From: Melioribacteraceae bacterium | Lineage (GTDB): Bacteria; Bacteroidota; Ignavibacteria; Ignavibacteriales; Melioribacteraceae | Length of the DNA: 64,000 bases | Assembly: GCA_022181065.1 (NCBI GenBank) | Contig: BQMY01000120.1 | Location: 1 to 64,000, forward strand | Reading direction: 5' to 3' | Shown: positions 1-64,000 of the stretch, in pieces | Position numbering within the stretch: position 1 is the stretch's first letter | Layout of the letters: each line of letters opens with the position of its first letter | Notes under the pieces: model-generated | The model's input: only the letters and a program-made list of their open reading frames with translations | What the model was told of the DNA's origin: nothing | The model's database searches: none | Program-made: the position numbers and the translations under genes

Positions 1-78
1 GAAAACTGTTTCAGCAGAAATGAAGAAGTCATTTTCAGCGAGTTAATACAAGGACTTGATACAATTGATTATTATTGT

Positions 79-2298
79 CTATACGCTGATTTTGATGCTT
101 ACAACTCTCTGAAGACGTGGATTTGCATCATAATATTCTTTAGGATCATACCCGCTCTCTTTCAGTTTCACCACTTCATCCGAGAGCAAGCCGAAGATAA
201 ACATGTTTTCTTCACCAATCTCTTCAGCCATTTCAACATTGGCACCATCCATTGTACCGATTGTCAACGCTCCGTTAAGCGCAAATTTCATGTTTCCTGT
301 ACCGGAAGCCTCAAAACCGGCGGTAGATATCTGCTCTGACAGATCAGCCGCTGGTATTAGTAACTCCGCCAAAGAAACAGAATAGTTCTTGAGGAAAACA
401 ATTTTTAGCTTGTCTCCTACCTGTGGGTCATTATTTATAACATCAGCAACATTATTGATAAGTTTAATTACCATTTTCGCCTGAAGATATGCCGGTGCAG
501 CTTTACCACCGAATATAACCGTTCTTGGTGTAAATTCTTTGTCCGGATTTTCTCTTATTTGTATGTAGAGGTCAATAACATGAAGAACATTCAACAACTG
601 ACGTTTATATTCATGAAATCTTTTTATTTGAATATCAAAAATTGAGTTGATATTAACTTTAATATTATGTTCAGACTCGATATAATCTTTCAGCTTTTTC
701 TTGTTTTCCAGTTTGATATCCTGCCAGTCTTTCAGGAATTTTTTATCATTGGTGAAATCTTCAAGTTTCCTCAAATCAGATAGATTTTTAGCCCATGATG
801 ACCCGATTTTATTAGTAATAAGTTCGGCAAGTTTTGGATTGGCAGTACGTAGCCATCTTCTTGGAGTGATACCATTTGTGACATTAACAAATTTACCGGG
901 AAATATTTTGTGAAAATGTTTAAAAATACGGTTCTTGAGAATCTCTGTATGAAGCGCGGCAACGCCATTGACATGATGTGAACCTACAATCGCGAGGTAT
1001 GCCATCCTTACAAATTTCTCTTTCCCCTCTTTGATGAGTGATATTTCACTTACAATTTCATCATCCGCGGTGTAGTATTGTTTAACATATTTAAGGAATC
1101 TGTGATTGATTTCATAAATAATATCAAGGTGCCGAGGTAATAACAGTTCCAGAATATTAACCGACCATTCTTCCAATGCTTCAGGAACAACAGTATGATT
1201 TGTATAAGCAAATGTTTCTGTTGTAATCTTCCAGGCTTCATCCCAGTCAAGTTTTTCTTCATCAAGTAAAATTCGCATCAATTCAGGAATGGCTATCACA
1301 GGGTGTGTATCATTCAATTGGATTGCCGTTTTTTCGGCAAAATCTGCCATGCTTGAATGATTAATTTTGTACTTGCGAATAATATCCTGCAATGAAGCAG
1401 AAACAAAGAAATACTCTTGCTTTAACCTGAGTATTTTACCCTGAGCGTATGAATCATTTGGATATAGCACTTTGGAAATATTTTCATCTGTAGATTTATT
1501 TTCAACTGCCTGTAAATAATTTCCTCTGTTGAATTCCTGAAAACTGAATTCATCAGTTGACCTGGCAGCCCATAATCTCAAATTATTAACATTATCTGTA
1601 TTATAACCGGGTACCGGAATATCATATCCCATCGCGATTACGTCTTCCGTATCCACCCAATCGAACCACAAGTTACCTTTATCATCCTTATGAGAAATAA
1701 CTTTTCCGAAGTATTTAATCCTGTAGTTTATTTCCCGTCTTAAAGTTTCCCATGGGTTGCCCGTGGCTAGCCAGTGATCGGGTTGTTCAACCTGATAGCC
1801 ATTATCAATTAGCTGTTTGAATATTCCATATTCATATCGGATACCATAACCAAATGCCGGGAGTTTCAGGGTTGCCATCGAATCAAGGAAGCAGGCTGCA
1901 AGTCTTCCTAATCCCCCATTACCCAATCCCATATCTTCTTCAGCCTCTACAATGTCTTCGAGTTTTAATCCGTCTCTTTCAAGTATTTCAGCCAACTTCT
2001 CATCATAACTTAGATTGGTCAGCATGTTTTTCAATAACCTACCAATAAGAAATTCCATAGACAGGTAGTAAACTCGTTTTGTATCATTCTCGTTATAAGT
2101 ATTTTGTGTGCGAAGCCACTTCCGAACAAGATTATCTTTTACAGCCATTGCTGTAGCATAGTAGAAATCGTATGGGGTTGCTGTGTTCCTGTCTTTAACA
2201 AGACGGAATTCCATATTCTCTGCGAATTGATTCGATAATGAGTAGCTTTCAGCCGATTCACTATCTGTAAAAAACAAGGATGAATTTCCCTTTTTCAT
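79..2298 (-). CDS. glgP: Glycogen/maltodextrin phosphorylase, C-terminus disrupted
   Basis: Phosphorolyses alpha-1,4-glucan (glycogen, maltodextrin) to glucose 1-phosphate in the cytosol. The 739-residue frame has the family's N-terminal half (YYLSMEFLIGRLL at about 77, GNGGLGRLAACFLDS near 127) and the PLP-binding signature EASGTGNMKFALN, whose lysine is about residue 671. Family members usually run about 800-830 residues. Here the frame leaves the family pattern just after NPRLQRVV and stops at 79-81, so about 80 C-terminal residues are missing. Beyond the stop, the same frame reads LAENDFFISAETVF up to base 1, which resembles the family's next helix (consensus like xLSSGFFSPxxxxLF). This suggests an insertion or sequencing error with two in-frame stops between, rather than a natural end. 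Start is the ATG at 2298 with a weak AGGCAGAG upstream. Confidence 0.85.
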   Translation of the reverse strand: MKKGNSSLFFTDSESAESYSLSNQFAENMEFRLVKDRNTATPYDFYYATAMAVKDNLVRKWLRTQNTYNENDTKRVYYLSMEFLIGRLLKNMLTNLSYDEKLAEILERDGLKLEDIVEAEEDMGLGNGGLGRLAACFLDSMATLKLPAFGYGIRYEYGIFKQLIDNGYQVEQPDHWLATGNPWETLRREINYRIKYFGKVISHKDDKGNLWFDWVDTEDVIAMGYDIPVPGYNTDNVNNLRLWAARSTDEFSFQEFNRGNYLQAVENKSTDENISKVLYPNDSYAQGKILRLKQEYFFVSASLQDIIRKYKINHSSMADFAEKTAIQLNDTHPVIAIPELMRILLDEEKLDWDEAWKITTETFAYTNHTVVPEALEEWSVNILELLLPRHLDIIYEINHRFLKYVKQYYTADDEIVSEISLIKEGKEKFVRMAYLAIVGSHHVNGVAALHTEILKNRIFKHFHKIFPGKFVNVTNGITPRRWLRTANPKLAELITNKIGSSWAKNLSDLRKLEDFTNDKKFLKDWQDIKLENKKKLKDYIESEHNIKVNINSIFDIQIKRFHEYKRQLLNVLHVIDLYIQIRENPDKEFTPRTVIFGGKAAPAYLQAKMVIKLINNVADVINNDPQVGDKLKIVFLKNYSVSLAELLIPAADLSEQISTAGFEASGTGNMKFALNGALTIGTMDGANVEMAEEIGEENMFIFGLLSDEVVKLKESGYDPKEYYDANPRLQRVVSIKISV

Positions 2299-2411
2299 AT
2301 ATTCTCTGCCTGATTAATAATTGCTTACTTTATTGTGATGCGGAATATTCCCAAATATTAACAAAAAATCAAATTGTTTTTCCGAAAGTCACATTTATAA
2401 GGACGAAATAC

Positions 2412-2449
2412 AAAAAAAAGGGTTCATCTGAATTTCAAATGAACCCTTT
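2412..2449 (-). terminator. Rho-independent terminator of the 5'-nucleotidase gene
   Basis: An 8-bp stem (gggttcat / atgaaccc, 2420-2427 with 2439-2446), extendable by three A-T pairs, has an 11-base loop. On the minus strand it is followed by eight Ts (A-run 2412-2419 on the plus strand). It lies 20 bases past the stop of the leftward 5'-nucleotidase gene. Confidence 0.85.
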
Positions 2450-2468
2450 CTCTGAAACTGTTTAAAAA

Positions 2469-4796
2469 TTATTTCAATAACATCATTTTTTTACTTTCAA
2501 CGAAAGAACTACCATCATTACCACTAATTGAAATAGTGTAAAAATAAACACCACTGGTAAGTGATGAAGCGTTAAATGATACTTCATGTGAACCGATGTC
2601 GAATTCAGCATTAACTACATCAGCAACCTTTTCACCAAGCATATTATAAACTGCTACGCTAACATCGGCTTTTACTGGTGTAGCAAAGTTTATCATTGTT
2701 GAAGGGTTGAATGGATTTGGATAATTCTGACCCAGCGCGAATGTAGTAATTGTAAGATCGACTTCAACTTCTGAACTGTAAGAGAATGTACCATCAAGAT
2801 CAACTTGTTTTAGTCTGTAAGTAACAACACCGTCTGTTTTTTCATCTACAAAGTTATATTCTTTTACTTCTGATGAAGTACCATTTCCATCTACGAAAGC
2901 TATCTTAGTGAATTCACCACCATTGGAGCTTCTTTCAATTTCAAAACCGAGGTTATTGGTTTCGGTAGCTGTTTTCCAGGTAAGTTCAACTCCATCCTTC
3001 ACAACTGACGCTGTAAAAGAAACTAATTCAACCGGAATACCGGCAGCTTCAACGATTCTTCCTTCGCCACCCTCGGGATACATGGCCGCTGTAATCTGAC
3101 CATTAAGTTCATCGACGATATAATCATAAAGCGCTCTCTGATACACAACTCCCAAAGAAGTGTAAGGGTGTCCTCTGAACGGATATTGGTCACCACCTGT
3201 TGCAAGGAAGTTAATTGTCGCAATAGTTACATCAGGAGCACCCGGAACAACCATACCGCTCTGTACGATGGGTGTGCCATCATCGAGCATTACACTATAT
3301 ACTCTGTTTCCGGGTACAACAACATTACCATCATCATCAAGCTGCTGCGCGGTATTGGAAGGATTCCAAACATAAGTAAATCCTGAAATCTGACCAAATC
3401 TGCCTGATACTCCCTCAACATTTGATACACAGTTTTCAAGAATCTCTTTAAACTGAGTTGCTGGTACATCTTCCAAAGTAGTCACAAAATTAGCGAAAGG
3501 TAAAACATCGAAGGTATAAAGCTCTGAAAAATTACCTGCCGGCAATACGTTATTATTACGGATACCACCACCATTCTGAATAGCTACATCCGGTACTTTG
3601 ACACCATACTGACTTGCTTTCTCGGTTGCAGTATAGAAAAGAGCATCGGCACAAAGGTTACCAAGATTTGTTTCTTTAATTCTGATGTTAGGACGTGAGC
3701 CGTCGAGTCCAACTTCACTATTCGCGATAATATTAGTTGCGAGATCTGATAAATAAAGATTAACAGGATCAATTACATTTGTCTGTACATATGGATCAGA
3801 AGCAACTGAGTCGGGATTTGAACCACCTGCAACTCTTACCATTCTACTCTCGTCATATACCTGAGTTACATTTCCTGAGGCGTCAAAATCTACCTTAAGA
3901 TAGCCAAGATACTTAAAGTCGCCAGCAGTTGTTACAATATAGATATCATTATTATTCGCGTCTTGAGTAACAATAGGATAAGAAGCGTAAACACTTCCCG
4001 AATCTCCAGGTACGAGAAAATCACCATCGTCAGCAAGTATCTCATCACCACCTCCTGCAATCATGATATCAACATTCTGAAGTTGAGAAGCCAGCACACT
4101 ATCTTCCTGCACACTCTGTAAGTGTGAGATCACTATTACAATATCAATGTTGTTTGATGTCATTGTGTTAACTTCTGTCTGAATAGCAGTAACGTAATCA
4201 GGATCAACAATCACGTTACCGGGACTTGAAATGAAAGGAAGATTAGGAGTTGTAGCACCAACGATACCAATTTGTCTTCCATCCTTTTCAACTACGGTTG
4301 ATTTCGCTATACGACCAAGATTATATAACGCCTGTAGAGCAGGTTCGTTTGAAAAATCAAGATTTGCGCTAAGGAATGGTGCAGGATTAGTCGAAAAATC
4401 AGATATAAATTTTTCTAAAACTTCAGGACCAAAATCAAAATCATGATTACCAAGGCAAATAGCGTCGTAATCAATATAATCATATGCTAATACATCATAA
4501 TAAGGTTCATTATCAGGGAGAAGCAGACTTGCGTTAAATTCAGGACTGGCAAGGAAGTTATCACCTGATGTTAATAAAACAACACTTTCGTTGTTATTTG
4601 CAGCATCGGTTCTTATATTGTTTATTAAGGTAGCAAATCGTGCAACTCCACCGAAATCTTCAATTCCGGCACCCGCGTTTATCAACTGCGATTCACCATC
4701 ATTGTGGTGCAGAATATTCAATGTATACTGAGCATTGATATTTATTGTCAATGCAATAAAAAATACTAAAAAGAAACTGAATAGATGTTTGAACAT
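2469..4796 (-). CDS. Secreted 5'-nucleotidase/metallophosphoesterase with FN3-like and T9SS sorting domains
   Basis: A 775-residue secreted UshA-family phosphoesterase, expected to dephosphorylate nucleotides outside the inner membrane. Residues 1-22 are a signal peptide. The calcineurin-like metal site shows HHND (30-33), GDN (78-80) and GNHD (116-119). A 5'-nucleotidase C-terminal domain follows (about 345-570), with NLCADAL, NGGGIRNN and the substrate-loop GGDQYPF. Residues about 590-690 form an FN3-like beta-sandwich. Residues about 695-775 are a type A T9SS sorting domain beginning GQNYPNPFNPST and ending in KKMMLLK, so the protein is probably delivered to the cell surface by type IX secretion. 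SD GGAG sits 6 bases before the ATG. The upstream 11-bp-periodic array suggests phosphate-starvation control. Substrate could also be 2',3'-cyclic nucleotides. Confidence 0.9.
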   Translation of the reverse strand: MFKHLFSFFLVFFIALTININAQYTLNILHHNDGESQLINAGAGIEDFGGVARFATLINNIRTDAANNNESVVLLTSGDNFLASPEFNASLLLPDNEPYYDVLAYDYIDYDAICLGNHDFDFGPEVLEKFISDFSTNPAPFLSANLDFSNEPALQALYNLGRIAKSTVVEKDGRQIGIVGATTPNLPFISSPGNVIVDPDYVTAIQTEVNTMTSNNIDIVIVISHLQSVQEDSVLASQLQNVDIMIAGGGDEILADDGDFLVPGDSGSVYASYPIVTQDANNNDIYIVTTAGDFKYLGYLKVDFDASGNVTQVYDESRMVRVAGGSNPDSVASDPYVQTNVIDPVNLYLSDLATNIIANSEVGLDGSRPNIRIKETNLGNLCADALFYTATEKASQYGVKVPDVAIQNGGGIRNNNVLPAGNFSELYTFDVLPFANFVTTLEDVPATQFKEILENCVSNVEGVSGRFGQISGFTYVWNPSNTAQQLDDDGNVVVPGNRVYSVMLDDGTPIVQSGMVVPGAPDVTIATINFLATGGDQYPFRGHPYTSLGVVYQRALYDYIVDELNGQITAAMYPEGGEGRIVEAAGIPVELVSFTASVVKDGVELTWKTATETNNLGFEIERSSNGGEFTKIAFVDGNGTSSEVKEYNFVDEKTDGVVTYRLKQVDLDGTFSYSSEVEVDLTITTFALGQNYPNPFNPSTMINFATPVKADVSVAVYNMLGEKVADVVNAEFDIGSHEVSFNASSLTSGVYFYTISISGNDGSSFVESKKMMLLK

Positions 4797-4838
4797 ACTA
4801 TCTCCATAATTGGTTTTTGTGATTGGTTTTGATTACGT

Positions 4839-4921
4839 AAGATAGAATCCAAAGATTAACAGACAGTTAAGCGAATATTAAAGAAAGGTTAGGAAATCAT
4901 TAAGGTAATATTAAGAGCTTT
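4839..4921 (-). promoter_or_regulatory. Pho-box-like array (six 11-bp-spaced TTAA repeats) and -10 element
   Basis: On the plus strand TTA(A/G) begins at 4856, 4867, 4878, 4889, 4900 and 4911, exactly 11 bases apart. Five copies are TTAA and one is TTAG. Read toward the leftward nucleotidase gene the units are mostly YTTAAYNN plus three bases, the layout described for cyanobacterial SphR boxes and similar in period to PhoB/PhoP boxes. A TATCTT -10-like hexamer (minus strand, 4844-4839) lies about 11 bases downstream of the last unit, the spacing expected for a PhoB-class activated promoter. Regulation is inferred and no phoB gene is in the window. Confidence 0.6.
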
Positions 4922-5005
4922 GGTAGTTTTTAATATTATTAAAGATTGAACTTTTACTTCTCTTTTACTATTATAAAAAGTAACTGATTTTGCAAGGCGG
5001 ACACT

Positions 5006-7387
5006 ATGACACCCGAACAAGGAATTTGTTTCGATTCTAACAAGATTTTAGCTTTAGAGGAAATTTTTCCTTTTGAGACTACAATATCTCTAACCAGTGC
5101 TATCGAATATTGGCGCAAAGCTGCCAAATCGGATAATAAATTTCTTCGGGAAACTGCTATCCGAATTTTGGAAGAATGGAAAAAATTACCGGAACTTCAT
5201 GGTCCTGTTGACGATGAACTGCATGATAAACATGTTGATTTCATTGAGTCAGTTCTTGAACCGTTCATTCCACTCGCTGATGAGGATCATTTAATTATAT
5301 CCCTTAATAAACCATTTTCACTCAAATCAGTGCTTTCGACCTTCCAGTTCAAAAAAATATTCGGTGAGGAAATCAGTGATCCCGAAAACCAGCTTATCTT
5401 TGACGCCGAGCATATGGTATCGGGCAAAATTATTAGTGCGATCAGGTTAATTCTTGATCAATGCTACAATATCTCTTCTGAATCCCCGGCACCGATGACA
5501 CTTGGAATTCGTGGTAATAATGATTTGATACGTTATTATCAATTATCAGCAAGCGAAAAATTTATTAATGTTAGCTACGAGGGAAATCTTGAACCGGTTG
5601 ACAAGGATATCCTGCACAAACTATTGCACAATAAGGAAGAATTTAAAAATTGGAATTCTATATTCCCCCCAAATAAATTTAAATTTTCCGGAATTGCTAT
5701 TCTCAACGCGGTTGACGTGACCGAAAGTCATATTCTCTCACTTCTTAAATATGATCTGCTCGAGAAAAAAACGATTATATCGATGGATCGTTTTTACGAT
5801 CTGCGCGGAAAACTCCGCTCGTATTTTAATCTCCCTTCTCTGAGGATAGGACTTGCCGCTTTTACGTCCGACTGGCAACAGGATCTCGAATTTGCGCGAA
5901 AAGTCGGTAACAGCTTTATTCTGAATGACAGCTGCGCTCTGGACTGTAATTCTTTTCAGAATTCCATTTATGATAAAGCTGTATCCACAAGAGATATTCA
6001 AATCATTGAAGATTTGGCGGCAATAGAAAACCCCACAATTGTCGAAAAAGAAATATTAAAACTGGATATCCGCAATCTGCTTGTTGTACCTCTTTTCCAT
6101 AATGATAAATTTATCGGTATTTTCGAGCTTGGTTCTCCTCTACCCGGAATACTGAATCAGCAGCATAAACAAAAAATTGATGCTCTGACAACATTGTTCA
6201 ATACCGCTGTAAAAAGATCGCTCGACGATTTCGAATCGACCATTCAAGGTATCATCAAGGAAGATTGTACTGCAATTCATCCAACTGTGGAATGGAGATT
6301 CAGAAAAGCCGCAATAAATAAAATAAATAATGGTGAAGATAACTCTGAGTTGGAACCGATAATCTTCAACAACCTTTATCCACTATATGCGCTTAGTGAT
6401 ATCAGGAACTCTTCTAATTACCGTGTAGAAGCTATAAAAGAAGATCTTATTGAACACATGCATCTCATTGAAAATCTGCTGGGCAAATTTCAGAGAAAAA
6501 CTAAATTACCATATATCGCTGAATTACTTTATCAGATTGATGTACATAAAAAAAATATTGAAGCCGGTTTATCTTCAGGTGATGAGGTAGAGATCATCGA
6601 TTTTATTACCAAAGAGATAGAACCTGTGTTTACGCATGTAACGGAGAAAACTCCGGATTTATTGCGGGAGGTACAAAGTTACAAGCAAAAGCTTGATCCT
6701 TCTTTGAAAGTCTTCTATAAAAGGCGTAAAGACTTCGAAAAAAGTGTCTCAAGTCTTAACGAAACAATAACAGGCTATATAAACACCGCTGAAATCCAAG
6801 CACAGAACATTTTTCCTTTCTTTTCTGAAAAGTACAAAACTGATGGAGTTGAACATAGCATCTATATTGGAGAATCACTGGTGGAAGACAGAAAATTCAG
6901 TGATATATATCTTAAAAATCTAAGGCTATGGCAGATAATGCTAATGTGCGGAGTAGTAAAAAAAGCCGCTGAGTTGAAACCTAAAATGAAAATCCAATTA
7001 GATACCGCACAACTAATTTTAGTGCAGCATAATCCGTTGTCGATAAGATTCCGATATGATGAAAAGAAATTCGATGTTGATGGTACGTACAACATTCGAT
7101 ATGAAATCATGAAAAAGCGTATAGACAAGGCAATCATTAACGGTTCAAAAGAACGTCTTACCCAACCGGGTAAAATAGCAATTGTTTATTCGCAGAATCG
7201 AGAGGCGATTGAATATAAAAGATATCTCGAATTCTTAAAATCACGAAAGATGATTAAAGGTGAAATAGAGTATCTTGAACTTGAAGAACTTCAAGGTGTA
7301 AAAGGACTCAAAGCAATTCGTTTTGAAGTCGATTTAGTTAATGTAAATCCTGAAGATATTATCAATAACAGGTTTATAACAAACTAA
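5006..7387 (+). CDS. GAF-domain protein of about 790 aa, function unknown
   Basis: A 793-residue cytosolic protein with no signal peptide or membrane segment. A GAF-like sensor fold is visible at about residues 285-405, including the strand pair NLLVVPLFHNDKFIGIFELGSP. The first 250 residues and the region from 420 on are largely helical, with charged coiled-coil-like stretches at about 480-620. No kinase, cyclase, phosphodiesterase or DNA-binding motif follows the GAF domain, so the output is unknown. Proteins of this size and layout occur in Bacteroidota as uncharacterised GAF-domain proteins (from memory). Start is the ATG after AAGGCGG. The 3' end overlaps the convergent aldo/keto reductase by 4 bases. 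It diverges from the 5'-nucleotidase gene and may share its control region. Confidence 0.7.
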   Translation: MTPEQGICFDSNKILALEEIFPFETTISLTSAIEYWRKAAKSDNKFLRETAIRILEEWKKLPELHGPVDDELHDKHVDFIESVLEPFIPLADEDHLIISLNKPFSLKSVLSTFQFKKIFGEEISDPENQLIFDAEHMVSGKIISAIRLILDQCYNISSESPAPMTLGIRGNNDLIRYYQLSASEKFINVSYEGNLEPVDKDILHKLLHNKEEFKNWNSIFPPNKFKFSGIAILNAVDVTESHILSLLKYDLLEKKTIISMDRFYDLRGKLRSYFNLPSLRIGLAAFTSDWQQDLEFARKVGNSFILNDSCALDCNSFQNSIYDKAVSTRDIQIIEDLAAIENPTIVEKEILKLDIRNLLVVPLFHNDKFIGIFELGSPLPGILNQQHKQKIDALTTLFNTAVKRSLDDFESTIQGIIKEDCTAIHPTVEWRFRKAAINKINNGEDNSELEPIIFNNLYPLYALSDIRNSSNYRVEAIKEDLIEHMHLIENLLGKFQRKTKLPYIAELLYQIDVHKKNIEAGLSSGDEVEIIDFITKEIEPVFTHVTEKTPDLLREVQSYKQKLDPSLKVFYKRRKDFEKSVSSLNETITGYINTAEIQAQNIFPFFSEKYKTDGVEHSIYIGESLVEDRKFSDIYLKNLRLWQIMLMCGVVKKAAELKPKMKIQLDTAQLILVQHNPLSIRFRYDEKKFDVDGTYNIRYEIMKKRIDKAIINGSKERLTQPGKIAIVYSQNREAIEYKRYLEFLKSRKMIKGEIEYLELEELQGVKGLKAIRFEVDLVNVNPEDIINNRFITN

Positions 7388-8421
7388 CTCTCTCTGTGGT
7401 TGATAATTTTATCGTAGGAATTTCCATGGATTACTTTCTTTACACTCTCAGCGTTCAGGAAATCATGTGGAAACCCGAGTTCTATTTTTGAGACTTCATT
7501 CAATTCAAGAATATCTTCGGACGTCAAACTAACTTTTACACTTTGTAAATTTTCCGCAAGTTGTTTTTCATTTCTTGCTCCAACAATTGGAATAATCACT
7601 CCGGGATTACTTTGAACGCTCCATGCCAAAGCGACGGCAGAAGAAGAAACTCTATAACGATCGGCAATTTTATCAACAGTTCTTGCTATAGTAAGATTCC
7701 TGTCATTCAGAAGTGAATTGGAATACTCACCTCTTGAGTGCGATTTCAGATTCCCCCGCGTATATTTTCCGCTTAATAATCCCGCGCCTATCGCACCCCA
7801 CGGTGTAACTGCTACGTCCAACGAATTTGCCATGGGAAGTAAATCCCGTTCAGCTGTACGCTGTATAAGGCTATACTGGATCTGCAAACCGGTAAACTGA
7901 GTCCACCCTCTTAATTCAGCGATGGTATTGGCTCTCGACACAATCCAGGCGGGTGTATCAGATATTCCTATGTATAAAACTTTACCTGAGGTGACAAGCG
8001 CATCCAGACTTTTTAGTATCTCTTCTTCAGGTGTTGTGAAATCCCATACATGTACCCATAGTATATCCAAATGATCGATTTCCATTCGACGCAGACTAGC
8101 CTCTACTGCTCTGATCATATTCTTTCTATGGTTCCCATGAGCATTAGGATCATTGGGATTAGTACTCAACGTGTATTTTGTCGCAATGACAAAATGATCG
8201 CGATCCGATTTTACGAATTCGCCAACATATTTTTCACTCGTTCCATTGGTATAATTATTTGCCGTATCAATAAAATTACCACCCTCATTGGCAAATAGGT
8301 CAAATATTTTTTTAGACTCACTATGAGATGCACCCCATCCCCAATCTTCACCGAAAGTCATGGTTCCGAGCGCAATCTCAGATACCCGTAATCCGCTTTT
8401 TCCAAATAATTTATATTTCAT
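7384..8421 (-). CDS. Aldo/keto reductase
   Basis: NAD(P)H-dependent oxidoreductase of the aldo/keto reductase superfamily, 345 residues with the ATG at 8421. A TTG one codon upstream is less likely because GGGA lies 6 bases before the ATG. The TIM-barrel signature and catalytic tetrad are present: Asp and Tyr in FIDTANNY, Lys in FVIATKY, and His in DILWVHVWD. The GSG-type cofactor loop before NPGVIIPIVGARNEKQLAENL fits the NADPH-binding end. The substrate cannot be read from the sequence. The upstream neighbour on the same strand is an atypical SDR 38 bases away, so the two may be cotranscribed. Confidence 0.9.
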   Translation of the reverse strand: MKYKLFGKSGLRVSEIALGTMTFGEDWGWGASHSESKKIFDLFANEGGNFIDTANNYTNGTSEKYVGEFVKSDRDHFVIATKYTLSTNPNDPNAHGNHRKNMIRAVEASLRRMEIDHLDILWVHVWDFTTPEEEILKSLDALVTSGKVLYIGISDTPAWIVSRANTIAELRGWTQFTGLQIQYSLIQRTAERDLLPMANSLDVAVTPWGAIGAGLLSGKYTRGNLKSHSRGEYSNSLLNDRNLTIARTVDKIADRYRVSSSAVALAWSVQSNPGVIIPIVGARNEKQLAENLQSVKVSLTSEDILELNEVSKIELGFPHDFLNAESVKKVIHGNSYDKIINHRES

Positions 8422-8458
8422 CAAAATCCCACATCGGTTTAGTGTGAGTTTGAATATA

Positions 8459-9109
8459 CTAATAATCTATATCAGAACCATTACTCATCGTGGAATGTAG
8501 TTTCCAATATTGCTCCGCGATTGAAGTTGGATTATACATTTTATCTTCCTTTGAAACAAAACCGCATATAGTAACAGTACCAATCTTAACGCCTGTGTTT
8601 TCAACAGCTTGCGCCATCGACTGAGTAAGATTTTTTATTCCGGCTTTACCAATTGATAATGATCCGTATTCATTGTTAGGATACATTGATAACCCGCCAC
8701 CGGTGAAAATAATCGAACCTTTACCGTATTGTTTCATTTTATCCACCATGAATGATGCTGAGATCACGGCGCCGGCCACATTAACCTTAAAATCATGAAT
8801 CAAACTATCAAACGTTTCTTTGAGAATACAGGTTTTTCTTATATTGGCTGCATTATATATGAAAACTTCCGGTACTCCCTGTTCCTCTACTGCCAGTTCA
8901 AGAGAATTTATTATAGTCTCCTGATCAGAACTATCCATTTGGTAAACTTCTGCTTCAATGTTTTCATTAGCAAGTATTTTCCTTAAACCATCAAGCGTTT
9001 CAATATTTCTTGCAAACATCACGGGTTTGTAACCCTCATTGGCGAATCTGATAACGACTCCCATGCTGATTCCTTCGCCCATACCTACAATGAATATTTT
9101 CTTTTCCAT
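8459..9109 (-). CDS. Atypical SDR-family protein lacking catalytic Ser and Tyr
   Basis: A 216-residue Rossmann protein of the short-chain dehydrogenase/reductase superfamily. The glycine-rich loop is non-standard (GMGEGIS instead of TGxxxGIG) and the NNAG motif is YNAAN. An ungapped alignment of the stretch from GSII to the conserved Lys against classical SDRs puts Gly where the catalytic Ser should be and Leu where the Tyr of YxxxK should be (LSIGK). Lys is retained. SDR subgroups lacking the tetrad are known, so this may be a non-classical reductase or a binding protein. Start ATG has GGGAGA 6 bases upstream. Its promoter region is shared with the divergent gene at 9240. Confidence 0.75.
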   Translation of the reverse strand: MEKKIFIVGMGEGISMGVVIRFANEGYKPVMFARNIETLDGLRKILANENIEAEVYQMDSSDQETIINSLELAVEEQGVPEVFIYNAANIRKTCILKETFDSLIHDFKVNVAGAVISASFMVDKMKQYGKGSIIFTGGGLSMYPNNEYGSLSIGKAGIKNLTQSMAQAVENTGVKIGTVTICGFVSKEDKMYNPTSIAEQYWKLHSTMSNGSDIDY

Positions 9110-9239
9110 TTTTTTCTCCCGAATAATTGGTCAACAACCAATAAAAATCATAATGAACCATATCTATTTATCGAAAATAAAATCAAAACTTTTAGTAGCG
9201 AGTTCTGAACTTAATCAGATTTTTAACTGTATTAACAAT

Positions 9240-9833
9240 ATGAAAACAATTACAATTTTATTTCTACTGTCGGCGTCATTAGTTTTTAGTCAATCACAAA
9301 AATATCCTGATCACTTTAGCAATAATCATAACAATATCAATAAAAACGGAATGCTGGTTCTTGGAGCCTGGGCATCTGCAAATATAATTTCCGGTAGTAT
9401 TGCAATGACTAATTCCGGAGGTGAAGCAAAGTTCTTTAACCAGTTTAATGTTTTATGGAACAGTGTCAACCTTACAATCGCTGCTATTGGCTATTTCAAT
9501 TCAACGAATGCTCCAGCTCAGTACAGTCTTCAATCCGACTTTTATAATTATAATTCCATCTCTAATATTTTACTATTCAATTCCGGACTGGATGTAGCAT
9601 ATATTATTTCAGGATTTTACCTTAAAGAACGCGCCAAAAATTCTGATAACAAAGAACTTTATACAGGTTACGGTAACAGTTTAATAGTTCAGGGGAGTTT
9701 TCTCCTTATCTTCGATCTCGCTCTTTATTATTTACATTTGAATAACGCAAACGTCAACTTATTCCCCTATTTTGAGTCAGATTTACAAACACAAACCAAT
9801 AGTTATGGTATAAGTGTGCAAATCAGGATTTAA
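9240..9833 (+). CDS. Small multi-pass membrane protein with signal peptide, unknown function
   Basis: A 197-residue protein if started at the ATG at 9240, which gives a clean signal sequence (MKTITILFLLSASLVFS). Longer in-frame starts back to 9039 would overlap the divergent SDR gene and bury that signal, so I reject them. Four hydrophobic segments follow, near residues 35-55, 70-90, 108-130 and 148-170. I do not recognise a named family, though similar short membrane proteins occur in Bacteroidota. The 3' end overlaps the convergent pdxH gene by 4 bases. No conserved catalytic motif is visible. Confidence 0.6.
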   Translation: MKTITILFLLSASLVFSQSQKYPDHFSNNHNNINKNGMLVLGAWASANIISGSIAMTNSGGEAKFFNQFNVLWNSVNLTIAAIGYFNSTNAPAQYSLQSDFYNYNSISNILLFNSGLDVAYIISGFYLKERAKNSDNKELYTGYGNSLIVQGSFLLIFDLALYYLHLNNANVNLFPYFESDLQTQTNSYGISVQIRI

Positions 9834-10468
9834 GGTGCAAGTCGGTTTCTTTCCCAGCCTTCATCCTTTCTGGTAAACAAAAATCTATCATGAAGTCTTC
9901 CCGGTCTTCCCTGCCAGAATTCTATGCTGATTGGAATTACAATATAACCACCCCAGTAATCAGGACGCACTATTTCAATATTATCTGACTTATAATCATC
10001 TTTAAGTTTTTCCAGATATGCCCGGTTAGTTACTTTTTCACTCTGTGGTGAAATAATTGCGCTTAGCTGAGATTCCTTGGGACGCGAATTGAAATAAGCA
10101 TCCGATTCCAAAGCGCTTACTTTTTTAACATCCCCTTTGATTCTTACCTGTCGTTCAAGCTCAGGCCAAAAAAAGTTCAGGGCACACTTTGGATTAATCT
10201 CAAGTTGTTTCCCCTTGCTACTATTATAATTTGTATAAAATTTGAAACCGTTTTTATCAAATCCCTTCAACAATACTATTCTTGAGTCCGGGTAACCAAA
10301 TTCACTTGATGTTGACAATGTCATTGCGGTAGGCTCGTTTACCTTGCTATCTATTGCGACCTTTAACCATTCCGAGAACAATTTGATGGGATCATCTGTT
10401 ATATTATTCTCTTCCAGTTTATTAATTGAATAATCTTTCCTCAAATTTTCTATATTGTTATTTGACAC
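9830..10468 (-). CDS. pdxH: Pyridoxamine 5'-phosphate oxidase
   Basis: FMN-dependent oxidase that converts pyridoxine or pyridoxamine 5'-phosphate to pyridoxal 5'-phosphate, the last step of B6 salvage and DXP-dependent synthesis. I start it at a GTG (10468) with AGGA 5 bases upstream. This gives 212 residues, close to the usual 210-220, beginning just before the conserved ENLRKDY. A longer frame to 10582 adds 38 Lys- and Tyr-rich residues unlike the family. Conserved blocks are RIVLLKGFDKNGFKFYTNY, NFFWPELERQVRIKG (FMN site), SRPKESQLSAIISPQS and the C-terminal GRLHDR...W...RLAP. Confidence 0.93.
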   Translation of the reverse strand: MSNNNIENLRKDYSINKLEENNITDDPIKLFSEWLKVAIDSKVNEPTAMTLSTSSEFGYPDSRIVLLKGFDKNGFKFYTNYNSSKGKQLEINPKCALNFFWPELERQVRIKGDVKKVSALESDAYFNSRPKESQLSAIISPQSEKVTNRAYLEKLKDDYKSDNIEIVRPDYWGGYIVIPISIEFWQGRPGRLHDRFLFTRKDEGWERNRLAP

Positions 10469-10643
10469 TTTTTTCCTGTGATTATTTTTATTAAAATCTA
10501 AGATTTCACAGATACAATATCCAATAAATTCGGCAGTAATATTAAAATAATATTTTTGTTTTTTTCTTAACTTTTTTTTCAATTAACGATAATGAATACA
10601 TGATGCTTTTTGTGTCAACGACTGAGCACCGCGGAGATTTTAA

Positions 10644-13600
10644 TTGACTGATAATGAATTTAAAGAATTTTACCAGAAAGCGTTAGACCATCTGCTTAAC
10701 GGGCGATATAAACTTGGATTAAATGACGCTGAAAAACTTATTGAAGAACGACCAAATGATGGTAAGGCATCTGTTATCTATGGTTGGGCTTTACTTGAAA
10801 ATGGAGACCCGGCAAAAGCGCTCGAATTTGCGAATCTGGCGGTTGAATTGGCACCCGATTCTTTTACTACACGTATGTATCGGGGAATCATCCTGGGGAA
10901 AATGTCAAATTTTGATGGAGCGATAAACGATCTCGATAATTCATTAAATATAATGAAAGGTAACCTCGCTTTAACATATCATAATAAGTCCAGAGCTTTC
11001 GCCGGTATGTTCAAGTTCGGAGAGGCTCTTAAATTCATTGAAAACGCTGTCGCCTTGAATATAAATTCGAAAAATGAAATTCTTAAAACACGCGAACTAA
11101 TACAGCTTTCATTACAATACTTAAAAAACGAAAAACTGGTTTCTCAAAAGAATTTCAGGCATGTGATTGATGAAGCACACAGAGCTATTAAAAACAGGGA
11201 CTATTGGTTTACTCTGTTCGTATGTAAGTTATCTGAAAAATTTAAATTTGAGGAAAAAGAGAGTAATGAACTAAAACTACTTGAGTTGGAAGCAAGATTT
11301 CACCTCTTCCAATACAGGCAAACACTGGAATTATCGCAAAAATGGGAAAATTCACTCGGGAAAAACTTAAAATTCAAAAATATTTCAGCTGCGGTCAAGG
11401 AGTATCTCGGTGAACTTGAAAAACCGGATAAACCGGCTGTGGAGGAAAAATCTACAATTCCGGCAACTTCGCTTAAAGCAGAAGCTTTCTTTTTTGAAAA
11501 TCAATATGCTGATGTATTTTCAGCAAAAATATATAAAGCTGATGACAAGAAGAAAGATCACGACAGGAAATACTTTTCGCATATCAACACAAAAGACGCG
11601 AAGTATCTCGGAATCGAAATTATTTTTAACAATCCATTTTTTGAGACCGAAGAGAAGAAATTGAGTTGTAACGCCTTATGGTATATCAACGATAAAGAAA
11701 TTGGCCGTAATAATTTTTCTGTCAATGCCCATCTGGGATGGGATGCAATAATCTTCGCCCAAACGTGGGGCTCCAGTTCCAGAAATTATTGGACGGAAGG
11801 ACAAGGGAGAGTTGATGTATTTATCGAAAACGTAAGAATAGCCAGAATCTGGTTTGTCCTCGGCAATGAAGATATTGAAATACCTGACGACGACGAACCC
11901 GATGATATTTCCACCGAAACAAAAGATGATATTTCGGAAAAACAAAGTGATCTTAATATACATCAACCCGACGAAACAAAAACTCTCGAAGAACTTGTAG
12001 AAGAACTGAATTCTTTCATCGGATTAAAAAGCGTTAAATCAGCAGTTGCCGATTTCATAAATTTCCTGAAATTTTTAAGTGAAAGGGAAAAACTCGGTCT
12101 AAAACGGGATAAAAACCTTTCTATAAATGCCGCTTTTCTCGGAAATCCCGGAACAGGAAAAACTACCATTGCCCGTTTACTTGGTAATATTTTCAAATCG
12201 ATGGGAATACTTGCCAAAGGTCATGTAATAGAAGTTGACAGAGCCGCGCTTGTTGGACAATACGTAGGTGAAACTGCACAAAAAACAGAAAAGATTATTT
12301 CTGAAGCTATGGGCGGTGTTTTATTTATTGATGAAGCATATACTCTTGTAAAAAAAGGGGGCAGCGGACAGGATTTTGGGCAGGAAGCTATTGATATCCT
12401 CCTGAAGCGAATGGAAGATAAAAAGGGTGAATTTGTTGTTATTGTAGCAGGTTACCCGGATGAAATGGAAACCTTCCTCACTTCAAATCCGGGAATGAAG
12501 TCCCGTTTTAACCATTTCTTCAACTTTGACGATTATTCACCCGATGAGCTAATGGCCATCTATAAAATGATGCTTGATAAAGACCAATATCACCTTAATG
12601 AAAACGCGGAAATTCTGCTCAAAAAAGAGTTTATAAAATTATATCGTTCGCGTGATAAAACATTCGGAAACGCACGCTTGGTAAGAAAGTTTGTGGAAGA
12701 CACAAAAATGGAACTTGGCAAAAGGTTTCTAGAGCTTCCGGATGAAGAAAAGACAAAAGAGAATATTACAACCGTTATCGAGAACGATATATCTAACTTC
12801 CTCTCTTTTGAAGCTGAACAGGAAGTAGATATCCCAATCGATGAAGAAGCGCTTTCCGAAGCACTTGAAGAGCTTAACAAACTCACCGGATTGAGATCTG
12901 TCCTTAATGATATTCAGGATACCATCAAACTTGCTCGCTATTACCTTGAGCAAGGGGAAAATATTCGAGATAAGTTTTCATCTCACATACTATTTCTCGG
13001 GAATCCCGGTACCGGTAAAACTACCGTGGCGAGAATTGTTAGCCAAATCTATTCTGCGCTGGGAATTTTATCAAAAGGACATTTGGTTGAGACCGACAGG
13101 CAAAATCTAGTTTCCGGATATGTTGGACAAACAAGTGAAAAAACTTCCAAAGTTATAGATTCGGCTATTGGGGGCACTCTGTTTATTGATGAGGCATATA
13201 CTCTAGTCAAAGCAGGTGACCCTAAAGATTTTGGTAAAGAAGCCATAGATACTTTACTGAAACGTATGGAGGATGACAGGGGTAAGTTTATTGTAATTGC
13301 CGCAGGTTATACACGTGAAATGCAGCAGTTTTTGGAAAGTAATCCCGGAATGCAATCACGCTTCACAAAACGATTCATGTTTGAAGATTACACTCCTGAT
13401 GAGTTAATGGTTATTTTCGATAAACTGACAAACTCCAAAAAACTGGTCTGTCATGAGAAAGTTAAATCTCCTCTCCTGAATTATTTTAACGAGTTATACC
13501 GTAATAGAGATCACAACTTCGGGAATGCCCGTCTTGTGAGGAATGTTGTTGATTCTGCTGTTAACAGGATGATGCTGCGCCTCGCTGACACACCGTCCGA

Positions 13601-14516
13601 GAAAAGAACTGCGGAAATGATTAAAACCATCATTCTCTCAGATTTTGAGCAACTGAAAGCAAATGATCGCGAAGGAAAAAAATATGAGGTTAAAGGTGAT
13701 CCGAAAAAACTGGAAAAACATCTTGGTGATCTCGATTCACTCACAGGTCTCGAGTCTGTAAAAACAGATGTAAAAAAACTCATTTCCGGTCTGCAGGTCG
13801 CAAGACTAAGAAAACAGCGTGGATTAAAAGTAATTGGTAAAAGTCTCCATGCGGTTTTTACTGGCAATCCGGGTACAGGTAAGACAACAGTCGCAAGAAA
13901 AATGAGTCTGATATATAAAGAACTGGGATTGATTGAAAAAGGACATTTAGTTGAAGTTGACAGGGCTGACCTGGTTGCAGGTTTTCAAGGTCAAACCGCG
14001 ATGAAAACCGATAAAGTAATTCAATCAGCTCTTGGAGGGACTCTTTTTATAGATGAAGCCTACACCCTTTCGAGAAAAGGTAGTGAATATGGTCAGGAAG
14101 CAATCGATGCTTTACTAAAACGCATGGAAGATTATAAGGGTAAACTGATTGTAATTGTTGCCGGATATCCAAAAGAGATGGATGAATTTCTTAAATCTAA
14201 TCCGGGCCTGGAATCACGATTCACAAATCTGTTCCATTTTGATGATTACAACCCGCGCCAAATGTTGGAAATTACCGTAAAGATGGCTGATTCAAATGGT
14301 TACAATTTTGATGAAGGTGCGTTGCAGTTATTACTCGAGCATTATAACGAAATATATTCAAAACGTGATAAAACTTACGGAAACGCGAGAACCGCGAGAA
14401 ATGTTCTCTACAAAACCATAAGTCATCAGGAAGAACGTATCGCGCTGATGGAAAATCACAGTAATGATGACCTTACTTTAATAAAATTTGAGGATGTTGA
14501 AAATATAACCATATAA
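10644..14516 (+). CDS. TPR protein with three tandem CbbX/SpoVK-type AAA+ ATPase modules
   Basis: A 1290-residue cytosolic protein. Start is a TTG with GGAG 8 bases upstream and no better codon nearby. Residues 1-250 are TPR-like helical repeats (for example AKALEFANLAVELAPDSF). Residues about 280-420 form a beta-rich domain I do not recognise (LGIEIIFNNPFF, CNALWYIND). An acidic linker follows. Three AAA+ modules of about 288 residues have Walker A GNPGTGKTT near 498, 784 and 1073. Each has Walker B LFIDEAYTL, the conserved LLKRMED, VIxAGY and an SRF arginine finger. The closest families are CbbX/CfxQ and SpoVK. No Rubisco genes lie nearby, so it is probably a remodelling ATPase for another substrate brought by the TPRs. 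All three sites look intact. Confidence 0.9.
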   Translation: MTDNEFKEFYQKALDHLLNGRYKLGLNDAEKLIEERPNDGKASVIYGWALLENGDPAKALEFANLAVELAPDSFTTRMYRGIILGKMSNFDGAINDLDNSLNIMKGNLALTYHNKSRAFAGMFKFGEALKFIENAVALNINSKNEILKTRELIQLSLQYLKNEKLVSQKNFRHVIDEAHRAIKNRDYWFTLFVCKLSEKFKFEEKESNELKLLELEARFHLFQYRQTLELSQKWENSLGKNLKFKNISAAVKEYLGELEKPDKPAVEEKSTIPATSLKAEAFFFENQYADVFSAKIYKADDKKKDHDRKYFSHINTKDAKYLGIEIIFNNPFFETEEKKLSCNALWYINDKEIGRNNFSVNAHLGWDAIIFAQTWGSSSRNYWTEGQGRVDVFIENVRIARIWFVLGNEDIEIPDDDEPDDISTETKDDISEKQSDLNIHQPDETKTLEELVEELNSFIGLKSVKSAVADFINFLKFLSEREKLGLKRDKNLSINAAFLGNPGTGKTTIARLLGNIFKSMGILAKGHVIEVDRAALVGQYVGETAQKTEKIISEAMGGVLFIDEAYTLVKKGGSGQDFGQEAIDILLKRMEDKKGEFVVIVAGYPDEMETFLTSNPGMKSRFNHFFNFDDYSPDELMAIYKMMLDKDQYHLNENAEILLKKEFIKLYRSRDKTFGNARLVRKFVEDTKMELGKRFLELPDEEKTKENITTVIENDISNFLSFEAEQEVDIPIDEEALSEALEELNKLTGLRSVLNDIQDTIKLARYYLEQGENIRDKFSSHILFLGNPGTGKTTVARIVSQIYSALGILSKGHLVETDRQNLVSGYVGQTSEKTSKVIDSAIGGTLFIDEAYTLVKAGDPKDFGKEAIDTLLKRMEDDRGKFIVIAAGYTREMQQFLESNPGMQSRFTKRFMFEDYTPDELMVIFDKLTNSKKLVCHEKVKSPLLNYFNELYRNRDHNFGNARLVRNVVDSAVNRMMLRLADTPSEKRTAEMIKTIILSDFEQLKANDREGKKYEVKGDPKKLEKHLGDLDSLTGLESVKTDVKKLISGLQVARLRKQRGLKVIGKSLHAVFTGNPGTGKTTVARKMSLIYKELGLIEKGHLVEVDRADLVAGFQGQTAMKTDKVIQSALGGTLFIDEAYTLSRKGSEYGQEAIDALLKRMEDYKGKLIVIVAGYPKEMDEFLKSNPGLESRFTNLFHFDDYNPRQMLEITVKMADSNGYNFDEGALQLLLEHYNEIYSKRDKTYGNARTARNVLYKTISHQEERIALMENHSNDDLTLIKFEDVENITI

Positions 14517-14520
14517 TCAA

Positions 14521-15306
14521 TTATCTGGTTCTGATTTTATTCGCGATATATCCCCACAAATTGGCAACTACTTTTCGTGATAAAAATCGAATGGAAAAAG
14601 TGCTGATTTTATTTAAATAGCCATCAACCACTGATGGTTTTCGTCCCAAAGCGTTAAATGTTGAATTCACCACATCTTTTGCTGTTCTGACACTCGGACC
14701 ACTTTCAATATTTGCAATCCTTTGGAACTCTGTTTTAGTAGCACCGGGATTAACAGCAAGGATATCTACACCTTCTTTCCTCAACTCATACCATAAGGCT
14801 TCTCCATAAATTAAATTGAAAGCTTTTGTTGCGGAATACAGGGACATATAAGGTACAGGCTGAAATCCCACTACAGAGCCGAGAAAAATAATTGCTCCCC
14901 TACCCTCCTGCTTCATATGCGGGAGAAACTGATTTGTCAGCACAACCGGAGCATAACAATTTAGCATAACCATATTTTGTTGTTCCGACTGTGAAAGATT
15001 TACCGCTTCCCCGTTTAATCCGAATCCCGCATTGTTAATAAGAATTGAAATTATTATATCCCCCAGTTCATTCTTTATAACCTCAATAAAATCAGTTCTC
15101 GTAAGATCAAGCGGGATAATCTTGATTTCGATATTGTATTTTGAAATTAGTTGATCAGAAAGTGATACTAAACGATCTTCTCTTCTCGCGATCAGAACAA
15201 GGTTATGTCCTTTCGCGGCAAACTGACGGGCATACTCCTCCCCGATTCCGGAGGAGGCGCCCGTAATTAGAACCCATTTACCATATCTGGTTATTGTATC
15301 TTTCAT
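14521..15306 (-). CDS. Short-chain dehydrogenase/reductase (classical)
   Basis: A 261-residue NAD(P)-dependent oxidoreductase. The cofactor motif TGASSGIGEEYA near residue 17, Arg-rich dinucleotide selectivity loop ARRE, NNAGFG, and catalytic Ser-Tyr-Lys (SVVGFQ...YSATK) are all present. The closest general type is the DltE/YqjQ-like group of oxidoreductases. Substrate is unknown. The start lies 4 bases from the stop of the upstream AIM24-family gene, so both are read as one unit. It converges on the triple-AAA+ gene with 4 bases between stops. Confidence 0.85.
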   Translation of the reverse strand: MKDTITRYGKWVLITGASSGIGEEYARQFAAKGHNLVLIARREDRLVSLSDQLISKYNIEIKIIPLDLTRTDFIEVIKNELGDIIISILINNAGFGLNGEAVNLSQSEQQNMVMLNCYAPVVLTNQFLPHMKQEGRGAIIFLGSVVGFQPVPYMSLYSATKAFNLIYGEALWYELRKEGVDILAVNPGATKTEFQRIANIESGPSVRTAKDVVNSTFNALGRKPSVVDGYLNKISTFSIRFLSRKVVANLWGYIANKIRTR

Positions 15307-15309
15307 ACG

Positions 15310-16017
15310 TCAGCTTTCCCCTTTTCTCCAGGCTATTGCGGAATAAATCCTGTCCGCAAGACGCGAAAATGGCAAACTCTGGAGATATACCGTTCCCGGA
15401 CCCTGCAATTTTGCGGTAAACAAACCTTCTCCACCAAACAGAGCGTTTTTAAATCCGCCAACAAAATTAATATCATAATCAACAGTAGGTGAAAGAGCCA
15501 CCAGACATCCTGTATCTATGTTCAATATTTGTCCAGCCGCAAGCTCCTTTTTGATGATTGTTCCACCAGCGTGAATAAAAGCATTCCCGTCACCTTCGAG
15601 TCTTTGAAGAATAAAACCTTCACCCCCGAAAAATCCTGCACCAATACGTTTGGTGAACGCGACCTCAATCTCTATTCCATTTGCCGCGCATAGAAACGCA
15701 TCTTTCTGACATAAAAATTCTCCACCAAGTTTATCCAGTTCAAGAGGAATTATTTTCCCGGGGTAAGGGGCGGCAAATGCGACGCTTCCCTTTTTGGGAG
15801 CTGTATTGTGGAAGTTTGTTATAAAGAAACTTTCACCCGTAAACGCTCTTTTAAAGCCTTTCAATAATCCGCCACCTGTAGAAGTTTCCATTTCGATGCC
15901 GTAATCCATATACATCATCGCGCCGGCTTCTGCCCTGACACCCTCACCAGGATCCAGCTCTACTTCAACCAGCTGCATATCATCGCCGTGTATGGTATAA
16001 TCTACTATATCTGCCAC
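15310..16017 (-). CDS. AIM24/TIGR00266 family protein
   Basis: A 235-residue protein of the AIM24 (TIGR00266) family, which adopts a tandem beta-helix or trefoil-like fold of unknown biochemical role. Repeated Gly-rich turns typical of the family are visible ([43 protein letters not shown]). The start is a GTG preceded by a perfect AAGGAGG four bases upstream, which settles it. It has no signal peptide. It is coupled to the downstream SDR gene and diverges from recQ. Confidence 0.88.
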
Positions 16018-16095
16018 GATTCCTCCTTATAATTTTGTTATGATTTAATGCATTTAATATATTTGTTTATTCTTTTCCTTCAAAATTATCAGTCA

Positions 16096-18240
16096 ATGGT
16101 CAAACAAATTTTTAAGGTACTCAAGGATGTTTTCGGATATTCCGAATTCCGCGAACATCAACAGGAAATTATTACTGCCATATTATCAGGTAAAGACACT
16201 CTGGCAGTCATGCCAACCGGTGCCGGTAAATCAATATGTTATCAGATTCCGGCAATATTATCTGAAGGAATCACAATAGTTGTTTCTCCTTTGATCTCTC
16301 TAATGAAAGATCAGGTTGAACAATTAAAAGAATATGGAATCGGTGCGCTTTTTATAAATTCGTCACTTACTCCCGTTGAGTATCAGAATAATATTGACAG
16401 AATAATTTCGGGTGATGTAAAACTTGTATATGTCGCGCCAGAGACCCTCATAAGCGACAGACTTCTTCCGGTTATCAAATCTGTAAAAATATCACTTTTT
16501 GCCGTGGATGAAGCACACTGTATATCTCAGTGGGGACATGATTTCCGACCTGAATACCGAAAACTCTCCGACCTCCGTGAGTATTTTTCCAACACTCCGT
16601 TTGCGGCTTTTACCGCAACTGCAACTGAACGAGTACGTGAAGATATCGCTGAAAATCTGCGTTTCAAAAAACACGAACAATTTATAGGGAGCTTTGACCG
16701 CCCCAATTTATTTATCCAGGTAATGCAGAAGTATCAGCCTTTAAATCAGGTGCTCGATTTTCTTGAGAAATATCCCGGGCAATCAGGGATTATCTATTGC
16801 GCCACACGCAAACAGGTTGAGTCATTATGTGAAGATTTACAAAAATATGGATATCAGGCTAAACCTTATCACGCCGGCATGAAAGATGAAATCCGGATGG
16901 AAAATCAGCAAAAATTCCTGAGGGATGATGTTAAAATTATAGTTGCCACAATTGCGTTCGGCATGGGGATAAATAAATCAAACGTACGTTTTGTTGTTCA
17001 TTATGATCTACCAAAAAATATTGAATCATATTATCAGGAAATAGGGCGAGCCGGCAGAGATGGTTTGCGGGCATTTTGTCTTTTGCTTTTCGGCTACAAG
17101 GATATAGACAAAATAAAATATTTCATTTCACAATCCAACAGCGAATTTGAAAGAAAACTTGCCTATGAGCATCTGAAAGCATTAGTCGATTATGCGGAGT
17201 TTTATCATTGTCGTCGTATTCCGATGCTGGAATATTTTGGCGAGGAGTACAAAAAGAAATCATGCGGGATGTGCGATAACTGTAACTCGCGTGAAAAGAA
17301 CATGTTCGATCTGACGGTTCCAGCTCAAAAATATCTTTCATGTATCAAAAGAACCGGAGAATCGTTTCCAGATTCTTACGTAATTGATATTCTCATCGGG
17401 AAAAAGGATCCGAAGATAAATGAGTTTAACCACGATCATATTTCCACGTATGGTATCGGGAAAGAATATACACATCGTCAATGGTCGGCGATTTCACAAC
17501 AGCTTCTCAAAGGTGATTATTTAATAAAGGATGATAACCGCGGACCATCAATAGTAACTAAAAAAGGTTGGAATCTGCTTCAATCAAAAGAGTTGTTCTT
17601 TGGATATATACCAAAAGAAGAGACTAAAAAAATCTCGGTAGTTTCAGCGGATTTCGGATCTTATGATGAGAATTTATTCAAGGAATTAAAAGCAGTCAGA
17701 AAAGCCGCGGCAGATAAAATTTCAGTCCCACCTTACGTAATCTTTTCTGATAAAACTCTGATAGAAATGGCATCAAAAAAACCGTCATCGCGAAGAGAAA
17801 TGTTGGAAATATCAGGCGTTGGTCAATTTAAGTATGAACGCTACGGGAAGATGTTCCAGAACACAATAAACGCGTTCCTTGGTGAGAAACGTGACGATGC
17901 AGTTGAAGATAGAAAGAAACCGGAAGTATCTCAAACCATCATGAAGTTATGTTCACAACTTAATGAAGGCAAAACGGTAATGGATCTGATGACTATCTCC
18001 AAACTGAAAAAGACAACAATCGTAAAATATATGTTAAAATATGTACAGGCTGGTTATTCATTCCCGTTAACTAATGTAGATGAACTTTTAATTTGCTCAA
18101 CTTCGGTTCAGTCATCGGCACTGAAAAAGTTGGATAGCGAAAAGGGCAAACTGGTTATAGTTTATAATCAGATGATCGGTAAAATTAGTTATGATGACCT
18201 TTCCCTCCTGCTTATCAAGTACCTGCTTGAAAAAAGATAA
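16096..18240 (+). CDS. recQ: ATP-dependent DNA helicase RecQ
   Basis: A 3'-5' SF2 DNA helicase for recombination and stalled-fork repair. I choose the ATG at 16096 (714 residues) because the family starts just before FGYxxFRxHQQEII. A frame to 16048 adds 16 hydrophobic residues, and neither start has a strong SD. Motif I is PTGAGKS, motif II VDEAHCISQWGHDFRP, motif III FTATAT and motif VI QEIGRAGRDG. The RQC zinc site is C(H)..C-x2-C-x2-C around CRRIP and CGMCDNC. An HRDC domain follows at about 540-610 (LFKELKAVRKAAADK), with an extra C-terminal helical region seen in many long RecQ proteins. Confidence 0.95.
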   Translation: MVKQIFKVLKDVFGYSEFREHQQEIITAILSGKDTLAVMPTGAGKSICYQIPAILSEGITIVVSPLISLMKDQVEQLKEYGIGALFINSSLTPVEYQNNIDRIISGDVKLVYVAPETLISDRLLPVIKSVKISLFAVDEAHCISQWGHDFRPEYRKLSDLREYFSNTPFAAFTATATERVREDIAENLRFKKHEQFIGSFDRPNLFIQVMQKYQPLNQVLDFLEKYPGQSGIIYCATRKQVESLCEDLQKYGYQAKPYHAGMKDEIRMENQQKFLRDDVKIIVATIAFGMGINKSNVRFVVHYDLPKNIESYYQEIGRAGRDGLRAFCLLLFGYKDIDKIKYFISQSNSEFERKLAYEHLKALVDYAEFYHCRRIPMLEYFGEEYKKKSCGMCDNCNSREKNMFDLTVPAQKYLSCIKRTGESFPDSYVIDILIGKKDPKINEFNHDHISTYGIGKEYTHRQWSAISQQLLKGDYLIKDDNRGPSIVTKKGWNLLQSKELFFGYIPKEETKKISVVSADFGSYDENLFKELKAVRKAAADKISVPPYVIFSDKTLIEMASKKPSSRREMLEISGVGQFKYERYGKMFQNTINAFLGEKRDDAVEDRKKPEVSQTIMKLCSQLNEGKTVMDLMTISKLKKTTIVKYMLKYVQAGYSFPLTNVDELLICSTSVQSSALKKLDSEKGKLVIVYNQMIGKISYDDLSLLLIKYLLEKR

Positions 18241-18301
18241 ATTTGTAAAATAATTTTAAGCTCCTTATTATTGGCAATTGAATTTAATTTATGGAGATTT
18301 T

Positions 18302-19483
18302 GTGGAAGAAAGCACAAAAACTAATTCTGATATTCACAGAATAACAATAAAAGACAAAGAATATGTGATAATTGGTACTGCGCATATTTCAAAATCCTCA
18401 GTGGATACAGTAATTGAAACGATAACGAATGAAAAACCCGACGCAGTCTGTGTTGAACTTGACGAACAAAGATATAAAGCCCTCAAGGAACAGAAAAAAT
18501 GGGAAAACCTTGATATAAAACAGATTATCAAGAATAAACAACTCCCCACTTTGATAATAAATATACTTCTTGCATCATATCAAAAAAAGCTTGGTGAGCA
18601 GGTTGGTGTAAAACCCGGGACGGAATTACTGGAAGCAGCGCTTACAGCGGAAAAAGAAGGCATCCCTGTTTCACTTGGTGATCGTGATGTTAGAATAACT
18701 CTGAAACGAGCCTGGAACAGTATGGGTTTCTGGCAGAAGATGAAGTTCCTTACATTCGGATTGGCTGGTTTATTTGAGAAGGAAGAAGTTTCTGAAGAAA
18801 AATTGAAGGAATTGAGGGAACAGGATGTGCTCACCGAAATGCTAAAAGAAATGGGTAAAGCTATGCCGGTTCTTAAACAGGTTTTAATTGATGAACGCGA
18901 CAGGTATCTCGCTGAAAAAATAAGAAACACGAATGGTCGGAAAATAGTCGCTGTTGTTGGTGCGGGTCATGTTGGTGGTATACTCGAAACTCTCAAGGAA
19001 AATATCAAAGTAAATCTTGAAGAAATTGAAGTCATCCCCCCCGCATCACCAGTCATGAAAATTGTTGGATGGGCGTTACCGGTTATCATTATCGGCTCAA
19101 TATTCTATATAGGATTTGATAAAGGATTGGCAAGCGCAGGTGACAATGCTCTTTTCTGGGTGCTCGCAAATGGAATACCAAGTAGTATTGGCGCAATAAT
19201 CGCCGGTGCTCATATTGTTACGATTATATCTGTCTTTTTTGCTGCGCCTGTTACCAGTCTCTCCCCCGCGATAGGAGCCGGGTATGTTGCGGCTTTCATA
19301 CAGGCTTACTTTAAACCTCCTCAGGTAAAGGAGTTCCAGACAGTCGTTGATGATTTTAACCAGGCTTCAAAGTGGTGGAAGAACAAATTGCTTAAAGTTT
19401 TATTAGTTTTTTTCCTTACAAGTCTGGGATCTGCAATTGGCAGTTATGTTGGCGCATACGAAATAATTAAGAATATTTTCTGA
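18302..19483 (+). CDS. TraB/PrgY-family membrane protein
   Basis: A 393-residue TraB/PrgY-type protein (TIGR00261-like). Family members include enterococcal PrgY, which limits pheromone signalling, and related Tiki-like proteins proposed to be metalloproteases. Conserved motifs are GTAHISKSS near the N-terminus, CVELDEQRY and the late GAGHVGGI. The last 140 residues hold about four membrane spans. I prefer the GTG start (18302), which has GGAG 5 bases upstream, over a TTG 24 bases earlier without an SD. Its stop overlaps the next gene's ATG (TGATG), so the two are translationally coupled. Confidence 0.85.
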   Translation: MEESTKTNSDIHRITIKDKEYVIIGTAHISKSSVDTVIETITNEKPDAVCVELDEQRYKALKEQKKWENLDIKQIIKNKQLPTLIINILLASYQKKLGEQVGVKPGTELLEAALTAEKEGIPVSLGDRDVRITLKRAWNSMGFWQKMKFLTFGLAGLFEKEEVSEEKLKELREQDVLTEMLKEMGKAMPVLKQVLIDERDRYLAEKIRNTNGRKIVAVVGAGHVGGILETLKENIKVNLEEIEVIPPASPVMKIVGWALPVIIIGSIFYIGFDKGLASAGDNALFWVLANGIPSSIGAIIAGAHIVTIISVFFAAPVTSLSPAIGAGYVAAFIQAYFKPPQVKEFQTVVDDFNQASKWWKNKLLKVLLVFFLTSLGSAIGSYVGAYEIIKNIF

Positions 19484-20490
19484 TGTTATCCGCGATTAAA
19501 AAGATATTTGCGTTTTTATCAATATTCCTGCTCTATTTCGTTGTTAAAGAATTTATTGAGCTTTATGTATTGATCAGTTCTGTTAATACTTATGCGGGAT
19601 ATATCTTTTTAGTTATTCTCTTAATTACAACAATTTATTTTGTGCTCGTACCATTATTCCGGATTATTAAACTTCCTGTTTATCCACCTCCGGTGAATGA
19701 TGAAAAGGATGTAGATGAATTAATTACAACCAGACTCAAACATTTTTACAAAAAGGATAAAAACTTAGACGCAAAATTTAACGGCAAGGTTATTTCTGAT
19801 CATGAGAAGTATGATTTAATAATATCAAACTATTCCGCTAAAACAGAAACGCTACGAAAAGAGTATGTAAACAGAGTCTTCTATTCGACAGCAATATCAC
19901 AAAATGGCTTCCTTGATGCGCTATTTGTACTATTTGCAACCATCAATTTGATAAAAGATATTTTTGTGATTTACAACGGCAGGATGACAGTCAAAGATTT
20001 TATTCGGATACTTAAAAATATTTATTATGCTGTGCTTATAGCTTCGAGCGAAGGTGTTGAATACGCGGCTGATGAACTCCTGACAAAACTTTTAACCGAT
20101 ACAGTAAAGGGTGTACCATTTGTAACAAAAATCACAGGCTCATTTGCTGATGGATATGTAAATGCCGCGCTTGTAACGAGAATTTCGCTCATTACGGAAA
20201 ACTACTGCGCTAAACTATACATCAAAAATGAGAAGGATTTATTTCCGGGAATCGGGAGAGTAATTAAAATCAACAATGCAATTTTGATAGATATAGCGCG
20301 GAAAATAAATCAGGAACTCTCAAATTCAATAAAGAATAAAATTATCGGTGATACCGGTGGTGGAATCGGAAATCCCGTTAGATACATTTTCTCCAAAGTT
20401 TATCGTGAAGATTCACCCAGTGCATCCAAAAATGAAAAAACCGGAATATTATCCGGCTTTTTAAATATCTTTTCAAACTTCAAAAAATAA
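19483..20490 (+). CDS. YcjF/DUF697-like membrane protein
   Basis: A 335-residue protein with two N-terminal membrane spans (about 8-28 and 38-60) and a third hydrophobic region around 135-155. The stretch AISQNGFLDALFVLFATINLIKDI and the later GSFADGYVNAALVTRIS resemble the DUF697/YcjF family, whose function is unknown. The ATG overlaps the upstream TraB/PrgY stop codon, so it probably works with that protein at the inner membrane. A possible terminator lies inside its last 20 codons. It converges on the pduT-like gene with 4 bases between stops. Confidence 0.7.
   Translation: MLSAIKKIFAFLSIFLLYFVVKEFIELYVLISSVNTYAGYIFLVILLITTIYFVLVPLFRIIKLPVYPPPVNDEKDVDELITTRLKHFYKKDKNLDAKFNGKVISDHEKYDLIISNYSAKTETLRKEYVNRVFYSTAISQNGFLDALFVLFATINLIKDIFVIYNGRMTVKDFIRILKNIYYAVLIASSEGVEYAADELLTKLLTDTVKGVPFVTKITGSFADGYVNAALVTRISLITENYCAKLYIKNEKDLFPGIGRVIKINNAILIDIARKINQELSNSIKNKIIGDTGGGIGNPVRYIFSKVYREDSPSASKNEKTGILSGFLNIFSNFKK
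20435..20462 (+). terminator. Terminator-like hairpin inside the 3' end of the DUF697 gene
   Basis: An A-run plus CCGG (20441-20444) pairs with CCGG (20453-20456) and the following Ts, with one bulged C and then TTTTT (20458-20462). The stem is short, and the element lies within the last codons of the coding region, about 30 bases before the stop. It would separate the rightward unit from the convergent pduT-like gene. Confidence 0.35.
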
Positions 20491-20494
20491 TCTG

Positions 20495-21046
20495 TCAGAT
20501 CATTTCACTCATTAGTTCGGGTCTCGGACGAGGGATTACTACCTTATTCACAAGCATACCTTTTTCGCCAATAACCAAAGCACCTGCATCAACAGCGCTT
20601 GTAACAGCTGCAACATCACCCGTAATAGTACAAAAAGCTTTTCCACCTAATGCCATCGCGAGTCTGATTTCAATAATCCGAACCGTTGCCGCTTTTGCCG
20701 CAGCGTCTGCCCCTTCTATCAACGAAGCTACCGAGAACGCCTCCAAAATACCGAGAGCTTCTAAATCTATAGCGTTGCTGTGACCTGATAATGCAGGAAA
20801 TACATCGGGATGCACATTTGGAATAATGAAAGTGTCAATCACTGCGAATTCAACTTGTTCAGCTGCTGATTCGACTGATGATCTTACAGCTGCTACATCA
20901 CCACCAATTAACACCATATATTTTCCCGAGCAGATTGAACGAGAGATAATCAACTCAACCTGAGAAGTTTTCAACATTATATCTGCCGCCTGCATACCAG
21001 CGGCTATACTTGTTAATTCTATTAATCCTATTGAATTCATTTCCAT
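20495..21046 (-). CDS. PduT-like tandem-BMC-domain microcompartment shell protein
   Basis: A 183-residue trimeric (BMC-T) shell protein with two BMC domains, about residues 4-90 and 98-180. It closely follows Salmonella PduT: N-terminal GLIELTSIAAGMQAADIML, mid GDVAAV in both halves, and C-terminal VIPRPRPEL. Cys39 in SICSGK aligns with the pore cysteine (Cys38) of PduT that holds a 4Fe-4S cluster, so electron passage through the shell is plausible. SD GAAAGG lies 7 bases before the ATG. It is downstream of a PduS-like gene, matching the known PduS-PduT interaction. No other shell or signature-enzyme gene is in the window. Confidence 0.93.
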   Translation of the reverse strand: MEMNSIGLIELTSIAAGMQAADIMLKTSQVELIISRSICSGKYMVLIGGDVAAVRSSVESAAEQVEFAVIDTFIIPNVHPDVFPALSGHSNAIDLEALGILEAFSVASLIEGADAAAKAATVRIIEIRLAMALGGKAFCTITGDVAAVTSAVDAGALVIGEKGMLVNKVVIPRPRPELMSEMI

Positions 21047-21091
21047 AATGTTACCTTTCTGTGTCTTGAGAAAGTGAATATTTTATTTTGT

Positions 21092-21133
21092 CCTCCTACT
21101 AAGGAGGTGGATTTCATCGAGAGTCGGAAGACT
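21092..21133. repeat. Two small palindromes between pduS-like and pduT-like genes
   Basis: The 127-base gap holds cctcct-acta-aggagg (21092-21107, 6-bp stem) and agtc-ggaa-gact (21122-21133, 4-bp stem with a GNRA-type loop). On the transcribed (minus) strand the first contains an AGGAGG that is too far (about 45 bases) from the pduT-like ATG to be its SD. It could be an RNA-processing or attenuation hairpin, or one copy of a dispersed intergenic repeat. I see no second copy in the window. Confidence 0.4.
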
Positions 21134-21173
21134 GAGGATGATTTTTCTAATCTTCTGAAACTGTAAAACCAAA

Positions 21174-22493
21174 TTAGTTTTTACTGATCATGATATATTC
21201 TTCATTAACATGTGTGACCATTCCATCAATTGACGCATGAATATTAGCGCCAAGTTTTCCATCCGGGATTTGACCAATTAGGTCACCCTTGCTCACGTTT
21301 GCACCAATCTTTACTAAAGCTTCAGCAGGAGCTCCGACATGCTGTTTAAGATAAATCTTAACTCTGTCAGGAGTTTTAATATCATTTATAAATGGAGTCG
21401 GTTTTTCAAATCTTGTAAGGTCCAGCCTTTTCATTAACTGTTTAAGAGGTACTCTCCTTCCTTCCTTAATAGGGTGAACTTTAACCGGTTTTTTCTGGTC
21501 ATATTTTGGTAACCCCTGATCACGCATCTCCTGTTTACTTTGATCACAGGCTTCTCTTGGGTACAAGTCTTCTGGACAGGCATACAACGAACATAACCCG
21601 CATGAACAGCATAAATCGGCATACTGATTCCATAATTCCTTACCTGAAGTAGTAAAAACCAGCGAACGCATCACTTTATGAGGCTGAACATCATAACCAA
21701 GTAGATAACGGGGACAAAACTCCGTACAATAACTGCACTGATCACAAGCCGATTTACCAATTCGGTTCATATCCTCTTTGGGTCTTTCCATCCTTTTGAC
21801 GAGATAATGATCATGTGGCAAAACAATTATTCCCGCGCAGGTTTTCGTAACAACTTCATTCTCGTCATAGGTCAATTTACCCATAAGAATACCACTTACA
21901 AAGATCGCATAGTCCGGAGTGGTAGTTCCGCCAACAATTTCGATAAGCTCGGCAAAACTTGTACCGACCGGAACAAAAAATGAAGAAGGATTTTTCACCA
22001 CACCGGTAACACAAACAAATTTTTCTGTTACAGGAATATCCTCCAGGGCATTTGAAACATTATAAAAAGTTTCAACATTGTTGACCAGACATCCCACATC
22101 TAACGGGATACCGTGCGGAGGTATCAGACGGCGGGTGCCTTCATAAACAAGTTCGTACTCATCCCCCGATGGATAAAAATCGCCGAGTACACACATATCA
22201 ATCGAAGTATCCACGGCACTATCTTCAATCTTTTCAATCGCCCTTGCGTTTTTCCCCTTAATTCCGAATATACCTTTTTTAGCTCCGGTTGCTTCGATCA
22301 TCAAATTCATACCATTGACGATTTGCTCGGGGAAGTTAAGCATTATTTCAAAATCTTTATGGAGCAACGGTTCACATTCCGCGCCGTTTGCCAAAACAAA
22401 GTCAACGTTGCTTCCGGCTTTTACGTGAGTTGGAAATCCGGCACCTCCGGCACCTACAACACCGGCTTTTTTAATTTTATCAGCCAGACTCAT
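21174..22493 (-). CDS. PduS-like flavo-iron-sulfur protein (RnfC-type)
   Basis: A 439-residue protein like PduS, the microcompartment cobalamin reductase, built on the RnfC/Nqo1 fold. Features are an N-terminal Gly-rich loop GVVGAGGAGFPTHVK (FMN/NADH site), the SLBB-like middle, and two 4Fe-4S motifs: C250-x2-C253-x2-C256-x3-C260 and C295-x2-C298-x2-C301-x4-C306. A barrel-sandwich C-terminal part follows (GAPAEALVKIGANVSKGDLIG). It could reduce cobalamin or pass electrons to the PduT-like shell cluster. AAGGA lies 6 bases before the ATG. The ATG sits inside the end of the upstream SpoIIE-type phosphatase gene (14-base overlap), an unexpected coupling. Confidence 0.9.
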   Translation of the reverse strand: MSLADKIKKAGVVGAGGAGFPTHVKAGSNVDFVLANGAECEPLLHKDFEIMLNFPEQIVNGMNLMIEATGAKKGIFGIKGKNARAIEKIEDSAVDTSIDMCVLGDFYPSGDEYELVYEGTRRLIPPHGIPLDVGCLVNNVETFYNVSNALEDIPVTEKFVCVTGVVKNPSSFFVPVGTSFAELIEIVGGTTTPDYAIFVSGILMGKLTYDENEVVTKTCAGIIVLPHDHYLVKRMERPKEDMNRIGKSACDQCSYCTEFCPRYLLGYDVQPHKVMRSLVFTTSGKELWNQYADLCCSCGLCSLYACPEDLYPREACDQSKQEMRDQGLPKYDQKKPVKVHPIKEGRRVPLKQLMKRLDLTRFEKPTPFINDIKTPDRVKIYLKQHVGAPAEALVKIGANVSKGDLIGQIPDGKLGANIHASIDGMVTHVNEEYIMISKN

Positions 22494-23733
22494 ATTTTTC
22501 CTTTCTCTTTATTACAACAAGAGTTTTATCATCTTGATATTTACTTTTTGGGGTAGAAAACTTCATCACATCATCCAATATTTTGTAAACAATTTCCTTT
22601 GGTGTAAGATGCGCGTTTTCCAGTACAATTTTCTCGAGTCTCTCCTCCTCATAGAACTCAAAATCCTGATTTGCGGCTTCTGTTATTCCATCAGAATAAA
22701 TTACCAGAATATCATTCGCGGAAAAATTAATGCTATCCGTTTCATATCTCGAATTTGGAGCAGGACCTAGTAACGGTCCTGTAACATTAAGATATGTAAT
22801 CTTTTTCGTTTTACTCGTTAGAAACAAAGGAGGATTATGCCCGGCATTTGCGTAAAGGAAAAGTCCTTTTTTATCTCTCGAAATCTCACCGTAAAAAAGT
22901 GATGTAAACTTGTCATCGCTAAATATTTTATTAACAAGCTGGTTTATCCTGTTCATAAAGGGTGAGATCTTAATCTGAAAGGTTGATGCCATTCTTACAG
23001 CACCTGATATATACATTGCCTCGGCTGCCGCGGCTATACCATGAGAAGCGGCGTCCCCCACAGTTATGCCAAGTCTGTCTTCCTCATCCCCAATCTGTAA
23101 ATAATCGAAGAAATCCCCACCCAAATTTTCCGCAGGAATTGTTATTCCGAAAAGGTTATAATCAAAAAATGAATACTCATGCTCCGGTAAAATACTCTTC
23201 TGTAGCTGTTTTGCCTCATCAATATCCGCGATCAAAGTTTTCTGGGTTAAGGATACGGCCCTTTCTTTAAGTTGAGCTGTGAGCACAGTAGCCACAATAT
23301 TTAAAGTATCCCGTAAATCTTCATTAATATCCGAACTGTTTAACGCTATCAGATATTTGTAATATTTATCACCATTAACCTTAACTTTAGCGCCAATACC
23401 TGATGCCGAATACTTAAAAATACCCTTACTTATCAAAGTTTCGTTTGTTTCATCAGCCAGGATAGTTCTGTCTGAAGTTATTCGCTGAAGTATTGGATAG
23501 TCTTGCAACGCTAAAAGGAAGTCTTCAGCAATTTTTTGAACATTGCCTGTTTGATATACAAGTTGGTAAGACTTTTTCTCGGGATAAATTTTCCACAGCC
23601 TGCCACCCGTAACATTTATATCATTACCTTCTACAATATCCGTAAGAATATCTGTTAGCAATTCTTCCTCAGTAGCAAAACTTTTTGATGCTTTGCTGTC
23701 TATAGTTCGATATAGTTTTTTTTGATCAATCAT
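22480..23733 (-). CDS. SpoIIE/RsbU-type PP2C phosphatase with N-terminal sensor region
   Basis: A 417-residue cytosolic protein. Residues about 1-165 look like a divergent GAF sensor. Residues about 170-410 form a SpoIIE-type PP2C serine phosphatase with LQKSILP linker, NLGGDFFDY (metal Asp), TVGDAASHGIAAA, NAGHNPP and the late SDGITEA. Such enzymes typically dephosphorylate anti-sigma-factor antagonists, but no partner-switching genes are adjacent. Its 3' end overlaps the pduS-like start by 14 bases, and it begins 8 bases after the M64 peptidase stop. It is therefore part of a four-gene leftward unit. Start ATG has only a weak SD. Confidence 0.88.
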   Translation of the reverse strand: MIDQKKLYRTIDSKASKSFATEEELLTDILTDIVEGNDINVTGGRLWKIYPEKKSYQLVYQTGNVQKIAEDFLLALQDYPILQRITSDRTILADETNETLISKGIFKYSASGIGAKVKVNGDKYYKYLIALNSSDINEDLRDTLNIVATVLTAQLKERAVSLTQKTLIADIDEAKQLQKSILPEHEYSFFDYNLFGITIPAENLGGDFFDYLQIGDEEDRLGITVGDAASHGIAAAAEAMYISGAVRMASTFQIKISPFMNRINQLVNKIFSDDKFTSLFYGEISRDKKGLFLYANAGHNPPLFLTSKTKKITYLNVTGPLLGPAPNSRYETDSINFSANDILVIYSDGITEAANQDFEFYEEERLEKIVLENAHLTPKEIVYKILDDVMKFSTPKSKYQDDKTLVVIKRKEKYESG

Positions 23734-23741
23734 ACACTTTA

Positions 23742-25013
23742 TTATTTCGTATATCTATCTAAAATTAATTTAATTGCTCTTATTGAAACTTCATTAAATC
23801 CATCCGGTTCAAGAGCTTTCATTACACTATTGACGGTTGGGCGATAAACTCCTTTGGCAACGTAGCCACCACCTTCGTAAACCCCAATAACATTATAGTT
23901 ATCTTCATCCTCAGCGTCTGTTGGAATTTCGGTATCCTCATCCATCAAGTCTTTCCATTTGGATTCAAAGTTAACCAAAGTTGTGATATTTGGTTCCCAA
24001 GGCTCAACATCAGTTGGATAATAATCCTGATATGATACATCAGATGTGTAGTATTCGTCTGCCAATCCGGCGAGACCATGACCAAGTTCATGAATAAAAA
24101 CTTTATCGGCACGAGGATTATTTGCGGCTGTCAGTGAATAAAAATTAAAAATAGCACCACCACCATACTTGTCAGAATTGGCGAGAATATATATCTGATC
24201 GTAGGGCGCGTTTGAAGCTACATCCTTGACACTGAAATAATCTTCAGTCATAATATATCTTTCACTATCAAACGTGTAATATGTTGAGTTCAATATAGTG
24301 TTTTTCCAGACAGTATCTGCCGGAATATCCGCACCCGATTCTTCAGATACGGCATTTACACCCCAAATATTTATACGGTCTTTATACTCATTGAAAGGCT
24401 CAAATTTGAATAATACCTCGGCAAAAGTATTACATTTTTCTCTGAACGATTCAAGCTCACTTTCGGTATAACCTTCCGGAATTACAACAATATCATAACA
24501 TACAGCGGGATTACCGGCGTAATGTATCTTGAAGTTGGAAAATTCATGTTTACGTTCTTTATTAATAAAATAATTGGCGGGGTCGATAACCTGCTGAAAT
24601 CTCTTTCTGAATACAGTTTTTTTATCGCGTTTATAAATTTCAATAACCACAAGGTCTTTCGGAAACGGAAAAGTTATAGAACCACTAAAAGTTTTGGTAA
24701 TGCTTTTAGCCTCTTCAGTAGTTTGCCATTCCATAAAAAGTGTTGAATATGCATTGGAATATATTTCATCACCGCTTCTGTAATCTTTGATCACAAATCT
24801 GTAATTACCATACATCACGGTATCGAGTAAATTCGTTTTTGATCCTCCCCAATATGGTTCTTCTCTCAATCCGGCAAACGAAAATGATTCTGATTTCGAA
24901 TTACCCGATTCATAATAGTCGAGGCGCAAAGTTTTATCGTGAAAGTGATCTTCAAATTTAATTTGAGCGGCGAGAGTTAAGGTAAGCGATAAAAGCAGAA
25001 TAAATATTCGCAT
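23742..25013 (-). CDS. Secreted M64-family zinc peptidase
   Basis: A 423-residue exported metallopeptidase of family M64 (IgA peptidase M64). I start at the ATG at 25013 because AGGGGA lies 7 bases upstream and the result is a clean signal peptide (MRIFILLLSLTLTLAA). A frame to 25043 adds ten residues before it. Zinc motif is HELGH at 308-312 followed by GLADEY, giving HExxHxxGxxxE/D-like geometry. The N-terminal 150 residues match the beta-rich M64 N-terminal domain. Substrate is unknown. Members in Bacteroidota are general surface or periplasmic proteases. It is first in the unit that leads to the phosphatase and microcompartment genes. Confidence 0.88.
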   Translation of the reverse strand: MRIFILLLSLTLTLAAQIKFEDHFHDKTLRLDYYESGNSKSESFSFAGLREEPYWGGSKTNLLDTVMYGNYRFVIKDYRSGDEIYSNAYSTLFMEWQTTEEAKSITKTFSGSITFPFPKDLVVIEIYKRDKKTVFRKRFQQVIDPANYFINKERKHEFSNFKIHYAGNPAVCYDIVVIPEGYTESELESFREKCNTFAEVLFKFEPFNEYKDRINIWGVNAVSEESGADIPADTVWKNTILNSTYYTFDSERYIMTEDYFSVKDVASNAPYDQIYILANSDKYGGGAIFNFYSLTAANNPRADKVFIHELGHGLAGLADEYYTSDVSYQDYYPTDVEPWEPNITTLVNFESKWKDLMDEDTEIPTDAEDEDNYNVIGVYEGGGYVAKGVYRPTVNSVMKALEPDGFNEVSIRAIKLILDRYTK

Positions 25014-25094
25014 ATAATTTCCCCTATGGTAGCAATTTGTCACCTGAAATTATAAATATTTGGATTTCCAAACAATTAAATTAGGGAAGAAATA

Positions 25095-25120
25095 AAAAAC
25101 CCCGGCATTAACCGGGGTTT
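25095..25120 (-). terminator. Rho-independent terminator after the phhB-like gene
   Basis: A 6-bp GC stem ccccgg/ccgggg (25100-25105 with 25112-25117) is extended by three A-T pairs with a 6-base loop. On the minus strand it is followed by a T-run (25095-25099 on the plus strand). It ends the clpC-phhB unit. Confidence 0.9.
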
Positions 25121-25122
25121 AA

Positions 25123-25398
25123 TTATAACTTTTCTATCACTTTAGCCAGTGAAATATCTTTTTCCGTTATCCCTCCTTCACTATGAGTGGATAACACTAT
25201 TTTCACTTTATTCCATGAAAACAGATAGATATCAGGATGATGATCAGCTTTTTCTGCTTCAATTCCGATTCTGACAGTAAAAGCTAATGCGGATGAAAAG
25301 TCAGTCAAAGTGAACTCCTTAATGATTGAGTCTTCTTTTCGTGACCATCCATGATTTTCAACAAATTCGTTTATTTCACCTACTTCAAGTAGTGACAT
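25123..25398 (-). CDS. phhB: Pterin-4a-carbinolamine dehydratase-like protein
   Basis: A 91-residue protein of the PCD/DCoH family, which dehydrates 4a-hydroxytetrahydropterin after aromatic amino acid hydroxylation. The signature E-x3-HHP is EKADHHPDI, followed by the spaced aromatic and THSEGGITEKDISLA. No phenylalanine hydroxylase gene is in the window. In such genomes the protein may act in molybdopterin or other pterin metabolism. The ATG starts one base after the clpC stop, so it is cotranscribed with clpC. Confidence 0.88.
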   Translation of the reverse strand: MSLLEVGEINEFVENHGWSRKEDSIIKEFTLTDFSSALAFTVRIGIEAEKADHHPDIYLFSWNKVKIVLSTHSEGGITEKDISLAKVIEKL

Positions 25399-25399
25399 A

Positions 25400-27949
25400 C
25401 TAATCTAACCTTTCTTCCTTCTGGCTTTCATCAGACTCAAGATTTATATCTTCATCTTTTTCGTCCTTTTTCTCAACATCTTCGGTGATGAAATAAAGTT
25501 CTTCACTTTCCGGCTTATGTCTTACTATTATTTTATTGCCATCTTTAAAGTGGTTGAGTAATAATTCCTCCGCCAGAGGGTCTTCTACGTATTTTTGAAT
25601 AGCTCTTTTTAGTGGCCTGGCGCCATATTTAGGGTCAAAGCCTTTTTCAGCAAGGAAATTTTTAGCTTCATCATCAAGAGCGATCTGCATATTTTTTTCT
25701 TCAACATTACTGATGAGGTCTTTTAATTCAATCTTGATAATTTCCTTAATATCCTCAATTTCGAGATTACGGAAAACTATTGTTTCATCAATACGATTCA
25801 GGAATTCGGGATTGAAAAGACGCTTCATCGCATCTTCCACTGTGCTTTTTAGATTTTGGTATTTATCAGCAAGATTTGCGTCACCAAAACCAAAACCGCC
25901 AGTTGATTTCAGCTCTTTTGTACCAACATTTGACGTCATGATAATGATAGTATTTTTGAAATCTACTTTTCTGCCAAGACTATCAGTTAATTGACCGTCA
26001 TCAAGTACCTGCAATAAAATGTTGAATACATCAGGATGGGCTTTTTCAATCTCGTCAAAAAGTACTACAGAATAAGGTTTTCTTCTAACTTTTTCAGTCA
26101 GCTGACCACCTTCTTCATAACCAACATATCCGGGAGGCGCTCCTACTAATCTGGATGCGGCAAATTTTTCCATATATTCACTCATGTCGATACGTATCAG
26201 GGCATCTTCAGAATCAAACAGATACCTCGCAAGTTCCTTGGCAAGTTCTGTTTTACCAACACCGGTTGGCCCAAGGAATATAAAACTACCAATAGGTTTG
26301 GTAGGATTTTTAAGACCGGCCCGACTACGGCGAATAGCTTTGGCAAGCTGAGTAACCGCTTCATCCTGACCAACTATATGTCCTTTGACCGATTCTTCCA
26401 TTTTCATCAACTTGTCGGATTCAGCCTGAACCACACGTGTAACAGGGATGCCGGTCATCATGGAAACAACACTACCTATATCATCATCCGATACATCATA
26501 AACTATATGTCTGGTCTTTTCTTCCCACTCAATTTTTGCTTCTTCCAATTCAGCTTGCAGCGTTCTTTCGCGATCACGTAATTTTGCGGCCTCTTCGTAA
26601 TCCTGCTGTTTTACAACCTGAATTTTTTCCTGTTTAACTTTTTCAATTTCTTCTTCAAGCTGCAAAATTTCATCAGAAACTGTAAAGTTACCCATATGTA
26701 CTCTTGATCCGGCTTCATCCAGAACATCAATCGCCTTGTCTGGTAAATGACGATCGGTTATATAACGATCACTCAATTTAACCGATGCCTGAATCGCGTC
26801 ATCACTATATTTAACATGATGATGTTCTTCATATTTAAACTTGATATAGTTTAATATCTCTATAGTTTCATCAACACTTGGCGGCTCAATCATAACTTTC
26901 TGAAAACGTCTGTCCAAAGCACCATCAGTCTCGATATGCTTTCTGTATTCATCAAGTGTGGTAGCTCCTATACACTGTATGTCACCCCTGGCTAATGCAG
27001 GTTTGAACATATTGGAAGCATCAAGGGAACCTGAAGCCCCTCCAGCACCAACGATTGTATGTAATTCATCAATAAATAAAATCACATCATCAGCTTTTTC
27101 CAGTTCGTTCATTAGAGCTTTCATACGTTCTTCAAACTGACCACGATATTTCGTACCGGCAACGAGACCGGCAAGATCAAGTGTAACAACTCTTTTATTT
27201 TGAAGAATACGGGGTACTTTTCTGTCAATAATTCTGATGGCCAGTCCTTCGGCTATTGCCGTTTTACCAACACCGGGCTCACCAATTAGTACAGGATTAT
27301 TTTTCTTTCTTCTTGATAGAACTTGAGCAACTCTTTCAATCTCTTTCTCTCTTCCCACAACCGGATCAAGTTTATCATCGATAGCAAGTTTGGTTAAATC
27401 CCTTCCAAAGTTATCAAGCACAGGTGTTTTGGTTTTATCCACCTTTTTGGAACTTGGAGGAGGTGTGCTTCCGCTACTGCTCCCACCACCTGTTGATCTT
27501 TCTGATGGATTTTTACTACTAAGCATATTATTCAGTTCGGCTCTGGTATTTTCATAAGTTACATTAAACTGATGAAGTATCTGGGTAGCAATATTATCTT
27601 CATCACGTAGTAGTGAGAGTAAAATATGTTCTGTACCAATTAAATCAGATTTATATATTTTAGATTCAATCTGAGTAATTTTCAAAACTTTCTCCGCCTG
27701 CTTGGTTAAAGGTATATTCCCAATTGTGAGAGTTCCACCGGAAGAGCGAACTGTATTTTCTATCGATTTTTTCAACTGAATAAGATCAACATCAAGATTT
27801 TTCAAAATTTGTACCGCGACACCTTGCCCTTCCCTGACAATACCGAGTAATAGATGTTCCGTACCGATATAATCGTGACCTAGTCTTAACGCTTCTTCTC
27901 TACTGAGTCTTATAACTTCCTGAACTCTTTCCGAAAAGTTACCATCCAT
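25400..27949 (-). CDS. clpC: ClpC-type Clp protease ATPase subunit
   Basis: An 849-residue AAA+ unfoldase that feeds ClpP. Domains in order: two Clp-N repeats (about 4-145), a Ser/Pro-rich linker, AAA-1 with Walker A GEPGVGKT and [10 protein letters not shown], a UVR/middle domain (about 420-470, [14 protein letters not shown]) that marks it as ClpC rather than ClpA or ClpB, AAA-2 with GPTGVGKT, and a ClpB-D2-small C-terminal domain. The GGFGF tripeptide region in AAA-2 fits a ClpP-docking loop. The acidic C-tail is long. SD AAGGA lies 8 bases before the ATG. No CtsR operator or mcsAB genes are near. The region upstream has an inverted repeat that may be an operator. Confidence 0.95.
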
Positions 27950-28055
27950 AATATTTTCCTTCTTCTTTTAAATCTTAAACACATCTGCGGTTCTATTTGT
28001 TTCGTAAATATAAAGATACAAGGTACCGCAATCAACTTATGCGCAGGCAGCACAT

Positions 28056-28080
28056 AACTAAATGAACTATTCATTCAGTT
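28056..28080. promoter_or_regulatory. Imperfect 25-bp inverted repeat between clpC and floA
   Basis: AACTAAATGAA (28056-28066), spacer CTA, TTCATTCAGTT (28070-28080): 11-bp arms with one mismatch, and the inner 6-3-6 core AATGAA-CTA-TTCATT is perfect. Size and symmetry fit a dimeric repressor site such as a TetR-type operator. The 280-base divergent gap also has a 10-bp direct repeat, TAATCAGTTC, at 28101-28110 and 28177-28186, on the floA side. Confidence 0.45.
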
Positions 28081-28230
28081 AATGTAAACAATAAGTTTTA
28101 TAATCAGTTCAAAAGTATGATTTAAGTAAAAATTTTTCTCGCATAAATAAATTATCGTACCGTTTATATCAATTGTTAATCAGTTCTATTATTCATAAAT
28201 TTAAGTAACCAAATCAATCAGGAGAATTAA

Positions 28231-29226
28231 ATGGATGCTTTTACCGGTTTATCATTAGTTATTATTATTGTTGCATTTCTCTTCCTTCTTGTATTTTTCT
28301 ATTTCATTCCTATCGGATTATATATCACGGCATATTCATCGGGTGTTAGATTAAAAATCTTCCGCGACCTTGTAGGTATGCGACTTAGAAAAATCCCCCC
28401 ACAGGTAATTGTTAGAAGTCAAATAGCTGCTACCAAAGCCGGAATTACTATTCCGATGGCATTGTTGGAAGCCCACTATCTGGCAGGTGGAAACGTAATT
28501 AAAGTAGTAAACGCTCTTATTTCCGCAAGCAAGGCTGATCTTGGTCTATTATTTGAGAAAGCTGCTGCCATTGATCTGGCAGGCAGGGATGTTTTGGAAG
28601 CTGTTCAGATGTCAGTAATTCCAAAGGTTATTCAAACCCCGCTCGTTGCCGCTGTTGCGAAAGATGGCATTCAGCTTAAAGCTATTGCCAAAACAACGGT
28701 TCGCGCTAACATTGAAAGACTCGTTGGTGGCGCCGGAGAAGAAACAGTTCTTGCCCGTATCGGTGAAGGTATTGTTTCAACTATCGGTTCAAGCGCCTCA
28801 CATAAAGATGTACTCGAAAATCCCGATAGTATTTCAAAAGTTGTACTTGCCAAAGGTCTCGATGCGGGAACTGCTTTCGAGATTTTATCGATCGATATAG
28901 CAGATGTGGATGTTGGTTCAAACATCGGTGCTATACTTCAGACCGATCAGGCGGAAGCTGACCTTAAAGTTGCGCGCGCTAAAGCTGAAGAACGAAGAGC
29001 TGCCGCTGTTGCTCTTGAGCAGGAAATGAAAGCCGAAGTTCAAAAAATGCAGGCAAAAGTTGTTGAAGCCGAATCACAAGTTCCTCTTGCTATGGCAGAA
29101 GCCTTCAAATCAGGAAATCTTGGTGTTATGGATTATTATAAAATGAAGAATATTGAGGCCGATACCGATATGCGTACTTCTATTTCCGAACCGGAAAAGA
29201 AAGACAATAAGGATGACAATGGATAG
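28231..29226 (+). CDS. floA: Flotillin-like protein FloA
   Basis: A 331-residue membrane scaffold that organises functional membrane microdomains. One hydrophobic hairpin (about 8-33) anchors it. The PHB/SPFH-like body contains the family's [21 protein letters not shown] and [20 protein letters not shown]. The C-terminal coiled coil is EA-rich (about 240-285). SD AGGAG lies 8 bases before the ATG. It overlaps the next gene by 8 bases, so the small membrane protein is translated with it. In other bacteria FloA genes often sit beside a NfeD-type gene, which is absent here. Confidence 0.93.
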
Positions 29227-29767
29227 CATTGGCGAATATATTTGGATAATTGTAATAATTATCAGTCTGCTTAGCTCCCTTTTTTCGAATAAGAAAAAGA
29301 AGGAACAGGAAGCTCGTAGACGAGAACAGGAACAAAACAGTGTTGGCAGTTCTGCCGAAAATCGCCCGGCATCTAAACTGGAAGATACTTTACGCGATAT
29401 TTTTGGTGAGGAGGAAGTTACAAAAACTTCCTCCGATTCTTATTCCAGGTCTGATGGCTCGGAGTCCACATGGGATCCCGCAAGTGATTATGAAGACTAT
29501 GAGGAGGAGACGAAAAGCACCACTAATAGAATTCTTGAACAACAAAAAGAGTTGGAAGAGAAAGTTGCACGGATCAGATCTAATTCGGCTTCTCGATCGA
29601 AAAAGCCTGCCCTTTTAGATAAAATAGAAGTGAAATCAATCGAATCAGGTTTACGCGACAGTTATAAAAAGAGAAGAATTGTAAAACTATTGAAATCACC
29701 TGATTCGATAAAAGACCTTATTATAGCGCAGGAATTATTAAATAAACCAAAAGCTTTACGCGATTAA
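29219..29767 (+). CDS. Single-pass membrane protein with charged coiled coil, unknown
   Basis: A 182-residue protein starting at the ATG at 29219 (AAGGA 5 bases upstream). One membrane span (about 7-24) is followed by a [15 protein letters not shown] cytosolic stretch, an acidic Ser-rich linker and a basic C-terminal helical part ending in a predicted repeat of Ile/Leu heptads. I do not recognise a family. It overlaps floA by 8 bases and its stop overlaps the helicase ATG (TAATG). It may be a FloA accessory protein, but nothing in the sequence proves this. Confidence 0.7.
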
Positions 29768-31764
29768 TGGCAAAAAAATATACTCTTAAAAAATTTAATG
29801 AAACGGGTTTGATCGAAACAAAAGTAGATGAAACCCGTTTTTCTATTGATTACAGAAACATACTCAATAGCTCTCAGTTTGAAGCTGTTTCCGCTGTAAA
29901 AGGCAACTATCTGCTCATCGCCGGAGCCGGTACAGGTAAGACTAGAACATTAGTATATCGTGTAGCAAGATTAATTGAGTTGGGATACCCTCCCGAGTCA
30001 ATTCTCTTATTAACATTCACACGCAAGGCATCAAAAGAAATGCTTAACAGAGCCGCCATGCTTCTTGATAGCAGATGTACGAAAATTAATGGTGGTACAT
30101 TTCACTCTTTCGCTAACCTGACGTTAAGAAAATATGGCAAACTTGCCGGAATTGACCCATCATTTACCATACTCGATCAAAGTGACAGCGAAGACGCAAT
30201 CAATCTGATACGCGGACAAATAAATATTGATGCGATAAAAAAACGATTTCCTAAAAAGTCCACTATTTTCAAAATTATAAGTCTTTCCAAAAACACAGAC
30301 ACCCGCATTGAGGATATTGTAGAAGTGTCATTTCCCCACTTCCTCGAGTTCGCTGATAAAATTGTTGATATAGCCAAAGTTTACGAAGCATACAAACGTA
30401 AAAACAGTATGCTCGATTATGATGACCTTCTAATCTATCTCCTGAGATTTTTACAAAACGAAAATCAGGGCGCAAAAGCTTTACTTTCTAAAATAAGATT
30501 TGTGATGGTTGATGAATATCAGGATACGAATTATCTGCAAGCCGAAATTGTCAAATCATTAACGAAATATAATGCCAACTGCATGGTAGTGGGCGATGAT
30601 TCCCAATCGATTTATTCTTTCAGGGGTGCTAATTTCAAAAATATTATTGAGTTTCCGAACTATTTTCCTAATACTACAATAATAAAATTGGAAGAAAATT
30701 ACAGAAGCACCCAAACCATACTCGATATGGCAAATTTCATAATAAATTCCGCCGTAGAAAAATATCCTAAAAACCTTTTTACAAGAAAAACTTCTGATAA
30801 TTTACCTGCTATCATTTCCGCGACCAATGAAAATATGCAGTCACGTTTTGTTGTAAACAGAATACTCGAACTCCGTGAAGAAGGTGTAAAACTGGAAGAT
30901 ATAGCAGTTCTTTTTCGTTCATCCTTTCACTCATTCGACCTGGAAATTGAGCTTAACAAAGCTAACATTCCTTACATAAAAGTAGGCGGAATGAAGTTTA
31001 TGGAAAGCGCGCATGTTAAGGATTTACTGGCTTTTATGCGTGTAACAGCCAATCCCAGGGATTTGATCAGCTGGTACAGAATTTTAATGCTTCATGAAGG
31101 AATTGGGCCTAAAAAAGCGCAGGCTATACTCGGTTATATAGAATCAAACGCTTTCTCTTTCGATAAACATACCGAGCTACCCGTTCCGGCAAAAATGTAT
31201 GACAAGATCATCAATTTGTTCGAAATTATTAAAACGGCGAAAAATAAAAGTAAATCACCCGCAGAAAAAGCCGAGTATCTTTACAACTATTACGACCCGC
31301 TCTTTAAATCAGCTTACGATGATTTCAATAAAAGAAAAAAGGATATTGAAACATTTATCAATATATCCCAGAATTATAAAAGTATCGACTCATTTCTTGC
31401 CGATATGGCGCTTGAACCGCCACAGGATAGTGTTTCTGATTTGGAGCCGGGTAACAATGAGGATGAGTTTTTGACGCTCACAACAATTCATTCGGCGAAA
31501 GGACTTGAATGGCACACAGTCTTTCTCATCCACGCTATGGAAGGTTTTTTCCCAAGTTCACAGGCAAGTGAGAGCACAGAAGCCCTTGAGGAAGAACGTC
31601 GGCTGATGTATGTTACGGTTACCAGAGCGGAAGAACACTTGTACGTATGCTATCCGATGCACATATTTGATCGTTACAGCGGATTCACCATCGCTAAGCC
31701 TTCCCGATTTATTCAGGGTATTGGCGAAGATATTGCGGAAGAATGGTTGCTTGATGAAGAATAG
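29767..31764 (+). CDS. UvrD/Rep-family DNA helicase
   Basis: A 665-residue SF1A 3'-5' helicase of the UvrD/PcrA/Rep family. It has Q-motif NSSQFEAV, Walker A AGAGTGKT, motif Ia TFTRKA, motif II VDEYQDTN, motif III GDDSQSIYSFRGA, motif IV LEENYRST, motif V LTTIHSAKGLEW and motif VI VTVTRAEEHLYV. It is shorter than E. coli UvrD (720) and lacks the C-terminal Tudor-like extension. It is the last gene of the floA unit by translational coupling, an unusual place for a repair helicase. Confidence 0.92.
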   Translation: MAKKYTLKKFNETGLIETKVDETRFSIDYRNILNSSQFEAVSAVKGNYLLIAGAGTGKTRTLVYRVARLIELGYPPESILLLTFTRKASKEMLNRAAMLLDSRCTKINGGTFHSFANLTLRKYGKLAGIDPSFTILDQSDSEDAINLIRGQINIDAIKKRFPKKSTIFKIISLSKNTDTRIEDIVEVSFPHFLEFADKIVDIAKVYEAYKRKNSMLDYDDLLIYLLRFLQNENQGAKALLSKIRFVMVDEYQDTNYLQAEIVKSLTKYNANCMVVGDDSQSIYSFRGANFKNIIEFPNYFPNTTIIKLEENYRSTQTILDMANFIINSAVEKYPKNLFTRKTSDNLPAIISATNENMQSRFVVNRILELREEGVKLEDIAVLFRSSFHSFDLEIELNKANIPYIKVGGMKFMESAHVKDLLAFMRVTANPRDLISWYRILMLHEGIGPKKAQAILGYIESNAFSFDKHTELPVPAKMYDKIINLFEIIKTAKNKSKSPAEKAEYLYNYYDPLFKSAYDDFNKRKKDIETFINISQNYKSIDSFLADMALEPPQDSVSDLEPGNNEDEFLTLTTIHSAKGLEWHTVFLIHAMEGFFPSSQASESTEALEEERRLMYVTVTRAEEHLYVCYPMHIFDRYSGFTIAKPSRFIQGIGEDIAEEWLLDEE

Positions 31765-31874
31765 TTTTAAATCATTGCCCCATTTTTTTTAGCTCAGTAC
31801 CCTTATGTTGCATTCAATTCTTTTTATTTAACATTGTTAACTTTATATTAATAATTTTGAATAATGGCACATAT

Positions 31875-32267
31875 ATGTCGAATAATGAACTGATAAAATT
31901 ATCAATTGAAGCCAAAGATTTGGCACGCGCAAAATATTCCAATTTTCATGTTGGAGCCGCGCTTCTTGCTAAAAACGGAAAAGTTTATAAAGGCGCGAAT
32001 ATCGAAAACGCATCTTACGGTCTTACTATCTGCGCAGAACGAACCGCCGCTTTTACCGCGGTGTTAAATGGTGAAACTGAATTTTCTGCGATTGCCATTT
32101 CTAGTGACGCTGAAGATTTTATTCCTCCCTGCGGTGCTTGCCGTCAGGTACTTGCGGAACTCTGCGGTAAAGACCTTGATGTAATCATGACTAATAAATC
32201 GGGTGAGCAAAAAGTTGTAAAAATGAACGATTTGTTGCCCTACGCATTTGACGAAAATTTTTTATAG
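31875..32267 (+). CDS. cdd: Cytidine deaminase
   Basis: Zinc enzyme that deaminates cytidine and deoxycytidine to uridine forms in nucleoside salvage. With the ATG at 31875 the protein has 130 residues and zinc ligands and catalytic Glu at C53-A-E55 and C86-x2-C89, matching the numbering of the B. subtilis homotetrameric enzyme. That decides this start over a TTG six codons earlier. Core motifs are NIENASYGLTICAERTA and PPCGACRQVL. It is first in a four-gene salvage operon. Confidence 0.93.
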   Translation: MSNNELIKLSIEAKDLARAKYSNFHVGAALLAKNGKVYKGANIENASYGLTICAERTAAFTAVLNGETEFSAIAISSDAEDFIPPCGACRQVLAELCGKDLDVIMTNKSGEQKVVKMNDLLPYAFDENFL

Positions 32268-32280
32268 TGAGTGAAAATTA

Positions 32281-32859
32281 ATGTTACAGTATATTCCACA
32301 AGCCGCGCCTCGTGACACAGGCTGGATAGAAGTAGTTGCAGGATGTATGTTCAGCGGTAAAACCGAGGAGCTTATCAGAAGATTAAGAAGAGCACAAATT
32401 GCCCGTCTGAAAGTAAAAATTTTCAAACCGAAGATTGATACCAGATATTCAAAAAACGAAATTGTTTCTCATAGCGAACAATCACTTCCATCTGTACTTG
32501 TTGAAACCGCGGAAGAAATACTGGCTCAGTCTATCGAAGCTCAGGTTATCGGAATCGATGAAGCGCAATTTTTTGGACCCGAACTGGTAGATGTTTGTAA
32601 CAGACTCGCGGATTCAGGCAAACGTGTTGTTGTTGCGGGACTGGATATGGATTACAGAGCCATTCCCTTCGAGCCAATGCCGCAATTGCTCGCCGTGGCG
32701 GAATATATCACAAAAACACTTGCTATTTGTGTATCATGCGGTAACCCGGCTGATCGTACACAACGGAAAATAAGTTCTAAAGAACGTGTTTTGGTTGGTG
32801 CAGCCGATAGCTACGAAGCACGCTGTCGTAAATGTCATTATATACCCGATGAGGAATAA
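32281..32859 (+). CDS. tdk: Thymidine kinase
   Basis: A 192-residue type II thymidine kinase that phosphorylates thymidine to dTMP. Walker A is GCMFSGKT (21-28), the Walker B-like segment IGIDEAQFF follows, and the lasso zinc site has CVSC and CRKC. The substrate loop contains [11 protein letters not shown]. It lies 13 bases after cdd and 2 bases before the nucleoside transporter. The short extension before the P-loop is usual for Bacteroidota and Gram-negative forms. Confidence 0.93.
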
Positions 32860-32861
32860 TT

Positions 32862-34214
32862 ATGGATTTTACCGGAATTTTTAGAGGAATATTCGGTCTG
32901 TTTTTATTGATCGGTATTGCATACCTTTTTTCAAATAACAGATCTAAAATAAATTGGAAACTTGTAAGAAACGGACTTATACTCCAGTTTATATTCGCTA
33001 TTTTTGTTTTGCAGGGTGAAGCGCTCAGTGTTTATTTCTCCCCTTTTGGCTGGCCAAATTCTTTATTCAAGCTGATTAGCAAAGGATTTGTAATTATCCT
33101 TGACTTTACCACCACGGGCGCCAGTTTTATTTTCGGTACTCTGGCATTGGGTCCCGGAGTAGAAAATTCTTTGGGCTTCTTTTTTGCTTTCCAAGTACTC
33201 CCCACAATTATCTTTTTTGCCAGTTTGATGGCAATTATGTACCACCTTGGTGTAATGCAGAAGATTGTTCAGGGTATGGCCTGGGTTATGGCGAGATTTA
33301 TGGGTACAAGCGGTGCCGAATCCTTATCATGTACGGCAAATATCTTCGTCGGACAGACTGAAGCTCCCCTGATGATCAAACCATTTTTGAAAAAAATGAC
33401 TAATTCAGAGCTGCTTACCATCATGACCGGTGGAATGGCAACTATCGCCGGTGGAGTAATGGCTACATATATTGTGATTCTGGGTGCTTCGTTCGCAGAT
33501 TCGATGAATATACCTCTTGAAGAAGCTAAAATCATGTTCGCTACACATCTTCTCGGAGCGAGTGTACTTGCGGCTCCTGCCGCACTGGTATTATCTAAAA
33601 TTATTTTCCCCGAAACTTCTGAACCCGAAACTAAAGGTAATGTAACAATTGAGATTGAAAAAACTTCCTCAAACGTCGTTGAAGCAGCGGCAACCGGAGC
33701 AAGCGAAGGACTTAGTCTGGCATTAAACGTCGGCGCCATGCTTCTGGCTTTCATTGCTTTAATAGCTTTATTAAACGCAATTCTTTCAGGTGTCGGTGAT
33801 TTGCTTGGCGTTAATTCGTTTTTCATTGCTGAATATGGTAAACCCCTCAATCTTGAGTTAATTCTCGGACTCATATTACAATTCCTTGCTTTTGGTATCG
33901 GTGTACCGTGGGAAAACGCGATCCAATTTGGTTCTCTTTTCGGAACAAAAATCGTACTGAATGAATTTGTTGCCTATTCTAACATGGGTGAACTGATAGC
34001 AAGTAAAGAACTTTTTAATGAAAAAGCTATCCTGATGGCAACATACGCGCTTTGCGGTTTTGCTAACTTCTCCTCAATCGCAATACAGATTGGAGGATTA
34101 TCTCCACTTGCACCCGACAGAAAATCCGACTTATCCAAACTTGGGCTGAAAGCTGTATTGGGTGGCTCCCTTGCAACTTTGATGACAGCAACATTAGCGG
34201 GAATGTTATACTAA
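32862..34214 (+). CDS. Concentrative nucleoside transporter (CNT family)
   Basis: A 450-residue inner-membrane symporter of the NupC/CNT family, importing nucleosides with Na+ or H+. About eight to ten membrane spans are visible. Conserved core blocks are GTSGAESLSCTANIFVGQTEAPLM and the later GFANFSSIAIQIGG; both are in the family's nucleoside- and ion-binding hairpins. SD GAGGAA lies 7 bases before the ATG. The stop overlaps the purine nucleoside phosphorylase start, so uptake and phosphorolysis are coupled. Confidence 0.92.
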   Translation: MDFTGIFRGIFGLFLLIGIAYLFSNNRSKINWKLVRNGLILQFIFAIFVLQGEALSVYFSPFGWPNSLFKLISKGFVIILDFTTTGASFIFGTLALGPGVENSLGFFFAFQVLPTIIFFASLMAIMYHLGVMQKIVQGMAWVMARFMGTSGAESLSCTANIFVGQTEAPLMIKPFLKKMTNSELLTIMTGGMATIAGGVMATYIVILGASFADSMNIPLEEAKIMFATHLLGASVLAAPAALVLSKIIFPETSEPETKGNVTIEIEKTSSNVVEAAATGASEGLSLALNVGAMLLAFIALIALLNAILSGVGDLLGVNSFFIAEYGKPLNLELILGLILQFLAFGIGVPWENAIQFGSLFGTKIVLNEFVAYSNMGELIASKELFNEKAILMATYALCGFANFSSIAIQIGGLSPLAPDRKSDLSKLGLKAVLGGSLATLMTATLAGMLY

Positions 34215-35038
34215 TGGTTGACTTAAAAAGTAAATTCGAGCAAAGTATCAATTATGTCAAAAAACGGTTCGGATCCGATTTTGATATAGCTATCGTTCTC
34301 GGAAGTGGTCTTGGTAATTTTGCCCATAAAGTAAATGTTAAAGAGACAATTTCTGTAAATGATATTCCCGGTTATCCCCTCTCCACAGTTGAAGGACACA
34401 AAGGAGCACTTCATCTTGTAGAGGAAGCGGGCAAAAAAGTACTCTTGTTTCAGGGCAGAGTTCATTTTTATGAAGGTTATAATCTATCCGATTGCCTTAT
34501 TCAAACCCAAATCGGAAAAGAACTTGGTGCAAAGTACTTTTTTCTCACAAATGCAGCCGGTGGAATAAACTTGTTTTTCAAACCAGGGGATCTCATGTTT
34601 GTTAACTCTTTCAGTTCCATAAATATTCAGAAGGAACTTACAGAGACTATTGGCGTGGGTACCCTCGATAACAGAAACAATATTGTTAACTTCCCTGATC
34701 CAGAGTTCAAGGAAATAATTTATAAATCTGCTCTTGACTCGAAGGTAATTCTTAAAGAAGGAAATTACTGGTTTGGTAAGGGTCCGAGTTACGAAACACC
34801 TTCCGAAGTAAAAATGATTGCAAAACTCGGGTTTGACGCGGTTGGAATGTCAACGGCTCATGAAGCTCTCTACGGAATTATGCTGGGAATGAAAACCGGA
34901 ATTATCTCTTGTATAACAAACTTCGCCGCGGGTATGAGTCCGGACAAATTATCACACGAAGAAGTAACGATTACAGCAAATATGGCTGCGGATAGTTTTG
35001 AAAAACTCGTAAAAAAAATCATTGAGAACTTAAAGTAA
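34214..35038 (+). CDS. Purine nucleoside phosphorylase
   Basis: A 274-residue trimeric-type PNP (family 2) that splits purine nucleosides with phosphate into base and ribose 1-phosphate. It shows the GSGLGNFA phosphate loop, VEGHKGALHLVEEAGKKVLLFQGRVHFYEGY, FLTNAAGGIN and the GMSTAHE base-specificity segment. It ends the cdd-tdk-CNT-PNP salvage operon. Its last 9 bases overlap the convergent rsmE-like gene. Confidence 0.93.
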   Translation: MVDLKSKFEQSINYVKKRFGSDFDIAIVLGSGLGNFAHKVNVKETISVNDIPGYPLSTVEGHKGALHLVEEAGKKVLLFQGRVHFYEGYNLSDCLIQTQIGKELGAKYFFLTNAAGGINLFFKPGDLMFVNSFSSINIQKELTETIGVGTLDNRNNIVNFPDPEFKEIIYKSALDSKVILKEGNYWFGKGPSYETPSEVKMIAKLGFDAVGMSTAHEALYGIMLGMKTGIISCITNFAAGMSPDKLSHEEVTITANMAADSFEKLVKKIIENLK

Positions 35039-35746
35039 TTCTTGAGAAATAATTGAGGCCGCTGTAACTACAGCGGTTTCACTTCTTAATCTGTAATTCG
35101 AAAGTTTTAATTTTATATATTTCTCCGAAAGCCGATATTCTCTTTCTGTAAATCCCCCTTCCGGACCAATAATCATTCTATAATTTACGTCATCTTCTGT
35201 TCGTTTATTTTGCAGGAAATCTTTAATATTTCTCTCGGCATTCTGGTCGAAAAATAAAGTTGCGGCTTTTTCAGTATCATCAAAGATATTTTTGGAATAG
35301 GATATTTTGGGAAGGTATGAACGTAATGATTGCTTCATTGCGGCAATTCCAATTTTTTCCCACCTGTCAGTTTTATCTTTTTTACCTATTGCCCTTTCAC
35401 TTTCATAGATAAGGATATTCGTAAACCCTAATTCAACAACCTTTTCAATGGCAAATTCAAGTCTGTCCTGTACTTTTATTCGCGGAATACAGATTTTAAC
35501 ATTGTTCAGCCTGTTTTTATAGGTACGAGTTGAAAGTATTTGCAGTTCAATAGAACGTTTTGAAACTGTACTGATTTCAGCCTCATAAATCGAACCTTTT
35601 CCATCAGTCACAAATAGTCTATCCCCGATCGAATGACGCATAACTCTTCCGGCATGCGACGCTTCGCTATCTTCCAGAATTATTTTATTATCTGAAATTG
35701 AGGTTGAATAATATAGTTCACTGTCAGAAAGAAAACCCTGATCCAA
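35030..35746 (-). CDS. rsmE: 16S rRNA m3U1498 methyltransferase
   Basis: A 238-residue SPOUT-class RNA methyltransferase that methylates U1498 of 16S rRNA with SAM. An N-terminal PUA-like part (SHAGRVMRHSIGDRLFVTDGKG) precedes the knotted C-terminal fold with MIIGPEGGFTEREY and the end motif LRSETAVVTAASII. The ATG lies 23 bases inside the upstream Omp85-family gene, so it is translationally coupled. Confidence 0.93.
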   Translation of the reverse strand: MDQGFLSDSELYYSTSISDNKIILEDSEASHAGRVMRHSIGDRLFVTDGKGSIYEAEISTVSKRSIELQILSTRTYKNRLNNVKICIPRIKVQDRLEFAIEKVVELGFTNILIYESERAIGKKDKTDRWEKIGIAAMKQSLRSYLPKISYSKNIFDDTEKAATLFFDQNAERNIKDFLQNKRTEDDVNYRMIIGPEGGFTEREYRLSEKYIKLKLSNYRLRSETAVVTAASIISQELL

Positions 35747-37055
35747 TTAAAAACTCCCCTTCACCCTGTTCATTGAAAGAATACTCAAATCTGACAGCGT
35801 TGTAGGGCAAAACAAGAAAGGTAATTCCCACACCATACCCGGTTGAAAAATTGAAGTCAGATATTTTTTGTTCATTTTCGAAAACCGCGCCGCTATCAAC
35901 AAAAAGACCTATATGCATCCCCAATCTCGCGGAAGTCAGCTTTTGAGGTATAAGTGGTAAATTGAAAGAAAGATTCCATTCGTTAAATATCGGATAGGAC
36001 ATTTCAAATGATCCGGCAACGTAGTTATCCCCTTCAGTTTTTTCACCTTTGTGTCCCCTGATATATTCACCATATCCTAGATATGATTTATCATAGGTTG
36101 GAACATGTTTACCAATAGTTCTTCTGTGAACTCCCCGCCACTTAGCTTTCAAGTCACCGTAAACTAACCGATATTCCCGGTAATCGAATTTGAATATATT
36201 ATATAAAACATCATCTACACCAACTCCCTTCAGGGTATAATCAATAATGAATAATCTGCCATCTTTCGGAAATTGTGTCAGATCGCGGGTGTCATAGCCG
36301 TAAGTAAATGTAAGATAAGGTAACCTGTCGATCCCCTGTTCACTCGCGGTAAAGACTGAGGTGGCTTGGTCGGGTGCCTCAACGTATGAGAACCCCACTC
36401 CAGCGTAAACCTGATTAAATTGATTTAATCTTTTTCCAAAAGTAAACGCGCCACCTGTAAAAAGATATTCAAAATTCTCTCCGATGAATGCTTCGGCAAG
36501 CTTGCTTTTATTCGCTATTTTGCTGTAGAAAAGTGTTCCCCGGAAGCTGATATCCTCTTCCTCAAGAAGTACAGGATTATAATATTCCAATGTGTAGGCC
36601 GGATCGTACCCGAATGCAAGAATTGCACGTATTGTCTCATCTCTCCCGCGGAAATTTTTATATAGCATATTTAATCCGTAGGTAGATTTGGATAAACTGT
36701 TTTCTTCGAGATGCAAAAACGGTATTGGATAGATATACCACGACTCCTTGACCGATACCCGAGCTATGGTAATTGTTGAATCCCTTATCAGATCTATATC
36801 GACAAAGTTGAATATCCCAACGCTGTAAATTCGTTCGCGGTTAAAATCAAGTATTTTGGCATCAACAGTATCTCCGGCAGAAAATGTCATCTCCCGGATA
36901 ATGATGAACTCCTTTGTTATTTCGTTGCCGACAATTCTCACAGAGTCAACAACAACTTTATCTCCCTCACCAATACGGAGTGTATCGGATTCAACACCCG
37001 CGGATAAAAACCCCGACAATAAAAATAATATGAAAACTGAATGTTTTATAGACAA
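35724..37055 (-). CDS. Omp85-family outer-membrane beta-barrel with one POTRA domain
   Basis: A 443-residue outer-membrane protein. The start is a TTG with AGGA 6 bases upstream; no ATG is near, and it gives a signal peptide (MSIKHSVFILFLLSGFLSA). Residues about 33-110 form one POTRA domain (VVVDSVRIVGNEIT...IYSVGIFNFVDIDL). A 16-strand-type barrel follows, with YGEYIRGHKG standing for the VRGF/Y loop of Omp85 proteins and a terminal Phe. It is too small to be the full BamA (five POTRAs), so it may be a FhaC/TamA-like or Bacteroidota-specific Omp85 protein with an unknown client. Confidence 0.85.
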   Translation of the reverse strand: MSIKHSVFILFLLSGFLSAGVESDTLRIGEGDKVVVDSVRIVGNEITKEFIIIREMTFSAGDTVDAKILDFNRERIYSVGIFNFVDIDLIRDSTITIARVSVKESWYIYPIPFLHLEENSLSKSTYGLNMLYKNFRGRDETIRAILAFGYDPAYTLEYYNPVLLEEEDISFRGTLFYSKIANKSKLAEAFIGENFEYLFTGGAFTFGKRLNQFNQVYAGVGFSYVEAPDQATSVFTASEQGIDRLPYLTFTYGYDTRDLTQFPKDGRLFIIDYTLKGVGVDDVLYNIFKFDYREYRLVYGDLKAKWRGVHRRTIGKHVPTYDKSYLGYGEYIRGHKGEKTEGDNYVAGSFEMSYPIFNEWNLSFNLPLIPQKLTSARLGMHIGLFVDSGAVFENEQKISDFNFSTGYGVGITFLVLPYNAVRFEYSFNEQGEGEFLIGSGFSF

Positions 37056-37116
37056 GAATAATCCTGATTTTCTAAAATTAAGGGCAAATATACAAAATTA
37101 TTCCTGAATGATAATA

Positions 37117-37533
37117 TTAACAGCGTTGATGTTCAACTTTTATACATCGGTTTTGCACGGTAAAAATTCCTGCATCAATTGCAGGTTGAACAGCTTCATC
37201 ATTTGAAATACCAAGCTGCAACCAGAGTGCGGAGGGTGATTTTTTCATCACTTCACCCATGATTTCAGGGATATCTTCACTTCTGCGAAAAACATTGATA
37301 ATATCTACTTCACCCGGTACTTCAGCTATAGAGTTATATACTTCAAAACCCTCAATAGTCGAGGTAGTTGGATTTACACCAACTACCTCATATCCATTAT
37401 CTTTCAAATATTCAGCTATATTACGACTGGTTTTTATCGGATTTTTACTCAAACCGACAACCATAATTCGCTTCGATTTTTTAAGTAAATCACAAATATT
37501 TTCGTACTTGTTATTTCCCATGACAAAACTCAT
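37117..37533 (-). CDS. CoA-binding protein (YccU-like)
   Basis: A 138-residue Rossmann-fold CoA_binding_2 protein. The dinucleotide/CoA loop is VVGLSKNPIKTSR, followed by GYEVVGVNPTTSTIEGFEVYNSIAEVP and VDIINVFRRSEDIP. Biochemical role is unknown. The ATG overlaps the gcvP stop by one base. An in-frame ATG four codons later is an alternative start. Confidence 0.85.
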   Translation of the reverse strand: MSFVMGNNKYENICDLLKKSKRIMVVGLSKNPIKTSRNIAEYLKDNGYEVVGVNPTTSTIEGFEVYNSIAEVPGEVDIINVFRRSEDIPEIMGEVMKKSPSALWLQLGISNDEAVQPAIDAGIFTVQNRCIKVEHQRC

Positions 37534-40406
37534 TAATCGTTTTCATACTCAGATATCGGTAAACAACTGCAAACAAGATTTCTGTCACCATGGGCATTGT
37601 TAACCCGACCGACAGAAGGCCAAAACTTGTTAAGTCTCACAAAATCTGTTGGATATGCTGCCTTCTCACGTGAATAGGGCCTATCCCAATTATCAGAAAT
37701 AACAGTCTCGGCTGTATGCGGAGAATTTTTCAAAACATTATTCTCCTGATCAGCTTCACCGTTTTCTATCTCTTCAACTTCTTTACGAATTGCAAGCATT
37801 GCATCACAAAACCTGTCCAATTCTTCAAGCGATTCACTCTCTGTTGGTTCCACCATCAGGGTTCCCGGAACAGGAAAAGAAACTGTAGGTGCATGATAAC
37901 CATAATCCATGAGGCGTTTGGCTATATCTTCAACTTCAAGATTGATTGAATGTTTAAACTCACGCATATCAAAGATAAGTTCATGGCCAATAAACCCGTT
38001 TCTTCCGGAGTATAACACCTGATAACTATCCTGAAGTCTGGCTTTAATGTAATTTGCGTTCAGAATTGCGTTTACAGTAGCGTTTGTAAGTCCGTCGGCT
38101 CCCATCATCTTGATATATGCATAAGATATCAGAAGTATATTGGCACTTCCATATGGTGCTGCCGATACAGCCCCCATTGCTTTTTCGCCTCCAGTGTGAA
38201 CAACTTTATGACCCGGCAAGAATGGCGCCAGATGTTCGGCAACAGCGATTGGTCCCATTCCCGGACCACCACCACCATGAGGGATGGTAAAGGTCTTGTG
38301 AAGATTGAGATGGCAGACATCTGCGCCTATAATTTTTGGATTTGTCAAACCGACCTGAGCATTCAGGTTAGCGCCATCCATATAAACCTGACCGCCATTT
38401 TTATGTATGATATCGCAAATTTCAATGATTTCTTCTTCAAAGACACCATGCGTTGATGGGTATGTTACCATTAGTGAAGATAATTCATGTGCGTGTTTTT
38501 CAGATTTTTCTTTCAAATCTTCTACGTCTATGTTTCCCATTTCATCACATTTTACAACAACAACTTTACCTCCTGCCATTACAGCAGAAGCCGGATTTGT
38601 TCCATGAGCGGAAGATGGTATCAACACAACATTCCTGTGCCCTTCCCCTCTGGATTTATGCCATTCTCTGATCACCATTAGTCCGGTATATTCACCCTGC
38701 GCACCCGAATTAGGCTGCAAGGATGTTGCGCTAAAACCGGTAATTTCATTCAATTGGTGCTCCAGCTTTCTGATCAATTCAAAGTATCCCTCAGCCTGTT
38801 CGCGAGGTACGAATGGATGGATATTCGCGAATTCTTTCCATGATACACCCAGCATCTCGGTTGCGGAGTTAAGCTTCATAGTACATGATCCCAACGGAAT
38901 CATGGATGTGGTTAGCGAGAGGTCTTTCCGTTCAAGTCTTTTCATATATCTGACCATTTCCGTCTCAGAATGATACAACTCAAAAACAGGATGCTCCAAA
39001 AAAGTTGAGGTTCTGATCAATTCATCAGGTATGGAATTATACTTATCTTTTATCTCCAGTTTGTCAAAATGCTGATCTTTTGCTTCAGCAAATAAATTCA
39101 GAAGTTGAACTAAATCATCTTCCGAGACACTTTCGCCAAGTGATATTCCAACGCCGCCATCTTTATAATAGCGGAGATTTATTTCGTTATCCATCGCGAG
39201 TTTATTTATGATAACCTGCAATTCTTTATCAGTTTCAACCTTAATTGTATCAAAGAATTTTTCAGATTTTAGTTTATAACCGAACTTCTTCAGGTTATCC
39301 GCAAGCAACGATGTGTGATAATTTATTTTTTCTGCTATGTATTTCAATCCCTTGGGACCATGATAACAAGCATAAAAAGAAGCCATAATAGCGAGCAGTA
39401 CCTGCGCGGTGCAAATATTACTTGTAGCCCTTTCCCTTTTGATATGTTGTTCACGAGTCTGTAGTGCCATCCTGAGGGCAGGTTTACCATTTACGTCAAT
39501 CGAGGCGCCAATTATTCTACCCGGTATATTTCTTTTAAATGCTTCTTTCGTTGCAAAATAGGCTGCATGCGGACCACCGAAACCCATAGGCACACCAAAC
39601 CGTTGTGTGGTTCCAACAACAACATCCGCACCCATCTCACCCGGAGGTGTGAGAAGTGTGAGGCTTAATAAATCTGCTGCAACTGTTACAAAAATATTTT
39701 CTGATTTAGCCTTTGAAATCACACTGCTGTAATTGTTTATAACACCATCGGCATCGGGATATTGAACTAGCAGACCAAATACATTGTCACCCGGTTCACA
39801 TTGTGTCAAATCGCATACTTTAACCTCTATCCCGAATGGTTCGGCTCTTGTATGTAGTATATCAATAGTATGTTCAAAAACTGTATTGGCAACAAGAAAT
39901 ACGTTCGCGTTCTTTTTATCTTTTTTTCTGGATGCAAACAACATCAACATTGCTTCACTCGCGGCTGTTCCTTCATCAAGCAGAGAAGCGTTAGCCATTT
40001 CCATTCCTGTAAGGTCCATCACCATGGTCTGGAAATTAAGAAGCGCTTCCAGTCTTCCCTGAGATATTTCAGCCTGATATGGTGTATATTGGGTGTACCA
40101 GCCAGGATTTTCCAGAACATTTCTTAAAATTACGGAGGGAACAATGGTATCATAATATCCTTGCCCTATATAAGATTTATAAATCTTGTTTTTTGTTCCT
40201 AACTCTCCTAAATGATTTAAAAATTCATATTCGGTCATAGCCTCGGCAAGATTCATTTCACCATCGAGTCGAATCGATTTAGGTAATGTTCTGCTGATTA
40301 GTTCTTCTGTTGAGGCAACGCCAATAGTTTCCAACATTATCGCTTCATCATGTTTTCTCGGACCTATGTGCCTTCTCTCAAATTTGTCATAATAGTTCAG
40401 TTTCAT
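37533..40406 (-). CDS. gcvP: Glycine dehydrogenase (decarboxylating), P-protein
   Basis: A 957-residue single-chain P-protein of the glycine cleavage system. It decarboxylates glycine and passes the aminomethyl group to lipoyl H-protein. Both halves of the alpha/beta fusion are present: N-terminal [19 protein letters not shown] and [20 protein letters not shown]. The C-terminal half carries the PLP lysine in CHLNLHKTF followed by the [12 protein letters not shown] loop. No gcvT or gcvH lies beside it and I see no glycine riboswitch upstream. SD GAGAGAG is 4-5 bases before the ATG. Confidence 0.96.
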
Positions 40407-40656
40407 AAGACTCTCTCGGAATTTACTTCACCAAAAAAATTTTTTATATATTATAAATATAAAGAATTAACCAAGTTGTTTCGATAATAATTTATTGGTT
40501 CTTTCTAAGTGTATGAACGATTTTTTTTTATTTATAGTTCTTGATTATTAATAGCTTTGCTATTTCAGGAAATATATATCAATAGCAATTTTTGAGTGAT
40601 ATCATTTAAAAACATTTAATATATTTCGTTCGATTAAATCAGTCATTTTCAAGAAG

Positions 40657-41169
40657 ATGTTTAAACATAAACTAAACATAAAAATACCAACCTTACGCGA
40701 GCTACTAAGGAGAGATACGTTAAAAAGGTATTTTTCCAAATTTATTGGATTAAAGGCTTCCCCACATAAGTTGGCCTGGAGTGTGGCAATTGGCGTTTTC
40801 ATTGGATTTTTTATTCCAATTGGGTTTCAGTCCTTCTTCATAATTCCGTTAGCTCTCGCTCTTGAAGTAAATCTTATAGTGGCTTACATCAGTACGCTTG
40901 TTTCCAACCCGATTACAGCAATACCCATGTATTATGTTGCGGTGAATGTTGGTCAGCGCCTAACAGGAATTGAAGTATTGTGGAGTAATTTCGAAAAAGT
41001 ATTTAGTGAATTTTCGTTTAGTGCTTTGATGAATCTGGGAACAGATAGTCTTATAGTATTTTTTACCGGCTCTCTTTTTCTAGGTTTAATATTTGCTGCC
41101 CTGCTCTACATTTTTACATATAAAGTGGTCAGTTACTACCGTAAGACTACTAATCTTTATTCCCCTTAG
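40657..41169 (+). CDS. DUF2062 membrane protein
   Basis: A 170-residue integral membrane protein with the DUF2062 pattern: SPHKLAWSVAIGVFIGFFIPIGFQS and the second helix pair with SNPITAIPMYY. Three to four spans are predicted. Function is unknown. DUF2062 proteins are often near or fused to glycosyltransferases. The 250 bases upstream are AT-rich with no other feature I can name. Its 3' end overlaps the convergent sensor gene by 4 bases. Confidence 0.8.
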   Translation: MFKHKLNIKIPTLRELLRRDTLKRYFSKFIGLKASPHKLAWSVAIGVFIGFFIPIGFQSFFIIPLALALEVNLIVAYISTLVSNPITAIPMYYVAVNVGQRLTGIEVLWSNFEKVFSEFSFSALMNLGTDSLIVFFTGSLFLGLIFAALLYIFTYKVVSYYRKTTNLYSP

Positions 41170-43244
41170 AATACCTTCTTGAGTGCAGCGTATAAACTGT
41201 CTCGCAGAACCGGTTTTGAAATAAAATCGCTAAATCCGGCCGCAATGAATTTTTCTTTATCACCCGGTAACACATAAGCGGTAACAGCAATAATCGGGAT
41301 TTTTTCATAACCTTCAAGCTGGCGAATAATTCGCAATGCGTCAAGTCCGTTATATTCACCCTGAAGGTTAATATCCATAACGATAAAATCAAACTTGTCT
41401 TTTTCAATTATAGGGAAAGCCTTTTCAAGGCTATTGGCAACTTCTATTTTTTTAAGGTCTTTCATCTGGACCTTAAACAATATCTGTGAATCGACTTGAT
41501 CCTCAAGATATAAACAAGTGAGGTTCTTTAAGTCAACCTGAGAGGAAGTTTTCTTTTGTGTTGGCTCATACTGTTTCCTGGGTTGAGCCGGTTTTTGAGG
41601 TGGTTTTATAAAGTCTTCATCCGGTAGATCATCGAATGAGGCCTCTTCCTCTGCCTCTTCTTCAACAGGATCAGGTAAAGCAGCTTTGTAACTGTTTTTA
41701 ATAGAGATGGAAGGAGCAGGAGTACTTTTCTTCGGCTTTGGAGGAGGAGCCTGAGTTTTAACATCCTCCATAAAGGGTTCGAATTCTACAGTTTCATCTT
41801 CATTATCAAGGAATTCTTCTACCGCAAGTACATTAGGAAAGATGATACCATATTCAGCTGGTACACCACCCTTTTTAATGAGCCCTGTTCTTGCTTTTAA
41901 TATTGATAATAATTTCCTCAGTAATCGTACACTGAATCTGCTGAAACCATAACGTTGCCTTATGATGTTTTCGTCAAGCGAAAATATATCTCTGTATCCG
42001 TTGACCAAGTCTTGCGTAATTGCCGATTTATCATCCTTAATACTTATAACAAAATTGTCGTTATCATATGATTGAGCAGATAAATAAATTTTACTCATCT
42101 GAGTTAGCTGCATACCAAAATTCAAATAACTTGAAATGAATGTAAGCATTTTGTGCTTATCAGTTGTAAAATTCAATGAAGATGAAATTTTTCCATAATT
42201 GAACGCAACTTTGTTAAGCTCAACACTCTTTTTGATATTAACTTCAATCTCATCAATGAGATCAACAAACAATATTTTTGAAGTTTCTATTTTTGACGCG
42301 CCCTGAGAAAGCGCGGCATATTCACCGGCAGTGTCCATAATCTGAAGAAGCATCTTCTGGTTTTCTTGAATTATCTCCCTCGATTCTTCCTGTTCTTCGG
42401 TAGGATTATTAATCGATTCAATTAATTCCTGGCCGAATCCGATAATTACATTTATAGGTGTAAGAATTTCATGAAATAAATGAGACAAGAACGAGCTGTC
42501 AAGTTCACCACCCCCGGAACCGGCCGGAGCCTGAATAATTTTTTCCTCTACCTCACCGATCTGAATAATAAACGCAAAAGTATCGGTCTCACCCTTAAAA
42601 TCCTTTATCGGTGAAACATCAACTTTAGCTTTTATAGTGTCACCACCCTTTTTGAGCAATGTAACTTCCAGCGATTTCTTCTCCTGTAAACCTGCACGGA
42701 AAACTGATGAGTTAAAAACAGATTTATCTGATTGACTCAAGAAGGAGTTAATTGGTGTTTTATTAACTTCTGATGGGCTATAACCAAGTTTTTTTAAGAA
42801 GGATTTATTGGAATAAGTTATAAAACCATGTATATCGGTTGTAACAACGAGATCACTGGAATTTTCAAAGACATATTTATACAATGAAAGATTCTTTTCC
42901 TTCTCGAGATCATTCGTTACATCTTTAACAAGGTTGAAATGAGCTTTCCTGCCGTTATAGTCAATCGATGTTTTACTGATCTTCACAAGAATTGAGTTTC
43001 CATCTTTTCTTTTGTGACGAAACGGACCAATAAACTCATTTTCTGTAACATGATTATTGGAAGATTCGATCAATGTCTGGATATCTTCCGGAGCATACAA
43101 GTCAGTCAGATCCATATGGAGGAACTCATCTTTACCGTAGCCGTAAAGCTTGAGTGTAGCGTCATTCATATCCAGGAATTTGAGATTTTCCAAATCATAG
43201 ATGAATATCGGTTCAGGACTGGTCTGTAATAGTATGTCGTACAT
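41166..43244 (-). CDS. PAS-PAS-HisKA-REC hybrid sensor with degenerate ATPase domain
   Basis: A 692-residue cytosolic hybrid sensor. Two PAS domains (about 4-110 and 125-230) precede a HisKA-like helix with H258 in FHEILTPIN. The following ATPase region (about 350-475) lacks the N-box Asn, the DxGxG loop (reads KDDKSAIT) and the GxGLGL motif (YGFSRFSVRLL), so ATP binding looks lost. A Pro/Glu-rich linker leads to an intact receiver (about 570-692) with LED acid pair, phosphoacceptor Asp624 in VMDINLQG, Thr in AVTAY and Lys in SKPV. It may receive or relay phosphate rather than autophosphorylate. It is last in the leftward exopolysaccharide-like cluster. Confidence 0.88.
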   Translation of the reverse strand: MYDILLQTSPEPIFIYDLENLKFLDMNDATLKLYGYGKDEFLHMDLTDLYAPEDIQTLIESSNNHVTENEFIGPFRHKRKDGNSILVKISKTSIDYNGRKAHFNLVKDVTNDLEKEKNLSLYKYVFENSSDLVVTTDIHGFITYSNKSFLKKLGYSPSEVNKTPINSFLSQSDKSVFNSSVFRAGLQEKKSLEVTLLKKGGDTIKAKVDVSPIKDFKGETDTFAFIIQIGEVEEKIIQAPAGSGGGELDSSFLSHLFHEILTPINVIIGFGQELIESINNPTEEQEESREIIQENQKMLLQIMDTAGEYAALSQGASKIETSKILFVDLIDEIEVNIKKSVELNKVAFNYGKISSSLNFTTDKHKMLTFISSYLNFGMQLTQMSKIYLSAQSYDNDNFVISIKDDKSAITQDLVNGYRDIFSLDENIIRQRYGFSRFSVRLLRKLLSILKARTGLIKKGGVPAEYGIIFPNVLAVEEFLDNEDETVEFEPFMEDVKTQAPPPKPKKSTPAPSISIKNSYKAALPDPVEEEAEEEASFDDLPDEDFIKPPQKPAQPRKQYEPTQKKTSSQVDLKNLTCLYLEDQVDSQILFKVQMKDLKKIEVANSLEKAFPIIEKDKFDFIVMDINLQGEYNGLDALRIIRQLEGYEKIPIIAVTAYVLPGDKEKFIAAGFSDFISKPVLRDSLYAALKKVF

Positions 43245-43324
43245 GTCTTCTTCTTACTGTTATAGTCTAGTTTGTTTTACAGTGCAATTAAAGAAAAATC
43301 AACTGTAAGTCCAAATTTGATACG

Positions 43325-45142
43325 TCAGAATGGAATCTGAATTATTACCTCATTTGAGTAACTTGAATAATCTGTAGAGTTTCTGGCTCTAACTCGATAC
43401 ACATATTTGTTACCCCTTTGAACAGTATCATCGGTGTATGTTGTTGTACCAGCCGCCAATGTTTCCGAGAGTGACCAGTTTGAAGTATCAAAAAGTTTAC
43501 GCTGCAATTCAAATGCTAACTCGTTACTCGAATTGTCTCTCCAGTTAAGGATTACACTTTGGTTAAGCGTATCGTAGGCGGCATCCAGATCTGTAGGACG
43601 AATTATATTACCTGTACCTCCCGCGGTAGAAACAATATTGGAAAACGGCAGTTTCGTTGTTTGAGTATAAGCTCTCACTTTGTAATAATATATTGAAGTT
43701 GAATCTTGTACCTCATCTAAAAATGCGCTGACATTAGTATCAAAAATCTGATACAAGGCAAAATCATTGCTGTTTTGCCTGCGATGAAGTTCAAATCCGG
43801 CCTCATCGGTTACATTATAATCCCATTCAAGGAAATATTGTTTACCAAAATCAAATTCGGTAATTGTGAGATCGGGTGGCAGCACAGGCACATAAGCTGT
43901 ATCGCTGTTCGAGTAAGGTGTGTAGTACCCGCCAATAGTGTAAAACCGCGCTCTGTAATAATATACTCGGTCGTTCGATAATGAAGAGTCGGTAAAGGAA
44001 TTTGTAAAGCCATCAACCGCGCCTATACCCGTATAATCATTATCTCCTTCCAAACGTCTTTCAACGAATGTATTGTTCACTTCACCACTCGGGTTATTAT
44101 TATCCCATGTAATTACCACTTTTTTGAGTGAGGTACTGAATGTAGCTTTCAGATTTGCGGGAGAAAAATAATCCCGTTCCTGTGTGGTTACAGAAGCAAT
44201 TGCCGACCATGCGCTCTGCGATTCCCCGGTATAGGAAGCAACCCTGTAATTATATTTCGTACTTGCAATCAGGTCAGAATCCATATACTCATTGAGGTCA
44301 GAAGGTATAACCGCTATCTGTGACCAGGTATTGTCAGCATCAAGTTTACGCTGAATCTTAAACCCAAGTATATTAGCCGCACTGCTCGACCAACTAAGAA
44401 GTACATATGAAGCACCTAAAGATTGTGCCTGAATGTTTGTTGGAGCAGTACCACCAGCACTTCCTTCTGTAGAAACCTCATTACTGAAGTTTGAATTACC
44501 ATACTGGTTGAGAGCTAAAACTTTGTAGTAATAAACGATAAATTCTGAAAGATCGGTATCATCCCAGCTTATTGTATTTGCCGGAAGAATTTTAATAGGT
44601 CGATATTCTCCATTGGGCGTATCTTTACGATAAACCTGATAGTTGGTTTCTCTTACTGAATTATCACTCCACAACAGGTTAACAGCATTATCACTTTTCT
44701 TGATAAGCTGCAGACTGGTGGGCGCTTCAGGTGGATCGGTATTTTTCTTTACATAAATATTAACCATATCCCCGGAAGAACCACTCTCTCCATCCAGATT
44801 GAATGCGGAGAGTTGATATCCGACAGTCTGTCCAATATAGGTTGAATCAACTACAAGATATAATTCGGGAAATTCATTATCCTCGATATAAAATATTTCA
44901 TTGGAATCTGCCATTGAAGTATAAAGCTGCATGTAGTCTAAACCATCACCACCCGATTTATCAATCGCTGAATATTCAATCAAAGTCCGACCGGTTTTTA
45001 TAGTATCACCTGTAACGGGGTACTCAATAACAACATTGGGTACACTTGTGGAAGTTGTAGGCGTGGTAATAGAATCAACACACCCGTAAACAATAGCGAA
45101 CGCGAGAACAAATCCCGCCAATTTTATGCTGATTTTTTTCAT
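43325..45142 (-). CDS. Lipoprotein with five FN3 domains
   Basis: A 605-residue lipoprotein. Lipobox VYGC gives lipidation at Cys21. Residues about 30-130 are a beta-rich unknown domain. Five fibronectin type III repeats follow, at about 137-225, 232-319, 325-413, 420-506 and 513-605. Each has the W core, YxVYR-type strand, and YYYKV/YRVRA signature. Anchored in a membrane, it could bind glycan or act as a scaffold. It sits 36 bases downstream of the NodB-like gene in the exopolysaccharide-like cluster. Confidence 0.85.
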   Translation of the reverse strand: MKKISIKLAGFVLAFAIVYGCVDSITTPTTSTSVPNVVIEYPVTGDTIKTGRTLIEYSAIDKSGGDGLDYMQLYTSMADSNEIFYIEDNEFPELYLVVDSTYIGQTVGYQLSAFNLDGESGSSGDMVNIYVKKNTDPPEAPTSLQLIKKSDNAVNLLWSDNSVRETNYQVYRKDTPNGEYRPIKILPANTISWDDTDLSEFIVYYYKVLALNQYGNSNFSNEVSTEGSAGGTAPTNIQAQSLGASYVLLSWSSSAANILGFKIQRKLDADNTWSQIAVIPSDLNEYMDSDLIASTKYNYRVASYTGESQSAWSAIASVTTQERDYFSPANLKATFSTSLKKVVITWDNNNPSGEVNNTFVERRLEGDNDYTGIGAVDGFTNSFTDSSLSNDRVYYYRARFYTIGGYYTPYSNSDTAYVPVLPPDLTITEFDFGKQYFLEWDYNVTDEAGFELHRRQNSNDFALYQIFDTNVSAFLDEVQDSTSIYYYKVRAYTQTTKLPFSNIVSTAGGTGNIIRPTDLDAAYDTLNQSVILNWRDNSSNELAFELQRKLFDTSNWSLSETLAAGTTTYTDDTVQRGNKYVYRVRARNSTDYSSYSNEVIIQIPF

Positions 45143-45178
45143 TTTCTATGGCTTAATTTTCTTATTATTAAACCGAAT

Positions 45179-47080
45179 CTAACCCGAAATATTTTCATAA
45201 TCAATTAAGAAAGAACGTGACTCACCCTCACCCAAATTTTGTATATACATATACAGGGTATTATTTATGGGTTTAAATTCAAATTCCGGAATCGTTGTAT
45301 TAACGAGATCAGAAGAGATATCCACATTTTGAACCCGCTTGTTAAGATCGATTTCAATAACGAAGTTATCAATTCTTTCTTCCGCGAGATTTGTCACTTC
45401 CACTTCCATCCTGACTTTACTGCTTGTACTATATTCGAGTTCTATTCGTCCTCTTTTCATCCACCAGGTTTTAAGGTCTTCGATGGATGTCAACCACATA
45501 TTTTTACTTCGTGTATATTTAAGTACATCATCCACAACGCCAACATATTCCGGACGTAACTGATAAGCTGTATGTACCTTAAAAACAAAAAGTCCACCCT
45601 CAAAAACAATTCTGTCAATATCTTCCTGATAGGTATAAACCTGAAAATCCTGTTGTCGGAGATTATATCGCCTTACTATTTCATAATCATCGCGAGCGGT
45701 TTTGGTAATCTGCAAAATCGCCTGATCATTCCTGATCTTTACTTCAGGAACGGATCTGTCTGTAAGTGAATCGGTTACCACAAAGTCTATTTCATTATTC
45801 GACATAGCCTGCAAAGTCGCGTCATCGTAAAATCCATAATAGGGCATAATACCATGAACCTGCTTTCCAACAAGTTCCTCCATCTGGTTAATGCCACCCT
45901 CAACAATTTTAAATTGTTCTTCCTGGGGAAATAATTTATTTACAGTATCTTTTGCTGATTCAAGATAACCAATGTCTATAATAGCACCAAACTCACCGTA
46001 CTTAGCTAATCCCTTTATAAGGTTAGCGTTCTGCTGGGCAATCGCGGGAGTCATAAAAAAAGTAGCAGGATATCTTGAAGACTTCAACAACTCGGTTAGA
46101 TTCCTTACATTTGCTATATCTTCATCAAGCGTTGGGATAAAGACCGACGCTGCTTCGTAAGGTGGCGGCCAGTCACGAACAAACGCTATAGGTTCATAAG
46201 TAAGCCAGCTTATAGAATTTCTAAACAGCCTGTCATAATTAATAAAGTCCACAGGTGAATCACCAACGACTGAATTTAATTCAAATCCGTACCACACAAA
46301 CCGACCTTCGCCATAATTACCATAGGCAATACCGGCACTTTGTTGTATAGCCTCTCTCACAAGCCCGGCTTCCCTTCGGAAATCATACCAGAAACTAACC
46401 TGTTTGGTTCGCGGCTCCAGAATCTCGGCATATATAGGTCGATCCCAGGTAGCGATTTTAAGTGTAAATCCCGTAGGAATTCCGGCAGTAATCGGCAGGT
46501 TCCCACGCAAAGTGTGTATTTTATAAACTTCACGCGGTTCTATTTCTTTGGAAAAATTCAATCCGAAAACTTCGGTAAAAAATTGCCAGCCTCTCCACTT
46601 TCCTTCATTAGAGTAAGACGCAGTACCTCCGGTCGCCAAAACACTACCGCCAAGCTCCATATATCGCTTTAACTGAACAATTTCCCGGTCACTTAACGCT
46701 TTTGCTCCGGGCAGAATTATCAGATCGTATTCAAAATGCTCACCAAGTTCAATTGTTTGATCGGTAATAATATCATAATAAAGTTTGGAACCCTTGGCAA
46801 AACTTTCCCAGGCATCAACGTTATCATTAACCCAGGTGCTACCTTCAGGTAAAATAGCTTCCCAATACTCTGGATAGAGGATTGCAATATTGCTCTCCTT
46901 TTCAACAAACAAATAGGTTAAATTTTCAGGTGTCGGCAAAATATCCTTGAGATCAAAATTCCCATAGATACTTTTAAGAATCAGCAAAAATATAAGAACC
47001 CCGGCAACCAGTAATACTAATCCGGAAAAAAATACAATTGCATAGTTTACACTAACACCCTTAAAATTGCCTACCGCCAC
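45179..47080 (-). CDS. Membrane-anchored Rossmann / NodB-like / beta-sandwich protein (PelA-like layout)
   Basis: A 633-residue protein with one N-terminal span (about 12-36). Residues about 60-295 resemble a GATase1-like or flavodoxin-like Rossmann domain (YDLIILPGAKALS, GGSVLATGG). Residues about 300-535 resemble a NodB polysaccharide deacetylase: motif 1 is TLDED (317-321), but motif 2, normally with metal-binding histidines, reads GAIIDIG (365-371), and motif 3 is MPYYG. Loss of the histidines suggests an inactive or altered deacetylase. Residues about 545-633 are a beta-sandwich. Order matches the middle and C-terminal part of PelA. Start is a GTG with GAGGAT upstream, overlapping the previous gene by 10 bases. 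Confidence 0.75.
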   Translation of the reverse strand: MAVGNFKGVSVNYAIVFFSGLVLLVAGVLIFLLILKSIYGNFDLKDILPTPENLTYLFVEKESNIAILYPEYWEAILPEGSTWVNDNVDAWESFAKGSKLYYDIITDQTIELGEHFEYDLIILPGAKALSDREIVQLKRYMELGGSVLATGGTASYSNEGKWRGWQFFTEVFGLNFSKEIEPREVYKIHTLRGNLPITAGIPTGFTLKIATWDRPIYAEILEPRTKQVSFWYDFRREAGLVREAIQQSAGIAYGNYGEGRFVWYGFELNSVVGDSPVDFINYDRLFRNSISWLTYEPIAFVRDWPPPYEAASVFIPTLDEDIANVRNLTELLKSSRYPATFFMTPAIAQQNANLIKGLAKYGEFGAIIDIGYLESAKDTVNKLFPQEEQFKIVEGGINQMEELVGKQVHGIMPYYGFYDDATLQAMSNNEIDFVVTDSLTDRSVPEVKIRNDQAILQITKTARDDYEIVRRYNLRQQDFQVYTYQEDIDRIVFEGGLFVFKVHTAYQLRPEYVGVVDDVLKYTRSKNMWLTSIEDLKTWWMKRGRIELEYSTSSKVRMEVEVTNLAEERIDNFVIEIDLNKRVQNVDISSDLVNTTIPEFEFKPINNTLYMYIQNLGEGESRSFLIDYENISG

Positions 47081-47592
47081 TGCAAGTTATCCTCTTTGTT
47101 CTTGTTTTCGCGTTGTGCACTACCATTTTCAGATTCACTTGTATAACGCATAAACTTACCTCTTCTACCTGTATAGCGCTCGGATTCCATAGTTTCAGGA
47201 CCTTTTTTCCTGAAAGAAGTTGTTTCCTCGGCAAATGTAGAAGTAGGTTGTGTAACGAACGTAGGTCGGGTATATCCGGAAGTTGCACCTGTTCTTCTGT
47301 CCTCAAATGTGCTTTTGAAAAGAGTGGATTTATCACCCTGGGTACGAGTACCGGCGAATGTACCGGTTTTCTCCTCTGTTTTAAACCCTTCCCCTGTTTT
47401 CGCCATTCTCGGTTCAGTAAGTACTTGTGCCGGTTCGACAAGTTCCGCAGGAATACTTTCAGGTGGCTTGGCCTTGGCGGCTCGACCCCTTCGTTCCCTG
47501 ACTTTATACAAAATATACGCACCAACAGCTAATACAAAAGTAGATATTGTTGATACCAAAATAATTAGCGAAAGTATAGGTATGAGTTCCAT
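47071..47592 (-). CDS. Small single-pass membrane protein with disordered tail
   Basis: A 173-residue protein with one membrane span (about 5-28), a basic juxtamembrane stretch (KVRERRGRAAKAK) and a Thr/Arg/Glu-rich tail without clear fold. No family recognised. It lies between the GT2 synthase and the NodB-like gene, with a 10-base overlap with the latter. By position it could be a synthase partner, as PgaD is for PgaC, but the sequence itself does not show homology. SD GGGAGA lies 4 bases before the ATG. Confidence 0.7.
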   Translation of the reverse strand: MELIPILSLIILVSTISTFVLAVGAYILYKVRERRGRAAKAKPPESIPAELVEPAQVLTEPRMAKTGEGFKTEEKTGTFAGTRTQGDKSTLFKSTFEDRRTGATSGYTRPTFVTQPTSTFAEETTSFRKKGPETMESERYTGRRGKFMRYTSESENGSAQRENKNKEDNLQWR

Positions 47593-47610
47593 ATCTCTCC
47601 CTGTAGTCCT

Positions 47611-49032
47611 TTATTTTTTAGCCTGGAGACCGGTTCTTTCCAACTTGCCCCAGTTCATTTCAATTCCAAGAAATTCTTCAATTGTTGCCATCGCCTTCGT
47701 AACATCAATTACCAAAACGAAAAAGAGTCGATAAACCAGTGCATAGGGAATTAGACGCAATTCCTCCTTTTCAACCGCAATACAGTATATTGCAGCCAAC
47801 AAGTCAAGGATGGTAATTCCGAACCACCAGAATACAATCAAACTCGTCATACCGTTAAGTAAACCAACAGCAATAAAAAAGATGTTACCTAAAATATTCA
47901 TTGCCGGCCAGGCCAGTGATTCAAACGCCATAGCCCATAATACAAGTGAGTTATTAAAATTAAGTGTAGGATTGATCAAATGCTCTTTGTGCTTCCTAAT
48001 CGCCTGAATAATCCCGCGTGTCCATCTGTATCTCTGTTTGAGAAGTTGCATCAGTTTTAAAGGTGCTTCTGTATAAGATATGGCATTTGGTTCGTAATTT
48101 ATCTTCCACCCCGAAGCAAGAATCTTCAATGTCATATCTGCGTCTTCAGCGAAAGTATCACTGGTGTAGAAACCACCATCAGAAATTGCTTTTTTCCTGA
48201 AAAACCCAATTGGTCCCGGAATAATATTCACCATTCTGGTTATACCCTGAGCAGAACGCGCTAAATTCAAACCTTCAATATATTCAAGTGCTTGCAGGTC
48301 TGTAAGTATCTGCCCCCTGTTTAGAACCTTAACATTGCCGGCTACAGCTCCAACTGCCGGATCAACAAAGTGCCTGGCACCCAATTTCAATGATTGTTCC
48401 GAAAGCATCGCATCTCCATCCACACAGAGCACAAAATCAGACTTCGAGTGCCTGATTCCGGCATTCAACGCCTTTGCTTTGCCGCCATTAGGTTTTGTGA
48501 TCATGGAAACTTTAATCTTGTTATATTTCCCCTGCTGATACCCAACCATAGATTCACCAACCTCGGCTGTATTATCTTTGGAACCGTCATTTATAATGAT
48601 AACTTCATAATTTGGATAATCCAGCTCCACGAGTGATTCCAGACTATCTCTTAATGTAACACCCTCATTATACGCCGGCATCATTATAGAAATAAACGGG
48701 AAATAGTCATCAAACTCCTCAACAGTGTACTTGGTGATAAATAGATATGCCAGTATCAAAATTGATGCATATCTGAAGAGAAGTGAGAACAAAAATAGTA
48801 TCAGCGCGAGAACAGTAGCATAAACAACCAATCCATCAAATGAAAGTACTGTGAACGGAAGTGTAAATACGATAATCGCCAACATAACAACGGTAAGTAC
48901 CCCCGAGACGATCATCATGCGAATTTTTTCTTCCTCAAAATTTCGTTCTTCAGGTACATTTTCCCTGTTATCAACCATTATCGTACGTTTTACGATATTA
49001 TTATTTTTTTTAGGTTTTTCTTCTTCCATCAT
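47611..49032 (-). CDS. Processive family 2 glycosyltransferase (polysaccharide synthase)
   Basis: A 473-residue inner-membrane synthase. A charged N-terminus is followed by two to three spans (about 39-100), the GT-A domain (about 110-345) and three C-terminal spans. Catalytic motifs are D149 (NDGS), D205-G-D207, E296-D297 and Q333-R-Y-R-W337, the set of processive beta-glycan synthases such as BcsA, PgaC and HasA. It lacks a PilZ domain, so it is closer in size and design to PgaC. Sugar specificity cannot be read from these motifs. Start is the first of two tandem ATGs. The 200-base AT-rich gap upstream may hold its own promoter. Confidence 0.9.
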   Translation of the reverse strand: MMEEEKPKKNNNIVKRTIMVDNRENVPEERNFEEEKIRMMIVSGVLTVVMLAIIVFTLPFTVLSFDGLVVYATVLALILFLFSLLFRYASILILAYLFITKYTVEEFDDYFPFISIMMPAYNEGVTLRDSLESLVELDYPNYEVIIINDGSKDNTAEVGESMVGYQQGKYNKIKVSMITKPNGGKAKALNAGIRHSKSDFVLCVDGDAMLSEQSLKLGARHFVDPAVGAVAGNVKVLNRGQILTDLQALEYIEGLNLARSAQGITRMVNIIPGPIGFFRKKAISDGGFYTSDTFAEDADMTLKILASGWKINYEPNAISYTEAPLKLMQLLKQRYRWTRGIIQAIRKHKEHLINPTLNFNNSLVLWAMAFESLAWPAMNILGNIFFIAVGLLNGMTSLIVFWWFGITILDLLAAIYCIAVEKEELRLIPYALVYRLFFVLVIDVTKAMATIEEFLGIEMNWGKLERTGLQAKK

Positions 49033-49232
49033 TCACACGGATAATTAAGTTGTAAATGCAATTATAATAAAGTCTTAAAGCATTTTAATCAAAACTGATT
49101 CTTCGAAGTTAACTCTAAATATATAAAATAATTGTACTTAGTTATTGATAATCAGTAAATATAAACAATATGACGCATAGTAAAAATAGAAAATATAACA
49201 ATCAATATATTTAATTCTACCGTTGCTCCGGA
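49033..49232 (-). other. AT-rich intergenic gap, possible internal promoter
   Basis: 200 bases between the TPR/barrel gene and the GT2 gene, both leftward. Very AT-rich, with short inverted repeats but no strong terminator. Nothing resembles an RNA gene. It is the only long gap inside the cluster, so a second promoter for the GT2-to-sensor half is likely. Confidence 0.3.
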
Positions 49233-51440
49233 TTACAATATTTGATACCTGAAGCTAATATTCAGAAACCTTGATGTATATTCATTCAGAAATCGGTATT
49301 CCCAATTTAAACCACCCGAAGCTGTTAAACTTAAATCAGGAGTCAAATTTCCCTTTGCATCAAAAGAAAATCTCTTCGTAAAGAGAGTATTTTCAGGAAC
49401 AATTCCCAACTCGGCATGAGCCCGGATATAAAACGGTTCAAAATAGTAATAAGGTGTATCAAATGTAATTTTGTGTTCTATATAATCCTGAGGGGTATAA
49501 TAGTAATTTAGTACCCGCTTGTAATCTGCGTAAAAGTATTCATATCCGGCAAAATATTCGTTGAATACTCTTATTTTCCCGATAACCGACATGTTATTGC
49601 CGATATTCTCTATTACGTTGAGTAAATTTGGATCGGCTGGTCGGAATGATTCAGTGGTAATCAGATTGTATTTCGCGCCTGCAATCATACCTCTGGGAAA
49701 AAAAACAAAAGCTTCACCTCCATACAATTCAGACCTGATCCTGTTGAAAGTAAGTTGGTAATGTCTGAAAACTTTTGAAGCATCCCCGCTATAATAATAA
49801 ATTTCTCCATTTATCAATTCAGAATTATATTTCAGAGAAATATCGGCTTCAAAATGGTGTTCTTTGCTTCCAAATAACATTGAGCCAAAATAAGTTTCGA
49901 GTGTGATAAACTCAACAGGTGAAAATTTCAATATACCACCATATTCGGTATAATTCTGCCCACCATTCAGGTTTTCCAGAGACACTCTCTGAATTATCGC
50001 ACCCAATTTCAGAATACGCAACAAATTTATTTCAGTTGCTAAACCTCCACTTAGCCTTACAAATCCGTCACCATCTGAATATTGACTAAACTTGGGGAAT
50101 ACCTCCAAACCTTTCTGAAATCCCCATGAATATCCCACTATATTAGGGAAATATCCAAAGGTTCTCTTGTGAAAGTCTGAAATCTGATCCCTTTCATCAA
50201 GAATATAGAATGATGTTGGATATAGATCGGCAGCCAGCTGATAATATCGTTTAGCTTCATAGAATATACCTGCCTGATTATACGTTCTCGCAAGTCCAAC
50301 GAGAACATCTTCATCTTCCGGATATCTCTCTTTCAAATCCAGGTAATCATCCAGCGCGAGAAAGTTTTCCTGTATCTGCTGATATGAGTGAGCTCTTTTT
50401 CTCAAATCATCATCGTTATAAATATAATTAGAGAAATAATCATCGTAAAGGTCTGCTGCAATATCATAATTGCCCGCGCAGTAATTTGCTTCGGCGGCTT
50501 CTCGCAGGAGAAGAGAATCAGGTTCATATTCTTCAAGATATTTATTAAAAAGGGTGGAAGAGTTAGCACATTCCCCATACAACAAAGCATCCCTTGCTTC
50601 TTCCAGAAGGTTTCCTTTTTCTTCTTTCTTCTCTACAAAACCCAACTGTTCCAGATACAATAGATTGGAAAGATCGGGATCGAGAAAATCATCCCCCTCA
50701 TAACTCTGCAAATAATCTATCGCGGCTTCTTCATTTTTTTTGTTTTTTTCAATGTAGGCAAGATATATTAATGATTCATCCTTCGGGTTTGAGTAGAAAA
50801 AATCGTCGTATCTTTTAGTAAATTTTTGAAGCATTGCTGCCAATTTGTACATTGTATAGTTGGCTTCTTCCTCTTCAGGATACTTCATCATGAACAAAGA
50901 TAATTCTTTGTAAGCCTCTTCATTTTTACCGAGCGTTAAATATAACTCTATAAGTTTTAACCTGATTTCCTTATCATCCGGTTCCAACCGCAAATATTCG
51001 GTTAACACTCTCTCACTATGGTCAAACTCACCCATTTCTTTTTCATTACTATATATCAACTCGGCTGTCGCCCTATTTACCGGCATGGATTCCAGCAGCA
51101 AAAGATATCGGCTATTCTCGCGCGCAAGCACAGTTTCATACTCGCTTTTAACCCGTTCATAATAGAGTGTAATTTCGCCATCATCTGTAATTGGGATAAG
51201 ATAGGAAAAGTGTAATAATGAATTTTTATAATCTTTTTTAAGATAAAATTGACGCGCAAGTTCAAACCTGGCTTCCGTATTCATTGGGTCTTGAATCAAA
51301 GCGGTGTACAATTCATTAAATGAACCATACTCCCCGGCAGATTGAGCGCAGATTAATGATCCTTTAACCGGGAAGACCGGTAAAAATGTCAGGAAGATCA
51401 GCGATATGGCAAGAATTGATTTAACAAACTTTCCATTCAT
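49233..51440 (-). CDS. TPR plus outer-membrane beta-barrel protein (BcsC/PgaA/PelB-like exporter)
   Basis: A 735-residue secreted protein. Signal peptide about 1-30. Residues about 40-450 are TPR helical repeats (for example TEARFELARQFYLKKDYKNSLLHF and KEIRLKLIELYLTLGKNEEAY). From about 465 a beta-barrel is visible as alternating aromatic strands (GYSWGFQKGLEVFP, ITFDTPYYYFEPFYIRAH) that end in FRYQIL. TPR plus barrel is the hallmark of polysaccharide secretins BcsC, PgaA and PelB. Its ATG overlaps the KaiC-like gene's stop by one base. Confidence 0.82.
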   Translation of the reverse strand: MNGKFVKSILAISLIFLTFLPVFPVKGSLICAQSAGEYGSFNELYTALIQDPMNTEARFELARQFYLKKDYKNSLLHFSYLIPITDDGEITLYYERVKSEYETVLARENSRYLLLLESMPVNRATAELIYSNEKEMGEFDHSERVLTEYLRLEPDDKEIRLKLIELYLTLGKNEEAYKELSLFMMKYPEEEEANYTMYKLAAMLQKFTKRYDDFFYSNPKDESLIYLAYIEKNKKNEEAAIDYLQSYEGDDFLDPDLSNLLYLEQLGFVEKKEEKGNLLEEARDALLYGECANSSTLFNKYLEEYEPDSLLLREAAEANYCAGNYDIAADLYDDYFSNYIYNDDDLRKRAHSYQQIQENFLALDDYLDLKERYPEDEDVLVGLARTYNQAGIFYEAKRYYQLAADLYPTSFYILDERDQISDFHKRTFGYFPNIVGYSWGFQKGLEVFPKFSQYSDGDGFVRLSGGLATEINLLRILKLGAIIQRVSLENLNGGQNYTEYGGILKFSPVEFITLETYFGSMLFGSKEHHFEADISLKYNSELINGEIYYYSGDASKVFRHYQLTFNRIRSELYGGEAFVFFPRGMIAGAKYNLITTESFRPADPNLLNVIENIGNNMSVIGKIRVFNEYFAGYEYFYADYKRVLNYYYTPQDYIEHKITFDTPYYYFEPFYIRAHAELGIVPENTLFTKRFSFDAKGNLTPDLSLTASGGLNWEYRFLNEYTSRFLNISFRYQIL

Positions 51441-52723
51441 TATTTCATAACTTTATTCAGAGAAATATACCGCTGGTTTGATGTATTATCAGATGCCTGA
51501 ATATAATCCATCATAATTTCGGAGTTGTCGGCTGATTCATTTACTTCAATATTTAACAAAGATATAAATTCTTTCACGGTATTAAGATAGTTCTCGTCAG
51601 CACTGGGGAGGTTTTTCTGAACCTTTTTAAGAAGCGCGTCAACACTTGCCTTATCACTTCTTACTACCAGCACAACAATTTTATTATCCACGATACAAAT
51701 TTTATCTTTTTTATCTGTTGCGGTTCTAACCGCGTTTTGAATCTGATTCAAAGAGAGTAATCCCTTTACCTGGGCAGCCGGATCAAGCTTGAAAGAAAGC
51801 AAATTAAACATCTGACCGGTACTCTGATAAAGAGCGATTTGGTTGTTGAGTATCAGAAGGAAATCGTCATATTCATATACATTGGAGATACCAAACTTAT
51901 CCCCTTCCGCTTTACCAAATTTTGACTTGATCAAATCAGCAACTTTCGAATCATCGCTCTCTTCCGATTTTGTGATAGTCGGTTTTTCTTCAACTTCTTC
52001 TTCTTCAATACCGGCGTACTCAACTACTACACCTTTTTTTGGTACTATCTTGAATACAGATTCAAATTGACCCTCGGAATGACCAACATTTGGAGTAATT
52101 ACAACATTACCGCCAAAAAATCTGTTATCGATTTTCTCTTCCGACTTTTTAAGCTTTATTGATCCGGTTACGTAATTAGCGAGAACATCTACAATAGATT
52201 GAGCTTTTGGTGTTGCAGGTTCACCAACAACGAACAAGCTGGTTATATCCCTGTCTTCAATAACCTCGAGAGTATGAAGAAATGAATCTCGTAAAAGATC
52301 CAGATTACGAAAACCGATATAAGGTGTAATTTCATCAAAAATTATTCTCGCGGGCTTGTATTGATTTACAACGGTTATAATATCATTAAAATATTCGATC
52401 AGGTAATCATCGGCATTGTAAGTATCATAGATATAATTCGGCGGGGATATCCTCACAACAATAATGAGGTTCTGACTCATATACTGTTGAATATCAAAAT
52501 TAACCGACGCCGCCTGGATCATTAAATCTTTCGGACGCATGTTTGTGAAAAGCAGGCATACATCGTTGTTTTTTGCAGCCTCAAGCGCAAACTGAAGACC
52601 AACCAAAGTTCTGCCGGATTTTTTCGGACCAATAAGCAGATAACTTCCGCCGATGTAAATACCACCCCAGGCCTTGTCAATAAATCTGAAACCGGATGGA
52701 ATTAATCTTATGCCACGATTCAT
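51440..52723 (-). CDS. KaiC/RecA-like protein with broken Walker A and degenerate GGDEF-like domain
   Basis: A 427-residue cytosolic protein. Residues 1-230 have the KaiC/Rad55 fold, but Walker A is GPKKSGRT (32-39) with Arg38 in place of the conserved Lys; Walker B is IIFDE (D130-E131). An acidic linker (about 238-262) leads to residues about 285-375, whose pattern (FNLLSFKL, KDKICIVDNKIVVLVVRSD, ALLKKVQKNLP) fits a GGDEF fold without the GGDEF signature or RxxD site. Loss of NTPase plus degenerate GGDEF is the design of BcsE, the c-di-GMP-binding cofactor of cellulose synthase. Homology to BcsE is not claimed. It is coupled to the TPR/barrel gene. Confidence 0.72.
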   Translation of the reverse strand: MNRGIRLIPSGFRFIDKAWGGIYIGGSYLLIGPKKSGRTLVGLQFALEAAKNNDVCLLFTNMRPKDLMIQAASVNFDIQQYMSQNLIIVVRISPPNYIYDTYNADDYLIEYFNDIITVVNQYKPARIIFDEITPYIGFRNLDLLRDSFLHTLEVIEDRDITSLFVVGEPATPKAQSIVDVLANYVTGSIKLKKSEEKIDNRFFGGNVVITPNVGHSEGQFESVFKIVPKKGVVVEYAGIEEEEVEEKPTITKSEESDDSKVADLIKSKFGKAEGDKFGISNVYEYDDFLLILNNQIALYQSTGQMFNLLSFKLDPAAQVKGLLSLNQIQNAVRTATDKKDKICIVDNKIVVLVVRSDKASVDALLKKVQKNLPSADENYLNTVKEFISLLNIEVNESADNSEIMMDYIQASDNTSNQRYISLNKVMK

Positions 52724-52796
52724 AAAATATTTTTTCCTTACTGCCTGATTGTATAATTCAATTAATAAAAATATTAAAAAAAAGATAAAAAAGTTA

Positions 52797-52817
52797 TGTA
52801 AAACTAATAATTTTACA
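52797..52817 (-). terminator. Weak terminator-like hairpin after the GH9 gene
   Basis: A 7-bp, mostly A-T stem (tgtaaaa / ttttaca, 52797-52803 with 52811-52817) has a 7-base loop. On the minus strand it is followed by T-rich sequence. With only one G-C pair it would end transcription partially at best. Confidence 0.35.
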
Positions 52818-52824
52818 AAACAGT

Positions 52825-54474
52825 CTATCTTCTGGAATAATGGCCCATCACAAAGATGGCAGTTGCATTTGCGGTAATAGTCGGTTCATTACTAACATAA
52901 TCCATTTTATCATCTCTATAATAGGAACTATCTGTCTGAAACTCAATATACTGATCGGCTCCTTCAAAAGGGATATTATATGCATCGAGAAATTCCCTTG
53001 TCACCGGTCCGGCAGCAAAACCACCCGGCAAGTGCCCATCCATAAAATGCGCAACCTGGTGATGGAAATTTTCGGAGTATTTTGCGCCAATACCATGAAT
53101 GAAAGATAATCCCCATGGATTTTTACCAAGAACATAATCCCGCTGTGAAACAAGTAAAGAGTCGAATGAATTATCCCCGGTAAGCGACTCATAAAGAATC
53201 ACCTGCAATGATATACCCATAAGCGTATTATTAGTACCCCATGAATAAGCAGCACCTTCCTCGAAAATATTGCTATTCCGGGTATTATTAAAATGAATTA
53301 AATTATTCTTGATATATTTAGTAAAACTTTCATCATGCAACGCGATTTTGTAATGCGCAAGTGAGTTAATATTCCCCCAACTCCACCAATAGTCCGAGTT
53401 TGCAAGATTACCCAATAACTTCGCGTCAGTTAAATATTTGCTGTCACCAGTTGTTATGTAAAGCTCTATCGCACCAAGAGCAGCCTTACCTTCCCATTTA
53501 TTATCGAGATACATTCCGGTCCCGGAACTATCGATATCATCAACTTCATTTATTATCGAGAACTTCTGCTCCGCCCTTCTCAAACATTCAGCCGCGTATT
53601 CTTCATTGCCAAACCTTGACTTCCATACTCTGGCTGCGCTCGCCATAGTTGCCGAATAAATTCCGATCAAGTTTTTGCCAATTCCGGTAAATCCGGGTCT
53701 GTCAAATGCTAAAGGATCATCTTCGGGCATTCTCCAGCCAACTTCATGATCACGTAAATCCTGAACTTGTGTTATAAATCGCTTCTCACGGTAGTCGGCT
53801 CTTATTAGCCAGTCCAGACCGATTTTAGCCTCCTCAAGAATATCGGGCGCGCCATTTTTATCGAGATCAAAACCAAACTTTTGATTATCATGTTCATAAG
53901 CAAACAAAAGCAGATATGTTGTGTAAGCAGTGGTATTAAAAAACTTTATATAGTCAGCCGCGTCATGCCAGCCACCAGTTACATCCACCTGCTTGTCTAA
54001 AGTTCTCCCATTAAAAATTAATGACGTTGCGTCGGCAATATGACATACCTCATGCCACTCGGGGTTTGTATATCCACATCGTTGAATTTTATAGAACTGC
54101 ATCAAGGTATCAACGACGTCCGCAAAAAAATCATCTCCGATTTCAAACGGATATGACGCAGCATCCCCTATTTTGACAATATATTTCCCTTGTTTATCCA
54201 ATCTTGTAAAATCGAATTTATAAGAGAACTTAAAATTGGTATGCTCAAACTTGTTTTTTTCCAGATTGCCAGTAAGACTGGCTTTACCGGTAGATACATC
54301 TATTACTTCGAATTTTTTATTGTCCAATCTTAATTTCGATAAAACAACACCGGTTTTGATATCATCTTTCAGGTAGCCAACTTGTGATACTCTGATATGG
54401 GAATCGCCATTTTTACAACTTACAACAGTTACCGATAGCAATGAAATAGCTAATACAAAAAGGAGTTTTCTCAT
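52825..54474 (-). CDS. Glycoside hydrolase family 9 lipoprotein (endoglucanase-type)
   Basis: A 549-residue lipoprotein when started at the ATG at 54474, which gives a signal peptide with lipobox VVSC (Cys20). A frame to 54513 adds 13 residues and spoils the signal. Residues about 25-115 form the N-terminal Ig-like CelD_N domain. GH9 follows, with the base motif GGWHDAADY (D171, D174), LGKNPWGLSFIHGIG, the substrate HH of FHHQ, and the acid Glu530 in NEPTI. GH9 enzymes cut beta-1,4-glucans. Here it lies 101 bases upstream of the exopolysaccharide-like genes on the same strand, where Bcs operons keep the GH8 cellulase BcsZ. Confidence 0.9.
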   Translation of the reverse strand: MRKLLFVLAISLLSVTVVSCKNGDSHIRVSQVGYLKDDIKTGVVLSKLRLDNKKFEVIDVSTGKASLTGNLEKNKFEHTNFKFSYKFDFTRLDKQGKYIVKIGDAASYPFEIGDDFFADVVDTLMQFYKIQRCGYTNPEWHEVCHIADATSLIFNGRTLDKQVDVTGGWHDAADYIKFFNTTAYTTYLLLFAYEHDNQKFGFDLDKNGAPDILEEAKIGLDWLIRADYREKRFITQVQDLRDHEVGWRMPEDDPLAFDRPGFTGIGKNLIGIYSATMASAARVWKSRFGNEEYAAECLRRAEQKFSIINEVDDIDSSGTGMYLDNKWEGKAALGAIELYITTGDSKYLTDAKLLGNLANSDYWWSWGNINSLAHYKIALHDESFTKYIKNNLIHFNNTRNSNIFEEGAAYSWGTNNTLMGISLQVILYESLTGDNSFDSLLVSQRDYVLGKNPWGLSFIHGIGAKYSENFHHQVAHFMDGHLPGGFAAGPVTREFLDAYNIPFEGADQYIEFQTDSSYYRDDKMDYVSNEPTITANATAIFVMGHYSRR

Positions 54475-54606
54475 AAAAAGTATTATTCCGAAATATATTT
54501 TGGGAAAATTCAAAAACTTTATTCTTTAATGTTTGATATACTGATTAAGTTCCTAAAATAATCTAATACTATTACAAATAAAATATGTGAATCCAGATCA
54601 CTAATA

Positions 54607-54632
54607 ATAAAAAAGCCGGTTCAACCGGCTTT
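54607..54632 (-). terminator. Rho-independent terminator after the dipeptide epimerase gene
   Basis: An 8-bp stem aagccggt/accggctt (54613-54620 with 54624-54631) with a 3-base loop. On the minus strand it is followed by six Ts (54609-54614 plus strand). It lies just past the epimerase stop. Confidence 0.88.
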
Positions 54633-54639
54633 GTAAAAG

Positions 54640-55776
54640 TTAAATTTTTACTACTCCGATACCTGGCCTGTCAGTTAACGTCACTTTACCATCAACTATT
54701 TTGGTACCGTCAAACACATCATTTCCAATCAACAACGCGCCATCAAGATCAGCCCAATCAACTGCCGGAGACAAATGTGACGCAGCGGAGATTGCGCAAG
54801 ATGTTTCCGTCATACAACCAAGCATAACTTTCATATCAAGTGCTCGTGCGAGAGTCAACATTTTGTATGCTTCGCGCATACCGGTACACTTCATCAATTT
54901 AATATTTATACCGGAATAAATCCCATGTGCTTTAACAACATCCGGAATCCTCTGCATTGCTTCATCCGCAATGGTTGGTAAAGGGCTATTTTCCGTTAGC
55001 CACGCCATATCATCAAGTTGAGTTTTGGGCATTGGCTGCTCAACAAAGGTAACATTTTTTTCTTTTAGCCAATGGATCATATCCAATGCCATCTCTTTGT
55101 CTTCCCATCCCTGATTAACATCGACACATAGCGGTGTATTTGTAACCGAACGGATTGTCTCTATCATTTCCTTGTCGTTTTCACGCCCAAGTTTCACTTT
55201 TAGTATCTTGAATTCTGCCGCTTCTTTAACTTTCTGACGAACCACATCCGGAGTATCAATACCGATGGTAAATGATGTATTGGGGGTAGTTGTTTTATCC
55301 AGACCCCAAATTTTGTACCAGGGCTGCCCTGCTAACTTTCCTACCAGATCATGAAGCGCTATATCGACAGAAGCTTTTGCCGCTGCGTTTCCTGTTTCAA
55401 TAGAATCAACATACTCAAGTATTTTTTCTATTTCAAACGGGTCTTTAAATTGTCCCAAATCAACTCTGGACAAAAATTTTGCCGCTGTATCCTGTGTCTC
55501 ACCCAGATATGGAGGCATACTCGCTTCTCCATAGCCAACGATTCCGTCGTATTCTATTTCTGTTAACATCACGGGTGTAGTTGATCGTGAACTGGTAGCA
55601 ATAGTAAAAACATGTTTTAATTCAAGTGTGTAGGGTTTAAAAGTTAATTTCATTTTAGCACTGCTGTTATTTGTAATAATGTTAGCTGCTGATACATTTA
55701 CCGAAGTTGTTCCCGCAATAGCTGCCCCGGCTAACAACCCCGATGTTTTTAAAAAGTTTCTTCTGTTTTGTTTCAT
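54640..55776 (-). CDS. Tat-exported dipeptide epimerase (enolase superfamily)
   Basis: A 378-residue L-Ala-D/L-Glu-type epimerase. A twin-arginine signal is visible (QNRRNFLKTSGLLAGAAIAG), so it is exported folded. Enolase-superfamily motifs are KVKLGR (KxK), the metal ligands in CVDVNQGW, FVEQPM and IADEAM, the second-side Lys in INIKLMK, and the late CMTETS. It is expected to epimerise the L-Ala-D-Glu dipeptide from peptidoglycan. Its ATG overlaps the upstream NlpC/P60 gene's stop by one base, and that enzyme could supply its substrate. Related epimerases act on other dipeptides. Confidence 0.9.
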   Translation of the reverse strand: MKQNRRNFLKTSGLLAGAAIAGTTSVNVSAANIITNNSSAKMKLTFKPYTLELKHVFTIATSSRSTTPVMLTEIEYDGIVGYGEASMPPYLGETQDTAAKFLSRVDLGQFKDPFEIEKILEYVDSIETGNAAAKASVDIALHDLVGKLAGQPWYKIWGLDKTTTPNTSFTIGIDTPDVVRQKVKEAAEFKILKVKLGRENDKEMIETIRSVTNTPLCVDVNQGWEDKEMALDMIHWLKEKNVTFVEQPMPKTQLDDMAWLTENSPLPTIADEAMQRIPDVVKAHGIYSGINIKLMKCTGMREAYKMLTLARALDMKVMLGCMTETSCAISAASHLSPAVDWADLDGALLIGNDVFDGTKIVDGKVTLTDRPGIGVVKI

Positions 55777-56957
55777 TATTTTTCTCCGGTATAGAATTTA
55801 TTTGTAAGGAAGGTCTCAATACCGTTTTCATTCACAGATGAAAGTACTCTTTTGGCTCTGATAAAAGATTTATATCGATATTCGCTAAAGTTATCACGCG
55901 AACTGTCAAGGCTGTTTACCTTTACCAAACCTGACGCATGAATAAATTCAGTATCGCCAATATATATACCAACATGTGTAATTCTTTCTTTTTTCTCCGA
56001 TGTACCTTTGAAACCGAAGAATAATAAATCACCTTTCTGTAATTTATCAAAATCGATTGTTTCGGATACCAGTTCACCGGTGTGTACCTGCTGTGAAGCA
56101 TCTCTTCTTAAAACTATACCATTAAGATGATATACCGTTTTGGTAAATCCACTGCAATCCATTCCTTTAATTGAGGTTCCACCCCAAAGATAAGGTGTAC
56201 CCAAAAACGAATATGCTTTTTCCAGGATTTTATCCGCGTCGGTATTTCTGCTTTCAATCCATTCGTTGTATTTCATAGCATCTTCTTTTTTAACATAACC
56301 CGTTCTTCCATCCGGGAAAGCAGCTTTAAAATAACTTCCCTCTTCACTGATAAACTTCAGCAAATTACCGGCTACAATATCAGATACCCTTCCCGATTCG
56401 TCCGAGGCACCTTTGTACGAATGGGTAAAATCCGAAGTGACTATTATTTTTGGTGCTTTGATCCAGGCGTGATAATTTTCCTCATTTACGAGGTAAACGC
56501 CGTCGTCATCAACCCAGGCAAGATATTGATCCGGAGTTTGAATCCTGAACCACCATCCTTTTTTCTTGTAAACCTTTACGGGTGTACCAAGCAAACTTTG
56601 AGTAGCAAGCTCTGCGGAGTGTTTTGGATGACTGCGAAGGTTTGCCACCGATAAATTAATAATACCATAAATTTTTTCTTTCAATTCCTCTTCAGGTAAA
56701 ACATCAATATTGTCTTCCATTTCAAATTTTTCTCCTAAACGTTTGGTCACAAAATCTTTAGCTTCCGGGATATTTGTCTCACCCGTGAGCATTATTACAC
56801 CATCCTTCTCAGAATACTCAACATCAAAAATTGCGGTCCTTTTATCGGGGGCATATTTCTGCTTCGCATCATTTAGAACGGATTTCACTTTGTTACTGTT
56901 TTGACCATAGGAGATAAATGCTAATAGCAATATTAGCGATAGGATTCTAATCTTCAT
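55776..56957 (-). CDS. Secreted NlpC/P60 endopeptidase with SH3 domains
   Basis: A 393-residue exported peptidoglycan peptidase. Signal peptide 1-18. Residues about 20-80 resemble a BON-like fold (GVIMLTGETNIPEAKDFVTKRL). Two bacterial SH3-like domains follow (about 95-155 and 168-225). NlpC/P60 (about 240-365) has C268 in MDCSGF, H328 in THVGIYIG and H340 in FIHASG. Such enzymes cut D-Glu-meso-DAP bonds. It is upstream of, and coupled to, a dipeptide epimerase, a pair seen in murein-peptide recycling. CAGGA is immediately before the ATG. Confidence 0.92.
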   Translation of the reverse strand: MKIRILSLILLLAFISYGQNSNKVKSVLNDAKQKYAPDKRTAIFDVEYSEKDGVIMLTGETNIPEAKDFVTKRLGEKFEMEDNIDVLPEEELKEKIYGIINLSVANLRSHPKHSAELATQSLLGTPVKVYKKKGWWFRIQTPDQYLAWVDDDGVYLVNEENYHAWIKAPKIIVTSDFTHSYKGASDESGRVSDIVAGNLLKFISEEGSYFKAAFPDGRTGYVKKEDAMKYNEWIESRNTDADKILEKAYSFLGTPYLWGGTSIKGMDCSGFTKTVYHLNGIVLRRDASQQVHTGELVSETIDFDKLQKGDLLFFGFKGTSEKKERITHVGIYIGDTEFIHASGLVKVNSLDSSRDNFSEYRYKSFIRAKRVLSSVNENGIETFLTNKFYTGEK

Positions 56958-56993
56958 TCCTGCATCCCTTTTATTTTTTTATAACGGTTCGGT

Positions 56994-57746
56994 TCAATCT
57001 TCAAAAACATCAACTACAATAAGCGAGATATTATCACCACCACCAGATTTTTTGGCTAGTTCCACGATATCTTCCGCTGAGTAGTCCTGAATCAATAACT
57101 CTTCAAGTTCCTCATCCTCAAGCATGTCAGTTAAGCCATCACTACAAAGAAGGAGAACGTCATCGGGTAAGATAATATCCCCGATGTAATGAAAATCAAT
57201 AAAAGTGGATTCCCCACCACCAATTGAATTATAAATAAGGTGCGATCTTTCTCTTGGTAATCCCTGAATTTCAGAAATTGAGTGATCTTTTGAAATCTGT
57301 CTCAAGTATCCTTTTCTGAAACGATACAATCTGCTGTCGCCTGCTCCTGCATAAAAGAGACGTCCCTCGTAAAAAACTATACCGATAAGTGTCGCCCCCA
57401 TACCTTTCTTGAGACGATTTTTTTCACCTTCAGTTTTTATAAATTCATGAGTTTCTTCGGCAACTTTGTTGAAAATAGATGTAAGTTGAAGTGAATTCAG
57501 ATTAGTACCGAGGTTTACAGTTGCTTCCGCGAACTTTCTTAACACAATTTCGCTTGCGACTTCTCCTGCATCATGCCCGCCCATACCGTCAGAAACACCA
57601 AGCATAATAGGGTATTCCAGCTCATCGATGTTTATTTCGACAACAGCAGTGTCATTACGGAAGATCCTGTCAGCGACAAGCACCATATCTTCATTTTTTT
57701 TTCTTACTGCACCAATATCACAAACAGCATCAATAAAAAGTTTCAT
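56994..57746 (-). CDS. PP2C-type Ser/Thr protein phosphatase
   Basis: A 250-residue cytosolic Stp1/PrpC-like phosphatase. Motifs in order: RKKNEDMV, VSDGMGGHDAGEVAS (metal Asp), GMGATL, YAGAGDSRLYRF, SKDHS, LLCSDGLTDML and GGGDNISLIVV. It probably reverses Hanks-type kinase phosphorylation, but no such kinase is in the window. It lies 37 bases upstream of the NlpC/P60 gene and diverges from the gene at 57854. Confidence 0.93.
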   Translation of the reverse strand: MKLFIDAVCDIGAVRKKNEDMVLVADRIFRNDTAVVEINIDELEYPIMLGVSDGMGGHDAGEVASEIVLRKFAEATVNLGTNLNSLQLTSIFNKVAEETHEFIKTEGEKNRLKKGMGATLIGIVFYEGRLFYAGAGDSRLYRFRKGYLRQISKDHSISEIQGLPRERSHLIYNSIGGGESTFIDFHYIGDIILPDDVLLLCSDGLTDMLEDEELEELLIQDYSAEDIVELAKKSGGGDNISLIVVDVFED

Positions 57747-57853
57747 GACAGAAAATACTTCCGTTTGGTTAAATTAATTATAGTTTAGTAATTTACAAAT
57801 AATTATTAAAGAATAGAAGCTATTCCAGTTAACACTTCGAAAAATATGACCTT

Positions 57854-58510
57854 ATGCATAGATTCCTTCAACCAAATATATTGATTTATCTTCTCTTGTT
57901 CACGCTTATTTTCAGGTTAAATACAGTGGCGCAGAACCACGAACTTTATGATGACATAACATATATATCCGGAGTGATTCTGTCCGATGAGCTGAAATCT
58001 CATGAGAATAATCCTTATACATGGATTAACACGATTTATATTAAGACACTTCAGCATAAAAAGGGAGATATTGGTGAAACACTTTTTCTCCTTACATTTG
58101 CCACACTGCAATTCCGAACAATGCCACTGGAACTGCCCCTCATAGGGGATACAGTTCACATGCCCCTCCCCAGACCGACAGATTCACTTTTCTTCAAGCG
58201 TAATAATGCTATACCTCAAAAATTCCCTTATCATTTTTTCACCTCAAAAAATGAAAAGGATAAATACAGTCATTTTTTTGGAAACGCGTTTTTGGCTTTT
58301 AATGTCCGGATATTTAATTTATCAAAATTTATGGGTATCTTTGTTGAATATTTTGAAGACGCATTTAAAGTTGAAGGAGCTGTTGATTCAAAAGATTTAT
58401 CAGTCAATCAACTGGGTGAAGTTTTTGGTGTATTGCTCAGAGACAATCCTGATTTAATGCCTTCAGAAATACTTGAATCATTGGAATTCATATTTAGTCT
58501 AAAATTTTAA
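57854..58510 (+). CDS. Secreted protein of unknown function
   Basis: A 218-residue protein with an N-terminal signal or anchor (about 8-28). The pattern DKYSHFFGNAFLAF and later SVNQLGEVFGVLLRDNPDL is faintly like DUF2279/YfiM-type proteins (DKxxHF, N-x-G). I cannot name the family. It ends 11 bases before the NtrC-type regulator start and is likely cotranscribed with it. The downstream regulator may control envelope functions, but the sequence does not show this. Confidence 0.6.
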   Translation: MHRFLQPNILIYLLLFTLIFRLNTVAQNHELYDDITYISGVILSDELKSHENNPYTWINTIYIKTLQHKKGDIGETLFLLTFATLQFRTMPLELPLIGDTVHMPLPRPTDSLFFKRNNAIPQKFPYHFFTSKNEKDKYSHFFGNAFLAFNVRIFNLSKFMGIFVEYFEDAFKVEGAVDSKDLSVNQLGEVFGVLLRDNPDLMPSEILESLEFIFSLKF

Positions 58511-58521
58511 TCGGGTGGCGA

Positions 58522-59877
58522 ATGAAGTCGATTTTGGTAATTGACGACGAAAAGGAAATTTGTGAAAGCATCAGTATGATCCTCGAATATGAAGATTATG
58601 AGGTAGAGACCTCTTCAGATGTTCTTTCCGCATTAAAAAAAATTGAGTATATGATGCCTGACGCAATCCTGCTCGATATTCAAATGCCCAAAATGAACGG
58701 CTTTGAAGTTTTAACCTGGATTCGCGAAAAAGGTATTGATGTAACCGTAATTATGATTTCGGCTTTCAGTAGTCTTGAAAACGCTGTGAAAGCTACTAAA
58801 CTCGGCGCATTTGATTTTATTGAAAAACCGATCGACAGAGATAAACTGCTTATTAGCGTAAGAAATGCCGTCAAGCAGGCCGGTCTTAAAAAAGAAAACA
58901 AGAAATTAAAAGAGTCGATTGGAGATGAGACTGTAATAATTGGCGAGAGCGTAAAAATCAAGAATATCCTTGAAACCATAAGCAGGGTTGCTCAAACTGA
59001 AGCGCGGGTTATGATTACAGGTGAAAATGGAACCGGAAAAGAACTGGTTGCCAGAGCTATCCACAATGGTAGTAAACGTTCTGATAAAGAACTTATTGAA
59101 GTAAATTGTGCCGCAATTCCAAATGAGCTTATAGAAAGTGAATTATTTGGTCATGAAAAGGGTGCGTTTACCGGAGCACTCAATCAGCGGATAGGTAAAT
59201 TTGAGAAAGCAAATGGAGGTACACTCTTCCTTGATGAAATTGGCGATATGAGTTTGCAGGCACAGGCAAAAGTTTTAAGAGCGATCGAGGACGGTAAAAT
59301 TGAACGCGTTGGCGGTAATAATAAAATTGAAGTTGATGTGAGAATTATCTCCGCGACAAATAAAAATTTACAAGAAGAAATTCAGGAAGGCAATTTCCGC
59401 GAAGATTTATTTCATAGATTAAACGTAATACCTATTCATGTCCCTGCCCTTAGGGATCGGAATGAAGATATTCCAGCGCTCGTTGAACATTTTATTAAAA
59501 TTGTTTGTGATAAAAACGGATTCCCGGCCAAAAATATTAAACCGGTAGGGCTTGAACTGCTAAAGAAACAATCATGGACTGGAAACGTTCGTGAATTGAG
59601 GAATTTTGTTGAACGTTTACTGATAATGGTGCCTGGTGATGAGATCGGCGATAGCGACATAAGGCAATATCTCTCCGGAAATAATTCTAAACAGGATGAA
59701 CTGCTCAACATCTCAAACTCATTTCAGGAATTCAAGGAAAATGCCGAAAAAGCATTCATTTCGAAACAACTTGACGCTAATTCCTGGAATATCAGCAAAA
59801 CCGCTGAAATTCTTGGCATTCAGAGAAGTCATCTTTACGGAAAAATGAAAAAATATAATATTGAAAAGGATGGTTAA
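58522..59877 (+). CDS. Sigma-54-dependent response regulator (NtrC family)
   Basis: A 451-residue transcription activator. Receiver 1-120 with phosphoacceptor D52 (LLDIQMPKMNG) and Lys in EKP. The sigma-54 AAA+ domain (about 137-370) has Walker A GENGTGKE near 167-174 and an intact GAFTGA (214-219), which contacts sigma-54. A Fis-type HTH is at about 405-445 (WNISKTAEILGIQRSHLYGKMKKY). No cognate kinase is adjacent. It is read after a small secreted protein and 2 bases before a HIT gene. Target promoters are unknown. Confidence 0.93.
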   Translation: MKSILVIDDEKEICESISMILEYEDYEVETSSDVLSALKKIEYMMPDAILLDIQMPKMNGFEVLTWIREKGIDVTVIMISAFSSLENAVKATKLGAFDFIEKPIDRDKLLISVRNAVKQAGLKKENKKLKESIGDETVIIGESVKIKNILETISRVAQTEARVMITGENGTGKELVARAIHNGSKRSDKELIEVNCAAIPNELIESELFGHEKGAFTGALNQRIGKFEKANGGTLFLDEIGDMSLQAQAKVLRAIEDGKIERVGGNNKIEVDVRIISATNKNLQEEIQEGNFREDLFHRLNVIPIHVPALRDRNEDIPALVEHFIKIVCDKNGFPAKNIKPVGLELLKKQSWTGNVRELRNFVERLLIMVPGDEIGDSDIRQYLSGNNSKQDELLNISNSFQEFKENAEKAFISKQLDANSWNISKTAEILGIQRSHLYGKMKKYNIEKDG

Positions 59878-59879
59878 TT

Positions 59880-60227
59880 ATGGGAAATACCATATTTTCT
59901 AAAATAATTGATAAAGAAATACCCGCGGATATTGTGTATGAGAGCGATGCCGTACTCGCTTTCAGGGATATAAATCCGCAGGCACCTGTGCACATCCTTA
60001 TTATACCCAAAATTGAAATTCCAACTGTACGGGAAATCAAGGGTGAGGAACACTCACAATTGTTGGGTGAAATGTATGACGCGGCTAATAGCATAGCCAA
60101 AGATGAAGGTATTTCAGAAGATGGATTCAGACTTGTATTTAATTGCGATGATCATGGTGGCCAGGAAGTCTACCATATTCATATGCACCTGCTTGGTGGA
60201 AGACAAATGAACTGGCCTCCGGGCTGA
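59880..60227 (+). CDS. HIT-family (Hint-like) nucleotide hydrolase
   Basis: A 115-residue histidine-triad protein that hydrolyses adenosine phosphoramidates or similar nucleotides. The triad is HIHMHLLGG near residue 99, preceded by IFSKIIDKEIPADIVYE and PVHILIIPKIEIPT typical of Hint. The C-terminal WPPG is conserved in the family. It starts 2 bases after the NtrC-type gene. It converges on purD with one base between stops. Confidence 0.92.
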   Translation: MGNTIFSKIIDKEIPADIVYESDAVLAFRDINPQAPVHILIIPKIEIPTVREIKGEEHSQLLGEMYDAANSIAKDEGISEDGFRLVFNCDDHGGQEVYHIHMHLLGGRQMNWPPG

Positions 60228-60228
60228 T

Positions 60229-61506
60229 CTAATTTATAGCTTTATCAGCTATATCTGTTCTGAAATAGATTCCATCAAAAGAAATTTTGTTTAAAGCTTC
60301 ATAGGCGACGGTTTTGGTTTTTCCCAAATCCGCTTCTTCTTTTATAGCAGATACTCCCAACACCCTGCCTCCGGATGTAACAATTTTATTTTCACTACGT
60401 TTTGTTCCGGCATGAAATATAATAATAGAATCATCTTTAATTTCATCAAGTCCGGTTATTTCCAAACCCTTTTCATATTCATCAGGATATCCCTTTGAGG
60501 CTGCTATAACAGTAACGCATGATCCATCTTTAATGGTAACGGCTTCTTTATCAATTTTTCCTGCTGCCGAACTATATAAAAGCGACAAAAAGTCACCTTG
60601 CAGAAGTGGCAGTATTGCCTGTGTTTCAGGGTCACCAAACCTGCAGTTAAACTCTACTACTTTAGGTCCCTGATCAGTAAGCATTAACCCGCAATAGAGA
60701 CAACCCTTATAAGGATTACCTTCTTTTTCCATTGCTTCAAGAGCAGGTTTAATTACTTGCTCTTCCACATCTTTAAGAATTTTATCTGTAACTATTGGAG
60801 CCGGGGCATAAGCACCCATACCACCTGTATTTGGTCCTTCATCATTATCATAAATCCGCTTATGATCTTGCGCTGCCGGAAGGAGAAAATAGTCCTTACC
60901 ATCAGAAATTGCGAATACCGATGCTTCCTGACCGGTCATAAATTCTTCAACCACTACCATTTCACCGGAGGTACCGAATTTTTTATCAACCATACAGGTA
61001 TTGAGAGCCTGTAATGCTTCTTCTCTGGTGTTACAAATTAAAACTCCCTTTCCTGCCGCAAGTCCCGAGGCTTTAATCACAATCGGTAGCTCACAAACCT
61101 TAATATGATTAAACGCATCGTACTGCTCATCAACACCAAAAGTATGATAAGCGGCAGTAGGAATATTATATTTCCACATCAAATCTTTGGCAAAAACCTT
61201 ATCACCCTCTATTCTCGCCGCGCTAGCCGAAGGTCCGAATACATTTATTCCATTTTCGACAAGTCGATCAGTTAATCCGTCCACTAAAGGCTGTTCGGGA
61301 CCAATTACAACAAGTTCAATATTTTTTTGTGAACAAAATTTGATTACATCAACGCTCATGTTAATATTGAGTGAAACATTTTCGCCCAAATTTTCTGTAC
61401 CGGGGTTTCCCGGAGCAATATACAATTTTGAAAGAGATTTACTTTCTGATATTTTGTAAGCCAGAGCGTGTTCCCTTCCACCCGAGCCAATTAAAAGAAC
61501 ATTCAT
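60229..61506 (-). CDS. purD: Phosphoribosylamine-glycine ligase
   Basis: A 425-residue ATP-grasp enzyme for step 2 of purine synthesis: phosphoribosylamine + Gly + ATP to GAR. It has the N-terminal GSGGREHALAYK, KASGLAAGKGV, the Gly-rich PNTGGMGAYAPAP and the C-terminal VEFNCRFGDPETQ with catalytic acids. Its ATG is 2 bases after the GT4 stop, so the unit guaB-GT4-purD mixes purine and glycan genes. Confidence 0.95.
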   Translation of the reverse strand: MNVLLIGSGGREHALAYKISESKSLSKLYIAPGNPGTENLGENVSLNINMSVDVIKFCSQKNIELVVIGPEQPLVDGLTDRLVENGINVFGPSASAARIEGDKVFAKDLMWKYNIPTAAYHTFGVDEQYDAFNHIKVCELPIVIKASGLAAGKGVLICNTREEALQALNTCMVDKKFGTSGEMVVVEEFMTGQEASVFAISDGKDYFLLPAAQDHKRIYDNDEGPNTGGMGAYAPAPIVTDKILKDVEEQVIKPALEAMEKEGNPYKGCLYCGLMLTDQGPKVVEFNCRFGDPETQAILPLLQGDFLSLLYSSAAGKIDKEAVTIKDGSCVTVIAASKGYPDEYEKGLEITGLDEIKDDSIIIFHAGTKRSENKIVTSGGRVLGVSAIKEEADLGKTKTVAYEALNKISFDGIYFRTDIADKAIN

Positions 61507-61508
61507 TC

Positions 61509-62786
61509 TTAATCCTTGAGAAAAAATTGAAATTGTTTAGTCAATTGTTCTGTTAAAATCACCCTGTTGTAACCATCAACAAATTCTTCATCAGGTATTG
61601 GTAGTTCATTTTTCTGAAACAAGGTATAAATTTCTATCAGTTTTGATTTGATAGCATCAATATCATCCGGTTCACAAATAAAAGAAGCTTTATACTCCTT
61701 GCAAACTATTTCTGATATTCCTTTTGGTACAGTTGCCAAAACCGGTTTTTTAGTACCAAAATATTCGAGTAATTTGCCTGGTGTAACGGTATCAATATTT
61801 TTATTTCTCCCAAGCATCACCCATAATATATCAGCTCCTAAAAGTTTTCCGGCAACTTCGGAATGATCCATATACCCGTGGTTAAAGACATACTCGCTCA
61901 AACCAAGTTTATTAACCATATTTGCGTTTTCTTTCCTAAGCATGCCTGCAATATGAATCTGAATGTTCGAGGCAATGTCAGGACGCTCTACCAATAACTC
62001 CTTAAACGCCCTGAACATATATTCAGGAGTTATACTATCATAAAATATACCCGAATAAACTATTTTAAGTTTATTATTGGCAGGTAAAGTCGATGATTTA
62101 CCTTCAAAATCAGCAGGATCATATCCATGCGGTATAATCGTAACATCATCAAACGAAAGAAACGGATATTTTTGCAGTAGTGATTCTTTTATTTTTCTGT
62201 TTACTACAATAACCCGGTCTGCATTCTTGAGTGATTTATACTCCAATTTTTTGTGCTTTACCTTATGGTAGGGAGTCGGATAAAACGCAAAATGATTACC
62301 ATACCACAAATCACGATAATCAACAAACAGAGGAACATCATACTTTTCTTTTAACTCGGCAATTTTTTCAAAAGCAGAAAAAGGAGGGATCGTAACATAA
62401 ATCGCGTCGAAGTCCTCATTCTCAAGCAGCTCTTTTGCTACTTTTACAGCTTTGTTTGCCCATGAAATTTTATTATCAGGAATGAAAAACGTTTTACTTA
62501 ATTTGCTGAGGGCACTTCTCACCCACTCCGCAGGCATTTTAATGGTACCCTTCTTTGCCATGAGGGAATATGGGTCTGAGGAGCCCGTCCTGATAACTCT
62601 GATATCATTAGCCTCAACTTCTTTAGCCATACTCCCGTCATGTGCGAAGTAAGCCGTTTTGTCAGTTGTGATAACAGTGGGCTCCCACCCGAATTGCTTC
62701 ATGTACTTAACAAACTTTAAAGTACGTTGAACCCCGCTCAATCCCATTGGAGGAAAATAATATGCAACAACCAAAACCTTAAACAT
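61509..62786 (-). CDS. Family 4 glycosyltransferase
   Basis: A 425-residue GT-B enzyme, cytosolic or peripheral. N-terminal YYFPPMGLSGVQR is the GT4 acceptor-side start. The donor half has IVYSGIFYDS and GYMDHSEV...LLGADILWVML, then TPGKLLEYFGTKKPVLATVPKG with the EX7E-like region. Donor and acceptor are unknown. It lies between guaB and purD, 27 bases from the former. Confidence 0.87.
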   Translation of the reverse strand: MFKVLVVAYYFPPMGLSGVQRTLKFVKYMKQFGWEPTVITTDKTAYFAHDGSMAKEVEANDIRVIRTGSSDPYSLMAKKGTIKMPAEWVRSALSKLSKTFFIPDNKISWANKAVKVAKELLENEDFDAIYVTIPPFSAFEKIAELKEKYDVPLFVDYRDLWYGNHFAFYPTPYHKVKHKKLEYKSLKNADRVIVVNRKIKESLLQKYPFLSFDDVTIIPHGYDPADFEGKSSTLPANNKLKIVYSGIFYDSITPEYMFRAFKELLVERPDIASNIQIHIAGMLRKENANMVNKLGLSEYVFNHGYMDHSEVAGKLLGADILWVMLGRNKNIDTVTPGKLLEYFGTKKPVLATVPKGISEIVCKEYKASFICEPDDIDAIKSKLIEIYTLFQKNELPIPDEEFVDGYNRVILTEQLTKQFQFFLKD

Positions 62787-62813
62787 ACGAACTCAGTTTA
62801 TTCAAATACTCAA

Positions 62814-64000
62814 CTACATTGACGCTTTCGAATGATAATTCGGTGACTCCTTGGTAATAATAACATCATGCGGATGACTTTCACGCAATCCGGAGTTTGT
62901 AATTCTAACAAATTTTGCGTCAGTTTTCAAATCTTCGATAGTTCTTGCCCCGCAATAACCCATTGCCGCTCTGAGACCACCAACAAACTGATATATTGTA
63001 TCCATCAAATATCCTTTGTAAGGCACACGACCTTCGACCCCTTCGGGCACAAGTTTTTTAATATCATCTTCCGCATCCTGGAAATATCTGTCTTTACTTC
63101 CGGATTTCATCGCCTCAATAGAACCCATGCCACGATATACCTTGAAACTTCTACCTTCGTACAATACTTTTTCACCAGGTGTTTCTTCAACACCGGCCAG
63201 CATACCGCCAACCATAACTGTATCAGCACCAGCTGCTATTGCCTTCGGAACATCACCGGTCTGTTTAATACCACCATCGGCAATAACAGGAATTCCTTTA
63301 CCCTTCAAAGCTTCCGCAACTTCCATAACAGCGGAAATTTGTGGAACTCCTACACCCGCTATTACACGAGTAGTACAAATTGAGCCTGCTCCAATACCGA
63401 CTTTTACTGCGTTGACACCCAGATCAACCAAATCAAGCGCCGCTTCTTTTGTAACAATATTTCCGGCTATCAGCTGAATATCACGATATTTTTCTCTTAC
63501 CGCTTTTATCATATTCAAGACACCCTGTGAATGCCCGTGAGCTGTATCGATAACAATTACATCAGCACTTGCCTGAACGAGGGCATCTACCCTGTCCATT
63601 GTATCTGCAGTAACACCAACTGCGGCACCGACTCTCAATCTGCCAAGATCATCTTTACACGCGTTAGGATATTTTTTCTTTTTGGATATATCTTTAAAGG
63701 TGATCAAACCCTTTAAAGTACCATCATCCTCAACTACAGGAAGTTTTTCTATTCGATGTTTCTGTAAAATAGATTCAGCCTGCTCAAGTGTAGTACCCAC
63801 AGCAGCTGTGATAAGATTGTTTTTTGTCATTATATCTTTGATAGGCTGATGCAGATTAGGTTCAAATCGCAAATCCCTGTTTGTCAAAATACCAATTAGC
63901 TTGTTTTGTTCATTAACGATTGGTATCCCGGAAATCCTGTATTTTGCCATTAAATCTTTTGCGTTGCCTACAGTATAGTCAGGACCCAAAGTTATTGGTT
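62814..64000 (-). CDS. guaB: IMP dehydrogenase, 5' part outside the window
   Basis: NAD-dependent oxidation of IMP to XMP, first committed step to GMP. The window holds about 395 residues of the usual 485-490. The frame is open to base 64000, reading [10 protein letters not shown] at the edge, so the start lies outside (a TTG at 63989 is not the true start). A CBS pair (about 1-110, [22 protein letters not shown]) is followed by the TIM barrel with [15 protein letters not shown], whose Cys is the active-site thiol, and the [19 protein letters not shown] phosphate loop. It heads the guaB-GT4-purD unit. Confidence 0.95.

Follow-up and report, generated by a model that had tools for sequence, protein, structure and literature searches.

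Eight open reading frames, transcribed leftward, were found at positions 41166-54474 of the analysed stretch of 64,000 nt (the window). In order of transcription they encode a GH9 lipoprotein (g8), a KaiC-like protein (g7), a TPR porin (g6), a GT2 (g5), a small protein (g4), a NodB-like protein (g3), an FN3 protein (g2) and a hybrid sensor (g1). From g8 to g1 the successive intergenic gaps were 101, -1, 200, 18, -10, 36 and 80 bp, so that g7 and g6 overlap, as do g4 and g3. Pfam and NCBIfam domains comprised GH9 with CelD_N, KaiC, TPR, GT2, fn3 and PAS-PAS-HisKA-REC, together with a sub-threshold NodB match. The features are as follows.

52825..54474, minus strand: g8, lipoprotein with CelD_N Ig-like and GH9 glucanase domains (Pfam GH9 9e-77, CelD_N 3e-16; lipobox VVSC)
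51440..52723, minus strand: g7, BcsE-like regulator with a KaiC/RecA-like N-domain (1-235), a low-confidence linker (238-278) and a degenerate GGDEF domain (about 279-410) (Pfam KaiC 6e-22)
49233..51440, minus strand: g6, predicted outer-membrane exporter with a TPR domain and a 16-strand beta-barrel (AF2 model)
49033..49232, minus strand: g6-g5 gap of 200 bp, occupied by an SGNH esterase/acyltransferase-like gene in 14 of 45 Ignavibacteria-side loci
47611..49032, minus strand: g5, processive-type GT2 synthase of 473 aa with two N-terminal and about three C-terminal hydrophobic segments and no PilZ (Pfam GT2 1e-27)
47071..47592, minus strand: g4, bitopic protein, its TM helix and C-terminal motif region conserved and the linker between them variable; putative BcsF-like tether
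45179..47080, minus strand: g3, membrane-anchored, presumably periplasmic protein with a GH42-trimerisation/GATase-like domain and a NodB-like domain without metal motif
43325..45142, minus strand: g2, fibronectin type III protein whose N-terminus is signal/lipoprotein-like (Pfam fn3 1.6e-20)
41166..43244, minus strand: g1, PAS-PAS-HisKA-REC hybrid sensor without TM segment

In the single frame read across the window's 200-bp gap between g6 and g5, no long open stretch was found.

Proteins matching g7 were found in 52 of 58 near relatives (E<=0.001), the remaining six being without a match. Among 40 fetched g7 loci (L039-L078), 35 displayed the GT2, small TM and NodB-like genes in the same order, while five (L054, L055, L061, L073 and L075) were devoid of these genes; the porin was missing at L078. 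When genome contigs were scanned with the g3 alignment, 162 stretches matched and 120 of them were confirmed; the best 80 yielded 79 loci, of which 65 were Ignavibacteria-side (L138-L202) and 14 Rhodothermales-type or related (L124-L137, with L131 represented by a paralogue only). The record titles of these 79 loci (best 80 of 120) named no phylum beyond the Bacteroidota/Ignavibacteriota/Chlorobiota group, three of them naming none (two 'bacterium' and one 'Bacterium BMS3Abin03'). A plasmid search with g3 gave no match. In a phylum sample of 395 genomes, the g7 profile had matches in 60 at E<=1e-15; those extending over most of its length were confined to the order, while those outside covered about the first half.

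Genes were counted at loci with sufficient flank only, with bit-score floors applied. On the Ignavibacteria side, the small TM gene was present in 64 of 64 loci, GT2 in 55 of 55, and porin and KaiC each in 44 of 45. The sensor was present in all 47 countable loci and FN3 in 40 of 47; GH9 was found in 37 of 45 (34 of the 37 loci with more than 1.85 kb upstream of KaiC) and SGNH in 14 of 45. Rhodothermales-type loci displayed a NodB-like match over the floor in 12 of 14 cases, GT2 in 10 of 11, and KaiC and porin each in 8 of 9. A frame-by-frame search recovered g4 in ten of the 11 loci of this type with GT2 (75-99 bits), the eleventh, L137, giving only 13.5 bits. In contrast, neither GH9 (0/9), SGNH (0/9), FN3 (0/7) nor the sensor (0/7) was encountered beside the Rhodothermales-type core. 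These counts divide the operon into a core (KaiC, porin, GT2, TM and NodB-like genes) and an Ignavibacteria shell (GH9, FN3 and sensor); GH9, SGNH, FN3 and the sensor are thus accessories, or the polymer differs in Rhodothermales-type systems. The initial annotation had made its case for a system depend on the genes staying together in related genomes. They do stay together, in an order kept across families, and the eight leftward frames which it had listed are all present and more than a chance assembly.

The motifs DGS, DGD, ED and QRYRW were kept in all 72 rows of the GT2 family, in agreement with the D, DxD, ED and QRYRW motifs first noticed in the synthase. Curated models gave g5 208 bits for PgaC_IcaA (cut-off 422.3), 107 for NodC and 69 for CelA (cut-off 699); as it fell short of the PgaC and CelA cut-offs, it was assigned to none of PgaC, NodC and CelA. 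The g5 profile matched E. coli PgaC over 269 columns (hhalign 100%), and no PilZ was found among the Pfam matches of g5. Alignment A5 comprised 55 relatives of at least 400 aa. In a 26-row tree, the rows nearest to g5 were Melioribacteraceae-type; this tree covers 23 of the relatives' 71 GT2s and no GT2 from the window's own genome, its branches to E. coli PgaC and BcsA have a length of 10, and it is informative for nearest rows only.

The AF2 model of g6 (pLDDT 85.8) displayed a TPR superhelix and 16 strands at residues 445-733, a predicted fold of the BcsC type (TPR plus barrel). BcsC was its top Foldseek match (9b8a, 7.5e-12). VIA comparison gave nearly tied values for PgaA (4y25; Z 24.4, rmsd 3.0, 270 aligned), PelB (9h80; Z 23.3, rmsd 3.9, 275 aligned) and BcsC (6tzk; Z 23.1, rmsd 3.3, 272 aligned), the next unrelated barrel being OmpG with Z 16.7. 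Although its barrel fold matches, g6 remained below the PgaA equivalog cut-off (25 against 366.65 bits). It was an outlier among its relatives, with a median identity of 20% to Ignavibacteria-side porins as opposed to 37% among those; alignment A6 covered 46 of 56 long porins. The possibility, raised at the outset, that the barrel came from an unrelated family was not borne out, g6 grouping with PgaA, PelB and BcsC by fold. With a processive-type GT2 and a TPR-barrel exporter in one gene cluster, the operon follows the general plan of synthase-dependent EPS systems.

The assignment of g8 as a GH9 glucanase lipoprotein stood, given its Pfam match and lipobox; the catalytic Asp pair and the acid Glu were kept in 37 of 37 rows, window included. 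GH9 enzymes cut beta-1,4-glucans, and some members cut glucosamine polymers. In some operons, a protein with the SGNH motifs GDS, GxN and D-x-x-H is encoded between porin and GT2. The SGNH family was found somewhere in all 19 Ignavibacteria-side genomes searched and MBOAT in 18 of them; the two Rhodothermales-type genomes searched contained neither. A second locus, in which SGNH is joined by a gene for a small esterase (assigned to the GDSL family in the single copy tested), was found at L213, L216, L217, L248 (the window's own genome), L252 and L254, accompanied by MBOAT in five of the six and by a paralogous TPR porin in four. This second locus suggests an O-acetylated polymer, provided that the two loci act on the same product. 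The polymer is most likely beta-1,4-linked, with a glucan favoured over GlcNAc, and O-acetylated by the SGNH/MBOAT module. A plain glucan has the ranking of the synthase scores against it, which were highest for synthases of GlcNAc polymers (PgaC, then NodC, then CelA).

Taken alone, the window's g3 matched NodB with 22.8 bits, just under the Pfam cut-off of 23.1, with a hint of a GH42-trimerisation-like domain. Its 15-row profile A3, which includes one motif-keeping paralogue (L070), matched CE4 deacetylases (4e-9) and the GH42 trimerisation domain (2e-7) in PDB. The protein displays one N-terminal TM segment. The H-x3-H metal motif of the NodB region was missing from all 77 g3 rows; the full alignment has 78 rows, and the one excluded from this count is a paralogue adjoining g3 (L192), which keeps the motif and looks to be from the same organism as L070. 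A lone His near the motif place was seen in 9 of the 78 rows, the paralogue among them. The g3 family profile did not match PgaB, and hhalign gave 0.2% against a single E. coli BcsB sequence, a result that leaves room for a distant BcsB fold. An active deacetylase was rejected on account of the missing metal motif, and the earlier argument that a deacetylase-like fold favours an amino sugar polymer is thereby not supported. In our reading, g3 would act in binding or as a scaffold.

The AF2 model of g7 (pLDDT 87.9) displayed a KaiC fold at about residues 1-237 (Z 27) and a C-terminal domain with the topology helix, strand, two helices, beta-hairpin, helix, helix, strand; between them the model contained only the low-confidence linker 238-278 and no REC-like domain. 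Foldseek and VIA sampled the KaiC domain only, no GGDEF or BcsE chain being among the 50 rows shown, and the GGDEF assignment consequently rests on profiles and model topology. A 56-row profile of the C-terminal domain, compared with one built from eight E. coli GGDEF-family proteins, gave a probability of 92% over 138 columns (score 48.3), against at most 2.4% and a score of 20.7 for 30 column-shuffled controls. It reached 46% (score 31.5) with one GGDEF sequence, at most 16.8 with eight other domain profiles and at most 13.3 with BcsE. Weak Pfam matches among the 56 rows were GGDEF_2 in seven and BcsE in three, and one relative displayed a weak match to PelD_GGDEF (E 0.14). Two early calls are thereby backed, the TPR-barrel exporter by its model and the degenerate GGDEF domain by model topology and profiles.

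The GGDEF motif was lost in all 56 g7 rows. The I-site RxxD was found in none of the 47 Ignavibacteria-side rows, window included (mostly KKDK), as compared with seven of the nine Rhodothermales-type rows. In the Walker A motif, GK[ST] was kept in 9 of the 47 Ignavibacteria-side rows, the lysine being replaced by Arg in the 38 others, including the window, and was missing from all nine Rhodothermales-type rows. As all 47 Ignavibacteria-side rows kept Walker B DE, g7, in contrast to BcsE, may have retained ATP binding. PMC7439463 describes BcsE as an incompetent KaiC-like NTPase domain joined to a degenerate GGDEF domain. A KaiC-like domain with degenerate Walker A and a degenerate GGDEF domain recur in g7, where the degeneration is milder than in BcsE. 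Sequence homology to E. coli BcsE was rejected, no match being found by hhalign (0.1-0.3%); Pfam CBP_BcsE gave none for the window's g7 at E<=1 and matched 3 of 56 members (best E 0.0076). The parallel with BcsE and BcsF, the strongest of all, had been half seen initially, BcsE being named there as a profile search; the layout was recovered in g7 and the profile match was not.

In a 71-row alignment, the TM helix of g4 was highly conserved (N-terminal consensus MELIPILS..GAYILYK) and its C-terminal end conserved (KFmkYT.EGY..LkWR), with a variable linker in between. Its identification as PgaD was rejected (hhalign 0.3%; hmmsearch E 0.015, 5.6 bits). According to PMC11470070, BcsF is a single-helix peptide whose cytosolic tail recruits BcsE by beta-sheet complementation. 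By analogy, we propose that g4 may tether g7 as BcsF does BcsE.

PilZ was found in none of the 146 genomes of the order (E<=1e-4) and a strong GGDEF domain (E<=1e-20) in only one, which is 85% complete. EAL was absent from the nine Ignavibacteria-side genomes tested, each of which encodes one GGDEF-family protein over the Pfam cut-off (40-58 bits); the GGDEF motif was broken in all 16 such loci examined. Among six tested genomes with a Rhodothermales-type or related core, a GGDEF-EAL protein was found only in G226. Three others (G135, G386 and G069) kept RxxD without such a protein, which counts against a neat story. With PilZ missing, strong GGDEF domains nearly so and the I-site of g7 lost, control by c-di-GMP is unlikely, and the window's g7 was rejected as a c-di-GMP receptor. 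Since no recognisable c-di-GMP machinery is present in the host order, the signal to which g7 responds is most likely a different one.

The two remaining shell proteins agreed with their first description in part. For g2, described as a five-FN3 lipoprotein, four fn3 stretches rather than five passed Pfam; an N-terminal hydrophobic segment gives it a lipoprotein-like N-terminus, but the strict lipobox pattern was not found. For g1, described as a hybrid sensor, the PAS-PAS-HisKA-REC arrangement was recovered, whereas HATPase gave no match in the window at E<=1 (one of three relatives matched at E<=0.01). With 692 aa, g1 is shorter than its counterparts in three relatives (1010-1078 aa).

From the gene set, its conservation, the predicted folds and the active-site motifs kept or lost, we infer protein contacts, locations, signal and polymer as follows. 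The operon would make and secrete an EPS by the synthase-dependent route, the polymer being beta-1,4-linked and probably O-acetylated, and its BcsE/BcsF-like control module would be set on another signal, perhaps the hybrid kinase; we give this reading a probability of about 0.72. The synthase g5 would polymerise a sugar nucleotide and move the chain across the inner membrane; in the periplasm the chain would be held or guided by g3, the membrane-anchored pseudo-NodB protein, and the TPR-barrel porin g6 would export it. The GH9 lipoprotein g8 may trim or release the chain, as BcsZ does for cellulose. As a BcsE-like cytosolic regulator, g7 would be held at the synthase by the bitopic g4, in the way BcsF holds BcsE, and would most likely answer a signal other than c-di-GMP, perhaps the hybrid histidine kinase g1. 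More tentatively, and with a chance that we place somewhat short of even, the operon could represent a c-di-GMP-free EPS machine, in which, within an order that lost the c-di-GMP network, a BcsF-like-tethered, BcsE-like KaiC-GGDEF pseudoenzyme lost its dinucleotide site and was rewired to the nucleotide state of its KaiC domain (Walker B being intact) or to the hybrid kinase; the Rhodothermales-type core, often RxxD-positive, would then be an intermediate.

A divergent cellulose system, whose cellulose would be either plain or O-acetylated, with GH9 standing in for BcsZ, g7 and g4 as true homologues of BcsE and BcsF and control by c-di-GMP kept, would account for the BcsE-like and BcsF-like layouts, for BcsC as top Foldseek match of g6 and for a GH9 gene adjoining the synthase. 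It would also suit the SGNH/MBOAT genes, which have a parallel in acetylated cellulose. We nevertheless consider it unlikely: PilZ is missing from the GT2 and from the 146 genomes of the order, the CelA model gave 69 bits against a cut-off of 699, g3 had no BcsB match (hhalign 0.2%, one E. coli BcsB sequence), the I-site is missing in 47 of 47 Ignavibacteria-side rows and strong GGDEF is restricted to one of 146 order genomes.

About equally unlikely is a PNAG-like system, in which a PgaC-type synthase would make a GlcNAc polymer, to be partially deacetylated and afterwards exported by a PgaA-type porin. PgaC_IcaA is indeed the best curated match of g5, hhalign with E. coli PgaC reached 100% over 269 columns, and PgaA was the top barrel match by Z, in a near tie with PelB and BcsC. 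However, g5 obtained under half of the PgaC cut-off (208 of 422 bits) and g6 only 25 of 367 bits with the PgaA model, the NodB metal motif was missing in 77 of 77 g3 rows, and g4 is not PgaD-like. Moreover, GH9 acts on beta-1,4 links and not on the beta-1,6 links of PNAG.

That the GT2 glycosylates a lipid or protein beside an unrelated porin, the genes being neighbours by chance or common regulation only, is very improbable: lipid glycosyltransferases do occur among related GT2s, with a ceramide glucosyltransferase among the weaker matches, but gene order is kept across families, QRYRW in 72 of 72 rows, and the porin fold is nearest to polysaccharide secretion porins (Z 23-24, against 16.7 for the next barrel).

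Returning to the reading of a synthase-dependent system under a signal other than c-di-GMP, the order-wide BcsE/BcsF layout in the absence of visible c-di-GMP machinery makes the purpose of a GGDEF-like module beyond c-di-GMP directly testable. Ignavibacteria are common in reactors and subsurface biofilms, and the operon is a candidate source of their matrix polymer. It also calls for caution with the automatic reading of Ignavibacteria GH9 genes as cellulose-degrading enzymes.

Compared with known systems, the operon shares with Bcs (E. coli Type II, pEtN-cellulose) a GT2 synthase, a TPR plus 16-strand porin (Z 23.1) and a linked glucanase. With BcsE, as outlined in PMC7439463, g7 shares a KaiC/RecA-like NTPase domain with degenerate Walker A and a degenerate GGDEF domain; with BcsF, as outlined in PMC11470070, g4 shares a bitopic layout with a presumably cytosolic tail, and it too is encoded nearby. 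It differs from Bcs in having no PilZ and no match to BcsB (single E. coli sequence), in that BcsQ, BcsR and BcsG were not seen among its Pfam matches, in encoding GH9 rather than GH8, in the missing REC-like domain and I-site of g7, and in its pseudo-NodB protein, hybrid kinase and FN3 protein.

With Pga (PNAG), the common features are PgaC_IcaA as closest curated GT2 model, a barrel placed first by Z (4y25, near tie) and a NodB fold in a partner protein; the operon differs by missing the PgaC and PgaA equivalog cut-offs, by the lost NodB metal motif and by the lack of a PgaD match. No counterpart of GH9 or g7 is known from the Pga system. The Pel-like parts first perceived here were reduced to a PelB-type barrel (9h80, Z 23.3) and a degenerate GGDEF regulator (the latter with a weak PelD_GGDEF hint from one relative), since Pfam matched none of the eight proteins to a Pel family (PelF/PelG synthase) and the synthase is a GT2. 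PelD carries its degenerate GGDEF in a membrane GAF protein, whereas that of g7 is fused to a KaiC-like domain. The acetylated cellulose (Wss) and clostridial Ccs systems may offer a parallel for SGNH/MBOAT, seen here as SGNH in some operons and as a second SGNH/MBOAT locus that in some cases adjoins a paralogous TPR porin; in contrast, the window operon is without SGNH and MBOAT is unlinked.

Among open-licence PMC papers, no description of this operon was found by title or abstract start, and PMC7112194, in its abstract, section headings and main text, does not mention Ignavibacteri-, Melioribacter, Rhodotherm-, Bacteroidetes, Chlorobi or Salinibacter. The initial view of a synthase and TPR-barrel exporter in a combination without a description among these papers is supported. 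The operon belongs to none of these systems by the tests made, and appears as a conserved synthase-dependent system of new make-up, with a control module laid out like that of Bcs and export like that of Bcs, Pga and Pel.

Further regions of relatives' genomes and of the window's own genome carried genes related to those of the exopolysaccharide operon and of its proposed O-acetylation, as follows:

L248:8056-11713 (own genome, C79): second SGNH locus
L211:8767-11703 (own genome, C76): canonical-type TPR porin of 978 aa, from the family of the operon's porin g6
L070:5387-7204 and L192:11790-13607: paralogue of the NodB-like protein g3, with an HGDDH motif

At the second SGNH locus, an SGNH gene and a small esterase gene recurred together in six loci (L248, L213, L216, L217, L252 and L254), five of which also harbored an MBOAT gene and four a paralogous TPR porin. 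This locus is likely an O-acetylation module, serving either the operon's polymer or a different one. Elsewhere in the window's own genome (L251:9531-10656, C86), an MBOAT gene adjoined three adjacent short ORFs sharing the stretch MQYFVYIITNK, which by eye appeared GIY-YIG-like.

Four variant loci (L054, L055, L061 and L073) retained the KaiC and TPR porin genes, while the standard GT2, TM and NodB-like genes were absent and their places occupied by different genes. The g3 paralogue is possibly an active deacetylase, in one organism only, as its HGDDH motif was retained.

Genomes on the Ignavibacteria side each displayed one GGDEF-family protein of ~620-650 aa, whose GGDEF motif was broken in all 16 loci (L219-L228, L234-L239).

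Within the window, positions 10644-14516 encoded a 1290-aa protein that by eye apparently combined TPR with three CbxX-type AAA domains in tandem; positions 20495-22493 encoded proteins that, from their sequence, apparently comprise a shell protein of a bacterial microcompartment and one of RnfC/PduS-like type.

The porin at L211 was separate from the operon and adjoined cytochrome-like genes; gene surroundings at L215 were similar (cytochromes identified by eye). Compared with this canonical-type family member, the operon's own g6 was short and divergent.
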